A DNA stretch of 64,000 nt, from the NCBI RefSeq assembly GCF_029227915.1, contig NC_079876.1:16990001-17054000 (forward strand). Reading direction: 5' to 3'. Source of the stretch: Hydractinia symbiolongicarpus (Eukaryota; Cnidaria; Hydrozoa; Anthoathecata; Hydractiniidae). Both the position numbers and the translations under genes were made by a program. Shown here one piece after another: positions 1 to 64,000 of the stretch. Numbering within the stretch: position 1 is the stretch's first letter; every line of letters begins with the position of its first letter. A model generated the notes under the pieces. The model was not told where the DNA came from. It did not search any database and saw nothing but the letters and a program-made list of their open reading frames with translations.

Positions 1-104
1 GTCTATGTACTTTTGTGTTTTTTGTTGTAGACAGGTTGATGAAAAAGAAAATTATACATGATTAAAACAAAAAAAACAAAACAAAAAAAAACTTAAAACT
101 TTGA

Positions 105-480
105 GCTCAAATAACTTGGAAACGAGGTGGTAACGTCAATGATTTTCATCGTTTGGGTAACTAGGGACCACTTAGGACCAATTTGGGTAAGTTTCCCAAA
201 CCTGGGTCCCCAAATCCGTTTTGGAATGAATGGGTTGATGACGTCATCAAAAACCCTTTACACCCTAATATCTCTGCAAGCGTTTGTCAAAAGTATATGA
301 TCCTATACATTTTCAGGATCAGCGTTTCAAGATCTATACGATGAAGGCAACAGGTATACATTTTTCTAAAAAATATGTTTTTTCGGTTTTGACGGCCGAT
401 TGCTGACTTCAGCGAAATAATAAACCCCAAAATCTGATTAAGCGCCCACCAAAACCACATGATCATATACATAATTTTTG
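105..480 (-). repeat. Dispersed TGACGTCA-bearing repeat, partial copy
   Basis: The reverse complement of this stretch matches 40.0-40.35 kb and 40.95-41.2 kb (landmarks: AACTTGGAAACGAGGTGG, GACCACTTAGGACCAATTTG, GATGACGTCATCAAAAACCC). The equivalent in the second tandem unit is about 3167-3542. No protein is encoded; the open frames through it are uninterrupted by chance. Confidence 0.85.
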
Positions 481-1208
481 ATCAGCAGTTTAAGCTCTAC
501 AAAATGGAGGCAACGTGAAACCAACTTTTTTTGTGTGTGTGGATGGGTTGCTAAGGTCATCAAAATTCAAACAACGCTTCGGCCTTCCGTTCCAACATTC
601 ACTGTTAGTATTTGACTATTCTTTAGATAGCTAACTTTTAGTGCCGCACACATGTGGCCCAATAACTAGCCAGGAGGCTGAAGGGAAATGGTCTTTAGCT
701 AGCAAACGTTACTTTTCTACTAGTGAGCTAGCTAAAAGTTACTGCATGCTATGCAAATATTTATTTATGCTGTAGGGAATTGTTTTTTAGTAAGCCAGGT
801 GGAATTCACAGCTTCGTCTGGAAAGTATATATATAGCTATAGCTAACTAAATACTGTCACACTGCTAAACACTTATTTTCCCATAAAAATATAAATTGGT
901 GTTTCCTACTAACGCTCAACGATAGGCTATTCTATTTTATATCTCGTGGAATAAGACGCGGTAAAAAAACGTGTATTTATAAATGTTGTTAATTAACTAT
1001 ATTTCATCCAACTTTAGGAGCATATGCTTTTACAAGTTTCAAGTACTTCGAGTCCTACTTATGTTGGAAATTCTGAAGCAATCTCGCAAAAGTTTATTCC
1101 TGAGAATAAATTTATAATCATTTCATTTGCATTAAAAGTTCTTTATGTAAGAACTAAAAATTGCGGCAGCAAAAAATTTGTTTGAAAATAAAAATAGTAG
1201 AAAATGTT

Positions 1209-1284
1209 AAAATTTTCATCGAGGTAATCCAAAAAAGGAAAAGTGGGGTGTTTTCCTTTTTTGGATTACCTCGATGAAAATTTT
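1209..1284. repeat. Perfect 34-bp inverted repeat with 8-base loop
   Basis: The arms 1209-1242 and 1251-1284 are exact reverse complements around GTGGGGTG. The right arm ends only about 20 bases before the next dispersed-repeat copy. The same hairpin is at 4271-4346 in the second tandem unit. It resembles a foldback MITE end or a hairpin resolved at a repeat junction. Confidence 0.95.
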
Positions 1285-1301
1285 ACCAAAAGGAAAGATG
1301 C

Positions 1302-1730
1302 CAAATAACTTGGAAACAAGGTCGTAACGTCAATGATTTTTCACTGCGTGGGTAACTAGGGACCACCTAGGACCAATTTGGGTAATTTTCCCCAACCTAG
1401 GTCCCCAAATGCGTTTCGGAATAGGCGGGTTGATGATGTCATCAAAAAACCCTAATATATCTGCAACCATTTGTCAAAGACGCATGGTCCTATACATTTT
1501 CTTGATCAGCGTTTCAAGATCTATACGATGAAGGCAACAGGTATACAAATTCCTAAAAAAATTTTTTAAGGTTTTGACGGGTTTTTGCTGACGTCAGCAA
1601 AATTTTTAATCCCTGATAACTCTCTTTTTATTGACCTTTTGCCTAAGTGGATTTCTCCACGGGCTTTTATAGACTAGTATCCTATATTAAATTAATGAAG
1701 CCATTACAGTGCACTTAAAACTTTAGTTGA
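1302..1730 (-). repeat. Dispersed TGACGTCA-bearing repeat, second partial copy
   Basis: Same family as 105-480, in the same orientation. It reaches the family's other end at about 1640-1679 (TGGATTTCTCCACGGGC, the reverse complement of the start seen at 39846 and 40711). Bases 1680-1727 then match the reverse complement of about 40368-40406, so two partial copies abut. The equivalent in the second tandem unit is about 4364-4790. Confidence 0.82.
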
Positions 1731-1755
1731 CAGTAAAGCTTTTTTTTTTAAGTAG

Positions 1756-2958
1756 TTTCCATTTTCTGTTGGTAGTGAAGCTTTCAAACGTAAATATGTG
1801 GAAGAGAGAGTGAAAAACCGGATTTTAGAAGTGGAAACGTTGTCTAAAATTGGAGAAGCTTATCCGCATGCTGCTTACGCTGTCTTCGTACATGGATATT
1901 GAATGGATATGTTTGCAACGACTGGTAGAGATTATTACTCTCTCTTCCAGTTAAATATGGAGGATTAGCAATATTTGATCCGTCCAAACGTTGCGTCACT
2001 GAGTACAGCAATTCTAGGCCCCTGACAAGTAAAATGGTTGAGAAAGTGAAATGTCAAGACGATAATAATGACGAATTAATAGAGGACGTATTGAAGAAGC
2101 GAAAAAATGAAATTAAAACATAAAGAGGAAGACTTGTGAAATGACGTTAACATCAATAAAAAGTCTTTGACCAACTAAACTAAACTAAAGCTCGAGGCTT
2201 CTTTGGAAACTGGTGCTTCGAGTTGGTTGAATGCCTTGCCAATTAGAGAACATGGATTCGTTTTGGATAAACAATCATTTTGGGACAGTTTATTCATATG
2301 ATACTGCATCCTGCTAAAGCGATTACCATCCAGATGTGTTTGTGGTGTTTCTTTTACAATTAAACACGAGCTATTCTGTCCAAAAGGTTGTCTCATAACA
2401 TTACGACACAACAAAATCCGAGACTTCACTGCCGAACTACTTCAGGAATGTTTCAAGGACGTGAGAATAGAGCCCGTATTACAGGAAATCGCTGGTGAAC
2501 AGTTTTCTTCATCAACCATAACTACTGACGAGACACGAGTAGACGTAGCTGCTAGAGGATTTTAGATCAGAGAGCAAATGGCTTTTTTTGATGTGAAAGT
2601 TTTTAACCCAACGGCCAAAATGCACCTGAACCGTGATCTGAAAGCATGCTACAAAACCAATGAGTCAACTAAAATAAGAACGTATAATGCGAGACTCAAT
2701 ACTGTTTATCAAGGATAATTCACTCCCCTAATCTTCACGTATTTTGGAAGGGTGTCTCGAGAATGTGCTACGGTTTACAACAAACTGTCTTGTTCGATTG
2801 CTGAAAAGCGAAATGAATCACTGAGTATCACGAAAAATTGGCTGAGAACTGAATAAAGTTTCAATGTGCTGAGATGAAAGCTACTTTGTATTCGTAGATC
2901 GAGAGGAGTAAAGTCTGAAGCATCGCTAGTTCGCGACACAGACGTAAACATTGTGTCG
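1756..2958 (+). pseudogene. Retroelement RT C-terminus with zinc finger and nuclease-like tail (decayed)
   Basis: Conceptual translation, with several frameshifts and stops, gives a segment containing SKIGEAYPHAAYAVFVHG (about 1840-1900) and LPVKYGGLAIFDPSKR (about 1944-1992). Then come SSWLNALPIREHGF and FWDSLF (about 2220-2297), a Cys/His cluster CVCG...H.L.C..G....RHN..RD (about 2336-2430), and TRVDVAARGF followed by MAFFDVKVFNP (about 2528-2615). This order resembles retroelement proteins of cnidarians in which the RT is followed by a CCHC-type finger and a restriction-like endonuclease; the family assignment is from memory and inference. Stops at several places mean it cannot encode a protein. 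Confidence 0.7.
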
Positions 2959-4270
2959 TTTGAAAGCAGATTGGTTTGTGAATAAGTTGAACTGTTAAAT
3001 CATTACCAAGTTGCGTCAATGTTTACTTTTATATGTTTCTTTGTTATCTTTCCACATATAACGTCTATGTACTTTTGTGTTTTTTGTTGTAGACAGGTTG
3101 ATGAAAAAGAAAATTATACATGATTAAAACAAAAAAAACAAAACAAAAAAAAACTTAAAACTTTGAGCTCAAATAACTTGGAAACGAGGTGGTAACGTCA
3201 ATGATTTTCATCGTTTGGGTAACTAGGGACCACTTAGGACCAATTTGGGTAAGTTTCCCAAACCTGGGTCCCCAAATCCGTTTTGGAATGAATGGGTTGA
3301 TGACGTCATCAAAAACCCTTTACACCCTAATATCTCTGCAAGCGTTTGTCAAAAGTATATGATCCTATACATTTTCAGGATCAGCGTTTCAAGATCTATA
3401 CGATGAAGGCAACAGGTATACATATTTCTAAAAAATATGTTTTTTCGGTTTTGACGGCCGATTGCTGACTTCAGCGAAATAATAAACCCCAAAATCTGAT
3501 TAAGCGCCCACCAAAACCACATGATCATATACATAATTTTTGATCAGCAGTTTAAGCTCTACAAAATGGAGGCAACGTGAAACCAACTTTTTTTGTGTGT
3601 GTGGATGGGTTGCTAAGGTCATCAAAATTCAAACAACGCTTCGGCCTTCCGTTCCAACATTCACTGTTAGTATTTGACTATTCTTTAGATAGCTAACTTT
3701 TAGTGCCGCACACATGTGGCCCAATAACTAGCCAGGAGGCTGAAGGGAAATGGTCTTTAGCTAGCAAACGTTACTTTTCTACTAGTGAGCTAGCTAAAAG
3801 TTACTGCATGCTATGCAAATATTTATTTATGCTGTAGGGAATTGTTTTTTAGTAAGCCAGGTGGAATTCACAGCTTCGTCTGGAAAGTATATATATAGCT
3901 ATAGCTAACTAAATACTGTCACACTGCTAAACACTTATTTTCCCATAAAAATATAAATTGGTGTTTCCTACTAACGCTCAACGATAGGCTATTCTATTTT
4001 ATATCTCGTGGAATAAGACGCGGTAAAAAAACGTGTATTTATAAATGTTGTTAATTAACTATATTTCATCCAACTTTAGGAGCATATGCTTTTACAAGTT
4101 TCAAGTACTTCGAGTCCTACTTATGTTGGAAATTCTGAAGCAATCTCGCAAAAGTTTATTCCTGAGAATAAATTTATAATCATTTCATTTGCATTAAAAG
4201 TTCTTTATGTAAGAACTAAAAATTGCGGCAGCAAAAAATTTGTTTGAAAATAAAAATAGTAGAAAATGTT

Positions 4271-4346
4271 AAAATTTTCATCGAGGTAATCCAAAAAAGG
4301 AAAAGTGGGGTGTTTTCCTTTTTTGGATTACCTCGATGAAAATTTT
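4271..4346. repeat. Perfect 34-bp inverted repeat, second copy
   Basis: Arms 4271-4304 and 4313-4346 with an 8-base loop are identical to 1209-1284. It was duplicated with the 3.06-kb unit. Confidence 0.95.
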
Positions 4347-4817
4347 ACCAAAAGGAAAGATGCCAAATAACTTGGAAACAAGGTCGTAACGTCAATGATT
4401 TTTCACTGCGTGGGTAACTAGGGACCACCTAGGACCAATTTGGGTAATTTTCCCCAACCTAGGTCCCCAAATGCGTTTCGGAATAGGCGGGTTGATGATG
4501 TCATCAAAAAACCCTAATATATCTGCAACCATTTGTCAAAGACGCATGGTCCTATACATTTTCTTGATCAGCGTTTCAAGATCTATACGATGAAGGCAAC
4601 AGGTATACAAATTCCTAAAAAATTTTTTTAAGGTTTTGACGGGTTTTTGCTGACGTCAGCAAAATTTTTAATCCCTGATAACTCTCTTTTTATTGACCTT
4701 TTGCCTAAGTGGATTTCTCCACGGGCTTTTATAGACTAGTATCCTATATTAAATTAATGAAGCCATTACAGTGCACTTAAAACTTTAGTTGACAGTAAAG
4801 CTTTTTTTTTAAGTAGT

Positions 4818-5627
4818 TTCCATTTTCTGTTGGTAGTGAAGCTTTCAAACGTAAATATGTGGAAGAGAGAGTGAAAAACCGGATTTTAGAAGTGGAAACG
4901 TTGTCTAAAATTGGAGAAGCTTATCCGCATGCTGCTTACGCTGTCTTCGTACATGGATATTGAATGGATATGTTTGCAACGACTGGTAGAGATTATTACT
5001 CTCTCTTCCAGTTAAATATGGAGGATTAGCAATATTTGATCCGTCCAAACGTTGCGTCACTGAGTACAGCAATTCTAGGCCCCTGACAAGTAAAATGGTT
5101 GAGAAAGTGAAATGTCAAGACGATAATAATGACGAATTAATAGAGGACGTATTGAAGAAGCGAAAAAATGAAATTAAAACATAAAGAGGAAGACTTGTGA
5201 AATGACGTTAACATCAATAAAAAGTCTTTGACCAACTAAAATAAACTAAAAGTAAGAGCGCTCGAGGCTTCTTTGGAAACTGGTGCTTCGAGTTGGTTGA
5301 ATGCCTTGCCAATTAGAGAACATGGATTCGTTTTGGATAAACAATCATTTTGGGACAGTTTATTCATATGATACTGCATCCTGCTAAAGCGATTACCATC
5401 CAGATGTGTTTGTGGTGTTTCTTTTACAATTAAACACGCGCTATTCTGTCTAAAAGGTTGTCTCATAACATTACGACACAACAAAATCCGAGACTTCACT
5501 GCCGAACTACTTCAGGAATGTTTTAAGGACGTGAGAATAGAGCCCGTATTACAGGAAATCGCTGGTGAACAGTTTTCTTCATCAACCATAACTACTGACG
5601 AGACACGAGTAGACGTAGCTGCTAGAG
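4818..5627 (+). pseudogene. Second, truncated copy of the RT/zinc-finger remnant
   Basis: This duplicates 1756-2558 with a handful of changes. It has the same stops and ends inside the DETRVDVAAR segment, where the foldback element begins. Open frames on the opposite strand across this stretch and across 2175-2429 are antisense shadows of this degraded gene. Confidence 0.7.
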
Positions 5628-6722
5628 AACACTTCTCTTCTGTATAAAAAACTTCTCTACTTTGATACCCAAAGTTCTCTTCCGTTCGAAACACTTCTCT
5701 TCCAAGTGCGAAAAAATTCTCTTCCATAAGCTTGAAAATTTCCCAGACTGAATCTGGTCCCTAATATATGAATTTATCCAGATCTTGTTTATGAATAAAT
5801 GGCACACCCCGGGCCCTGCGCGTTTAAAATAAGATTTTTCGCAGGAAAAACTTTGCGAAATTTCAAGCTATATTCTTATACGGAAGCCTAATACGAGATT
5901 GTTTTTTTATCTACTTTCCACTAACTTTGAACTTTTATAATTGCGATTCGGCGAAATTAGAACGTTTTGCGGCTTACAATTGACCTCACTTTGTCCGGAA
6001 ATAAACATTGATTGTGATTTACAAAAACCAAGATATTTTTTTTGTAGCAATAAACATTGTGATGTTTGTTCGGAAAAGAACTCGTGGTTTTCAAAAAACA
6101 AGATATATATATTTCTAAAATCCAAGCATTTTACATTGTTACAGGTGTTGTATTACATATATCTTTCTACTGTACAAATCAAGGCGATATAATAATCAAC
6201 AAATTCATGAGCTGTATCTGTATCTGATCTGGTACAGATAGTTCGCTAAACTCTTCTAGCTCATTAAGATCTAAAGTTTTTTTAAAAAACTCCCAACCGT
6301 ATATTTCTGGAACAAAGTACAATGAATCAGTCCTTCCGCGGGGAGCAGTAGCACCTTTGCTTGGTGCTAACAGATGTTGATGTTCTATCACTACTGCTAG
6401 CATGACTTGTGTTAGTTACACAAGACAACGAAGACCTTGTGGCTGATGGTTTCATGCTTGTTTGACGACGGTTGAAAAAAATATGTCACATGGCGAGGGG
6501 ACTGGTCCCATGTAATAAACCTCACAAAAGGTTAAAACTACGGACCAATGATGTAAAATTGCGGACCAGATTTTAGAATGCAAGTTGTAAAGAGCCACAT
6601 GCAGAGAAGTGTTAAGTGCAGAAGGGAAGTGTCAAAGTACTGAAGAGAAGTGTCAAAATACAGAAGAGAAATGTTTCGTTATATAGAAGAGAAGTGTTTT
6701 TGATTTGGAAGAGAAGTGAGCC
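5628..6722. mobile_element. Foldback element with inverted arrays of a 21-bp-spaced motif
   Basis: The left end carries five copies of (AC)TTCTCTTC-like sequence at about 5633, 5653, 5675, 5694 and 5717. The right end carries six copies of the reverse complement (GAAGAGAAG-like) at about 6604, 6624, 6645, 6666, 6689 and 6711. Spacing is 20-23 bp, two helical turns, on both sides. The interior (5740-6600) is AT-rich apart from a GC-rich patch near 5810-5825, and codes for nothing I can identify. No clear target-site duplication is visible. This looks like a non-autonomous DNA transposon with arrayed transposase sites; the class is unknown. Confidence 0.7.
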
Positions 6723-7017
6723 ATAGGAACCATCGTATAGTTAGGAGATAAATTTCGCCTAATTTGGCCTTCATAGCCTATTTAGGCTATTCAGTTGTCA
6801 CGTGACGTACATATAAACATCGTTTAAAAATTCTATGAAGTTTGCCGGTCTTCCTAATCAGTGTTTTTTCTATTAACTATGGTCTAATCAATAATATATA
6901 CAGCGAGACTTAGTTATTATAGTTTATTTTTTTGTTTTATTTTTTCATTTTAACATTATGTTTTTGCAGAAAACTTTGTAGCTAAGTATCGTCTATAAAT
7001 AATAGAAACAACATTAT

Positions 7018-7800
7018 TATTTAGATCTACTGGAAACGGCAATTGTTTATATAATTCCAGAGCCTTTGCTATCTACTTCGAGCTGTCGATTTGATTGAGC
7101 TGCGTTTACATTCAAACTTTTATGCTTCACATAATGTTGATAAAAAAATTATGGAGAACTTTCCTCGTATTGAAAGAGGACTTTTTGAATCAATATTTCC
7201 TCATGAAGTTGCTGATGAATTTACAGGAAATAAAAGCTTAGATAGAATATCATGTGTTACCAAGGAAGCCATTTTTAATCCTAAGAATACAAGATTCTGC
7301 TCTTTAATGGATATGCTTGCTCTTGCAATAGTTATTGGAAAAAATATTGAAACCGTATACCCTCATGATATAGATGATATCCATGGAAGTTATGATAATG
7401 GGTTGATTACCCCAAGAACAAGTACAGAATATACGAGCGAATGAATCACCATTAGTAGTCAAGAATGGGTGAGGTTAGAAAAACGCCATTTGGGTTATTT
7501 GAGCCAAACCGCTTTGTATATATCTCCTGCCACATTGGAAAAAGACAAAACGTCAGCAACAATGAATTTAATTGACAAAGGTTTAAAGTAATCACCCTGT
7601 AGGCAACTTTTTTTAGGAGTGCCTATTTTATTGTACAAAATGAAAGATATACATAAGAAAACATTATCCTGAAGATTTTATTGAAAACTGACAACCAGAA
7701 CATGTTCAAATGTTTCATAGAAATAAACCCCAATTTCTCTTCGCCTACAGAACCGCCATTGCATTTCATTGCACGAATCATGCGATAATAAACGTACGGC
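7018..7800 (+). pseudogene. OTU/vertnin-like transposon gene fragment
   Basis: Reading from about 7024 gives STGNGNCLYNS, the form of an OTU-type catalytic-Cys loop (GxGxCLxNS). After a frameshift near 7090 a 117-codon open frame (7091-7441) follows, with IELRLHSNFYASH near its start and FCSLMDMLALAIVIGK...VYP near its end. That pattern is known from vertnin-like/OTU-like proteins spread by transposons in invertebrates. Further plausible codons (KTPFGLFEPNRFVYISPATL) continue in other frames to about 7800. Several frameshifts and no convincing start make it a fragment. The family call is inference from motifs. Confidence 0.55.
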
Positions 7801-7809
7801 AAAATCTAT

Positions 7810-8985
7810 AACATGGTTGCTGGATTCATGACATTACAGAAAAAATAATGCATGTGGGAGTGTCTCCGTAGCTGTGTTTCCATCGTAATGATTTTATTAA
7901 TGTATCCAAAAAATTCCGAACATAATAAATCAGATAAATCAATCGAAGTTTCTGTGTTATTCTTTATTATTTAAACGTTCTAACTTACTGAAATCAGACT
8001 TCTTTGCAACACTGACCACCTCTTGTTTCTGTTTCCGAAGACAGCTTCGCCTCGCTAGCTGTCTCACCTTTTGATTATTTTCCTTTGTTCAAACAGTTAG
8101 TCGTTTCTTTATGGAGACATTATCAGATCTAGACTACTAGAATAACTAAATTTTCAGAATTTCCCCTTTGATGCTCTAAATTTAATTATCTCCATAGTGC
8201 TTCAACTATCTTCAACTATCACAATAAGAATTCTCCCCCGTTGGGTATTTTGGCTTATAATATGCAGTAATCCCGGTCATGATAATAAAAAAAGAGAGAG
8301 CGTTATAAGCATTAATTATCATAATTAATAACTACGAGGCAATGCTGTGATTTCTTCTTTCTGTTTTGTTTTGTCTGGTCTCCAAAAACAATGACGAATA
8401 GAATAGAAGAAAATTAAATCTGAGTGGAGAAAGTGATACGGATGTTTTTACGCGCGGCCACTTTTTTAAACAGAATTAAAATTTCTTTCTACTTTTTGCA
8501 AAGACAAAACAAGCCAAAAAGAACAGCATTGTGATTCGGAGCCTACCATATTGTGATTTTATCAAACTCCATCTCAGAGCTCATTTAAAGTTAAGGCCGT
8601 TTGTTTACCTACGGTTTCACACGAACATTTTGTGACGGCCCGCTTATTAGACAAGAATAAGAGATCAACAAAATCGTTAAATATGGCGGCTGAAAAAAAC
8701 AACAATGAAATTAAGATATTGAAGTACCATTATTTCGATTTCTTATACCTTTTACATCCTCAAATTTTCAGGAAAGCCATAACTCCGTCTGAACTTTGAA
8801 ATAAATAAATAAAATGTATATGTTAATTTTTTTTCGATAAGGGTGATTACGCGCCTAAGAGGTAGCTAAGAAGTAATTTATTGCTTGTGTTTTTAAAAGA
8901 AAAAGTTCTGAACATTGGAAGTAAACATTCAGCTTTATTTCTTAGAAATAATTAATAATGCATTAGCTGCCATATTTTTATGTTG
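7810..8985. other. No gene recognised
   Basis: AT-rich sequence with no long open frame, no recognisable repeat end and no RNA gene that I can see. The 8820-8990 part precedes an hAT remnant and may be its degraded upstream portion. Confidence 0.5.
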
Positions 8986-8987
8986 TA

Positions 8988-9388
8988 CCCAAATATCTTC
9001 AAGATTTTACATATTCTTGCTGTAGTGCCAGTAACGACAGGTTCTTGGGTGAGAGATCTATATCATCGTTACGACGAGTAAAGACATATTTAAGAAGCTC
9101 GATGGCCCAGGTATGTTTCTACAATATAACATTGCGTAGTAAGGAGAATGCAACATTTTTAATCTTGTCGTGTATCTTAATTTATTGAGTTATCTGTTTT
9201 GATTGTGAAACACCACATTAAGTTCATTTAATTATAATTTTAAAACTTTTGTTCAGGATCGATTTAATGGCTTGGTGTTGCTAAATATCCACAACAAGAT
9301 GAAAATAAATTTAGATGACGTAATCGATATGCTGGCAATAAAATATCTAAAAAGACTTAAAATGTTAGATATCCTGAACGATGATTAA
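8988..9388 (+). pseudogene. hAT transposase C-terminus, two exon remnants
   Basis: The first part reads YPNIFKILHILAVVPVTT and, after a frameshift, SSLRRVKTYLRSSMAQ, ending at 9110 before a GTATGT donor. A CAG acceptor ends at 9256, and the second part (9257-9388) continues in phase with DRFNGLVLLNIHNKM and stops at 9386-9388. The order (PVTT...LRR.KTYLRS.M.Q.R.NGL.LL.IH) is the signature of the hAT C-terminal dimerisation region. The frameshift and the lack of the catalytic core upstream show a dead fragment. Confidence 0.72.
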
Positions 9389-9389
9389 A

Positions 9390-10970
9390 AGTGTAGCAGT
9401 CTTGATAAAAATATAAATCTTGTATATTATTATCTGTTGTTTAAATGTCGCCGTACATAAATTCCCTAAAAGTAATAACGCATGACATCAAATTTTTTAA
9501 AAAAATGAATTAAATTACTCAAGTTGTACAAAAAACATTTCAAAATATAATCTTTGTCAGCTAAAAAATTAAAAAACCCACCTTACACCTACTTAGCAAA
9601 GATGAGTCTGAGAGATTATTTAAAGCTATTTCAGCCGTTTAAGGGCGTTAAAGGCCGTTGGCTTCCAGGGCGCCGCACTGAATTCGTTTGGGGCTCACAA
9701 CGCCCCTAAACCCCCAGTTGTCAGGCGGTGAAGCCTATTCGAAGTTTTTTTACACAAGTCAAAAAAAGCTCTGCACGCTAGCCATGTCGCAAATAATGGA
9801 CTAAGAATTTTCTAGTCAACGGCAGTCTACTATCACCCCACCAGGGGACATATTATGAAAAAAGAAGTCCATATTCGACGGCACTACCAGCGTTCAACAA
9901 AACTTACTGTGCCATGTTGATACTGCATTTCTAAATGATGTCATTAAAATTTAACATTATTGTTATACATTGAAAGGTATTGTGAATTTGATTCTTTTGA
10001 GGTTGAGATTTTGATTTTTGTTTGACCTATTATGTTTCCAAAATGCAGACTTTGTTTGTTATGAACTTATTATAGACAATTTAATTTGCTTTTATGTCTA
10101 ATATTAATAGTTAAATAGTTTTGTAAAAAAAGAACTTATGATATAATGACTATCCGAATATGTTTTTTAACAATTACGGTGTCTTTATGTCAATTTTCCT
10201 ATTAAAACTCTAAAGTTTTTCGACCTAAGCTAGATTGCTTCTTTCTTAAAAAATAATTTCTTGTAGCTCAACCTTCTGAGTGGCCTGGTGATTAAACAAT
10301 TATATTAAGTATGTGAAAGGATGGAGAGTGACATTAATGACGGAGATCTTACTTGAGCTGTTTCGTACCCTTTTGATCGGTCCTTATTTTTGGCAAGATT
10401 TAAAACCTAATGTTCCTACATAATTGGTTCTCACATATAATATAATGTGTCTTGTACAACTACTGTTTTTTTGTGACAACCAGAAAATTATAGCTAAACA
10501 GCTTTGCCTTGATTAACACACCGTTATGTTTCGCAACCTAATGAAAAAAAATATAGTTGCTATCAGTTGTTGGATTTTTCCCAAATCTTATTAACAGTCT
10601 GTAGAAAAGAGGAAATGCAGTTAAAGTTAAGGTTACGTCGGCACTTTTGCAATGACGTCATTAGCAAATTATTATTCGACCAGAATAATCATGTCTACAT
10701 TTTAGGTATCGCTTTTTTTCTTAAATTAATTTCGGGTCTGGTTCGTTCATTTATATTTGGTTCTAAGAAAAGTTCTTAAGATTTTGTTCACGCAAAAAGG
10801 TATTTAAAAGTTTATATCTTTGAAATTTTTGAATAAAGTAACTGGAAAGAAGTTTACTCAAGTTTTGAAAGTAAATCGAAACACCGAAATCATAACATTT
10901 GCAAAACATATATTATTAAGAGACAAACAAAAAGGTCTCTGTCTCTCCTATATATCTTAATGCACCAGTC
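9390..10970. other. No gene recognised; one GC-richer patch
   Basis: Mostly AT-rich. A GC-richer island at about 9640-9850 (GGGCGCCGCACTG, AACGCCCCTAAACCCCC) stands out but has stops in all frames and no motif that I recognise. A short open frame at 10567-10779 lacks any supporting feature. Confidence 0.4.
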
Positions 10971-11050
10971 AGGGTTTAACAAGACAAAAAAGTGTTAAAC
11001 AAGACAAAACAGGATTAAACAAGAGATAACAGGGTTAAACAAGACAAAAG
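10971..11050. repeat. 20-bp tandem repeat, four copies
   Basis: Four consecutive units of about 20 bp with consensus AGGGTTAAACAAGACAAAAC occupy exactly 80 bases, each with one to four differences. Confidence 0.88.
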
Positions 11051-12540
11051 TTGAAGAGGCTTTTGAAACTTTTACTTTCAGATTCTTAGGTTATTATTGC
11101 AAGGAATTTTACAAAATAAACACCCTATAATGTATTTTTGAAACAATCTGACAGATGTATTTAGAAGTTTGAGTGTTCATATTGAATGACAACTAAATGC
11201 GTCACTGTTTCTAACAACAACTTGATTTTAATGAGACTTCCAATTAAAGCTAAGGGACGGTAACTTGTAGGCAGCATATTTTTCCATACTACTCAGTGTG
11301 ATTCTGGCTAATAAAGCTTTTCAAAGTGTTTAACTTTGTACAACTTAAAAAACGGATCTTTTATGCGCTGGTTTCCTAGATTTATAGAGATTACACACAT
11401 ATTAAATGTTTTTCTAAATTTGACAGCTAAGACCATTTCAAAATACATGGAATGTTAACATATATGTCGTGTTTACAATTGTGATATTTCTTTCCATCTT
11501 GTTGCGTTAAGTTATATGAATAAAAATATGAATGACGATTCACGCTTTTTTAAAACAAAACAAAAGTTTGAATTTCCAATGCCTTTTTCCTCTATAAGAT
11601 GTTTAAAGAAGAGGACAAAGAAGTCTGTCTATAAATCTGTCAATTTTAATAATTAATTTTTCTTTTTCTTTCATTTAAACATATTTTCCGCTTCCATTTC
11701 CCTCTGCTCAACTACACTCACTGGTCACGTTAGTTAGCACAGAGACTGATACCAATCTGTTTTTTATGTTTTTTTTATTGCTGTTGTGGTTTCACATGTA
11801 GATACTGAATTGAAAATTAGGCAAAAAAAATTGGGCAGAAAATAAGAAATGCCAAATAAGAACCGGAAAAAACAATGGTTGCCTAGCAAACATGTGGTCA
11901 CTTTTTAACCACCTTTCCTTATCGATAAGGTAAGTTAACAAAAGATATAATAACGGATAATGTACCATGGTAATCTTAATCATAGCAGAGATAAAAAAAA
12001 TGCTGTAATCATGTGATCTCTGTTTACAATAATAAACGGCTACCGTAAATATGAAAATGGATTTGATTGGTTATCACATTCACAATTGGTTTTGTATTAC
12101 GTTAATAGGGAATGTTTTTATAAAATTGTGAACAAAGAGATGGCTTTTTATGAAACCAATCATAGAACTCGTGACAATCTATAAAATCAGACGGGGTTGG
12201 TCAATTGTTAGAAAAAAACTTTACCATTCAGTGAGGAAAGCCATACAGATTTTTGAAATAAAAGACAAGTCAAAAAAAGGCAAGTTTACCAATTTATTAT
12301 TTTTATTTTTCTTTCTTTTTCTCTTCGTTTGTTTGTTTGTTTGTCTTTAGTTTAAACCTGAATATAATTTTTGATACTTTCCAGTCTTACAAGTTTGTGG
12401 ATAAGTTTAAAAACGTAAGAGCATCTGATGTCTTAAATAATCTTTTGAGCTATGGATATCCAACAAGAAAGTTTAAGCGATTTTCCTATCTTTTTAAAAC
12501 TCCAAAGCAATACGGAAAGTGAATTATAAACTTAGTTCGT
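11051..12540. other. No gene recognised
   Basis: AT-rich sequence with poly-T and TTTG microsatellite-like runs near 12299-12345. The short open frames at 12150-12522 are low-complexity and lack splice or homology support. Confidence 0.4.
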
Positions 12541-12559
12541 GAGAAGAGTACTAGGTACA

Positions 12560-12700
12560 AAGTACAGTAATTGTGTTGTCATTATCTCATGACAAATGTT
12601 ACGTAAGAAAGCAAATCAACACTTATATATGTTTACATTCCAGACAACTTCTTTTATTTGCATTGAATTTTGTTCTATTTTGTTTATGCTTAGTCTGTTT
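12560..12700. repeat. Dispersed repeat with CTCATGACAA...AACACTT core
   Basis: One of four diverged copies, with others at about 12820-12960, 13380-13520 and 17730-17865. All show a stretch like ATGATGACT..TCTCATGACAAG.TGTGTAATTAAATAAATAAACACTTGAA..TTTGCATTCCA. The function and full boundaries are unclear. Confidence 0.65.
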
Positions 12701-12976
12701 GGTCTAAGTTGACGTTGAAAATAAAACAAAAGTACAAACTTATTGTCATTGTTGTTGTCATGACGGGTTATAGAAACTGTAATTATAGGATATTGGAAAA
12801 TGAAATGGCAAGTTTCAATAAAATAGCGAAAGTTCTGTCAAGTATAGATTTTGATAAGAGAAATCGATACAGAAAGTACAAGAACTGACTTATGCCATCT
12901 TATGATAAGCTGTGTGCAATTAAACAAATAAACACTTGAATAGATATAAATTTCAAACAAAAAGTCGCCCTATTTA

Positions 12977-13230
12977 TTGCTTAGCAAAAACGGAGTACCA
13001 AAAAACCTTTTTAACCCTCTCAGAGTGGTATGTATTGGCTATTACTCAAAAATACCCCTTATATTTAAAAGAAATTCTTATCTTAAAAACATTAAACTCT
13101 TAACACAACTATATTTCGTCAAGGGGAATAATTTTGTTTTGTATCTATTAACCCGACTTCCTGATTTTTTCGGATTTTCTTCGAAAATTAAAAAAGAAAA
13201 AATATTTTAAATAACGAGTTTGCCTATCAT
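12977..13230. repeat. Fragment related to the interior of the 39.6-42.3 kb element
   Basis: TATTGGCTATTACTC, a CCCCT motif, the AACTCTT/CAA spacing and a TTTTTTCGG segment match the order at 41715-41910 inside the piggyBac-like element. The open frame 12977-13210 is therefore best read as non-coding transposon sequence. Confidence 0.6.
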
Positions 13231-13929
13231 TAAAAATTAAAGGAATTAAATTTAAAGCAGGTACCACTGCATCCATTTTGTATCAAGTTTAGTCGCACTT
13301 GGAAAAGCCTATTAAAAGTTATGGAGGGGAGCAGAGTTAAAACACTGGTACTGTATTTTCACATACGTTCCAAAAAAAATTAGTTGATGACAAAAACGTT
13401 GTGTAAGATAGTGTGAAAAATTAAAAAATGATGACTTATTGTCATCTTATGACAATGGTTATGACAAGACGTGTAACTAAATAAATAAACACTTGAACTT
13501 ATTTGCATTCCAAACTTCTCCTTTCTTAGCATATACGAAGAAAGAGCACGTACTTCTATTGAAAATTGAAAATTTGTATTATATCATTAACGTATATTAT
13601 TTAATATTATTTTTTATCCCATGTATCAGAAAATTAAAAAAGCTTGAAACCGTAAATGTTTAAATGGCTAGTGTCATTGTGATCAAATAAACATTTGATC
13701 ACAATTCGTATAATGAATATACGTCATTATATGGTCAAGTAGACGAAAGTGATAGCGATAAGTTGTCAGGGTAACCGAAAAAAAGTAATAGTGATAGATT
13801 GTTTTCTTTTAATTACAGAGATTGGGGACTTGGATTCAATCATAAAGAAGCCTAAATAATAGAAGCGAGCGTGCAATGAAAACAATAAGGTAAGTTTTCT
13901 GACAGATGAATACAAAATATGTGTGTACT

Positions 13930-14130
13930 AAAAAAGATTTATTATTTTTGAATTTTACGAAGGAGTGTGTTTACGCTAGATGATTTTACGCATAGACAAT
14001 ATCGTGGTCTAATACACGAAACTAAAAACAAAACATATTCAATTACAGTCATTATGGGCTTTTACGTAAGTAAAGCGATATGAACTTTAAACATATCATG
14101 TGGTCAGGCAGACGAAAGTAAAAAGAGTTA
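13930..14130. repeat. Dispersed repeat, paired with 18395-18610
   Basis: GGAGTGTGTTT.CGCTAGA, ACAAT.TCGTGGTC, GTAAAGCGATATGAACTTT.AACATATCAT and AGACGAAAGT occur in the same order at 18420-18600. AGACGAAAGTGATAGCGATA also appears alone at about 13740. Confidence 0.8.
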
Positions 14131-14189
14131 AAAATATTATATAAAACAAATAATTAAGCTAACGACCCATCCCAAGCACACTCCTCGGT

Positions 14190-16960
14190 ATGATAATTGT
14201 TTATAGGAACATTCGTCTAAAAAGTTAATTTCACAGCACCTAACCTCTCCCATGTTCTGGTTTTATTTAACTTGCATGGGTGCGCACTCTTCTCGCAGTA
14301 TTCTCTGTGACGATGAAGGTCGGACTGACTTGTGGCATGGTTCCAAATGGTCTGCCGTCTTTCGTTTGTAGATAGATAGTCAAGAAGAAACAAGTGAGGA
14401 ACAGTTTAGGATCAGCAAAATTTTTGGGTTGTTTATAAAACTAAAAGTTATACACAAAATACACGCTTCACGGAATATTTGTTTTGCTTTTCATAAACAA
14501 AAAAAGATAATATTTTAATAAGAAGGTTGTATTAAAACACTTTGAGATGAAGATTGTGTCAAAAATAAAGAACATGTTAAGGAAATTCTTAGTCAGAATT
14601 TCTTCATAGATAATAAAAACAAAATAACGTAGTATAGAACTAACAATAACTTTGAAAATGAGTTTCGCAACTGGCATTAAATTATGAAAATGGATTTTGA
14701 AATTTTTCTGAAGAACACAACAAGACATTGAAGGCTGAAATAGTATAAAATAAAGTACACCCCTTCCAAAAAAAAGTGTAAGCGAACTGCCAATTAATTT
14801 GCTCCTGCTATGAATGTAGGAATTCTCATCTTTTTCTCGTGACGCATTCTTGTTAAGTCTAAGATTAGTTTGAAAACAGGATCGATATTTCACTGTTTTT
14901 TCCATGTACCAAAATGAAAGCAAAGTTTTGTTTTAAACTGATTCTTAAAATATAGAAAAGAATTCTCGTCCCTAGGGTCTGTTGCCTAAGTCATAGCCGC
15001 TAGCGCTTACTTAGCGGTGTGGATATCAAACAAGAAAAACCCCCTAAGGACGAAGTTGGTAGAAAAGTAAAGTTAAATTAACTGGAATGTGGCGGGAAAA
15101 CATCTTAGCTTACTTAACACATTACATAGATACCTATTTTGTCGGATTTATTTCCACCCTTCAACTGTTGAATTAATTTTCATAAATCCTGGGACAAACG
15201 ACAGGGCAAAATTCAAAACAGCGCATTTTGCGTCCAACTTTGATTTGTTATCTAAAAAATGATATTGAAATACATCATGATAATTATACTCCAAGATCCA
15301 TTTTCTTACTGTCATTTAGTTTCTTCTGATTAAGTAAGCCTGTAGAGCTTCCAGAAGCAATAAAAAAAAATGCAAACAATAATTTATACTAAGATTCTTA
15401 TCTTTTTACATATTTAATGAAACTATATGACTATTGATAATCGTTAGGTAGATGAGAATTGCCCACCGCATTTAATTCGTGATTATGCGTGAATTTCTAT
15501 GACTTCTTAAAATTGTCCAGATTCATCTACTCGCTAATGAAGTGAAAACTTGCAGTCTTGCTTAAGTTTTTCAGTTAGTAGAACAAAGTTATAAAAAGGT
15601 CTGGAAACGAGGTTGGTAATTAATATAAACAAAACATATACTGAACAGCTCGTTGTCAAGAACCTCTTCCTTTGAGTTTTCTTTCACCGTGAACACAAGA
15701 ATATTTTAATTCGTGGTACTAAACCTCCGGTTTCATAATTTTCGTTAATCCTTTTTGTGGAGTTGTAATAACAGTTTGATAATCTCTAACCATAGCACTC
15801 TAACATAGACATCAACAAAATTATTTATTTGTATGTATCTAATTTTGTTTTCAATATCAACATAGCAACCACTTTTGTTCCTTTTTTTGTAAATACAATC
15901 CACAAAGTTTGTTGCTTTAGCAATCAATTGAGCAAAAATAAATATATATAATGAAAAAATAAGTTTTGAAACAACAATTGGAAAAGGGTATAAACATAAC
16001 GGAATTGATGCTTGTTTGTTATTGTTTAGCTGGAATTTAAAACTCTAAATTTGGAAAATTAATAAACAAACGGAAAAGAATAGTAACACGACTATCTCCG
16101 TTTTTTCTCGTCAAAAAAATGAAAAAGCAGTTCCATCGTACATCTTTTTTTGCGAATATTTTACTAACCTCGCAAAAAAGAAATGAAGTACTTGTACACA
16201 TAGACGAGTACACATAGACGAGTATAGTCCCATGACACCCATCGGACATACTTGACTGCCAAATGTGTGCATAACATTACTACATCGTTTTCTTTTGCTA
16301 CTTGCAAACGACATACGGGATCGTTCTCTACTAATACTAGCGAGATTTTATACAAATAAGCAAATGCTACCTTATTTATTAACTTACCAGAACTGTTCAT
16401 TGCAGCACTTCTTTTATTTACAACTGGGTCAAAATGAGCTACTCCCATGGATTATTAACAGAACAAGGGCAGTAAGCATCAGTGACTGCTACCTGCTGGT
16501 ATATTTTCCTGTTCACGAGCATACAAACACCTTTCACCGTGTTTCTCGCCCCGAGACATTCACGTAAACAGACGCGTCGCTCAGATCATAGTTCAGTCCT
16601 GTAGGACGCAGTTAAAGTCTGTTGTGTTCTAGTTAAAGAATAGCATGAGAAAGAATTTCTTGTGAAAGTTCTAAGCAACTTAGTAGTCATGTGATTAGAT
16701 TTACGTCGTTTAGAGAAAAAAAACGCTTACGTAAACACGAAAAGAAATATGATTGGTTATTATAATTACAATACCTTTTATATTACACCATGACTATATA
16801 AATAATTTGTTTTATGTTGAACAAAAGAATAATTATATATGTAATCAATGTTGCATGACGATTACCAATAAGACAACATAATATAGTTTAGGGTTGGTTT
16901 GTCATACACTTTTAGATTTCAGCGAAAAAAGTTCAACAACTTTTAACGTCAGCACATTTT
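14190..16960. other. No gene recognised
   Basis: AT-rich with a palindromic repeat at 14963-15059 and a 15-bp duplication (ACACATAGACGAGT twice) at about 16196-16225. Open frames at 14468-14923, 16037-16448 and 16265-16567 overlap each other on both strands and lack recognisable domains, so I do not call them. Confidence 0.4.
14963..15059. repeat. CTCGTCCCC-type palindromic element
   Basis: It begins TCTCGTCCCTAGGGTCTGTT and ends CCCCCTAAGGACGAAGTTGG, imperfect inverted ends of about 14 bp around about 65 bases that include CCGCTAGCGC. It belongs to a family also at 18154-18222, 33690-34110, 36309-36390 and 37088-37184. Confidence 0.75.
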
Positions 16961-16964
16961 TTAA

Positions 16965-17345
16965 AAAAAGATAAATATATATTTATATACAAATATTTAT
17001 ATATAAAATCTGTTTCACGGGTGAGTTTAGTCAGTTGTTCTCCATCTATTTTGATAAAATCTTATTGACTGATAATTTCGATGTTAAGTCTCCTTGTTTC
17101 TTCAAAGTTTCTTTTTTGTTTTTTTCAGCCGAACAGCATTTAACGTTGAAAGAATATCAGGACAGGAAATATAATTACATATATATATAAAAGACATCTG
17201 TTACACTGGTGAGTTTAGTCACTTCTTCATCTTTTTTAGTAATTTTTTTTTTGAAATATTATTGAAGTGATATTTTCGATTTTATACTGCTGTTGTCTGT
17301 TTTTCATGTTGTGTTTTTTTGGTTTCCTTATTTCCTTGTCTTTTT
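16965..17345. repeat. Diverged tandem duplication of about 195 bp
   Basis: TATATATAAAA.ATCTGTT.CAC.GGTGAGTTTAGTCA, then TTGA.TGATA.TTTCGAT, occur at about 16985-17080 and again at about 17180-17285, with roughly the same flanks. Confidence 0.65.
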
Positions 17346-17729
17346 ATTTTGCTTTCTTGCATTAAGTTTATTCACTTGCATTTTTGTCATCTATAAAACA
17401 GATAGAATGTTGATGTAAGAATTGTCAGTCTGACTCAGGTTTTTCTTAACCTTTTATTTTAAAATTAATCACAGCGATCTAGTAGCAAATGTTCTTAATT
17501 TTTTTAATACAGAGACTCATATGTGAGTTTCCTATAAACATGTTTTATATAAAATAAATGCTAATTGAGTAAAATCATCCTCATCCGACAATATTTCTTC
17601 TTCTCATAGTCAGGGACAGCAATTAGAGGCCCTTAAACGAGGTTGACGGTGATGGCTACTAAAAATATAGCTTGCAAAAAAAATTAGAAATGTAACCCTA
17701 AATGAGCAATAAAAGTGGAGTTGATGACA

Positions 17730-17865
17730 AAAACTTTGGTGAAGTATAGAACTTGGCAAGAGAGTGTAAAAAAGTAAAAAATGATGACTCATGTTCTTCT
17801 CATGACAAGTTGTGTGTAATTAAATAAATAAATACTTGAAAATGTTTGCATTCCAAAATACACTT
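17730..17865. repeat. Dispersed repeat copy (family of 12560-12700)
   Basis: Contains AAAAAATGATGACTCATG, TCTCATGACAAGTTGTGTG and TAAATAAATAAATACTTGAA in the family order. Confidence 0.65.
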
Positions 17866-18153
17866 TTGTAACAAAAACTCTCCTTCGTTGACGTTTTTAG
17901 TACTAATACTTTTAGTACTAATATAAAGGAATTTAATACATATACTACAATGCTTTAAAAACGCTCGGCTGTGTATCTTTAGGGGCGTCCAATTTAGAAC
18001 TGGAGATGAAGGTTTAAGAAAGAAACTTTTGATAAAATTTTACAATTTTAATTTATCTCTATCATTATATTAAAAGTTAGTGCAGCATTTATCATATCTT
18101 ATTTCTTCCTTATGTTTAAAGTGGGCTTCATGAATATCATTATTAAACAGCCC

Positions 18154-18222
18154 CAAACTCGTCCCCAGCGCCTTTTGTTTCTTTTTTTTAATGAACAGAC
18201 AAAAGTTGCTGGGACGAGTTTG
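18154..18222. repeat. CTCGTCCCC-type palindromic element
   Basis: CAAACTCGTCCCCAGC at the left and GCTGGGACGAGTTTG at the right are inverted copies that differ by one base, around about 38 bases. A one-sided relative (ACCTCGTCCCCAGGGC) lies at about 18747. Confidence 0.85.
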
Positions 18223-18394
18223 AAACAGCTCTTTAAAGAAAAAGGTGGTGGTCTTAGTAGATGAGCGTTTATTAAAAGAAAATACTGAAAGGACAAAACA
18301 ATAAATTGAGAAAGAGTTTAAATAAACGTAGCGAGCGTTTATCGAAAGCATTATAGTAGGTTTCTCACAAAAAATTAAAAACAGGGGTGTACTA

Positions 18395-18610
18395 AAACGA
18401 TAATTTTTTTTATAATATGGAGGAGTGTGTTTGTGCTAGAAAATATTACATATAAACAATTTCGTGGTCAGATAGACGAAAGTAAAAAGAAGATAATCTT
18501 AATTAAAACCATGGATTTTGTTGTTTACGAAAGTAGAGCGATATGAACTTTGGACATATCATCCGAGGTAGACGAAAGTGATAGCGATAGGAGAATGAGA
18601 GTAATTAAAT
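18395..18610. repeat. Dispersed repeat, pair of 13930-14130
   Basis: See the shared landmarks listed for 13930-14130. Here the AGACGAAAGT motif occurs twice, at about 18473 and 18573. Confidence 0.8.
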
Positions 18611-18619
18611 AAAAATGGA

Positions 18620-20130
18620 CGCGTATTGATTTACTGACGTCAAATGTTAAAATGGAAATAAATAAAAGACATTAAAATACAATCGTGCATTTCAGCCTTT
18701 ATGTAAGTTAAGCCAGTTCGACTTCCTAACCTCCTGACTAGGAGCAACCTCGTCCCCAGGGCATCTTGTATCTTTCTGACATCACTTTTTATTGTTTACT
18801 GAAACCTTCTTCGGTGAAGAGACTATTTAAAGCTAGTCCACGGATTTGTTTGCCCTTTTTACACCGCATTGCGTGTGTCTTGCTACTTGCCGTACTATTT
18901 TGCGTAACAGACAGACGTAGACGGGTATTAATAATATAGATTAGTCGCGGATGAAGCTATATATTCCATAAGTTTAAGTTTGTAATTATGTCTATGCAGA
19001 ACGACCTTATTTGTAATTAGATATAATCATTAATAATATATAATTGCATGTTATTTTTGTATGTAAGAATATTTCTTTTACAAAAGCGACTATAAAAAAC
19101 ATCCCCCTAAAAACTTCCATTTACATTCTTGATTGGTTAGAACAAATCACGTTACAAAATTAAAGTCATTTCACTTGCTAGGAATTTCATTGTCTGCCAA
19201 TTTAATCTTACTGGCGGGTTGTGTAACTACAATGAATGTAAATACTTTGTCACAAATTTATGTTGGGACATACTCACGTTGCCTATTTTGTTTAAATCTT
19301 TTTCATTGAATTAACAAACGTTTTATGATAAGAAACAACAAATTAAAAAAAATTTCTGCACGTGGTTTCTTCCACGGGTTTAAAAATTAGTACATTACTA
19401 CGCTAGTTCTAGTCTGTATGTAACAAGCAAAGTAGATGTGTTGTTTTTGATTAAAAAAATAGCCGTAGCAACATTTCACATTTGCCAATTTATATTGTTT
19501 AAATAACACTTGGGGCATGAAGAAAAAAATCTGGTAAATTCGGACTTGCTATGGATTCCAATTGTTTTGTCAAATGAAGAAATTATCTACAATTAAATCC
19601 ATGATAAAATGTCTGTTCCGCCTGTAAGTGCAGTTTTGCAGACTTGCTTCATCCGTGCTTCGTCGGCGTTCACCTCCGCATTAGTTAAGAACCGCATGGC
19701 TGGATTTCTTGTGTAAGACCTGGTTACCAACGACGAAGGGGTCAGGCAAAAGAGATTCATGTCTACGTAGTTCTTTTAACTAAGTCAGGAATCGGTGAAT
19801 TAGCTAGGATGGTCAGGTTGGCTATGAATAGGCTTGCTGATGGATAAAAAGTGTTCGACCAAGACGGAAATCTATCGACGTTTTGTCCGATGAACGTTAT
19901 AAACGAGCTAAGGACATCTCCGAACAAACTGGAAATGTGGCGGGCATTTTGTCTGACGAGTCTCCAAAAATTATTTCGAAGGGTGCCATCGCACGTGTTT
20001 TACGCGTATGCCAAGGCATGCGCGTGCGATCGCACGCCTCTTCTGAAAAAGCCTGTTATTTTTAATTTACAATCAAATATTCTCGTCGTCAACTTAATTT
20101 GTGTGAGAAAAATCAATTTCAGGTATTTAT
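18620..20130. other. No gene recognised; repeat tails
   Basis: 18908-18950 (ACAGACAGACGTAGACGGG then ATATAGATTAGTCG) looks like the end of the dispersed repeat whose complete copies are at 39.8 and 40.7 kb. A trace of its start (TTCCACGGG) is near 19370. Two overlapping plus-strand open frames at 19851-20192 sit in slightly GC-richer sequence but match nothing that I recognise. Confidence 0.4.
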
Positions 20131-20137
20131 TCACTTT

Positions 20138-20290
20138 CTTTGAAGCCAGTATACACCACCATTCGGACCTGGATATTCTCTACGTATCCTAGACACGACA
20201 CAAGATGGTATCACCCGACGAACACCTTTTCCCAAGTGGTTATGAACAAACCAATAGAATTGGCGGTATGCCGCATATCGATAAGATCTA
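20138..20290 (-). pseudogene. P2X7-like C-terminal domain fragment
   Basis: The minus strand reads [19 protein letters not shown], then [21 protein letters not shown]. The pattern AYRQF..W.H..LG.G.RRVIPSC....IR..YP.P.G matches the P2X7-like cytosolic zinc-binding domain, which is found as stand-alone proteins in cnidarians and other invertebrates. Only this one segment is present, with no channel domain and no further exons found. It is probably a gene fragment or a transposon-carried exon. Confidence 0.55.
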
Positions 20291-21389
20291 AAAATATCAT
20301 CCTCAAAAAAGATTAGAAGCAAGAGTGCTAGCGACTTATTTGTTAGAAACTTCGTCCTTTTTTTTAAGTCTACGGCTTTCCTGATTGTGAAGAGCGACTA
20401 TCGCTGTCCACAAAGTGTTGTTTAAAATCACAACAGCGTTGAAATCTTCGTGCTTTGTTATACATTTCTTCTCAAAAACACAACAGAAACCTTATACCCA
20501 GGCGCTCATTTATAATACAACCAAAAGAAAAATGTGAAGTCAAATTTTATAGGTAGCGTAGCTGGAAGTAATTTATAGTGTCCACCTCGTTACAGCATAA
20601 ACAGTCAACAGCTATAGGCATCTTTTCGCACTTTTGCACACAGGCACCACTCACTGATCTGGTGTGTCTGCTTCATTGTCATTATAAGAGGGAATTTGTT
20701 GTTTGTTATTGAGTCGTTCTGGCTCAAACTGAAATTCAATTATGTTTACATTTCTGTTTGTGAACATGATTGATAATTGTAAAAAAATTCTATTGGAAAT
20801 ATCATTAACATTTTTTCGTTATTTCTCTAACTGCATGCGCCAATCTCTACACGGGGTAAATCAATGAATACGTCATTGCATAAATTGCGCATATTAATGT
20901 TTTTACCCAGTCCTTTTCCGCTTTCGAAGTTCAGTAAAGATGAGGATTGAGAATGGCATGGTCAAGTAAACAAATTCAGTTTAAACTTAAGCTGGATTTC
21001 CATCAGTGCGAGTTCTCTTATCGCTCTGGCTTTTTTGACCAATTGATTTTTTTCGCACTGGTGGAAATTCCAGAGCGACACTTTTTTTTGCTTTTATCGC
21101 CCAATTTCAGTGCGTAGTTAGAGCGACAATTATCACAAAGTTTTAATATTTATCGCTCTGAGTTTTCGCCCGAAAGTGCAACTTCAACGAAATATCGAAT
21201 GTCCTTTTAAAGAAATTGAATAGATTCTATTGAAGTGTAACTTCAGCACATGCTTACACGTGTTGAGCACAAGAAATAGTTTCATATGTGTTATGAAGCG
21301 AGCAGTGTTGTAAAACAAGTGTTATTAAATGGGAAAAACAAATAGGTGCAACTTAAAGGGAAGATGAGTACTTAGCAGAGGCTGTTCGA

Positions 21390-21860
21390 AATTTTATTAT
21401 GTCTTTACGGCAAAAGTTGCAAAGGAGTATCAAGAAAAAAGATCGAGTGGCAAATGCTTGGGGGAAAGTTGAGGATGTGAAGAGGGTAAAGTTTATCCTT
21501 TTTCGTCAGTTCAATGCACTATATTTTTGCGCTGTTAAACCTTGAGCGTATTCAGCTTATTCTATTACTTAATTGGAAAAAATGTTTTTTATATTCAACT
21601 GTTTTAAGGTTAAGCTTTTCAAAGATGGGACAACTTAAAAAAGATACAGCAAGGAAAGGAATAACCTAAAAAGGAAATTTGCATCGGGATCAGGTTTGGC
21701 TGACGTTGAATCGTGTGTCAAATTTTAAAGGAATACTCGTTTTTGTCTTGGCTTGATAAGTATTCAAATTAGAGACACAAAATCAAATATAACGGCTCCG
21801 GAGGATGAGGAGGATATTGATTCTTATTCGGAGGCGGCGGTTGAAATTATTTAAATAACA
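21390..21860 (+). pseudogene. MADF-like DNA-binding protein remnant
   Basis: KKKDRVANAWGKVEDVKRV (about 21433-21490) is followed after about 120 intron-like bases by LFKDGTT, KRYSKERNNLKRKFASGSG and LADVES (about 21617-21715). MADF domains show the order AW..I...., then W..LRD.Y.rErnklk..sGSGa. Stops and frame changes show it is dead. The acidic tail EDEEDIDSYSEAA (about 21804-21842) fits the region that follows such a domain. Confidence 0.5.
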
Positions 21861-21889
21861 AGAATGACCCTACAACAAAATCACCAAGT

Positions 21890-22075
21890 TTGGCCAAGAT
21901 GACAACTATTGCCCTCATTGTGCAATTTCACTTCTTAAAGCAGTTGATTATGCACTCCTTTCAATTCTCTTTCTCTATAAATTTGACGAACACGAGAAAA
22001 TGGCGATTTTCTTCGTCTCTTTTTTTTACTATTAAGGCCACAGCTTCTTCTTTTTTCTGAACTGTCTGCCATCTT
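21890..22075 (-). pseudogene. PIF/Harbinger transposase N-terminal remnant
   Basis: The minus strand from about 22072 reads MADSSEKRRS, then KKKRRRKSPFSRVRQIYRER and GVHNQLL. A basic run followed by a V(R)xIxxxR...GxxxxLL segment is typical of the start of PIF/Harbinger transposases. The DDE core is missing, consistent with an internal deletion. Confidence 0.42.
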
Positions 22076-22819
22076 GAAATGCGTGTGTTCACATAAGAAA
22101 ATTTCGCACAAATAATAATTTGAATAATAATTTGAAACTCATTTACAGCGTAGAACTCCTGTTGCACTAAAATTTTGTGTAATTTTAGACTATAGGAAGA
22201 TTCGCTTTAATGGAAACCCACCTTTATGAGAGACAATTTCGGTTGTATTTAAAATACTTTTTTCTTTACTTTTCCATGTAACTAATATCAAGTTTTGATT
22301 TTTTACCGGGCAGTACCTTTATAACGCGTAAAAACCTTTTTGAAAAATTTTGCGCAACTTCGGTTTAAATAAGTCTAGTTTTGAATTTATTTTGCTTTAT
22401 GATCATTTTTTATCATTTACCAGTCAGCTATTTCAGGTTAACTGTCTATAAGTTTTTTTTTATCACAAATATTTATATGTGGTTTACTTGCGAAGGTTTA
22501 TTTTAATCACATGCGTCATCTGTAAAGAGTACTCACCAGACCACAGACATTTGTGTCAACATTCTTTGATCTCTTTAATAAAACCCGTATTCTATTTGTC
22601 TGCTTGCGCGCGAGAAAAAAAGTCGTGTTGCGGAAACACGAAATACGAACAGTATAATAATTATTAAATAGTATTATTGTAGTTTTATTTATTTTTCGAA
22701 TTTTTATTAGACACCTTTTGAATTCTCATCAAATTTTGTGTTGGACGTGATAAAAAGGGAAAGTGAACAGAAATGTCTGCTTTTTGTCGATAACAGCGCT
22801 GGTTAATTAATCAAGTTTT

Positions 22820-23300
22820 GAATGTAGGTAATCCCCAGTTACCTAGGGTGGAGCAGCTGATGCCAGTTGCCTCTAAAAGATTTCCCTTTTTTAGCCTCAC
22901 ACTCAAAAGTGCAATGCAATGGCTTCGCTAATTTCATAACGGATTGACGGCAGTCTAAAAGGCTTTAACGTCGTGACGTAACGTCGATAAAGTTAACAAA
23001 TTAGACATAACGGTTTTAGCGGCTTCAAAAGTAAATGAAAACAACCCATTCTTCTTATACACTGTCACCATTTTATGATAAAGGATTAAATAGTAAATTA
23101 GTTCTCTCGAAGTGTGGTTAGTACTACAAACTAGTCGTTATCCCGTGAAAAAATTCACAAGAATTCATCTGCCAGAAATATCCACGAAAATATTCCCGTC
23201 ACCATTTGCAGCTACCATTTGACACAGTGAGTATCCTAATATAGACTAGTCGTTAACCCATAAAAAACACACGAGGTGTCCCGTCTTTAAGTTACACGTT
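22820..23300 (+). repeat. Diverged fragment of the dispersed repeat
   Basis: CCCCAGTTACCTAGG, AAAAGTGCAATGCAATGGCTTC, ACGTCGATAAAGTTAACAAATTAGACATAACGG correspond in order to 40305-40475. The piece near 23130-23170 (ACTAGTCGTTATCCCGTG) resembles the family's start. Confidence 0.6.
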
Positions 23301-23379
23301 ACTTTGTGTGCCCGTAACACGATATGTTTTTTGCGACATGCATGCAAAATATGTCTGTTGTTAATTACACTTGTTGGCA

Positions 23380-23605
23380 TTACGTGGAAAAATCCAAGAA
23401 CCACCGGCGATTCAATATAACACCAAATATATTAATCATTTATTTATGATGCCATAATAATAGAATTTCATGACTAACTGTAGCGAATGCTGTGCTGAGA
23501 TCAATAAGGTTTGATATATCTCTTGACTCAACTGAATGATTGCATGATCATTTGACTGGCCTGCCAAACAGCCAAATGTCTTATTATACTCGCACTTTGT
23601 CGGAA
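23380..23605 (-). pseudogene. LINE reverse-transcriptase fragment
   Basis: The minus strand reads FGCLAGQSNDHAIIQLSQEI, then in another frame NLIDLSTAFATVSHEILLLW, then NRRWFLDFST. This is the RT order R.G.ST.hAi.QL...I...DLSKAFDTV.HeiLL......WF..yL of Jockey/CR1-type LINEs. The core aspartate of the DLSKAFD motif is present in the first half only. Frameshifts and the small extent show a fragment. Confidence 0.68.
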
Positions 23606-23609
23606 TTTA

Positions 23610-24395
23610 AGTTTATGTATATTTTTAAGAGTCTTGGGCTGTTTTCCTTACTGATAACGTTGCTTAAATAGACTGTGGTAACACATGGGTGTTAAACACA
23701 ATCTGGAGTATTTCCATTCAGACTGAAGAAGTAAAGAGGGGTAGAGTGGAGCAAAATTCGAAAACGGACTTCAAATTCCAATCTTATCTTTTGTTTTTTC
23801 AAACCAATCAAAAATCAGTTATACAAAACTTTAACCCGCAAAATTATATCTTAAAAACAAATTGGGACACTGTGAAGTCTTAAGTTGTAAAGAATTCGTT
23901 ATATAGTCTCCCTTTCTCTAATATTATTGTAAGAGAAAGTAAAAAAATGTGATCTCACATCAGTTTTAAAAAGTTGTGATGAAAAACAAATAAAACAATA
24001 CGGTAAATTTAAAAATAGCCATTTTACAAATTGTTTATCGGTATACTACAACCTATATGCTGAATAATTAATTTAGTAGTATTAAAACTATAATTTGCTT
24101 CGTAGAAACAACGAACAAACGCACTAATAAACATTATATGTAGAAATAGAAGAAACGTTCTGTTAAGAGCATTTTTGAAGAAAGAACGTCAACGCGGGTG
24201 TGTTGTTGTTCTTTTAATTAATTGATCTAATGTTGCTACAGGACACAAAATAACAAATGCAATGTATCTCTATCGACTTTGTTGCGATAGGCGAATTTCC
24301 ATGAACTTCTAGTAATTTTGTTGATAAACAGTATGAAAAACTTGTATTGATATTTCTTGAATTGAAATTGAAAGTATCTTATAGATATTATAGTC
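23610..24395. other. Upstream region of the HEPN-helicase gene
   Basis: AT-rich; I see no TATA element or initiator that I can defend. TAATTAATTGATC and several AT runs occur. The start codon at 24396 has ATGG in good context. The 5' UTR or non-coding exons, if any, cannot be placed. Confidence 0.35.
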
Positions 24396-25666
24396 ATGGC
24401 AACGGCAGTACCTCCAACAGGATCTTCTCACCACGCATTGATCACTAACAATGAATATCAAATTAAATTGGTTACACTTCTCAATGAATGTTGTGACCAC
24501 TTACGTGAAATTTTACATGATCCTGCCCGTGGCAACATGCCAAGGGATAAGAAACAATTATATTTGTCATTGAAAAAATATAAGAAACATTTAAACCATC
24601 TGAAAAGAGATCAGCTGGAAATCGTTTTTCCGCAAGATAAGAAAACAGATTCGGAATTGTTTGACATCACTATTTTATGTGACGTTCTAATTAATTGTTG
24701 TCACGGTATACAAGCACCAATTGGTGGGTGGAGGACCAGAACACCGCAACCAAATGATTTCAGTGTCGGTGCTGACATCATTCGAATCAGAAATGAGCGC
24801 AATAATGTTATGCATGGAAGAGCAATGAGTTCAGCACAATATAATCAGCTATGGAATGCCATAGAAGGTATATTAAGAAGACTCGGATACGACATAACGA
24901 AAATTAAAGATTTGAAATCTGGTTGCTTGAATGACTTAGACTTATTTAAGATCGAAATTATGAAAGCAGATACTGAAATTTTAAATTTCAATGTTAACAA
25001 TAATAAAGACAGTATTCAGCAAAACGAAGATGGTATTAAACAAAATCAAGATGACATCAAAGCAAATAAAGACAATATTCAGCAAAACGAAGATGGTATT
25101 AAACAAAATCAAGATGACATCAAAGCAAATAAAGACAATATTCAGCAAAACGAAGATGGTATTAAACAAAATCAAGGTGACATCAAAGCAAATAAAGACA
25201 ATATTCAGCAAAACGAAGATGGTATTAAACAAAATCAAGATGACATCAAAGCAAATAAAGACAATATTCATCAAAACGAAGATGGTATTAAACAAAATCA
25301 AGATGACATCAAAGCAAATAAAGACAGTATTCAGCAAAACGAAGATGGTATGAAACAAAATCAAGATGACATCAAAGCAAATGAAGACAATATTCAGCAA
25401 AACGAAGATGGTATTAAACAAAATCAAGGTGACATCAAAGCAAATGAAGACAATATTCAGCAAAACGAAGATGGTATTAAACAAAATCAAGGTGACATTA
25501 AAGCAAATAAAGACAATATTCTGCAAAACGAAGATGGTATTAAAGAGAATAAAGAGAATTATAATCGATTAGCAGCCGAAGTGGAAATAGTAAAGCAAAC
25601 TATTTCTTCATCATCATGTGATCAGAAGAGTTCTCAGTTGGAAGAAACTATAAAAGAACAACCCAG
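24396..25666 (+). CDS. Exon 1: HEPN domain and coiled-coil repeats
   Basis: The start ATGGCA is the first ATG of the frame with a favourable context. Residues 20-170 form an all-helical domain. RNERNNVMHGR (131-142) carries the HEPN R-x4-H motif whose Arg and His are the catalytic pair of HEPN ribonucleases. The spacing and the preceding DVLINCC helix resemble the DZIP3/hRUL138-like HEPN of invertebrates (known family, recognised from pattern). The 21-residue repeats follow from about 205. The frame stays open past the donor (25667 GTGTGT) to a stop at 25719, so intron retention would give a 441-residue HEPN-coil protein. The exon ends in phase 2. Confidence 0.88.
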
Positions 25667-28600
25667 GTGTGTAATTCTTTTTCTATATTGTTCTATCATT
25701 AAATTGATTCTGTCAACTTAACATAAAAGGCAAATATGGTAAAGTAAATAAGTTACCATTCAATTAAATTCCACTTTATCTTGGTGTAACTAAATCACTT
25801 TTCTGTAATGATTTCAATGCATAGGAGAGTCATCAGCAATAAGAGTACATCAGATTGAAATTATGACAGCACTGATTGAAATACAAAAATGTAAAGAAAA
25901 TAAAAACAAAGACAACATTAAGTAAAATCTAAATAACTTAAAGAATGGACTTATTTATATTCAAGTTGATGTAAAAAAAAAAAAAACGGAGTTAGGAACA
26001 TTCAAAATGATTATGAAAGATTGAAAGACGGAATGGGAACAGTAAAGTCCTTTGTTGTCATCGTGTTGTTCAAAAACTTGTCATTTAAACACTATTGATT
26101 TAGAAAGAAATTACGGTTCTATTCTAATTTATATTTTAATCCTTATTTTAGTTATATGCTACTAAAAAATTTTCAAGGAGATTTTGTAATAAAATTTGAT
26201 GATGACTGCTTCAACTGGTCTGCACAAAGTATACAAACTATTATTACTAAAAATTTTACAAGACAATCAAAAGAACTTAATTTCGGCGACGATTATTTTG
26301 TAGAAGAAAAAGAAGGAAAACTATTACTGCTTATTTACAATCACAAATCTATCAATGCTGAATCTATCAATGGGTTATCCATTACGTTAGTTGACAGTGA
26401 AAGTAAAACTCATTTGATTTCAATTGAAGGTGAGTAAGTTTAGATGACGTATTCTATCCAGAAAAAGTTCAAGGCGCTATTTTTCTTCGAAAAAAATAAA
26501 TAAGGAGTTGGAACAATGAAAATAAAAATAGAACACAAAAAATACATTACTAACTAATGTGGATGTGCACAAGGGCAGAGCACAAGTAAAACAAGTTTGG
26601 AAAGCTATATTTACAAGCAAATGTAAGGGTTTATTTAAAATATTATTCGAACCATGAAAAACATTGTCAAGATTTTATTAGAATAGCAATCATTTTAACG
26701 ATGCAAGCCACTTATCTCGACAAAAGTTTTACTTTGGCTATGCGAACGCAAAAATATATAAAAATTATTGCAAAGATTCTTAAAAAATAACGTTTTGTAT
26801 TCTACACCAAAACTTTGACGACTCTAGCGCGTTGTTTTGTACATTACTTTGGATTAAAATTGGTTGTGTAGAAATGTTGCAAACTAAAATAACTTTTTTA
26901 ATTAGATATTAAATTGGTCCAAGCGCATATGTGTGAAACCAGCCATTTTGATGTAACAACGCACAACAGTAGAAGAATATCTGAACAGATAAAATGCATT
27001 GTAGGAGCAGAAAGAGAAGAAGCAGATATTGAATTTATATGTGGTGGTAGCCTGCAAACAATGGAACCTAAGGAGTACGAAGCATTTGAAAGAGATTATA
27101 TCCGGCGTTATTTCACCGTCAATGGTGAATGCATGGAAGAACCACTCCAATTTCCACCTCCAATGCAAAACGTCACACATTCCTTATTCGCACAAAAGAT
27201 AAAGGATGTTATAATCGAATTACAACATTTGTTTACAATATTTACGCATTATAACACGAAGGAACATATTCGATTTCTAAAACTGGATAAAGAATTTTCT
27301 TTGAGTTTGGAAAGCACAATTACTGATAACAAAAGAATTCTACTTGTGTTGCCAAATTATATCGTCAACATTAGATACACAGAAACAACCGACGCAGTTA
27401 GAATACAAGATGAAGTCAAAGCGGGCGAAGAGGACTTGAAGGAGCTATCTATCATCACTAAAAAATATCTTAAAAATGGTCACCTGAAAATGGTTAATGT
27501 TGTAGCTGCACCACATTTCGAAGATATCGAAAATATCCACCTTTGTGTAGACTGCAACCTACTCTCCAAGAAAACTTTGGCTGAGGATAGCAATATGATG
27601 CAGTTCTTTTCAAATATTTTGCAAAGCTCACAAGCACAAAATAAAGTTCAGGATAACAAGGAACGGTATATCAACATAGTCGGTAAAGTCATGTGTTTTA
27701 TGGCTACAAGAAAAGCACTCTATTCTGTTCCTTCACTCAGTAAAAACGTCCACGAACAAATAAGCTCGTTAATACTTTCTCCACAGCAACTCCGTCATTT
27801 ATACAACAACTCTTTAAAAAAAATTATAATCGGTCCCTTAGGCAGTGGTAAGACAGTGCTAGCTTTAGCACATTTGGAAATTGCTTACGAGCGCTCTGAG
27901 AATAGATCGATCATATACTACGTAGTTTGGGACGGCAACACATTGCTGAAACGGGATATTGTCAATCATACTAAAAGATTTAATTACAAAGCCGCTGTCG
28001 AAGTTGTTGTAAAGGATAATGTCGAGTTAGCTCAGGATTTGAAAATGAATGAAGTGCCAACACCATACCAGTTAATAGAGTCATTGGTTAAGAAACATGT
28101 TGACCAAAACCTGCATCTAATAATTGATGAATTAAATGGAGAGTTATTGAACAAGGAAGAATCATCTTTGCTTAAACACTATCTGGAGACTGAAGGAAAA
28201 TTAAATAACTCCTTCATCATTTTTTTCCCACAATCCATTGAGAAACATAGAACATTAATTTCACACCAAAAAGTCACAATACATGACAAGTACAAGTATG
28301 AAGAAACAGGAATGAAAGTATTAAAACTTAACAGAGCAATGAGAACAACCCGGATAATCTTTCAGTTTTTAAAGGCTTTTGAAAATGAAGTAGAACAAGA
28401 CAAGGTAACAATTAAGCTTCCCGATCAGGAATCAAAAGATGCAATATCCACCAAAACAAAAATCGAAAAAAAAAAGAATCTCCTTTCCAAATTTTGGCAA
28501 CAACTGAAACAACCACAACAACAACGGCGACAACAACAGCAGCAGCTGCAGCAACCACCTCCACCACGACAACAACAAGAACAAGGACAAACTACCAGTA

Positions 28601-31600
28601 GCAATGCCACGCCGATAATAAAAGAAGAAGAAGAAGTATTTGAAACACCGGTTGATATTGATGTCGTTGTAGCTTCAATACAAGATGGGGATCTTTCGGG
28701 TAATGTTAGAATTGACACTTTATTAAAATTTAATACAGCGTATTCAATCGGTCATAATATCGAAGGAACAAAACCGTTATTGATACATCCGGCAAATACT
28801 CCAACAACAGACAAAGAGTTTATACCAATGTTAGCGCTTGTTTTACAAGATGTATGTTTACATCATGCCACTAAACGTTTGTTCATATATAACACATTCC
28901 CTCAAAAGGATATTTTTTACAGATTACTAAAACTGTTAAAAATTGATTTTCTTCACTACGACAAGTACACTGACTGGAAAGTTTTAAATTGTGATGATAT
29001 CATAGTTAAAAATCCCTTGCAGAGTCAAAATTATAACCTGCTCACTACTATTGAGGGAAGTCGTGGAGTTGAAGCAGCCGAATGCATCTGTATAATTGAA
29101 AGCAATGATTGCAATTTAAAACATTTGACGTTAGAAGCAATGTCCAGAGCAACACAAAAACTGGTCCTTGTTTCAGCGTCCAACGTCTACCAATCGGATA
29201 CAGTAAAATCATCAACTGGTCATATCATCAGTAAATTGTTAACTGAACATTTGGTTGAATACAATGTAGAGGTCTCAAACGATGAAGATACGGAAATACC
29301 GTTCACAAAGTCTATGAAAAGTAACAGTAAAATAGTTTTTAACATAAAACCACAATATTGGAAATTCAAAGAAATGATAAAAGATTTGGAACATGTTGGT
29401 TTTCAGGCAACGGCTGAACGCCTAAATGCGCATGAGATCGTTAGAAAAAAGTAAGTAAAATTTTTAAACAATAGAGAACAAATTCTCTTTTGAATAGTTC
29501 TTAAAAAAATTTAAATTCAGTGATTCATATTAAAGAATTGGATGGTAAGGGTTGTGTTATATTAAAATAAAAAACCCCCACGAGATGACCAAAGTGTGAT
29601 CATTCACAATCCTCTCTCCTTTTTTTTGTGAAATTTGTTCTAGAGAGGCAAAAAAATCACGACATATGTGTCAGGGCCTATTCTGTACTTAATGAAAACA
29701 TTGTAAGAGTTTTCTAATGTTAAAAATGTTAACCTGCTGCTAAGCATGAAAATAAAAAAAATTTATTAGACAAAATTTTGATCATCTTATAATTTATTTT
29801 ATTAAGTAAAGTCATTAGTTTTGTTAAAAAATATGATATAAATGCAATATTAATAATTTTAGCCTTTATCCTCCTGGAAAAGTGAGCAATATAATTTGCT
29901 CATATTTGTCACCTAAATCATGCATATTGAGATGGCAAAAGGACGCTAATAAATACACCGTTAGAAGACAAGAAAGTAAAAATTCAACCTGGAATAACTT
30001 AGCAACTGACATTTCTTGCAATCAATACATCGTTAATGACATGGTAATTGGTGAAACGTGCAAGTTTTGTGTTGTTGCTAAAAATCATCTTGGTGTATCT
30101 GATGACAGCATTGTGCCTTATCGTCACGAGTAAGATTATATTCAAGTCATATTAAAAACATTTTGTAGCCATGTGTTGAGAAGTATGTCATTCTTGAGGA
30201 ATATTAAAATATGCTCAATTTTTTTAGACTTCCAAACGTTAAGGGTGTCCAATTTGAAGGTAAGAGAAATAGTTATCGTTATCAGCATATTTTAGACAAG
30301 AAAATCACCACGAGACTCTTTGTCAAAATTTAAAGACATGTAAAAACATTAGTGTGAAAAAATAGGCAGAAATAATTTCAGGAGTGTTGACTAATTGTGT
30401 GGTTTGGAGAAAGTAACATTTATTTTAAAATTTCGTTAAAAGTAGATGTTCAAAATCATGAAAATTTATAATTATTGGTTATTTAATGTCGCTACCCATA
30501 TTACAAGAATAAAACGATTCTGATTATTTGTTAAACATTTAATTTGTTTCAAAGTTATATTTACTGTACTTATACCATGGGAAACGCAAAGTCAACTTAA
30601 TGACACTATTTTCTGAAACGAGTTTAGTCCTAGAACCTTTTAAGAAAAAATTTTTCGCTACTTTTTTTCATCTAGTGTTGCTTTTAAAACAGACCTTTAC
30701 CAAAAACGTAAGAGGTTATTAGACGTTATTGACTTTTTTACAAAATTTTAACAACGTTTTGCTTCTTGGTCATATGACATTAATTAAGAAAAACTTAGTG
30801 TTATCAAGTTGAAATAAAGCTACTTTGCATATTGGTAATATATTTCTTAAAAGTGGGTTTCGCAGTACCAAAACACCAGAGCCGTTAAAATGTGGCGCGC
30901 TGATGTTGCTGTTGTGTCATAGACCAAACTAAACTCGCTTGTTTCTGACATGATAATATTTATATTATTTCTTGACAATGACTAAACAAATAATTGATAA
31001 TAATAGGTATAAAATATTTTGAGAATTGAAAGTAACTCTGATCGACCACTTAAACTTGACATTTTCCTAAAATCTCTTATAAATTGCTGACATTTCGTAT
31101 ATATGAAGTTTATTTTTTCGATGAAGAAAATTATTAGTTTCAAGTTTTCCCAATTTCCTCATCAGGGAATGTGAACTTGTGAAATATTTAAAAATGAGAT
31201 ACGATAATGTAAGTTATCGATTACATCATTGGAACGCTCTGATAAAAGTAGATAAATCTTTTTTAATAGCCCAATTTGAGTGCAAAAATGATAGAAATGG
31301 GCTGCAATTTTCCTAATAACCCTAGTTTCCTAATAACTCAAGTCTATTTTTTTATCTTTACTGAAGTAAATTCTATTTAATTTTTAACAGCTATCAGATC
31401 GCAGTAAACACTTTTTTATTTTTCAATATTTTTATGTCTATTACACAGCTTAAACAACACAAAGCAAAAAAATTTTGTTTCGTACGAAAAAATGCATACC
31501 GTATTTCCCGCATATAACCCTCATTTCATATAAGCCGCAGCTATTCAAGATAACAGATAACCCAACAACATTAGAGATTTGCAACAACGATTTACAACAT

Positions 31601-34600
31601 TTGCGATAAGAAAAAATCAATCGGTGTGTTTTTTTTTGTTATACAAGAATACATGACAAGAAAATATAAAACTTATCCCACATAATAATTTCGTACGAAT
31701 TTCGTAAAAATCGATAATTCAACTTGGCCTGTTACAGAAGGGTGTCAATAAAAGTGATACGAAACCTCACCTTGTATTAATAAAGTATATTTTCCATATT
31801 TTCCATATTAGCCCATACTTTTCATCATTGTCGATAGAAGAAATTTTGTTCAAATATTGCCATTAATTTTATTATCTCGTGGTTGCTCGATTTATTCAAA
31901 TCATATATTTAGCACAAATAATTAATAATTTAAAAGTAAATAAGAGCAATTCCCTAAAATTCAATTCCCCCTCACAGCAAACTCGTCATTACAATCAAGC
32001 CATGAGCACAAAGCTGGCGTGGTTAACATCCTAAATATTATTTGTTCGGGTGAGTGAGGTCATTTGCGCCTAAAACAAAAGATTTCCCTATATTGATCAC
32101 GTGAGCGAAGAACAATAGAATTAACCAATCAAAGAGCGCAGTCAGTATTATGATGCCAGAAAAATCGTGTGAGACCCAGCGTAATTTAGGGTGAAACACC
32201 TTAAGTAAAATTAAATAAAAATCTCCTGGCTGAGTGTAGTTTATATTTTTCGTAAATTTCAAAGACACGGTATGTGGTGTAAAATTCTTTAATTAAGCCT
32301 GTTTATAATTTTTTATCTAACGTAATGGCACACAAATTTGGAACAAGGGATTTCTATAGATATCCAAGATAAAATTTTATTTTTAAACTCAGATGCAAAC
32401 TTCGGAAAAGAAGATTGTACTTTGCGTGTCACTACCGGACAACTCAACACGTGTATGCAAAGGGAGAACGTCCTTTTGAGACCTGCCTTGACCGACAAAC
32501 CGAATTGGGCGGCAAATTAGCAGCGAAATATTTTTTTGATTTTAACGGGAAACAAAAAACGTTTGGCGAATTTAAGATACTGTATTTAAGCGGTCTTGTG
32601 GGTATTAAAAACAAGACAATTATTTTGAATCCTTGAAAGTAATGTGTTTTTTTTAAGAATAAACACTGAATATTGCAGTCTGATTAGTTAAAAGTTTACA
32701 TCAAAATATTTCGCCGCTAAATAGTAGGAACTGTTTCTACTTTACACCGAAGCGAATTTTTCCAAGCACAATCAAAACAAACAAGAAACCGCGGTCGGTT
32801 TAAAATCATACTTATCGAAAAGACATTTCATTGTAAACGTTCCGACCAAGAATAGAAGAATTATCGCTAGTATACCAATCTGGACATTAGTGGAGAAAAT
32901 AATTAGCTACTGTATCCAGTTGCATCGGTTGCATGTGCATGTAAATTCTGCATTAGAAGGTGAATAATTTAACTCGCATCAAATTGTTCATAAAAATAAT
33001 TAAGTTAGGTTTTAAGTTAGTTACAATATAGTAATGAATAACTTCTTTTTTAAGTTGCTCATAATTGAAAATTCTTCCTAATAGAAATCATGAGAAAAAA
33101 CACAATTACAAGCAAATCAACAAGTCATTTCATGGTAAAATTTAAGTCGGTTAGTTTTGTTTTACCAATAGCCTGAAGCTGTTCTCATTTTATTTTCAAT
33201 TTTTGCAATACCTAAGTCTCATGTTCTTTAAAAATTGTTCTTATAAAGAAACCCGCGCAGTTTTAACCCATCGCGTGTCAGAGAAACATCTTTGAAATAT
33301 TCGTGCAGACGAAATCGAATATATTGAGTACAGTCGTTCTATTTTTATCACTATATCATACTCAACCAAAACGAATATGTTTCATTCAGCAAATAATGTT
33401 GATAGAAACTGGTCGTGTGAGGTGAGAGAAATTTTAATTTTGATAAAAGCAGCAGCTAGTTTTTATTATACATTATTTTTACAATTTTTACTGAAAAAAC
33501 TAAGAAACTCTTTTTGCGTGCTTGAGATTATTTTCTACCTTTATCCTGCACTTTTCTCCATACAATCTGAAGAAAGCGTTATTTGTTCATTTGTTAGGTA
33601 AGCACAAGGAGTGCAAAATAAAAAGTAGAAGTTCAGTATTAATATTTAGTGAAGTTTCTTCTTTGTTCGTAAGAAACTAAATAAAGTCATGGAATAAGCA
33701 TACTAGCCAGCCTCGGTTTTAGGGATTCATCGCCGTCTTCCCTCATGCCATATAGATAAAAAATCCCTGGAATCGAGAGTGCTAGACTAGGCAATATTGA
33801 TATTTGGTAAAGTTTCTCTTTTGTTCTTAAGAAGCCAAATAGAGTCATGGAATAAGCATACTAGCCACCCTCGTTATCAGAGATTTTTGCCTTTTCGCTA
33901 TAAAACATCCCTGGGGACGAGAGTGCTACACTAGGCAATATTAATATTTGGTACATTTTTCCCCTTGTTTTGAAAAAGGCTAAATAAGTCATGAAATAAA
34001 CAGCTAGCCATCCTATTCTCCAGGGATGTTTACCTTTCCGTTCTTTTCCCGCATAAGAAATAGATAAAAAATCCCCGGGGACGAAAGTGCTAGACTAGGT
34101 TGGTTTATAAAAACGCATTATGTTATCGTAGTAATTGTAGGAATACCTATATTTACTTCCGAGATTTCTATTAAAAATGTCATGTGAAATTATTTTAACA
34201 GGCGAAAAATTTTAGGGTCTCGACTTTAACTGAAACATTTCCGTGGTTCATACAAGTAAAACAATTTCCTCCTGATGCAAATTATCCTATACATGATGAC
34301 GTCAACATATTTACTTGAATAAAAATAAATTATTACTATACTTTTTGTTTCTGCGTTTTCACAATTACTTTTTTTATGTTTAATACATTATAAAATGTTT
34401 TACAATAAAAAAAAGTATTTAATGATGTCATAAGTGTTTCGTTATCATGTTTCATTAATTTATAAATTTATAAATTCATTCATTTATTATTTTATTTTTA
34501 GATATCGTGAAATCTAACGATATCGAGAAACTGAAAAAATTACTATCCATTCATCCAAACATCGTTCACATGAGAGATGGATGTGAACACACACCATTGA

Positions 34601-34983
34601 TGTGGACAGTATATTACACCAACAATACATCAATGGTGGAAATACTCATCTCATATGGGAGTGATGTTTGGGCGGAAGATGGATTGAAACAAAACAGTTA
34701 TCATTGGGCTGTAATTCATGATCGTCACACAATATTAGATATGTTATGTCGATATGATGTAACAAACATCAACCGTGTAGATGTTCTCAACCGCACACCA
34801 TTACATCGTGCTGCAATTTTTGGTCACATCTCATGTGTTGATGTTTTGTTACGTTATGAAAATATTGATGTGACGATCAAAGATATAAATGGAAACACAG
34901 CTTATGATGTTGCTGGAGGATGGAATGGACAAAACTGGGAAATAATAAGACGAAAAATAAAAGAATACGAAGTAAGTTATTAA
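24396..34983 (+). CDS. HEPN - heptad coil - SF1 helicase - FN3 - ankyrin protein (six exons)
   Basis: Exons 24396-25666, 26152-26429, 26906-29450, 29863-30129, 30228-30259 and 34502-34983 join in phase across all five GT-AG introns, giving 4,875 nt and 1,624 residues. Domains in order: DZIP3-like HEPN (about 20-170) with R-x4-H (R135, H140); heptad coil of 21-residue repeats (about 195-410); a region not recognised (about 425-516); a segment with an EVKAG motif that may be PD-(D/E)XK-like (about 640-760); SF1/UvrD-Schlafen-type helicase (Walker A GPLGSGKT at about 826-833, Walker B IIDEL at about 922-926, SRATQK at about 1263-1268); FN3 (about 1366-1454); ankyrin repeats (about 1466-1600). 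HEPN RNases and SF1 helicases recur in RNA defence, so a nucleic-acid sensing or restriction role is a reasonable inference, not shown. No signal peptide or membrane segment is seen, so it is probably intracellular. Confidence 0.85.
25013..25545 (+). repeat. 63-bp coding minisatellite, about 8.5 units
   Basis: Eight full units and a partial ninth, each 63 bp, are nearly identical. Each encodes three heptads with Ile at every seventh position (IQQNEDG, IKQNQDD, IKANKDN). Variants include D/G in the second heptad and K/E near the end. Because 63 is divisible by three, all six frames are open through it, producing a spurious 181-codon antisense frame (24981-25526) and spurious plus-strand frames. 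Confidence 0.97.
25826..26065 (+). pseudogene. Decayed duplicate of the coil exon inside intron 1
   Basis: After an AG at 25824 the sequence reads RVHQIEIMTALIEIQKCKEN then KNKDNIK, a stop, NLNNLKNGLIYIQVDVK and, after a 14-A run, IQNDYERLKDGMGTVKS. IEIMTA..EI resembles IEIMKADTEI of exon 1 (about 186-195), and NDYERL..... TVK resembles the end of exon 1 (NYNRLAAEVEIVK). The stop and the A-run frameshift show it is not used, or only in a non-coding transcript. Confidence 0.6.
26152..26429 (+). CDS. Exon 2: linker domain not recognised
   Basis: The acceptor TTTTAG ends at 26151 and the donor GTGAGT starts at 26430. With the 2+1 and 1+2 phases the frame runs SYMLLKNFQGDFVIKFDDD through KTHLISIE. 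It encodes 92 residues rich in alternating hydrophobic and polar positions, suggesting a mainly beta fold. I do not recognise the family. Alone it could look like a 93-residue gene, but the phase match to both neighbours supports an exon. Confidence 0.82.
26906..29450 (+). CDS. Exon 3: possible nuclease-like segment and SF1 helicase
   Basis: The acceptor ends at 26905; the donor GTAAGT is at 29451. Numbering from the Leu codon at 26914: RILLVLPNYIV...QDEVKAG (141-170) followed by VNVVAAP and C..C (195-214) resembles the NERD/PD-(D/E)XK-like module often placed before SF1 helicases in invertebrates; the upstream catalytic Asp is not obvious. LSPQQ (288-292) is a Q-motif-like lead; Walker A is IIGPLGSGKTVLA (305-317), Walker B LIIDEL (402-407), motif III IIFFPQ (435-440), motif IV LNRAMRTTRII (472-482), and motifs V-VI EGSRGVEA and AMSRATQKLVLV (714-753). 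A Gln/Pro-rich insert (about 525-575) separates the helicase halves. Schlafen-like or UvrD-like affinity is my inference. Confidence 0.86.
29863..30129 (+). CDS. Exon 4: fibronectin type III domain
   Basis: The acceptor TTTTAG ends at 29862; the donor GTAAGA is at 30130. The frame begins LYPPGKVSNI and has CILRWQKDANKYTVRRQ (strand with Trp), W.NLATDI and GETCKFCVVAKNHLGVSD, matching the FN3 landmarks P..v......l.W, Y.v......W and Y.fRV.A.N..G.S. The domain fills one exon with both boundaries in phase 2, typical of a shuffled module. Cys replaces the usual Tyr in the Y.f.V.A strand. Confidence 0.82.
30228..30259 (+). CDS. Exon 5: 32-nt linker exon
   Basis: TTTTTTTAG precedes 30228 and GTAAGA follows at 30260. 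In phase it encodes LPNVKGVQFE, flanked by split codons. It is accepted because its 2-to-1 phase change is exactly what joins the FN3 exon to the ankyrin exon. Confidence 0.72.
32517..32720. mobile_element. 204-bp MITE-like element
   Basis: It starts TTAGCAGCGAAATATTTTTT and ends ATATTTCGCCGCTAA, inverted ends of about 16-20 bases with one or two mismatches. No coding sequence. GGCGGCAAATTAG just left of it suggests part of a further copy or a longer imperfect end. Confidence 0.6.
33636..34104. repeat. Three tandem copies of a 145-165 bp repeat with CTCGTCCCC-type ends
   Basis: Copies start near 33636, 33794 and 33937 (TATTAATATTTAGTGAAG, TATTGATATTTGGTAAAG, TATTAATATTTGGTACAT). Each contains ATAAGTCATG.AATAA.CA..CTAGCCA.CCT and then ATCCC.GG...GA.AGTGCTA.ACTAGG, related to the palindromic CCTCGTCCCCAGG family. 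Confidence 0.85.
34502..34983 (+). CDS. Exon 6: ankyrin repeats and stop
   Basis: In phase 1 after exon 5 it begins DIVKSNDIEKLKKLLSIHP. Ankyrin helices with TPLMWTVYYTN, YHWAVIHDRH, TPLHRAAIFGH and GNTAYDVAGG give about four to five repeats, with canonical TPLHxAA in the third or fourth. The frame ends with a TAA at 34981-34983. A strong GTAAGT lies at 34972, but the only nearby acceptor (35933) would give a stop after four codons, so the terminal reading is preferred. AATAAA hexamers follow at 34992 and 35009. Confidence 0.85.
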
Positions 34984-35933
34984 GTTGATTTAATAAATTA
35001 GAAAGAAGAATAAATTTGTATTTTATTTCAATTTGAAAATAATAAGGATTAAATAAATGTTTAAATAAATATTTAGGTATGGAATATTTTTATTTTTTTA
35101 AATATTGGTGTGAAGAAATTAAAAGTTAATAAATTAGAAAGAAGAATGAATTTGTAATTTATTTTAATTTGATAATAATGATGATAAATGAAAGTTAAAA
35201 AACGAATGAAATGATTCGCAATAATAAAAGAATGGATGATTCTTATTTGAGTGGAGTAAACTGATTAACAAATTGAAGGATGTAATAAATCCAAATTTAA
35301 GAAACTTAAGAATAAAATGTTGAATGTCAAAAATATTTTTTTATAACAAATTGGATAAAATGAATAAAATACTTAAGAATAAAATGTTCAGGTTGTCAAG
35401 TAGATTATTGTGACAGTCCAAAGTAGGAAGTATTTTTAATAAAAAATAGTGAATAATTATAGCTGTTAATAATTCTGATAGCATTAATTTTTATGTATGT
35501 AAAAATAATGAGAGGAGATACTGTAATAAAGAAAAGATAAGTATATATTATAACGAAATTAAAAATAATAAATTTTATAAGAGAAAAAGAAGAAGTAAAA
35601 ATACAATTTCGAACCCAGACTGTTTTTTATTTTATATCTTCTGAAATTGAATGTTATTATTGTTAGCATGAATTAAACATTATAGATGTGAAAATATTTA
35701 AAATAAAAGATATTTAAAACATTTAAAATAAGAATGACACGATGTTAAACTTTTTTTTCGTAATCCGAAATTATTTTATTTTTTGCATAGCGATTGTACA
35801 AATTTCGCGTTATAAAAGGATTTTATGAACAAATTGACAGATTGTCTCTCATTTAGAAGACATGGCCATGACGATGGCTGTTCTAATACTTAGGTAGCTA
35901 TACTTTGAAATAACAAATCTTTTTATCTTTCAG
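34984..35933. other. 3' flank or UTR with a diverged duplication
   Basis: Very AT-rich. TTAATAAATTAGAAAGAAGAA occurs near 34989 and 35127, with similar following bases, a diverged tandem of about 137 bp. AATAAA at 34992 and 35009 are candidate polyadenylation signals. Confidence 0.5.
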
Positions 35934-35994
35934 GACATGACGAAGTGAATATTTCAAATGATTTTGTTTTGAAAAACAACAATCAGTTTGTGAG
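35934..35994 (+). CDS. Possible alternative exon of the HEPN-helicase gene
   Basis: TTTCAG ends at 35933 and GTGAGA starts at 35995. Read in phase 1, as exon 6 is, it is open: GHDEVNISNDFVLKNNNQFV. It could therefore replace the ankyrin exon after exon 5. It would end in phase 2. I cannot identify a domain. Support is splice signals and phase only. Confidence 0.35.
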
Positions 35995-37051
35995 GTGAGA
36001 CGGTACTTTATACAATTGGATATATTTCTCTTTTGTTATTTCTATTTTTAACTTTCTCTCATGAAATTTATTTATTTTTTAGATGAGGAACGAGTTATTT
36101 TTTAGTTTTATTTTATATTGTAATAAATTTATTTGTAGTAAAACGTACTGAAAATTTTTCTGTTCGATTTTTATCAAGCCTGGTTTCGTTTATATTTCAT
36201 TCAGGAAGCGACACATGTCAAAGGTCACGTGTTTTTTTAACTGTCTGAAACTTGCCGCATGGTGCAATGTAGAGTAAATCTTATTACAAACATCAACTGA
36301 TATACTTTCTCAACCTCGTCCCCAAGTCTTGTTAGGCCTTTTATTTTTGAAGGCCTGAACAAGGCCCTGGCCCTGGCTGGTCACGTGACGACAGAATACC
36401 CACGTATAGTGGGTATTTTGAAAATAATTATTTGTCTCGCTCTTCCAAAATATACACAAGCAGTCAAGAAAAAAATAAAAGAACTGACAGAATTATTTAG
36501 AATGGTTAAAATAATATTAATAAGAAAAAAATATATATATATTTTAATATAAATATTTTTATCTAAATATTTTTATCTAAATATTTTTTACATTGTAAAA
36601 ACTATTTTTATATACTTATAATAATATTATTTAATGTATAAAAAACTGTTAATAAATATTGTATAATATATTAAACATTCACACTTGCTTACCTGTTTTT
36701 AATTTCAAGTACTTCTCCCCCTTTTTTATAAACTTCTTCCCATTTTAAAAAAGTTCATCTTATCCTGATTATACTGAAGAATAGCAATTTAACATTTATT
36801 AAGTAAAATTCGAAATAATAAAGCAAATATAAAGGCACATTTTCTTGTGTTTACATGATACTCGTCAAAAGCTGCCATTATATGGTATTTTTTTTTGTGG
36901 GATGAAATCCAGATTGACGTCATCTCCTAGATGGTAAAAGAAACCCCATGAACATGTTGCCACAAAACTCATAAAACATTTTTGTGAATAATTATAAAAT
37001 TAATGTCTAAGACAAATAGAAGTAGTGCCAAAAAGCATTCTTTCTTTTCAG
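35995..37051. other. AT-rich intergenic or intronic sequence
   Basis: Contains a CTCGTCCCC-type palindromic copy at 36309-36390 and strongly AT-rich runs at 36520-36680. No coding sequence is recognised. Confidence 0.4.
36309..36390. repeat. CTCGTCCCC-type palindromic element (diverged)
   Basis: CAACCTCGTCCCCAAGTCTTG, then GGCCTTTTATTTTTGAAGGCC as an inner hairpin, then AACAAGGCCCTGG. The right terminal copy is eroded. Confidence 0.6.
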
Positions 37052-37062
37052 CCTCCCAACAG
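37052..37062 (+). CDS. Possible 11-nt micro-exon
   Basis: CTTTCTTTTCAG directly precedes CCTCCCAACAG, followed by GTAAGAAT. In phase after 35934-35994 it would encode LPT within split codons and return to phase 1, the same 2-to-1 shift and the same LP start as exon 5 (LPNVKG). This suggests a duplicated linker-exon cassette, used or decaying. No later ankyrin-type exon is found before the transposon at 37.7 kb. Confidence 0.25.
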
Positions 37063-37087
37063 GTAAGAATCAACGAGTTGCGTGAAC

Positions 37088-37184
37088 CATCCTCGTCCCC
37101 AGGATTTGTTGCCTGATAAGTCAAATCCGCTAGCGCTCGGGCTACATCTCAATAAGGCAAGAACCCCTGGGGACGTGGTTGTGC
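37088..37184. repeat. CTCGTCCCC-type palindromic element
   Basis: CATCCTCGTCCCCAGGATTT at the left and AACCCCTGGGGACGTGGTTG at the right are inverted. The inside carries TTGCCT/AAGGCAA as a second inverted pair and CCGCTAGCGCT, as in 14963-15059. Confidence 0.82.
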
Positions 37185-37687
37185 GTGGAGCCATTAACAG
37201 GGTAGATACTTTTTCAAAACGAGTATAATATAAGATGAACACTTCACCGGATGTTTTGATCAACGCTTTTAAAAAGCCTGTGGTAAATTTTAATCATAGT
37301 AAATACAGTCCTGCGCAAATTTCAGCATAGATCTTGCGCCAGTTTCAATATGCACTCGTCTTTTACGTTGCACCTAGGGCTTCCCTTATTATAATACAGG
37401 AATTTACGGACTTCTATTTTGATCTGCGCGTTATTTTTGCTTGCCGGAACCTTTGCCCGTTTGCGTGAGTTCCATCCTCGATCACAGGACATGTGATGAT
37501 CAACGCTATCTGAATCAAAAACGTTTGCTGAGTTAAACTGTGTAAACAACAAAAACTCTGTCCATGTGGGCATTGCTATACATTTTCTACACTTTTGCGG
37601 ACTTTTCCGAGAGGGAAGTAGCAAAATAAGTTATTGCTCATCTCCAGTACCTGTTACAATCTCATCTTCAAACAAAACAAAACAACC

Positions 37688-38475
37688 GTATGATATATAT
37701 AAAACCGCTTATCCATGTGGGTATGGTGACATGATCCATCGATTTGGGAGATCCGTTCTAGAACTAAGTATGATTTCAAACTTCGTGTAAATTTGATTTA
37801 TCAGCATTTTAAGTACAAATTGCGCGACCTCAAAAATTGCTTAGCTTTAATAAAGCTCAGAGAGTATGCTGATGCTGGTCATGAGTAAAATTCTGCTGGG
37901 GATTATTTGTTGATGGAACTATCCGTCCAATATGTCAAACCAAAAGATGTCAACAAGCTATATACAATGGCAATAAACAGATATATTCTTTTAAATTTTA
38001 AAGCGTTGTTGGACTAAACGGTTAAATTGCGAGTTTGTATGGACCTACGGAGGGTAGGAGACGCGATTGTGCTCTTTTGAATACTTCCGGATTACTTCAA
38101 AGTTTACAACATTCACATTCTCCTCATGAACAGTTATTGTGCATTTATGGTTATCCTGCATACCTCATTCGTCCACAAATACTATGGCCCTTTAAGGATG
38201 CGAATATACTACTAATCAAAGACCGTTAAATGAGGCCATGAGTAAAGTGAGAATATCTGTGAATGTATATTTGGTGACATTGTGAATTACTCGCATTTTT
38301 AGAAAAAGTTGAAGATAGGCTTGAGTGCTGCTGGAAAAATGAATTCACTTTGTGCACTTCTTCATGATGTATTCAGAATTCTCAAAGTTCTCTGGAGTTT
38401 ATGGGTTTATGTTAAGAAAATTTTGTACCATATTCGTTTAAAATCTTTGCAACGTCAGTGCAAAAATAACTTTTA
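37688..38475 (+). pseudogene. PIF/Harbinger transposase, frameshifted
   Basis: Pieces in successive frames read GYGDMIHRFGRSVLELSMIS (about 37720-37785), YQHFKYKLRDL and LREYADAGHE (about 37800-37890), FVDGTIRPICQTKR and IYNGNKQIYSFKF (about 37905-38000), then YGPTEGRRRDCALLNTSGLL (about 38038-38097), LCIYGYPAYLIRPQ and finally KKLKIGLSAAGKMNSLCALL (about 38303-38365). DGT.RPI, YGP.EGRRHD and the first and second DDE acidic positions are characteristic of DDE_4-type PIF/Harbinger transposases. At least three frameshifts or stops inactivate it. The minus-strand open frames here are antisense. Confidence 0.8.
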
Positions 38476-38905
38476 TATTCCATGCAAAGAACACGATTTC
38501 ATGTAAAGTATTCACAAACTTTCTTTTGTGTAAATTCTTTGAAATATCACGATACAATGTAAGAACTACGTTTATATTTCACACACAGAACACGAGTTCG
38601 TGTAAAGTATTCACGAACTTTCTTTTGTGTAAATTATTGATACAATGTAAGAACTACGTTTATATTTTACACACAGAACACGAGTTCGTGTAAAGTATTC
38701 ACAAACTTTCTTTTGTGGGAATTTTTTGAAATATAACGATACAATGTAAGAACTACGTTTATATTTTACACACAGAACACGAGTTCGTGTAAAGTATTCA
38801 CGAACTTTCTTTTGTGTAAATTTTTTGAAATATTACGATACAATGTAAGAACTACGTTTATATTTTACACACAGTGCACGAGTTCGTGTAAAGTATTCAC
38901 AAACT
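38460..38905. repeat. 99-bp tandem satellite, about five units, with CACGAGTTCGTG palindrome
   Basis: The unit landmark ACACGAGTTCGTGTAAAGTA starts at about 38490, 38590, 38678, 38777 and 38876 (spacing 99-100, 88, 99, 99). Each unit holds CACGAGTTCGTG and TTCACGAACTTTC. The shorter interval lacks the GAAATAT segment present in the others. It follows the transposase remnant directly. Confidence 0.93.
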
Positions 38906-39647
38906 TTCTAGTTGGTCTAGATACATTTCGGAATATTATGTTAAAGAAAGAAAATAGATTTACTTGAGAAAGAAAAAAAACTCCTAAATGGCGACTTGGA
39001 AATAACTTTTTGTGTGAACCAGTACTTTCTAAGGTATTTTCCAGAATATAAAAAAACATTTTGAGGGGGTGTATACAAACTCACAAATTCTAGATGAATA
39101 AATTCGTAATACCTTCTTCAAACGTGTAGATTTTTGTGAGTAGGCTGTTTAGCTCTAAATAACAACAAAAACAACAACATATTACTTCCTACAAAAACAA
39201 ATTAGCGATTTTCATCTCTATATATGATTACAATCTATCCTGCACATTAATACGCGCCATTTGAAATGGAAAGCATTTACTATGCACGTGTTAAGGTACC
39301 CAGGATATATGAAACACGCATTACCCAAATTGATGTAAAATAAAACTATGTAAGATAAATTTGTTATCGAATAGCATTTCGACTTACCGGCTCTCAAGGC
39401 TCAGAAGAACAAACAAAAAAACCACAACCTTCACATCTCTGCAGTAATAAGGTCTAGTTCCGAATTTGTACCAAAAAGGTTTTTACTTTTCTTGTCTGTT
39501 GTATGAGAACAATTTCATTTTAAAGCACAGTTATTATTTACCCAGGATAGCCTTTTCCGTTTCTAATAATGCTAAATGTGCTATTTTGCTTTTAAAGCTC
39601 TAATTTGAGCTATGAAAAACATTTAAGCACAATAACTGCTTGTTTAA
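38906..39647. other. No gene recognised
   Basis: AT-rich sequence between the satellite and the piggyBac-like element. Nothing else is identified. Confidence 0.4.
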
Positions 39648-39845
39648 CCCTATTCGGTCCGGGTTTTTTTTTAATAACTCTTTATATTATGTTGCATGGC
39701 TAGAATACTTATTGAGTTTCAATATTTATCTATTAGACACCTGCATGCAAATTTTGTCATGATAATTTGATATTCTATCTGAATGTCCTTATTTGAAAAG
39801 CATAGAACTATTATAAAATTTTGAATAACGTCATAATTATTACAA

Positions 39846-40552
39846 ACTAGTCGATAAGGCCCGTGGAAAAATCCACTGAGGCAGGATAAAAATTTTGATG
39901 ACGTCAGCAACCTACCATTAATAATTTAGAAGTTTTGTTTTCACGTTGCATCTATCGTGTAGAGATTAAAGCGCTGATCAAGAAAATGTATATGATCATG
40001 TGCTTTTGATATGAGCAGTTAATGAGATATAAGGAGAGTTTTAAAAATTTAAATCAGCAATGGCCTCATCAAGATCAAAAAAGTTTTTTATAAATTTGTA
40101 TACCTATTGCCTTCATCGTATAGATCTTGAAACGCTGATCAAAAAAATGTATAGGATTATGTACTTTTGACAAACGGTTGCAGAGATATCAAGGTTTAAA
40201 GGTTTTTTGATGACGTCATCAACCCGTCCATTCCGGAACGGATTCGGGGACCCAGGTTTGGAAAACTCACCCAAATTGGTCCTAGGTGCTCCCTAGTTAC
40301 CTACGCAGTGAAAAAATCATTGACGTCACCACCTCGTTTCCAAGTTATTTGGCCTCTAAATTTTAGGTGCACTGTAATGGCTTCATTAATTTAATATAGG
40401 ATATTGACGTTAAACTAGTGTTATTGACGTCGCGCCGTAACGTCAGAAAATTTAACATATTAGACATAAGTTTTTCGGTAACATTAAAGGAAAATAAAGA
40501 CATCCACTTTGCCTGTTACAAACAGACACAGTCTCTGTATTATTATAAGAGA
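39846..40552 (+). repeat. Dispersed TGACGTCA-bearing repeat, complete copy 1
   Basis: It starts ACTAGTCGATAAGGCCCGTG and ends near TCTGTATTATTATAAGAGACTA. It contains TGACGTCAGC (about 39899), TGACGTCATCAACCCGTCC (about 40212) and the landmark ATTGACGTCACCACC. Same family as the reversed copies at 105-480 and 1302-1730. Confidence 0.85.
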
Positions 40553-40710
40553 CTAGCTACGCCTTTTCTTTTTTCCTTATATCAGAATATAAGATAAAGC
40601 TAGCTAGCTTTCATCGGTCAAAAATGTACAAAATAGTACATAAAGCTATACAGCGTTTATTAGCTTGGTATTAAAGAGCATGTCATGAAAAGCACAAGCT
40701 ATTTATTGTT

Positions 40711-41410
40711 TACTAGTCGATAAGGCCCGTGGAAAAATCCACTTAGGCAGAAGGACAATGGAAAAATAGGTTGTTTTAGATTTTTTGCTGACGTCAGCAG
40801 TGCAATTACAAAATTTTTTGGCGAAATTTAGTTTATTCGTTGCCTGTACTGTGCAGAGGTATAAACTCTGACTAAGAAAATGTATATGATCATGTCTTTT
40901 TGATAAGCGGTTAATGAGATATAACGGTAAATTTTGCTGACGTCAACAATGGCCAGTCAAACCCCCCAAAATTTTTTTTAAAAAATTTGTATACCTGCTG
41001 CCTTCATTGTATACGTCTTGAGAAAATGTATAGGATCGCGTATTTTTGACAAACGGTTGCAGAGATATTAGGGTTTGAAGGTTTTTTGGCGACGTCATCA
41101 AGCCGTCCATTCCGAAACGGATTCGGGGACCTAAGTTTGGGAAACTTACCCAAAGTGGTCCCTAGTTACCTACGCAGGAGATGACGTCAGTTATTTCCAC
41201 TCGTTTCCAAGTTATTTAGCCTTAAATTTAAAAGTGCAATGCAGTGGCTTCACTAATCTTAATATACTTTCCTTTGACGTCAATATTGCTCTAACGTCAA
41301 AGTTTGCTAATTTACAAAACAAATTTATATAGACTTTATTAAAGAAATTTTATCCACTTTGCAAAAGTCTCAGACAGACAGACAGAACTGGCGTATTATT
41401 ATATAGATTA
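40711..41410 (+). repeat. Dispersed TGACGTCA-bearing repeat, complete copy 2
   Basis: It starts TACTAGTCGATAAGGCCCGT and ends ACAGACAGACAGAACTGGCG then TATTATTATATAGATTATA. Order of landmarks as in 39846-40552, with about 700 bp each. Terminal structure (a start in ACTAGTCG, an end in TATATAGA) gives no clear class; a SINE-like or MITE-like element is possible. Confidence 0.85.
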
Positions 41411-42599
41411 TAAAATTCAGGAAAGGTGTTTCAGCCGTTTTATTTCAAGAGATACTTCCTCTTAATTTGCGAGCGTGGCAATCGACTAATTTGAAAAAAT
41501 AATTTTTTATATGAAAAGTATATTAAAGTTGAGGACGGACTCGTTACATTTTCGGACTCAAAATAATAATAATAAAAGTAACAAAATGATAAGAATAAAA
41601 ATTAAAGAAAAAAGTAACGAAAAATTGCTCATTTTCTTTTAAAGCAGTACTTGTGCCGTGTAAAGCATTAGACACCAGCATGCAAAATGTTTAGGTCCCA
41701 TATCTTTCAGAGGCTTTGATATTGGCTATTACTCGAAACTACCCCTAAAAATCTCTTTGAAACCCTTATAATGGGGAAAATATAATAACTCTTGTTAAGA
41801 TTATGTTTAGAACTTGAAACTTACAACACGACTTTGTTTTATCAAGAAGAAACATTTTGCATGTTTTAGTCACGTAGTTAATCCGATTATCGATTTTTTC
41901 GGGTAAAATTTTAAATTTTTACCCGAAAATCGAAAAAAAGGGATTTTCGGGCAATATTTGGCAATTTTTCATACGATCTATGTAAAAACCGGAAAATATG
42001 TTAGATAACTTTTATTTAGCTTTCAGAAACTTCAAACTGAATGTAAAAATTCGCTCTAGAACTAAAGTAATTGAATTTTAAGCAGATAGTGGTATTTTGA
42101 ACAAATTTCAAGCTTTTGATTACGTCACAGAAAAAGTGCTAATGCAAGCAAAAATTTATTGCTGCATTTTGTTCCCTTTGACATACTATAAGTGTGCCAA
42201 GTTTTATTCAATTTAGACAATCCTATGAAAGGTTATTGAGGGGGAGGGGAAGAGGGAATTCCCCCGGTCAAAATATGTTCGAAAACCCCGGACCGAATAG
42301 GGTTAGGCTTCGTTTTCAATGGTGACTAATGCGAAATAACATAATTAATTTTTGAACATAATTTCTTAGTTCAAAGTGGAAACATGTTTAGTTACTTCAA
42401 GTTTCATGAAACAACGTGAACTTGACATCTAAATTTTTTGGTACTGTTCCTCTTTACTTCATGAAATAAAGAAACATCAAAGGAATACTGATATTTTTAT
42501 GCAAACATGAGTTGCAAAACATACAGTGTAAGAATTTTCGAGATAAATACGCTTTAAAAACACGTATTTAAGGTTTAAAAAAGAACATTTTATAATAAA

Positions 42600-42795
42600 A
42601 GTGAATTTGTTTTTTTCATTGGTGGAACGTTTGCAGAAAGGATCGAATTACACTTTTATAGCCCCTGACGTGACTCGATCATCGATTGAACCCACAATCT
42701 TCCGCACTGGAGGCGAAAGCTCTACCACAAACCCACCATTTTATGGTGAATGCTCTGCCTCAAGGACACCAGTCGTTGAGGGTGAAGCATGTTTA
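42600..42795 (-). mobile_element. tRNA-derived SINE
   Basis: The minus strand reads GTGGTAGAGCTTTCGCCTCC (box A side, about 42727-42708), then GTGCGGAAGATTGTGGGTTC and GGTTCAATCGATGA (box B, about 42693-42680), and ends CTATAAAAGTGTAATTCGAT. A GGCAGAGCATTCACC segment farther upstream resembles a second box A. The anticodon-arm to T-loop spacing matches a tRNA, but the acceptor stem does not pair, so it is a SINE rather than a tRNA gene. Confidence 0.6.
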
Positions 42796-43317
42796 ATATT
42801 TTATTTATAACTTCGTTTACTTTTAATCCCCAAACATACTAAGGTATACCAGGTAACAATGCTTTTGAGATATCAATATTTAAATTTTGTGAGAAAAGGT
42901 CCCATTTATTTTCCCATTTTTTATCTGTTGTAGGAGTTACAAGCTCTATAAGTTTTTCAAGAATACAAAAATAAAAAATATGACAAAAATAGCCATTTTG
43001 ATTCTTTATTGATTCTTAGTACAAGTTTGATTGTATTTACTTCCAGTATACCACAATGACCGATTAAGCACCCAGTGCTTAATTAACCGCTCAATCTGAA
43101 GAAACACCGCTTTAACTTAGTGTCAAAAAGCGCCTAATGCCCAAGTATGCATTCACTCTGATTGAGTGTCCATGGTCTTTGACTGTGGGGCTATTTAAGC
43201 TAGTGGGTAAGCTGTGAATTAATACAACAAGTAAATAGTCAAGTAATTCCAAGATGTTACACATTTCCAAACAACGTGTGGTCTCAAAATGAGAATATTT
43301 ATCAAATTCTGCATTAC
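42796..43317. other. No gene recognised with confidence
   Basis: Downstream of the last SREK1-like exon found. The minus-strand frame at about 42968-42846 (LEKLIELVTPTTDKKWENKW then a stop) is open for 40 codons, but has no splice support. The last exon and 3' UTR of the SREK1-like gene may lie here or further left. ATTAAGCACCCAGTGCTTAAT at about 43062-43082 is a small hairpin. Confidence 0.3.
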
Positions 43318-43411
43318 CTTGGTCATCAGCCTCTGCTTCCTTGTCTTTATTTTTTTCTTTGACTTCTCCTTCCTCTTTTTTCTTGCTTTTTCCTTCCTTT
43401 TTCTTTGCTGA
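43318..43411 (-). CDS. SREK1: Possible SREK1-like exon: Lys/Glu-rich tail
   Basis: TTTAAAG precedes 43411 and GTAATG follows 43318. Read in phase 0 it gives SAKKKEGKSKKKEEGEVKEK then NKDKEAEADD, typical of the acidic-basic tail after the RS domain. Read in the phase left by the 45134 exon it is also open but more basic. So either an intermediate exon is missing from my list or the basic reading is used. Confidence 0.45.
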
Positions 43412-46400
43412 CTTTAAAAAAAATAAATCAAGTTATATAGGTTGAGAGGATTATCAATGGTAAAAAATACTGCATGCACAAACTAAACAATAATTTTAAA
43501 CATCTGATCCGGCATTGTAAAAGCAGCATCAAATACTTCTACTTTTAAACACACCGAAACGTAAGCACTCGTCAATGCTTTTGAAAACGTGCTACGAAAT
43601 ACCAGTGCTTTTTGTTTGTGAATGAGTAACTTTAGCTTATAACATAAAAAAAAATTATTCACCCTGATGCATTCTTTTAAGTTGGTATTGAGGTAAACTA
43701 AGTGACCAGTCTGCAAACAACTTTTCCTAGCTACTTTTTTATTATATCTGACACATGTTTGTTACCATTATATTTCCATTATTCAAAAAAAACGATGCAC
43801 AAATAATTTTGAGTTTAATATTTTTTCAGAATATAGGTATCAAATGTTGCAAATGTATGGAATAAAAACATAAAAATAGAAAAAATACGTTTTATAATGA
43901 TATATAACTATAATATAAGTGAATAGTAAGTGAGAATATTCATAGCATATTATAAAAAGATTGTTACATCATTTTCCATTTCACCTAATAAATCCACACC
44001 AAATCCTCTTAAAGTAATAAATTCTAAAAAATTCAATAGCAGATGGCTACTACAAACAATATTCAGTTTGGATAGGTAGCGTGACAATTTATTTTAGGGT
44101 AACTTTTTACTTGTGATTTTTTTGCATATCTCTGTAAATAGCTAGCTAGCTATAACTGTCCGCTGTAAAAGTCAGATTAGGGAAAACGTCAATATTTTAA
44201 TTGTTAACTTGAGTGTCAACTACAAAATAATTTAGATATCTATTGTTAAAATTATATTTTTAGTATCTAGATCCAAATAAGTAGCCATCTAATTTTGACA
44301 GCCACGAAAACAACATTGGCTTCAGGATTTGGATTATAAAAAAAAAAATCTTAAATAAAAACTTTGAGTTGATTATTTTAACAAACATTTGTTCTTTTTT
44401 AATCGAATCTGCTTCCAAACATCTCGTAGCAAACGGCAGTAAACTCAACTTTAAATTGAGGAAATACAACAATTCTTTAACGTTTTAGTCTGTTTTTGCT
44501 TTGTTCAACTTTATTTCCAGTCAGGTGCGCACTTTTTGCCATGTTTTTATCCTCTTTAGAGCAGAAATCAGTCCTGGCAAAACATTTTTATTAATTTAAT
44601 TAAAAAATACGAATAATATTTAATAAGGTTGAACAGGCGGATCCACAATACTTTGAAGCTGATGCTGCAGAATTGCTATCTAACTTATTTATGTTACTTT
44701 ATTCTCTTGAAATCATTAAAGCAACCATGTAGAATCAACATTTATCTACATTTAGGTAATGAAGTTTGACAAATTTAAATTTTTTTGTCCAATTGTAAAA
44801 GTCCAAAAAAAACAAGAAGAGGAAGATCTTAATTATACAATTTGTATAACTTAGCCATTTCAGAATTCACAAAACCAAAAATAGATAAAGAAACAACCAA
44901 GGTAACAAAGAATCCAATACACAAGCACGCAAGAACTATCATATTTTCAAGATAGGAATTTCGCAAATTACATTTCTAGTCTATTTGGGAAAAATGGGAC
45001 ATATTAGTATCTGTGATATTGCCAACATACAGTATTTCTTTATTAGATAATGAAGAAATCGTAATTTAAACAAATTCTGACAACAACTTGTATCAAGTGA
45101 CAAATAACAACAAGTCAGTGATCATATACATACTTGGAGGATGATCTATCAGGAGACTTGGAAGTTGATTTCCGGGATTTTCTTCTTGCAGGAGAACGAG
45201 ATCTTGATTTTGATTTTTTTCTAAATGAATTTAATAAAAATGAAGTTCAAAAGAAGTTTAAAATCTCTTTTTCAAGCAGTTCTTTTTGTGAAGTAAATTT
45301 ACAAAAAGTAAAGATTTGACATCTGTTATAGATGCAGTTCTCCATGCAGGGCTTCCCAATCAAAAACACTTCATTCGTAAGAAATAAAAGTGTTTTCATA
45401 CCTGGATCGTCTTCTAGGAGACCGTGATGAAGATTTGGAAACAGACTTTCGTTTTTTGCGTCGATCTCTAAATAGCAGTTATTTATAAATTTATTTATTT
45501 TCATTATCAACAGAAATTAATGGGTAGAAGTAAACACTGTCCTTCATAAGTTAAATACCTTATTAAGGGCATTATACCTGACACCAGTAAATATATTAAC
45601 CAATGTTAGATATATTTTTGTTTGAACGATTTTAGGAAAACATTGGTGTAATAAAAATAAATACTGCATGTATTTATTTTTGTGAATGTGATGTGAAAGA
45701 AATATAAGCGGCTTCTAGAACAAAAATCTAACTTATAACTTACCTGGAACGAGATCTTGATTTTCGACGTTTTGGAGACCTGAAATAACAAATACCCCAG
45801 TTACAATTTTGTCTCTTTTTATAAAATAATTTTGTAGATACACATTATTCATTGCAGATCTTTTGTGTACTAAACCTATTGATTCTAACCCCACCTTATA
45901 GAAGATGTTAATTAGCTGTTAACAACTAATTTGAATAGTATGGGGCAATTTATAGCTCGGTAATTTGCAAAAGTTTTGTTATATTAGATTATAATTGATC
46001 GAGGGAATTGATTAACACCAAAGCTGGAAGATATAAACAGGTTTTACTGAAGGTCTTGGATGGTGTGGAAGTGAAGTGAACAAAAAATTGTTAAGGAAAC
46101 TGATCAGCCACAAAATGCAAAAAGTATAAAATTCTTTGCTAAAAATTCTGTTCCACGTAGCTTCCATATTTTAAGTCTGTTTAAGGTAACTTAAAAAGAA
46201 GTGAACAAAAAACTATGGAGGAAACTGATCAGACACAAATATGGAAAGTACAAACTTGCTTTCCCTAAAATTCTATTTCACGTGGCTGTCATATATTGAA
46301 AGACTGGTAAAGGTAACTCAAAATGAAGTGAACAAAAAAAATTATTAAGCAAATTAATTAGCCACAACCATGAATATTGAAGAAACTGAAAAGTGTGAGT

Positions 46401-49400
46401 TTGCATTCATTATGGCACAGCGTGAATTTTTAGAGGAAGTATGAATTCATTCAAAACGTGCTGCAGTGTGTGGTGTGAAACAACCAAAAGTGTACAAAAA
46501 CAAACAAAAAAGATCAAACCACTGGAAGTTAAAAAACTGTAATTTCAAGCATGGAAGATTTAAAAGAACGTAAATACCTTGAGCGAGATCTACTTCGACT
46601 TCGTCTACTGCTTCGTCTGGGAGATCTATAAAGAAGGGAAATCATGAATCTGATGCTTATATATTTCTTTACTAGCAATTTTAGATTTGCAAATACCTGG
46701 TAACTATGTTAAATTTAATATATTTAGTGCCATATTAATTCAATGCTAGAACCAATATTTTTAAATCAGATTAACTGATGTAATTTAAGTTTTGACGAAT
46801 GACTTTAAAGTTGATTGATGTTTTGTGTCACTCAATCGCCACACTCTGAGCAATAAATATCATTCATAAAAACACCCTTTGCTAAGTCAGGATAAAGAAA
46901 ATTAGACCAAAAATATAACACCAAGCATTATTATGTGAATAATTACAAAAATTTCTGGAAATATTATTAATGACCATGATCAGATTTGAATAATAGGAAA
47001 AATTTTGAATATATGACATTTTCCTTTTTTATTGTAAGCATTGGCCCTATTGTGCTTGCAGGCTAACACTCCCCCAAACTCCTTTAAGTTAGGTTAATTA
47101 GACAGAGAATGGTATACAACCAGAGGAAAACATAATAGATGAATTATCATAATACCCAGCCTTTGTTTTGTCCAAAGCCGCACTAAATGATAAAAACACA
47201 ATGCAACAATTCACCAATGGTTGTAATTACGTCCATTCAAAAAAGTAAAATAACATTAAGTTGGTTTAAAAATACAGAAGCTTACATCGAAATTAAATTT
47301 CCACAATGGAAAACAACATTTGGTTGGGAAACTATATGGATATGTATTTTTATTTCATTTTTTACTTAAATCTTTTATCATACCTTTTATAAGAAGTCTA
47401 GAAGTCAGTTGAACAATTCAGATATTTAAGTGACAGGAAAAACAACAACAACAAAATTTAAATACCTTGAACGAGATGGACTGCGACTTCGTCTACTACT
47501 GCGTCTTGGAGATCTGTGAAATAATAAACAATATCCAAAATTAGATGCTTACACAACAAATGTAAAATTACATTTACCGATGTGTTGATTTTAACATTTT
47601 AGACATAAAATAAAAGTCCTTGTTCAATCAATCTAGCTTTTGGTACCTTTAATCATAACAGCTAAAATAAGCTGGTTTGTTACACATGGTACAACAATAA
47701 ATAAGTTCTTAACAGTTACTGCCGCAGTTTCTATTAAGAGAACTATTTAGTCTAATGATTCTAATTACCACCCAAGTTTTTTATCCACAAAGGTAAATAA
47801 AAACTCATTTTCTATTAAGATTTTCACAAAACCAATAGATTTAAAAGGTACTCGTACAACACAGGGACACGTAATAGAGGAATTATTATAATACCCTGTT
47901 TTTGTTTTGTCCAAAGCTGCACTAAATGATAAGAAGAACAAGATACAAAAACTCACCTAATAAAATGTGGTTGTGTTAAGTGTTTTAAAAAAATATAATT
48001 ATTAAGATAAAGTATTATTAAATTTTGTTCATTGACAACACAGAAAGTTGCATTATCTTGGCAAAAAGTTAGGGTTAAAAAAAATCTCCCTCTCTTTAGA
48101 TTTAAGTTTGTTAATATATAAACAATAGTATATACTACCTTGAATAGCGTCTTCTTCGCCGAACTGGAGATCTAAAAATTAATAAAAAACAAATTTTGAA
48201 TTGTTCAAACAACAGCAGGAGCACAAAAACTGAATAACAGCTTCAAAACTGCATTAATAGGGATTTAGAACTTTTACACTGTACAATGTGCTTTTCTATT
48301 CAAAGTCATGTATTATATTATTTTTCATTCAGGTGATCATGTCTAGAAACATGAAAATGGTCACGTTTGTTTTAATTATAGATCAAAAATAAAATATTAG
48401 CTTGGAGTATGTAAGTAAAGGTAAGTAAAAAATAATTTAAAGGCACAACAGATCGGGACTAATTGAAAACATATATTTAAATATATATATAAACAAATAA
48501 ATAACATAGTGCCCAAGCTTCGTTAATACACAGGGACTTAGGGCAACTTATTTCTAGGCAATTACATTCTACATTCCTGCAATCATACCATTTTATAGCT
48601 TCAAAAATTATTCGTGCCACAGGTAAAGATCTGTCACAAGAGGCAGAACATACGGCAATAAGACTGCATGGTCATATAGTCCATTTAATAAAGATCATAA
48701 AATTGTTGAAGTGGGGACTAATTTATGCAGAAATGAATTTTGGCCTAAGAATGTATCTCAATTTACTAAACTAATATACATCAATAGAAAAATGATAGAC
48801 TTAATACCTAGTACGGGACCTTGTACGCTTTGGAGATCTAGACCTAAAAAAATATCAAAACATTGGACACCATAAATTCTTAACAACTACAAGCACTTAA
48901 AATAACGGACTGTCAACGCTCAATGACTGCCGAAATTTAACATTTGACTGTCAAGATACAAAAAAACGAATGGTAAAATTCACTGGCAGCTTATTGTGCC
49001 TTCCACGAGTAAAAAAAAGACGCTCCTAAAATTCACGCAACGAAAATAACACATGGTTCAACAAGAGTGTAGCTATATGGCAAAGCGTAAAGTGTATAAC
49101 CGCTAAAACTCAAAGCGAATAAACAATTAACATTTACAACAAGCTTCAAAAAACAGTTTCATATATCACTTGTGGGTAAATTAAATTGTGAAAAACACGT
49201 CAATTTTCACTTTATTAATATGCTGTTTTCCTTGCCAATGGTTAAATTTCATATGTTTAAGTAGTTTCAAAATTTAATTAAAGATTTCCACATTGCTTCT
49301 CAGACTTTTTTTTGATTCCCAAAAATTGACTTGACCTGTCATTTTAAATTCTCAGCAGTCATGGTACTTTAAGCAATGAACTACATCATACAGTTAATTC

Positions 49401-52400
49401 AAAAAGTAGAGTGGAAAATAAAAAAAACTGTCATTACATTTATCCTAAAGCACTGGTATAAGAAAGAAAAGAAATTTACACAATTCCTGTTTTCACGGGG
49501 ATATTTGTTTTATTCACATTTTCCAAATCTATTAAAAATTGTAGTTAAAACTGCTTTTTGATCTAATTTGTTCTACATATCTTCAAAATAAATAAATATA
49601 ATCAAACAATATGAATAATGCAATAATGTGTAGAAACATTTTGACATTGATCCTAAATACATCTGATCCAGACAGGTCAAGTACCTTGACTTGCGACGTC
49701 TAGAACGGGACCGAGATCTGGATCGTCGGGTTCGGGATCGACTGCGTCTTCTTGTAGGCGATCTATAATTACCAGTGAAGTCGTTTGGAATCGACTTAAC
49801 ATCAAATAAACTAAAATTATGAAAAAACTGTCCCCAAAAATCCTATTAAAAAAGAAAGAAAAAGTTGAGGAAGTGAGGTCAAGATGACAAAGTTCTTGTA
49901 TCTTAAACAATATGGCAAAAATAATGAACTACAGAAATCACATTTATATGTAAAAATGTTTTATTTTATTTTATTTTACAACAAGATTCATATACAATCA
50001 ATTCTATTTTTACAGTCTCTTTTAGAATGATAGTTATAGCAATCAATTATAAATTAATATAACACGTCATAACTTGTCTAAGTACTCATGTCAAATCTTT
50101 AGGATCGAATCTTCGTCCTCAGTTCCCCAATTTAAATTAACACAAATAAGAAAAAATACATTTGGGAAAAAAGTGATAGGAAAAGATTGAAAAATAACTA
50201 TCATACCTTGATCTTGTTTCACCTAAAAAAAGTAGTAAATATTTCTCAGTGAAAACTTTCATTTCATCATTTATTTCGATTTTGTAAATAATAGTACACA
50301 CAATTGTTTAGGATTATAGCTGGCTAATTTTTATCATACCTAATTGGTACTGCAACAAAATGTAAACATGGAAATTCCTGTTTTCGTATTTTTGTGATAT
50401 GTTAGAAATAAAATAAAATATGTATGTTATATATTTCCAACAAAATTACATCATCGATGGAGTGCTGTACGATTTCATGCCTGAACCTACATCTCAGTAA
50501 TGGTTGATCTAACAGCAAATAATACATATTGTTGTACTCGAGTTGAGTAATTCAAAAAAAAAATGTTTTTAGGGTACATATAATTAGAAAATACAAGGAT
50601 TACAGATTATTTATAGCACAACTTGAGCCTTACATTCCTCATTAGGAACTAAAGTTCTTCTAAGAAAAGAAAATTATTGTTAATAAGAAAGAAACTACAA
50701 AAAACAACTTACGGTCGAAAGTGGGGCGTTTTACAACATCACGCATAGTTCTTATTGTAGATCTACCTGTTGCAATCCGTTCACTCTCGGGCTTCACAAC
50801 GGGGCTCTTCGCATGAGTTACTCTAAAAATAAACCATTGCATGAATTTTTATTGCAAGAGGTTAAATTTTAGACTAGATAGATAAAGGTATAAAAACAAT
50901 AATAATTATTATACTTAAGAGAACGATTTCCAAATAAAACTCCATTATACTGCAGAGCAGTAGGTACAGATTCAACCATGGAAAATTCAATGAAGGCATA
51001 TCTAAGAAGAATTAATAACAATTTTTTACACAACTGTTACAGACTTCAATCAATTACTTAAAAGCAGTTTTCTTTTCAGTCAGCTATTCAGTACAAAAGA
51101 TGGGTTTTGTACCATGAATTTCGCATAAAAAGTTGAAGAAAAACTGGTACACAACTGGACTTAACAGAGTTCGGAATCCATATGAAATTAAAGTAGATGT
51201 AAAACTAATTTTATGAAGTATATAATTTCAAACATAAGACTCAGAAGTTTGTTAAAACAGGCCCCCAAATAGGGCCAAAATCGAACAAAATTTTCTGAAA
51301 ATTCTTAAAACCATAGTGTCTTTAACATAAGTAAAATTTTGGGAAAACTTGTTTATCTCACTTATTTAAGTATTCCTGATTTCTACAGAAAATGACTTCC
51401 TAAACAATTTGTTCGTCAGAAAATTAATATGCATTAAACAAATTTTTGGTTGACAGAAAGACAAAAACAACATATACAGTACTGTCATAAGGTTTGTTAA
51501 CATCGTGTTCGTGTAACGATTGTGGTGCATGCGAACCACAATGACATTGTGGTCTCCACAATTACCAAAAATTCCAACATTGCATCGCGGCCTTCATGCT
51601 AATATCATTATCTTCACAAAGGATCGTGTGTCCCACAATCATTTTCGCGAGATCCATGATTTCTTGTTATTGTATAGCAATTATAATTTAATTGTTTTTT
51701 TCAAAAAATATGTTATGAAAGTTAATTTGTTTATTTCAGCTTTTATCCTGTTCAACAAAGCATGTTTTTTGCTTTTGCGATCTTTTCTCTTTCTACGATC
51801 CCGTTTTTACTGTTTCTAAACGATGTGCAGCGATCTTTTCGCTTTCTACAATGCTGTTTCCATGATATTTAAACGTTCTACAGTGACCTTTTTGCTTTGT
51901 ACAATCCCTTTTTCATGAATTTTAAACAATCTACAGCGATATTTTCGCTTTCTACAATGCCGTTTTCCTGAAATTTAAATGATCTCTAGCGATCTTTTAG
52001 CTTTTTACTATCCCGTTTTCACGATGAATTGAGGCGATAGTCTAGCTTTCTACGATCTACAACGATCTTTTCGCTTTCTACAATCCCGTGATTTCATGAT
52101 TTTTAAACAACTTTTTGTCGTCGCTCAATTGACGAAGGATCAAAATCTAATAATATAACTACATCTACCAACAAATTAAAAAAAATGTTAAACATTTTTA
52201 TCGCTGCTGGTTTAAATTTAATTTAATTGTTAAGTAATTTATTCTTTGTTGTTGTAACAATACAATAAATCTATTGTGGATGCCACAATGTAAATTTAAT
52301 CTTTAATTGTCTAAGCCACGATGTAACGTTCGTGGAGTCCATGATTAGTAAAAAAATATGCACCGTGGACTTTCGTGGTTCGTGTGTAGCGCGGTAAAAA

Positions 52401-55400
52401 TACTAACCACGATGTTAACAAACCTTTTTACAGTACTGCAAGTTTTAGTGACTCATAAATATATATTTATGAGTGTTTAAATGCACACATATATAGATCT
52501 TCTTCCTACAGTACTCTGGTTTGTATTGCCCATAGTTAGTTCACCATTTACCTATGTGCCTTTTCTGGTCAGCAGCATATATTTTGGTCAGCAGTCTTGC
52601 TTAGTATTTAAGCTGCAGTTGCCTCATGGTTTTCCTTTTCAGTTCTAGCAGTTTTTCTTATGCTTATGTCTGCTGCTTATTAATCCACTTATATCTAATC
52701 AATCAATTTGCAATCAAACCAATCTTTGGCTAATTAAACATGAATTTATCACCTATATGGATGCTGTTATATTTTATCTCACCTACTCAAACGCCAGATG
52801 CCTCAGAAGATGAAGATTCAACTTCTCAAACCTTCCAATCTGCTGCAATGTCTGTCGCTCTTGAGGAATCGTCCACACTCAAAAAGAAATGTATCCCAAA
52901 ATGTCCTGGCTGCAAGGCACTTCTGGCTCTACACGACTTTGGTATTCCCAGTCGTCACTGTCCAGGTCGTCGTTCTAGCGCTACCAACACTGTCACATCA
53001 GCTGCTTCAACACTTTCCTCAACTATCGCTAATAACCCAATGTCTTCAATCCAAAGATCTTCGCCTCTGCAGTCTCACCTAAACAACCCAAACAAATCTT
53101 CTTCACCGTCTCAGCTAGCTGCTCTTCGAAATCAGCCGGCTGTCTTAGATTTAATGCCATTAATTCCTGGAATAAATTGCAGTCTTTAATGACTAGAAAA
53201 TTTGTCTCCCTTGATTATTTTAATCTTAGAAGTGATCTGAAAAAGTACTTTGTTTCCTCTTACTAATCCTTCCTGAATTGTCAGACTTGGCCATTTGTTT
53301 CCCGCATGGTTGTTTATCATTTGACCCACTTTTATGTGTGTGTTGTTTTGTGCGTCTCGTATCGTTTACTGTAATTGTCCAAGGGTGGCCATACCCTTTG
53401 CCTTAGCTTTATGCTATTAGGTATGGTCTCCCTTCAATAGCATTATATATTTTAATTTTGTTACCCTGACTAATTATGATATTTATTTTCTTTTTCTTTA
53501 TATTTATTTTCTTTTAATTTTAATTGTATATATATAACTGCTATTGATAAATAAAATATCTATCTATCAGGAAGAGCTATCCCTAAGGGAAAGTTTACAA
53601 ACAGAAGAGCAACACCTTCTTAATCAGATTGCTGTTTGACAATCAGAATTAGCTAGGCTTCGCTCAGCTTCTTCCAGAAATGCCTGCCCAGCACAAATTT
53701 TAAGCACTTCCCCGTTGCAGCAACCTGTAAATCCAACCAATCGTGTCCAAGACAATCTCCGCCCTTCACCTCTTGACGTACAACCGCCATCTTGTTTTGC
53801 TTCCCTGCTTGCTCCGCAACAGTCCGCCAATTTGTTGACCAATCGCACTGTCTTGTCACAACAACAAACACGCTCCCTATCGGATGTTTTTCGCCAGCAA
53901 GAAGACCGTAGTTCAGAATTGTTTCTGCGCCCTGCACTTTCTTCCAACACTGGAAATTGAAGGATTAATCGAGTACTTACGTATGATGATTGATCCAGAT
54001 TTTATTTTCCAAATCTTCTGCGTAAGCATGAGGGTGAGAGCGAAGCTCGATAACCCAAAATCCTACTTTGAAGACAGAACGTGACTCGCTGGCCGAGTGT
54101 ACCTGCTAAAGCCAAAAAGACATAGGGCAGGGAGGGCAGGGCTCATGCTTACGCAGAAGATTTGGAAAATAAAATCTGGATCAATCATCATACGTGATTA
54201 ATCCTTCAATTTTATTTCCCAATCTTCTGCGCAAGCAGAGTATGAGACTTCAAAGCATAAACGCGGCCAGCGAGTGTGGTGAAAACAAAACAAAGGGTGA
54301 GAAGGATAAGATAAAGAAAATTTGAATAACTGAGCAAACTTCTTTTAACAATATAATGTTACAATCAGTATGTAAATGTTAAAAAGAACGCAAACTAAGA
54401 TTCATGACTTTTCGCTTCCATAACTGAGTCCAAGAGCGAGGCACCAAGATCATGAAGACTTGTCACACTACCAATAACATCTCTACAATAATAACGATAA
54501 AAGGTAGAATCCCTACTCCAAGTAGTACCATACTTTAAAATGACATCTAGAGGTACCCCGGTAATTTTTGCTTTACTCCCAGAGGCTGAACGACAGCTGC
54601 CTGGGGAAAAAACACTGGTATCAATACCGGCTGAGGTCATAGCTGATTTTATCCATCTTGATAGTGTATCCTTCTTAGAGGCAGCATGATGAGGTTTCCC
54701 AAAAGTTACAAAAAGCGGAGCAATTTCCTTAGATATCAACTGTTCTCTTTTTGACAGGTAGGCTTTGGTACATTGGAGTGGGCATAAATCTGGGTCAGAA
54801 GGGAATGCCCTGTACATCAAGGTCCTATCAGTCTTTTTAGGCCGTGTTGTTTTAAGCAAGCCAGGTAAGTGACATAGCATCACATCGTCTGTCAAATCTA
54901 TATACGGAACAGATATATTATGGACACTGTGAACTCTTTGACCTGCTAAAATAGTAAGGAGACAAGCCAGCTTGATGTTAATATCCTTAAAGGATAAATC
55001 TTTGTTAGGACTAAGAGACTTTAAATAAGTCAAAAGAACATTTGTATCACATATTAAAGATATTTGGGGGTACTTGGTCTTATATTAAAAACTCCTTTTA
55101 TAAAACGGCTTATCAATGGATGCTCTGAAAGAGAACTGTAACCACTGATTGAAACAACTGAAGCAATAGCACTTCTAGTTGTACATAAAACACTATATCC
55201 AGACCCACCTTTGAATAATTCAGTAAGGTGTATTAACACATCTTTCACATTTGGATGATAGGGATCAATCGACCTCCCAGTGCAATATTGTATCCATCGT
55301 CTGATTGGACCCGAGTATTGTTTCTGGGTACCTTCTCTCCATGATGCTGCAATGATATCGACAGTGTCTGATGGAAGCTCTTTACCTTGTAACGATTCCC

Positions 55401-58400
55401 GGAGACAGGCAGCATGAGCAGCGACAAGGTTTGGTGTAGAGGATGTTGTCTTTTTGTTCCCGGTAGAAACAATAATCTAGATGAAGGAGGAAATAACACA
55501 GGTGTCCTGTATAACATATTAATTGCTTGAGAAAACCAAGGCTGCGAAGACCAGAAAGGAACTACAAGAATGCCTGTGGCTTGATCTATATTTATCTTTG
55601 CAAGAACTTTTCCAATCAAATTAAATGGTGGGAAGGCATAAAAGTTTAAATTCGACCAGGTCTGAGCGAAGGCATTTACAGCTTTAGCATCTGGATCAGG
55701 TCTTAAAGAAAAATAATCCTCACATTTTGCATTGAGTCTGGATGCAAAAAGGTCAATATCAAATTTCCAAAAAATGTCGGAAATTATGTTAAATTGTTTT
55801 ACATTCAAGGACCATTCAATGTTATCCTGAAATTGTCTTGACTTATAATCAGCTATAGTATTTAATACACCAGGTATATGACAAGCTGATAACCAAACAT
55901 CACATGTTCTAGCAAATTCCCATATTTCAACAGCCAATTTATTACAAGCAATGGAGTGAAGGCCCCCCATCTTTGTTATGTAGGCCACAGCTGTGGTGTT
56001 ATCCAATCTTAACTGAACATGTCTATAATGTCTTATTTTCAAGAAGGCTTTGAGTGTAAAAAATGCAGCTAACAACTCTAAAGTATTGATATGCTCAGGT
56101 AATTCTCCTTCAGACCAACGCCCCCCTATTTGAGAGTTTCCGTCAGTGCCACCCCATCCTTGAAGACTAGCATCAGAGGATAAAATAGGATCAATTTTAG
56201 GCAATTGTATAGGTCTGGTAAACTGAGCCATTGTGAGCCACCACTGTAAATCCTTAATAGAAAACTCTGAAATAAAAACCTTTGAATCAAAATTTCCATG
56301 GCCTATAGTTTGAGTGCTAGATTCTTATCTGTCTCCAAGGACCTGTAATGTAACTTGCCATACTTCACGGCATCAAAGGCAGAAACTAATGTTCCAATAA
56401 CCCTGGAAACAAACCTAACTGTGGGGTGATGCATGTACAGCAAGTCCTTACATAGCCACTTTAATTTTATGACCCTTTCCTCGCTTAAGGCTATTGTCAT
56501 CTGAGCAGAGTTTAACACAAACCCTAAAAAGACCATACATTGGGTAGGCACAAAAATTGACTTGTTTGGATGTACAGTAAATCCTAAGCTGCTCAAAAGT
56601 GAGACAGTTGCCGTAATGTTTCTTTGGCATGATTCATAAGTATCACCTTGCAAATAAGAATCATCTATATATACAACAGATACATGACCTGCCCCTCTTA
56701 GTACTTTAAAGGGTGCTTTAAGAACTTTGGTGAAGATCCTAACAGCTGGACCAAATCCAAAAGGTAAAGCTAGAAATTGGTAAAACTGTCCATCCCAAGA
56801 AAAAGCTAAGAACTTTTGGAAGTCAATATGAAAAGGGATGCTGTGGTATGCGTCCTTTAAGTCAATACTTCCCATCCAAACACCTGGTTTGATAAGACAT
56901 AAAACATCTTGCAGTGTTTCCATTTTAAAATGGCGATATCTGACAGATCTATTTAACTGTTTAAGGTTGATAATCATTCTTGAGCTACCATCTTTTTTTA
57001 GGGACAATAAATATACCTGAAAGAAAACAGTTATTTGTTGCTTGTACAGTACAGTCCAGATGTAAGCGTACGCGTACGCTCAAGTTTCACACCTTTTTCT
57101 CGGAGGCGGTAGTTGTTTGTCTTTTGTTCTTATTAATCATCTTGCGAGTCTTGTAAGTCATTAACTTGCGCGTAATAAACAAAAGATTATTGAAGAAAAA
57201 ATAGCTTATTATAACTGCGCGTAACTATTGTTAAATAGTGTTAACATAACTATTCCCAATAGCATAATTGCAAATGTTATCAACTCTATCAATGTGACAC
57301 GAAGAGCTATTGTTTAATATTTTTATTAAACAAAGGTTTTGCGTGGAAACTAAATAGACTAGCGAGAAGGCATTGTTGGTTGCGCGGGTTAAATAAAGCC
57401 TTTACGCGATAGAAATTATTTTATTTTAACAAAGATTGAAAATTTTTTTAGATTGCATTTTAAAACTTTAAAAACGAAAAACGGCGATAGAAATGTTTTT
57501 TTAGATCGCATTTTAAAAGTTTTAAAACGAAAAACGGCGATAGAAATGTTTTTTTAGATCGCATTTTAAAAGTTTTAAAACGAAAAACGGCGATAGAAAT
57601 GTAATTTTAGATCGCATTATAAAAGTTTTAAAACGAAAAACGGCGATGGAAATGTTTTTTTAGATCGCATTTTAAAAGTTTTAAAACGAAAAACGGCGAT
57701 AGAAATGTTTTTTTAGATCGCATTTTAAAAGTTTAAAAACGAAAAACGGTGATAGAAATGTTTTTTAGAATGCATTTTAAAAGTTTAAAAACGAAAAACG
57801 GCGATAGAAATGTTTTTTTAAATCGCATTTTAAGTTTTAAAACGGAAAACTGCAATAGAAATGTTTTTTTAGATCGCATTTTGAAAGTAAGAGCTTGTGA
57901 TTTTAAATATATCAGATTAAAATCTCGTTACTATAATTAGTTTCGTTGTTAAAAAAAATTAAAATTCAATGGCCGTCGCGTTTAATTTATTCTCGCGCAG
58001 AGTATTGTTTTTAAACAATGTTTCTCGCTATGCTTTTGTTTTTAACACGAAGCAATTATTTTCGCGCAATTTGAAAGGAACTCGCTATCCTATTGTTTTT
58101 TTTAATGAAAGCAATTATTTTTGCAAGTTGAGCGTACGCGTACGCTTACATCTGGACTGTACTGTACCTGCTGGATTGCCTTCTTTTGTAAAAGTTGTTG
58201 AATTTCCTTACTTATAGTTATACAATCTTTTTGTGAAAACTTCACTGGGTGGTAAGATGACACTGGGACAATAATAAATTCAATTTTAACTCTATGCTCA
58301 ATTATGTCTAGAATATACTGGTTTGAAGTGATAGTCCTCCAAACTTCCAAAAATTTGTGAGTATTACAAGCTTGATAACGCCTAACTGCTAACTCAAGGT

Positions 58401-61400
58401 CAGCAACAACAAGGTCTTTACCTACCATTGTGTTCTCCCTTTGTACCCTTTGTACTTCAGGGTTTGAGTGTACCTTCTCAGGGAGTGGTTTCGATCTTTT
58501 GAAAAGGTCTTCTCGTTTTTTGACTGGTTATACTTTGCAGAGGAGGAATAACTGGAGGATGGCTGTTTGTACTTTTTAAAATTATTTTTTGAATATGGTG
58601 TAGATGGTCGTGAGAGCACTTTACTAGTTTTCTCCTCATCTTGCAATGATTGGATTCTTTTGTCCAAATCATCTCCAAACAGCAACAAGTCTTCTTCAGA
58701 CACATCCTTTGCCAATCCTTTTAGGTAAGGCATTGCATCGATTAATCCGACTCTTCGACTGGCATTACCGATTAGACAAAGAGCATCTTTAGCCAAATTT
58801 AATAAAATGGATGGTTCTATTACAATAAGGTTTCCTTGTTTGGGTTTTGGGTTATCGAGCTTTGCTCTCATACTCTGCTTGCGCAGAAGACTTGGAAATA
58901 AAATGGTAAGCCACTTCGTATAGTCGATTTTGTGTCTCGGCTTCGTCCTGTGGAGCAGGAGAAAGTTATTTCTACTGATCCTGGTTCGCAAACTACGCTA
59001 ATGTTGGCCATTGGAAATAAGAAGCCAAGACTGGAATCTCTTTCCATGGAACAATATAACATAGCTAGCTAATTTGAGAATTTTTTATGAATTATTGTCT
59101 TCTGCCAGATTGCCAACCTCGTCCGATTTACGTGACTATTTGTCTTATTCCATTAAGATCTTAGAGTTGGCTAGAAAGTACACCTGGGAGTCTGTGCTAA
59201 AGTATGACGATGAATATCGAATTCTTCAGCACACTTATGGCTATCCATGGAGCTTTGACAATAGCCATTTGCATGAAGTGATGCTTATACATCGTTGGGC
59301 CTCCCCTCCTGTCTGTAACCCTTCCAGTACCTTAAGTAAGGGAAATTCAGGTTCACCTGCCTCAGGATCGTCTTCAGGGTTTCCTACACATACTTCTTCC
59401 GGTGTGGAAATATGTCGTAATTTTAACTGCCAAAAAGGTTGCCAAAAAACAGAATGTAAATTCACCCACGTCTGCAACCGCAAAATTGGTAATCAGGCTT
59501 GTGGCAAACCTCATTCTGGACAAAACCACAATTCTGACAATTGACTACCCTCAGAATTTCGCACTCCTCTTAATGTTGACTTATGGACCAATGAACTGGC
59601 TGAAGACCCAGATCGTGACTTCCTCCTTAATGGAATTCACTGTGGTTTTCAGCTTCTTCCTAAGGACTCTGATTTATTGCCTGCCGAAATGAATAACTAC
59701 TTTTCTGTTACCAGTCCTACAGCTCATATGAAAGTAGAAGCTACTCTGCTGGATAAACTTAAAACTGGTAACTATGTTCTTACTCAATGTAAACCTACCA
59801 TTGTCAGTGCTCTTGGGGCTGTCCCCAAACCTGACTGACGAGTTACGCATTATACATGACTGTTCCATGCCAGTTGGAAAGGGTGTCAATATGTACATTG
59901 ATATTGCCTGTGCTATGATCAAACAGGGATATTTTATGGCCAAGGTTGATTTACGCCATGCATATCGGTCAGTACCTGTTCATCCATCAAACTATGACAT
60001 ATCACGTCTTCATTCAAGACAACACTTATTATCATTTTTGCACTTTTTGCAGCTCAACTCACTGACTTCAGTCTGTGATATGGTTGCCATCAATCATATG
60101 TCTGCCTATTCTTATTATTTTCTCATTGGTAAGTATACCATCTGTGGTAGCTAATTTTTGTATTCTCCTTCCTCTAGAGTTGCCCCCCTTTGTTTCGGAG
60201 TTGGTGCACGACGTTGTCCTTTTTCGGCAGGCCACCTATGCTGAGAATGCAAAAAAGAGCTATCGCACGCATTGCAAGGCTTATGAATGTTTTTGTAGCC
60301 AGATGTCTTCGCCACTTGTGCCTGCCTCCACAGATTTTTTATGCCTATATATTGCCCATCTGGCTAGGTTTTTACTACCACAATCAGTTTGTATGTATCT
60401 AAATTTTGTTGGCCTTCTACATCTTGAGATGGGATATGCTAATCCTCTAACCAACAATTGGACACTATCCACAGTTTTAAAAGGTATGAAGCGTATGCTT
60501 GGTGTTCCGGCCAAGCCACGTCTTCCTATTACCACTGCTCTTCTTTTTGGTATTCGTTCTCGCCTTAACCTAAATTGTAGCTTTCATGCTTCATTTTGGG
60601 CTGTTTGTTTAGTTTCATTTTTTGGTCTGTTCCGTAAGTCACATTTATTGCCGGCATCTTCTACGATATTTAATCCGCTTAAACAACTACAGTACAGTCC
60701 AGATGTAAGCGTACGCGTACGCTCAACTTGCAAAAATAATTGCTTTCATTAAAAAAAACAATAGGATAGCGAGTTCCTTTCAAATTGCGCGAAAATAATT
60801 GCTTCGTGTTAAAAACAAAAGCATAGCGAGAAACATTGTTTAAAAACAATACTCTGCGGGAGAATAAATTAAACGCGACGGCCATTGAATTTTAATTTTT
60901 TTTAACAACAAAACTAATTATAGTAACGCGATTTTAATCTGATATATTTAAAATCACAAGCTCTTACTTTCAAAATGCGATCTAAAAAAACATTTCTATT
61001 GCAGTTTTCCGTTTTAAAACTTTTAAAATGCGATTTAAAAAAACATTTCTATCGCCGTTTTTCGTTTTTAAACTTTTAAAATGCATTCTAAAAAACATTT
61101 CTATCGCCGCTTTTCGTTTTTAAACTTTTAAAATGCGATCTAAAAAAACATTTCTATCGCCGTTTTTCGTTTTAAAACTTTTAAAATGCGATCTAAAAAA
61201 ACATTTCTATCGCCGTTTTTCGTTTTAAAACTTTTATAATGCGATCTAAAATTACATTTCTATCGCAGTTTTTCGTTTTAAAACTTTTAAAATGCGATCT
61301 AAAAAAACATTTCTATCGCCGTTTTTCGTTTTTAAAGTTTTAAAATGCAATCTAAAAAAATTTTCAATCTTTGTTAAAATAAAATAATTTCTATCGCGTA

Positions 61401-63862
61401 AAGGCTTTATTTAACCCGCGCAACCAACAATGCCTTCTCGCTAGTCTATTTAGTTTCCACGCAAAACCTTTGTTTAATAAAAATATTAAACAATAGCTCT
61501 TCGTGTCACATTGTTAGAGTTGATAACATTTGCAATTATGCTATTGGGAATAGTTATGTTAACACTATTTAACAATAGTTACGCGCAGTTATAATAAGCT
61601 ATTTTTTCTTCAATAATCTTTTGTTTATTACGCGCAAGTTAATGACTTACAAGACTCGCAAGATGATTAATAAGAACAAAAGACAAACAACTACCGCCTC
61701 CGAGAAAAAGGTGTGAAACTTGAGCGTACGCGTACGCTTACATCTGGACTGTACTGTAGTTTGGTCTGATCTTACTTTTCATGATGACCATATTCTCGTT
61801 CTAGTTAGATGGAGTAAGACCATCCAACTGGGACAGCGCACAATTACTGTTCCACTGGTGGCTATTCCTTCTTCTCCTCTTTGTCCAGTTCGGGCTATTT
61901 TGCATGCTTTTTCTCTCCAGGTGTTCTGCCTGATGCTCAAGCCTTTTGTTGGCGCAAATCCTCGATGCTACCCAACACTATATTGACATATCGGACTTTC
62001 ATGTCCGTTTTGAAAAAAGTGTTGACAGAGTTAGGGTGTTCTACCTCCCAATATGGTACCCACTCGTTTCGCCGTGGGGGGGGGGGCACCTTTGCTTTAG
62101 AGGCAGGTGTTCCCCTGGATGTCATATCCTTATTGGGGGACTGGAAATCTGATAGTATGTTCTTTACCTTCACATGCCCCTTGCTCAGCGGTTTTCTGCC
62201 CAACGACTTATGGCATCACACCTTGCATGACATATTTTATTTTATTTTATTTTCTACTACTACTTTGGATTTGGACTCTATGTTTTCACATATTTTACGT
62301 TGTGAGCTATGCTATGTATATATATATTTTGTTCACGCTTATTAATATTATATAGAGATCTGTTATTACCTTGGCTTTGTTGTTGCTTATATATTATATA
62401 TGTGTTCTACTTTCATTTCATTCTTGTATATATTTTCAGCTATTACTATATATAAATGTTTTGTAACTTTTGTCCTATCTACAGCAATAGAACTGTACTC
62501 TACAATGATGAGTTTTTATGTGTGAGTTTAAGTGACTCATAAATATATATTTTAAATGCACACATATATAGATCTTCTTCCTACAGTACTCTGGTTTGTA
62601 TTGCCCATAGTTAGTTCACCATTTACCTATGTGCCTTTTCTGATCAGCAGCATATATTTTGGTCAGCAGTCTTGCTAGTATTTAAGCTGCAGTTGCCTCA
62701 TGGTTTTCCTTTTCAGTTCTAGCAGTTTTTCTTCCTCCTCCCGCCCTGCTGCTATTATATATACCTCTATGTTTTCACATATTTTACGTTGTGAGCTATG
62801 CTATGTATTTATATATTTTGTTCACGCTTATTAATATTATATAGAGATGTGTTATTACCTTGGCTTTGTTGTTGCTTATATTATATATGTGTTCTACTTT
62901 CATTTCATGCTTGTATATATTCTCAGCTATTACTATATTTAAATGTTTTGTGACTTTTGTCCTATCTACAGCAATAGAACTGTACTCTACAATGATGAGT
63001 TTTTATGTGCGAGTTTAATGAAAAATTTAACTTCGAATCAACTTACTTTTGTTCTTCAGATTTACAAAGTCGCATATATTTCACTTCACCAACTCCAGAA
63101 AAGAATGCCATTAACTGTTCAGAGGTAATCTAGAAAAAGAGATCAACAAGTGAACAAAAATAACATTTGCTTTATACCACAAATAAGGAATTTCCAGCAA
63201 GAACCAAATAGTTGATAATGAATCAAAGTTAGGAAAAGCGCTAAAAATATTTGGTTGAAAAGCCAATCAAAAGTACCGCATGGATCAGCAAACATATATG
63301 AAACTTTAAAGCAACATTGCAGACATACCGAGTCGTGAATGTTTTCTACAAATATTGTCCTTTTAATTTCTTCCAACTCCATCGGATCTGTGGTGCATGT
63401 TATCACCGGTGGTGGAGGCAAACCTGGTATATTTGTGGGTACCTAAATTATCCTAAAATAAAACATTTGGGTTGACAAAACTGCAATATTAAGAATTAAT
63501 ACAAAATTTGTAAAAATCGAAGCATCTACAGCAGGCTTTTTAAAGAAAAGTGTACAATAGCATGCCCACACACCTACCCACAGACATATAAGTCAAGTAA
63601 GATGTGCTATCAATACCACATGTGCCAATTTAGTACCTAACCTATTTGATGCACATATGCCGAAATCTTCAAGAAGTCTGCCATTGTCTGTTTTGTTAAA
63701 GTTGTAAATGAATACCCTGTTTTTATCATAAAAAAAAACATAAAAATGGTATTACATCTTCAACAGGGAAGGCTTGTGATAAGTACCCATTTGCTGTCAT
63801 TTGGGCATATGCGTTTGTTGTGTTGAGTAAATGCTGACATTCTACCTCCTCTGGAATTTCCT
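43318..63862 (-). CDS. SREK1: SREK1-like SR splicing regulator (partial, minus strand)
   Basis: Exons on the minus strand, 5' to 3': 63862-63756, 63442-63329, 63129-63047, 51001-50915, 50822-50713, 50221-50206, 49762-49685, 48843-48808, 48171-48139, 47513-47466, 46625-46578, 45779-45744, 45467-45402, 45220-45134 and perhaps 43411-43318. All have GT-AG borders and join in phase through 45134. The protein has the SREK1 order: IPEEVE..LL after the first RRM (lying upstream of the window), the linker to EEIKRTIFVENI (RNP2), EQLMAFFSGVGEVKYMRL, YAFIEFSMVESVPTAL (RNP1) and NGVLFGN..LK, then H.K.PVVKP, then a long RS domain and a Lys/Glu-rich tail. SREK1 acts in the nucleus, modulating SR-protein-dependent splice-site choice. 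The first exons are outside the window and the terminal exon is not identified. Confidence 0.88.
43412..45133 (-). other. Intron of the SREK1-like gene (probable)
   Basis: AT-rich. A missing short exon may hide here, as the phase between 45134 and 43411 is ambiguous. A plus-strand stretch near 44630-44740 is open for about 36 codons, but I find no support for it. Confidence 0.4.
45134..45220 (-). CDS. SREK1: SREK1-like RS exon 8 (87 nt)
   Basis: Encodes KKSKSRSRSPARRKSRKSTS then KSPDRSSS in phase 2-2, donor CAA/GTATGT. The plus-strand open frame at 45134-45319 is its antisense. Confidence 0.83.
45402..45467 (-). CDS. SREK1: SREK1-like RS exon 7 (66 nt)
   Basis: Encodes DRRKKRKSVSKSSSRSPRRR then S, in phase 2-2; more Lys-rich than the earlier modules. 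Confidence 0.85.
45744..45779 (-). CDS. SREK1: SREK1-like RS exon 6 (36 nt)
   Basis: Encodes SPKRRKSRSRS in phase 2-2, with TTTCAG acceptor and CCAG/GTAAGT donor, the strongest donor of the array. Confidence 0.86.
46071..46390. repeat. Intronic tandem repeat, about 125 bp, 2.5 copies
   Basis: GAAGTGAACAAAAAA starts copies at 46074, 46198 and 46325. Each is followed by GGAAACTGATCAG.CACAAA and AAATTCT.TT.CACGT.GCT. It lies in the intron between RS exons 5 and 6. Confidence 0.9.
46578..46625 (-). CDS. SREK1: SREK1-like RS exon 5 (48 nt)
   Basis: Encodes SPRRSSRRSRSRSRS in phase 2-2, ending CAAG/GTATTT. It differs from exon 4 of the array by a few substitutions. Confidence 0.87.
47100..47185. 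repeat. Duplicated intron segment (pair with 47855-47950)
   Basis: ATAATACCCAGCCTTTGTTTTGTCCAAAGCCGCACTAAATGATAA-type sequence at about 47150-47200 recurs at about 47888-47935. The two lie at matching positions upstream and downstream of RS exon 4, evidence that the exon-intron unit was duplicated. Confidence 0.75.
47466..47513 (-). CDS. SREK1: SREK1-like RS exon 4 (48 nt)
   Basis: Encodes SPRRSSRRSRSPSRS in phase 2-2, ending CAAG/GTATTT. It is nearly identical to the 46578-46625 exon, and their introns share sequence. Confidence 0.87.
48139..48171 (-). CDS. SREK1: SREK1-like RS exon 3 (33 nt)
   Basis: Encodes SPVRRRRRYS in phase 2-2, ending CAAG/GTAGTA. Confidence 0.84.
48808..48843 (-). 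CDS. SREK1: SREK1-like RS exon 2 (36 nt)
   Basis: Encodes SRSPKRTRSRT in phase 2-2. TTTTTTTAG acceptor; TAG/GTATTA donor. Confidence 0.85.
49685..49762 (-). CDS. SREK1: SREK1-like RS exon 1 (78 nt)
   Basis: Phase 2 to phase 2, 26 residues: SPTRRRSRSRTRRSRSRSRS then RRRKS, flanked by split Arg codons. It is the longest pure Arg/Ser run of the array. Confidence 0.88.
50206..50221 (-). CDS. SREK1: SREK1-like 16-nt micro-exon
   Basis: TTTTTAG, GTGAAACAAGATCAAG, GTATGA. It converts phase 1 to phase 2 and encodes ETRS between split Arg codons, starting the RS domain. Without it the next RS exon would shift frame, so its inclusion is a natural on/off point. Confidence 0.7.
50713..50822 (-). CDS. 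SREK1: SREK1-like exon: RRM2 end and linker
   Basis: Reads VTHAKSPVVKPESERIATGR then STIRTMRDVVKRPTFD. H.(N/K)(N/S).(I/V)VKP follows the RRM in SREK1. Donor GTAAGT at 50712; phase 1. Confidence 0.85.
50915..51001 (-). CDS. SREK1: SREK1-like exon: RRM2 RNP1 to strand 4
   Basis: Reads YAFIEFSMVESVPTALQYNG then VLFGNRSL. YAFIEF is RNP1; NGV.FG.R.LK is the fourth strand region of SREK1. It is joined in phase to 63047 and 50822. Donor GTATAA at 50914 is a weak 5' splice site. Confidence 0.9.
51477..52438. mobile_element. Tc1/mariner-type MITE with 53-bp internal repeats
   Basis: Ends CAGTACTGTCATAAGGTTTG and, reversed, CAGTACTGTAAAAAGGTTTG continue as about 30-bp inverted repeats (into TTAACATCGTG). 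TA lies before the left end; CA, probably decayed TA, follows the right. CAGT ends and a TA target are typical of Tc1/mariner elements. The interior from about 51777 has the motif GCGATCTTTTCGCTTTCTAC repeated every 53 bp for about five units. No transposase. Confidence 0.8.
52447..52680 (+). repeat. Ngaro split repeat A1
   Basis: AGTGACTCATAAATATATAT through CAGTTCTAGCAGTTTTTCTT matches 62531-62735 with a few differences; A1 has an extra TTATGAGTG-like insertion. Confidence 0.93.
52740..53960 (+). pseudogene. Ngaro gag, N-terminal half, interrupted by a LINE
   Basis: The frame from ATG 52740 is Ser/Pro-rich and carries KCPGCKALLALHDFG...HCPGR (about 52900-52970), a C-P-G-C...H-C-x-G-R zinc-binding-like motif seen at the start of YR-element gag proteins. 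It runs into LINE sequence near 53145. The gag resumes at about 53568 with EELSLRESLQTEEQHLLNQI and continues through AACAACAG-rich Gln/Ser-rich sequence to about 53960, where DIRS-derived sequence starts. A TGA at 53637 interrupts it. Confidence 0.65.
53145..53568 (+). mobile_element. 5'-truncated LINE (3' end only)
   Basis: WNKLQSLMTRKF then SLDYFNLRSDLKKYF and a stop (about 53168-53266) is the standard C-terminus of Jockey/CR1-type LINE proteins (WN.LP......SL..FR..LK.Y). The 3' UTR follows, with GGTGGCCATACCC and GGTATGGTCTCCC, and ends ATAAAATATCTATCTATC, a short tandem tail typical of these LINEs. The gag sequence continues right after the tail. Confidence 0.8.
53979..54195. repeat. Perfect 54-bp inverted repeat, DIRS-derived
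   Basis: 53979-54032 and 54142-54195 are exact reverse complements with a 109-base spacer. An outer pair, ATTGAAGGATTAATC (53952-53967) and its reverse complement (54197-54211), extends the symmetry. The left arm and spacer start (TTCTGCGTAAGCATGAG, GCTCGATAACCCAAAA) match the right end of the DIRS-like element near 58850-58900. It looks like a minimal derivative with both inverted termini. Confidence 0.88.
54395..55248 (-). pseudogene. DIRS tyrosine recombinase, frameshifted, catalytic His changed
   Basis: 55248-55054 gives the core-binding domain (KDVLIHLTELFKGGSGYS, then TTRSAIASVVS). After a frameshift near 55050 the frame 55033-54395 gives AGQRVHSVH (first catalytic Arg), FSPGSCRSASGSKA at the H-x-x-R site, where Gly stands in place of His, and TTWSRDSTFYRYY with the Trp and the Tyr nucleophile region. 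The usual form is S.HS.R.A. The frameshift and the His-to-Gly change suggest an inactive enzyme. Confidence 0.78.
55245..56231 (-). CDS. DIRS RNase H and connection region
   Basis: An open frame of 328 codons within the DIRS polyprotein. RNase H landmarks: ILSSDASLQGWGG (Asp), HINTLELLAAFFTLKA (Glu), LRLDNTTAVAYITK (Asp) and HIPGVLNTIADYKSR (His, Asn, Asp). The C-terminal part contains DLFASRLNAKCEDYFSLRPD and NLNFYAFPPFNLIGKVL, the WDIDLFAS...PP..LI region found after RNase H in DIRS-type pol. It follows the RT segment in the same orientation with a short gap. The block is well preserved. Confidence 0.85.
   Translation of the reverse strand: MAQFTRPIQLPKIDPILSSDASLQGWGGTDGNSQIGGRWSEGELPEHINTLELLAAFFTLKAFLKIRHYRHVQLRLDNTTAVAYITKMGGLHSIACNKLAVEIWEFARTCDVWLSACHIPGVLNTIADYKSRQFQDNIEWSLNVKQFNIISDIFWKFDIDLFASRLNAKCEDYFSLRPDPDAKAVNAFAQTWSNLNFYAFPPFNLIGKVLAKINIDQATGILVVPFWSSQPWFSQAINMLYRTPVLFPPSSRLLFLPGTKRQHPLHQTLSLLMLPVSGNRYKVKSFHQTLSISLQHHGEKVPRNNTRVQSDDGYNIALGGRLIPIIQM
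56303..58428 (-). pseudogene. DIRS reverse transcriptase, split by a MITE
   Basis: The N-terminal part (58428-58167) ends KEIQQLLQKKAIQQVQ. The MITE 57047-58164 follows. RT resumes with CFLSGIFIVPKK (about 57030-56995), a probable frameshift in an A-run near 57000, SSRMIINLKQLNRSV, GSIDLKDAYHSIPFH, LPFGFGPAVRIFTKVLK, and VVYIDDS, the YIDD polymerase motif with both aspartates. KSIFVPTQCMVFLGF follows. The palm and thumb (57007-56303) are open for 234 codons. The MITE's ends make the short spurious frames at 58102-58217. Confidence 0.84.
57047..58164. mobile_element. Tc1/mariner-type MITE 2, copy A
   Basis: TA (57045-57046) CAGTACAGTCCAGATGTAAG at the left; the reverse complement followed by TA (58165-58166) at the right. 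The inverted end continues through GCGTACGCGTACGCTCAA, itself containing a palindrome (about 34 bp in total). About eight 53-bp units with GGCGATAGAAATG fill 57430-57890. No transposase is present. It splits the DIRS RT. Confidence 0.92.
58422..58904 (-). pseudogene. DIRS gag, N-terminally truncated
   Basis: From the inverted terminal repeat the frame reads SMRAKLDNPKPKQGN, then LLNLAKDALCLIGNASRRVG, LFGDDLDKRIQSLQ and a Ser/Lys/Tyr-rich tail. L...aL.LLGNAs...R and LFG..f are landmarks of DIRS-type gag C-terminal regions. The N-terminal half is absent, so the element lacks its 5' part or never had it. The short frames at 58478-58705 and 58868-59062 are shadows. Confidence 0.68.
58905..59544 (+). 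pseudogene. Ngaro gag, C-terminal half with zinc finger
   Basis: After the DIRS insertion, PLRIVDFVSRLRPVEQE and KKPRLESLSMEQY are in one frame. After stops near 59070 the frame 59074-59544 gives DLRDYLSYSIKILELARKYT, ESVLKYDDEYRIL, and the Cys/His motif CRNFN..KGC...ECKFTHVC...GKPHSG near the C-terminus, the gag zinc finger of YR retrotransposons (C-x7-C-x5-C-x3-H). The frame then ends and RT begins. Confidence 0.72.
59546..60150 (+). pseudogene. Ngaro RT, internally deleted
   Basis: RTPLNVDLWTNELAEDPDRD and GNYVLTQCKPTIVSALGAVP (59560-59835), a frameshift near 59836, TDELRIIHDCSMPVGKGVNM and GYFMAKVDLRHAYRSVPVHP (59838-59990) give the RT fingers and motif A (VDL..AY). The polymerase YxDD block and nearly all of RNase H are missing. 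The reading then jumps to LHSRQHLLSFLHF, the form of the segment after RNase H. A deletion of more than 1 kb explains this. Confidence 0.72.
60180..62240 (+). pseudogene. Ngaro tyrosine recombinase, split by a MITE, catalytic Tyr not seen
   Basis: N-terminal domain: LRQ-like QATYAENAKKSYRTHCKAYE, YIAHLARFLLPQSV, MKRMLGVPAKPRLPIT (60180-60560). The first Arg lies in FFGLFRKSHLLP (about 60617-60655). The MITE 60690-61756 interrupts. Then LVLVRWSKTIQLGQR, a frameshift near 61920, and GTHSFRRGGGGTFA (about 62055-62100; H-x-x-R present, next to a run of 10 Gs) and LLGDWKSDSMFFTFT. Where the nucleophile would be (W.SDa...Y), Thr or Phe is found. Frameshift, insertion and the missing Tyr make it inactive. 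Confidence 0.78.
60690..61756. mobile_element. Tc1/mariner-type MITE 2, copy B (inverted)
   Basis: TA (60688-60689) CAGTACAGTCCAGATGTAAG on the left and its reverse complement followed by TA (61757-61758). It is the reverse orientation of copy A, with the 53-bp array at about 60970-61375. The two differ by one array unit and scattered substitutions, so they are recent relatives. Confidence 0.92.
62276..62530 (+). repeat. Ngaro split repeat B1
   Basis: CTCTATGTTTTCACATATTT through ATGATGAGTTTTTATGTG; repeated at 62765-63017 with a few substitutions and an indel in the AT-rich middle. Confidence 0.94.
62531..62760 (+). repeat. Ngaro split repeat A2
   Basis: Matches A1 (52447-52680), beginning AGTGACTCATAAATATATAT. 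It lies directly between B1 and B2. Confidence 0.94.
62765..63017 (+). repeat. Ngaro split repeat B2
   Basis: Second copy of B1. Its end (GTGCGAGTTTA at about 63016) marks the right border of the element, about 29 bases from the SREK1-like donor. Confidence 0.94.
63047..63129 (-). CDS. SREK1: SREK1-like exon: RRM2 helix 1 and strand 2
   Basis: Reads ITSEQLMAFFSGVGEVKYMR then LCKSEEQ, matching SREK1 (QLLEFFKQVGEVKFVRM). The donor GTAAGT at 63046 lies about 29 bases from the end of the Ngaro-like element (about 63017). The split codon joins the exon at 51001 across a 12-kb intron. Confidence 0.92.
63329..63442 (-). CDS. SREK1: SREK1-like exon: RRM2 start (RNP2)
   Basis: Phase 0 to phase 0, 38 codons: VPTNIPGLPPPPVITC then TDPMELEEIKRTIFVENIHD. 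The DP..(I/L)EEI(K/R)RT(V/I)(Y/F)V.N(L/I) signature is specific to SREK1, and TIFVEN is the RNP2 strand. The donor is GTATGT at 63328. Confidence 0.92.
63756..63862 (-). CDS. SREK1: SREK1-like exon: inter-RRM region
   Basis: TTTTTTTAG precedes 63862; GTAATA follows 63756. The frame reads EIPEEVECQHLLNTTNAYAQ and ends YLSQAFPVED in phase 0. KIPEE..ALSLLAP is the region after RRM1 in vertebrate SREK1 (from memory), giving the same position and spacing. Confidence 0.75.
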
Positions 63863-64000
63863 CTAAAAAAACAAAAATTATTCATAAAACTAGCAGTGGT
63901 TAAATATAAGGCAGGGGGGGGGGGTTATGGTGGGAGGTGGGATATCAATAAATTTAAATATTTTTTCAATACAACGTTTGATTTTAAACAAGTTAGACGT
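63863..64000 (-). other. SREK1-like intron running off the window
   Basis: Upstream of the 63862 exon on the minus strand. It includes a run of about 12 Gs near 63915 (poly-C on the gene strand). Exons for the first RRM must lie beyond 64000. Confidence 0.6.

Follow-up and report, generated by a model that had tools for sequence, protein, structure and literature searches.

Many members of a multigene family in the hydroid Hydractinia symbiolongicarpus join a HEPN_DZIP3 domain to a P-loop NTPase with superfamily-1-like motifs

We have identified, in a 64,000-nucleotide stretch of the Hydractinia symbiolongicarpus genome (the window), a six-exon gene whose product joins a HEPN_DZIP3 domain, a heptad coil, a P-loop NTPase with superfamily-1 (SF1)-like motifs, an FN3 domain and ankyrin repeats. 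The gene probably belongs to a large hydroid family of intracellular RNA-directed effector proteins. It is most likely a variant of the animal HEPN_DZIP3 immune-type proteins in which an SF1-like NTPase occupies the place where NACHT often sits; we infer this function, and with it an immune role, from known relatives. As far as titles and the opening parts of abstracts reveal, we found no published description of the HEPN-coil-NTPase-FN3-ankyrin order, nor did we find a HEPN/NTPase family described in the available part of PMC8260672, which names both Hydractinia and HEPN.

The gene lies on the + strand, as do all features described below. Exon 1 (24396..25666; residues 1-423) contains the start codon and encodes the HEPN domain together with the coiled coil, exon 2 (26152..26429) is without known domain, and exon 3 (26906..29450; residues 517-1364) encodes a conserved N-terminal region followed by the two-part NTPase. 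Exon 4 (29863..30129; residues 1365-1453) is a single FN3 domain, exon 5 (30228..30259) a 32-nt microexon, and exon 6 (34502..34983) carries the ankyrin repeats and stop codon. As the initial annotation had it, these exons join in phase to give 1,624 residues and a stop; the five GT-AG introns between them are 485, 476, 412, 98 and 4,242 nt long. Intron 1 contains a decayed copy of the coil segment, with a core at 25852..25927 (76 nt, 71% identity, 39.2 bits against 34.6 for the best of 300 shuffles) and weak traces continuing to about 26056 (16.9 bits).

Comparison of paralogous sequences confirms that the six-exon gene is real and settles the exon model. Across 30 loci, the window's own included, exon 3 is bounded by AG and GT in all 30, exon 2 is detected in 27 with AG|GT in every one, and exon 4 is found in all 30 as 31 copies (acceptor AG in 31/31, donor GT at the expected position in 27/31). 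Exon 1 is present whole or in part in 10 paralogues, exon 6 was seen in all three downstream stretches of paralogues examined, and a search pattern seeded on the window's exon 5 recovers the 32-nt piece in 22 of the 30 loci. Leaving out exon 5 puts exon 6 out of frame. Three single-exon bridges of 9-250 nt are possible between exons 4 and 6, with a strong acceptor in exon 5 alone; one such bridge occurred across 27 partly overlapping control stretches.

It is highly improbable that two or more neighboring genes have been wrongly chained, with the ankyrin or HEPN part belonging to another gene. Intron 5 is indeed 4.2 kb long, and leave-one-out codon usage does not support the frame of exon 4 (0.015 bits/codon in its own frame vs 0.067 in another), exon 5 being shorter than such scoring can judge. 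However, exon order and splice sites are common to the paralogues, and in the open frame of exon 6 no ATG precedes the first repeat. Moreover, 34 of 53 motor loci have a same-strand HEPN_DZIP3 match no more than 8 kb upstream (the other 19 having no match in that interval), and none of the 53 has one downstream or on the opposite strand. With splice sites and order retained in paralogues and HEPN lying upstream on the same strand, we reject the chaining of separate genes.

The gene is a family member and not a one-off. Searching the genome with the motor exon returned 65 pieces representing at least 53 loci, 38 of them on one chromosome. Many near-identical copies are grouped on contig C2, where some could stem from assembly or haplotype duplication, and further copies occur on seven other contigs. 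Judged by these sequences, this is a large paralogous family that has recently expanded. The proposal of a new family in non-bilaterians is upheld as far as H. symbiolongicarpus itself, the single genome in which the family is shown. Viral contigs, phages, plasmids and bacterial and archaeal contigs were also searched, and yielded no relative. Exon 3 is open in 28 of 30 loci read; the two with a stop codon in it (L103 and L116) are included in the splice-site counts and stand outside the protein alignments. These alignments were chosen for spread, with A3 covering exon 3 from 17 of 36 motor loci, A2 covering 20 of 30 loci, A4 10 of 30, and A5, A6 and A7 14, 13 and 14, respectively. The dN/dS ratio to the window gene was computed for 15 of 29 paralogues; for six divergent ones (L124, L126-L130) it is 0.16-0.24, and such sequence comparisons show purifying selection on the motor exon.

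The initial annotation had proposed a HEPN domain with an R-x4-H motif, and both are borne out. The HEPN_DZIP3 profile (PF18738) matches residues 60-179 (24573..24932) with an E-value of 1.3e-19 and 70.8 bits against a Pfam cut-off of 27, and the motif, which fits the R-x4-6-H active-site pattern, is formed by R135 (24798-24800) and H140 (24813-24815). We consider it rather improbable that this domain serves as an adaptor or binds RNA without catalysis, leaving the NTPase as the enzyme. Some HEPN domains probably do bind RNA without cleaving it, but these lack the motif (PMC3710099). In the paralogues, all 10 of the HEPN domains read have it intact, among them members of a HEPN clade that is clearly distinct. 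The HEPN domains of L126 and L130 are 30-31% identical to that of the window, and that of L129 is 70% identical, with motors that are equally distant (56-57%); this points to modularity, deep paralogues of one clade having a replaced HEPN-coil module.

The HEPN domain is followed by 27 consecutive [I/V/M]-x-x-N-x-x-x heptads (24993..25559; residues 200-388), encoded by near-identical 63-nt units, in agreement with the heptad coil annotated here. The coiled-coil state is putative, being read off the heptads, and the PADLOC matches to exon 1 are of coil type. The length of the heptad stretch is very variable between family members, and the I-x-x-N coil is not family-wide, with none in the parts read of L124, L126 and L130.

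The NTPase core (27772..29172) contains a series of strings which, by comparison with SF1 helicases, we take to be a Q-like motif (LSPQQ, residues 807-811) and motifs I (GPLGSGKT, 27832-27855), II (LIIDE, 28117-28131), III (FFPQSIE, from 28222), IV (LNRAMRTT, from 28327), V (TIEGSRGVE, 29047-29073) and VI (AMSRA, 29137-29151). A Gln/Pro-rich insert of variable length (28483..28590) separates the two halves. The P-loop G-x-x-G-x-G-K, which includes the GK of Walker A, and the DE of Walker B show no variation across the 17 A3 sequences or across A5. Motifs Q, III, IV, V and VI are ordered and conserved in depth among the paralogues, the pattern for motif III being unspecific and matching several places; the motif VI Arg is replaced by Cys in L136. 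Using patterns composed after reading the protein, that for motif IV being fitted to it, the ordered motifs I, II, IV, V and VI occurred in 0 of 40,000 shuffles, and motifs I, II and VI alone in 3 of 40,000. A pattern joining motifs V and VI occurred in 0 of 100,000 shuffles and was found in 79/79 UvrD controls (79 of 80 uvrD loci, one partial locus being left out) and 4/6 Dda controls.

Profile searches gave only weak matches of the motor to SF1 families, with no helicase family above cut-off. The best E-values for the first half are 1.7e-06 (ATPase_2), 2.5e-06 (ResIII) and 4.1e-05 (NPHP3_N), and for this half the scores of STAND-type families and of P-loop families in general equal or exceed those of helicase families. 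Among 13 second-half sequences, Viral_helicase1 is the only family matched by more than one (3/13, best E 0.0059). Matches from NCBIfam and PHROGs were likewise weak, and PADLOC returned one weak mad8 match to exon 3 (E 0.0069). Profile comparison of the motor using hhalign gave 21% for Dda and 1.7% for UvrD. In sequence comparisons, Dda matched the second half no better than shuffles did, and the same held for the two comparisons of residues 900-1020. Nothing significant emerged from PDB sequence searches with single sequences and alignments A3, A5 and A6 (Schlafen 5, at E 0.44, being the one suggestive entry), and single-sequence AlphaFold models have pLDDT values of 32 and 40, too low for fold assignment. 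We describe the motor as a P-loop NTPase with SF1-like motifs, an SF1 call that is motif-based and has no passing profile: the helicase originally annotated here is retained as regards its ordered motifs and not as a profile-level assignment.

An alternative that we regard as unlikely is that the NTPase represents a STAND/NACHT-type switch in diverged form, making the protein an unusual NLR-like receptor that oligomerizes and does not move on nucleic acid. First halves within the family do match NPHP3_N (11/14), ATPase_2 (10/14) and nSTAND_NTPase5 (7/14), those of the window protein, NPHP3_N and ATPase_2 included, falling below cut-off, and HEPN_DZIP3 is already known in combination with NACHT and ankyrin (PMC3710099, PMC8260672). 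Nevertheless, there is no NACHT family among the matches listed, which in two of the searches comprise the best 25 of 32 and 25 of 36 families. LSPQQ precedes Walker A and aligns gaplessly with UvrD at that position, and the second half, where Viral_helicase1 is matched, has motifs V and VI arranged much as in UvrD.

Within exon 3, a segment at 27187..27507 (residues 611-717) may be the one that the initial annotation took as possibly nuclease-like. No PD-(D/E)xK or NERD nuclease profile is found there using Pfam. The order of elements in this region is compatible with an alpha-beta-beta-beta-alpha-beta core in a model of pLDDT 32, and a candidate strand, the placement of which is a guess, reads N-I/V-R-Y/C with N and R invariant in the 17 aligned paralogues of A3. 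Given that no profile matches and that N-I-R (residues 671-673) stands where a nuclease has (D/E)-x-K, we reject an active nuclease segment.

The FN3 and ankyrin modules are both present as annotated. In the window copy fn3 falls below cut-off (E 0.061 for the whole protein, 0.00099 for exon 4), and all 10 paralogue copies scanned match it (best 6.8e-06); a profile of the paralogue copies matches titin FN3 at 7.4e-30. Ank_2 is above cut-off, with E-values of 4.5e-23 for the whole protein and 4.1e-30 for exon 6 alone, and these C-terminal repeats have a putative ligand-sensing role.

DZIP3-type HEPN domains are expanded in anthozoan NLRs (PMC8260672) and in the pearl oyster (PMC9646362). Their animal partners in the 2013 catalogue are TPR, Zn-ribbon, RING, ankyrin, CARD, NACHT, DEATH and LRR, with helicase unlisted in the part available to us (PMC3710099). 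The window protein resembles animal HEPN_DZIP3 proteins and hRUL138, including the coral and oyster HEPN-NACHT receptors, in its HEPN family, R-x4-H motif, ankyrin fusion and large lineage-specific expansion, but differs in having an SF1-like NTPase instead of NACHT, an FN3 domain and a long I-x-x-N coil. The Schlafen group III helicases show a weak match to first halves (SLFN-g3_helicase, 4/14, best E 0.03), and the Schlafen core domain is absent among the Pfam matches listed. The Schlafen nuclease is also of a different type from HEPN. RNase L has a KEN-type HEPN, a kinase domain and no motor, is activated by 2-5A, and has a domain order unlike that of the window protein. It is similar in that a single protein carries both ankyrin repeats and a nuclease of the HEPN fold (PMC3710099). 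The pairing of HEPN with SF1 is shared with bacterial HEPN-SF1/UvrD fusions (PMC3710099). Judged by description, the protein is also like the predicted RNA-targeting CoCoNuT systems of Types II and III, which combine coiled coil, HEPN RNase and SF1 helicase, and some of which have an inactivated PD-(D/E)xK fold (PMC11090510). In contrast to the intron-bearing animal gene of the window, CoCoNuT consists of several bacterial proteins encoded in an operon with a McrB GTPase and has a UPF1-like helicase. We found no McrB-like match in the window gene or in 10 other open reading frames scanned in the window.

HEPN ribonucleases usually build one active site from two domains. We propose that the ankyrin and FN3 modules would recognize or dock a trigger or partner, and that the NTPase would either bind nucleic acid and move along it or act as an ATP-dependent switch. 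The coil would bundle the proteins, and clustering of the bundles would switch on HEPN cleavage of viral or cellular RNA, because two domains are usually needed. Chloride-binding trimers also contain recurring [I/V]-x-x-N heptads (PMC12933892), with Ile at a and Asn at d as in the coil; for the hydroid proteins, trimer formation and switching are predicted. The logic would be akin to that of RNase L, or to that of an NLR in which an SF1-like motor replaces the NACHT switch.

HEPN domains also act in RNA processing (PMC3710099), and the family might instead be a non-immune RNA-quality-control or stress protein. Its motor would then act on cellular RNA or RNP to remodel it, with trimming by the HEPN domain, and the expansion would reflect dosage or neutral segmental duplication. 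The near-identical copies grouped on C2, some of them perhaps duplicates of assembly or haplotype, also fit this explanation. In our judgement, however, the replaced HEPN-coil module and the spread over seven further contigs resemble diversifying conflict genes, more than a housekeeping enzyme, and we think a non-immune role of this kind improbable. Returning to an RNA-directed effector, a more specific version, which we put forward tentatively, is that Hydractinia has evolved a class of RNase receptors, encoded by many genes, that sense nucleic acids and in which an SF1-type motor replaces NACHT, a convergent animal counterpart of bacterial coil-HEPN-helicase defence. The HEPN-coil module and coil length vary in this class, and therefore bundles of differing size and trigger would answer different invading RNAs.

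The combination of at least 53 motor loci, 34 beside a same-strand HEPN and 38 on one chromosome, with purifying selection on the motor and, in one clade, a replaced front module, is the pattern expected of conflict genes. The family architecture suggests that these are antiviral or stress-response proteins of a kind not yet studied. H. symbiolongicarpus is an allorecognition model, and animals of this type are not known to have an interferon system. It is also a stem-cell laboratory model (PMC10411563). The family may thus serve as an assayable system for how animals without interferon trigger RNA decay, and would also allow one to ask whether a motor can replace the NACHT switch.

The gene at 24396-34983 (+) of the window (C2:16990001-17054000) was initially annotated as six exons of a single gene, which join in phase to give 1,624 residues. 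Read from the window alone, the support for one gene is moderate: the gap between exons 4 and 6 is crossed by one strong phase-correct bridge, and an in-frame codon signal is present in exons 1, 2, 3, 5 (10 codons only) and 6, though not in exon 4. The deciding evidence for one gene rather than several is that paralogous loci share its exons and splice sites. Among 30 readable loci, including the window's own, exon 3 is flanked by AG|GT in every case, exon 2 is present in 27 (AG|GT in all), exon 4 is present in all 30 (31 copies, of which 27 have their donor GT where expected), and a pattern derived from the window's exon picks out the 32-nt exon 5 in 22. Exon 6 lies downstream in all three stretches read, at 81% (L103), 57% (L124) and 53% (L129) identity. 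The six-exon structure is confirmed and strengthened. The large intron 5 also holds divergent 54-nt and 103-nt repeats, three copies of each (33598-34099).

Searching the 480.9-Mb assembly (76 contigs) with exon 3, which encodes the motor, returned 65 pieces that merge into at least 53 loci, at least 38 of them on the window's contig, C2; the count is a lower bound, scoring having covered 53 of the 117 initial candidates. Of the 53 motor loci, 34 have a same-strand HEPN_DZIP3 match in the 8 kb upstream, and none has one in the 8 kb downstream or on the opposite strand. The 19 motor loci with no such upstream match (C2 ~12.6-13.9 Mb and elsewhere) belong mostly to more divergent groups. Genome-wide there are 108 HEPN_DZIP3 matches, 73 of which have no motor locus within 12 kb. 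Motor genes form groups that appear to recur at ~0.7-Mb steps on C2 (~5.7-7.0 and ~10.8-12.2 Mb), some with identical exon 3. Loci L114 and L115 share an identical exon 3, and duplicated haplotypes or assembly duplication may account for some motor copies; the recurrence could reflect either tandem segmental duplication or assembly-duplicated haplotypes. One motor relative, L133 (C14:6195022-6196815), was reported with an apparent open frame of 2,300 aa, far longer than in other members; the stretch read is open for 626 aa after a stop.

The motor carries motifs in SF1 order that are deeply conserved across the family. When aligned with the SF1 helicases UvrD and Dda, it outscores 60 of 60 shuffles in each case, on the P-loop; a Q-like LSPQQ upstream of the P-loop also aligned in the case of UvrD, and UvrD motifs V-VI align at the correct place, above 25 of 25 shuffles. 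The second half of the motor scored no better than shuffles against Dda, and neither did residues 900-1020 against UvrD or Dda. A single-sequence Pfam search of the motor exon gave chiefly P-loop families, every match being below cut-off, and no Pfam helicase profile passed for the window protein. Across family sequences, the first half matched ResIII (13 of 14), NPHP3_N (11), ATPase_2 (10), SLFN-g3_helicase (4) and AAA_11 (4), and the second half matched Viral_helicase1 in 3 of 13. A PDB sequence search with motor alignments gave no significant match, and profile-to-profile comparison reached 21% with Dda and 1.7% with UvrD. Since the motifs, the UvrD and Dda alignments above shuffles and the matches across family sequences support the proposed SF1 helicase but the window protein's own profile matches and the PDB search do not, the motor is best described as an SF1-like NTPase.

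Exon 3 appears constrained in the 15 of 29 paralogues compared with the window gene. Its dN/dS is 0.34-0.65 against nine close copies and 0.20 (L124), 0.16 (L126), 0.22 (L127), 0.16 (L128), 0.24 (L129) and 0.24 (L130) against six divergent ones, the latter values being approximate because synonymous distances are 1.2-1.8. A single stop codon interrupts exon 3 in 2 of 30 loci.

The HEPN domain is borne out by a HEPN_DZIP3 profile match (1.3e-19), and the predicted R-x4-H motif is present as R135-N-N-V-M-H140 and kept in all ten paralogue HEPN domains read. With the window's HEPN domain, those of L126 and L130 share only 30-31% identity and that of L129 shares 70%, and yet the motors of all three are equally far from the window's (56-57% identity), pointing to an apparent replacement of the front module of L126 and L130 within the family. 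L126 (with L143) and L130 (with L145) combine the same motor type with a clearly different HEPN_DZIP3 clade and a stretch that lacks I-x-x-N heptads.

The coil occupies residues 200-388, where 27 heptads follow one another without a break, with I/V/M at position a and N at position d. It is built of 63-nt units, the first eight of which differ from their own consensus by 9 non-synonymous changes and 1 synonymous change. In the parts of the paralogues read, overlapping I-x-x-N heptad pairs range from 67 in L102 down to 4 in L129 and 0 in L124, L126 and L130. One study describes [I/V]-x-x-N-x-x-x as a recurrent chloride-binding heptad in trimers (PMC12933892), and because the coil's heptad matches it, we predict that the coil forms a trimer. 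A decayed copy of a coil segment with in-frame stop codons in intron 1 (25852-25927, weak traces to ~26056) hints at a past duplication of the coil. Opposite the coil, a 195-aa minus-strand open frame (24981-25568) appears to arise from the 63-nt repeat and not to be a gene. Elsewhere, the window contains a ~2.6-kb direct repeat (1-2557 and ~3063-5627, 99.4% identity) and, at 54398-62342, two oppositely oriented DIRS-like retroelements with long inverted repeats, with an RVT_1 match (1.6e-19, 56306-57079) and weak tyrosine-recombinase matches in both.

The FN3 assignment holds in all ten exon 4 copies scanned, and a profile of these copies finds titin FN3 domains (7.4e-30); paralogue L113 carries two FN3 exons. 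The ankyrin repeats are an unambiguous profile match. The nuclease-like segment was dropped: no nuclease profile was found in it, and at its candidate catalytic strand the sequence is N-I-R (N-V-R in L135), the N and the R being unchanged in all 17 paralogues aligned. A model of very low quality (pLDDT 32) has its elements in an order compatible with a PD-(D/E)xK core; if the segment has this fold, it would be dead, and it may well be something else, conserved for another reason. The initial interpretation is borne out in part: it stands as to the single gene, HEPN, coil, SF1-like motor, FN3 and ankyrin parts, and not as to the nuclease.

Animal DZIP3-type HEPN domains are reported to partner with TPR, Zn-ribbon, RING, ankyrin, CARD, NACHT, DEATH and LRR (PMC3710099), to be, LRRs apart, the most frequent partner of NACHT in 9 of 15 cnidarians surveyed (PMC8260672), and to be expanded in pearl oyster, with R-x4-6-H kept in 194 of 202 (PMC9646362). 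Fusions to HEPN and to SF2 or Mov10 helicases are likewise reported for TRADD-N proteins in cnidarians and other animals (PMC8195603). In bacteria, HEPN is joined to SF1/UvrD helicases (PMC3710099), and CoCoNuTs combine coil, HEPN and SF1 helicase, some with an inactivated PD-(D/E)xK (PMC11090510). The passages of open HEPN literature consulted contain no description of an animal HEPN_DZIP3 joined to an SF1-like NTPase. The family's anatomy, its linkage and conservation and its intact motifs are established; the probable mechanism we infer. A trigger or partner would dock on the ankyrin and FN3 parts, the NTPase would engage nucleic acid or switch with ATP, and the coil would bundle the proteins, such that clustering may pair the HEPN domains and start RNA cleavage.
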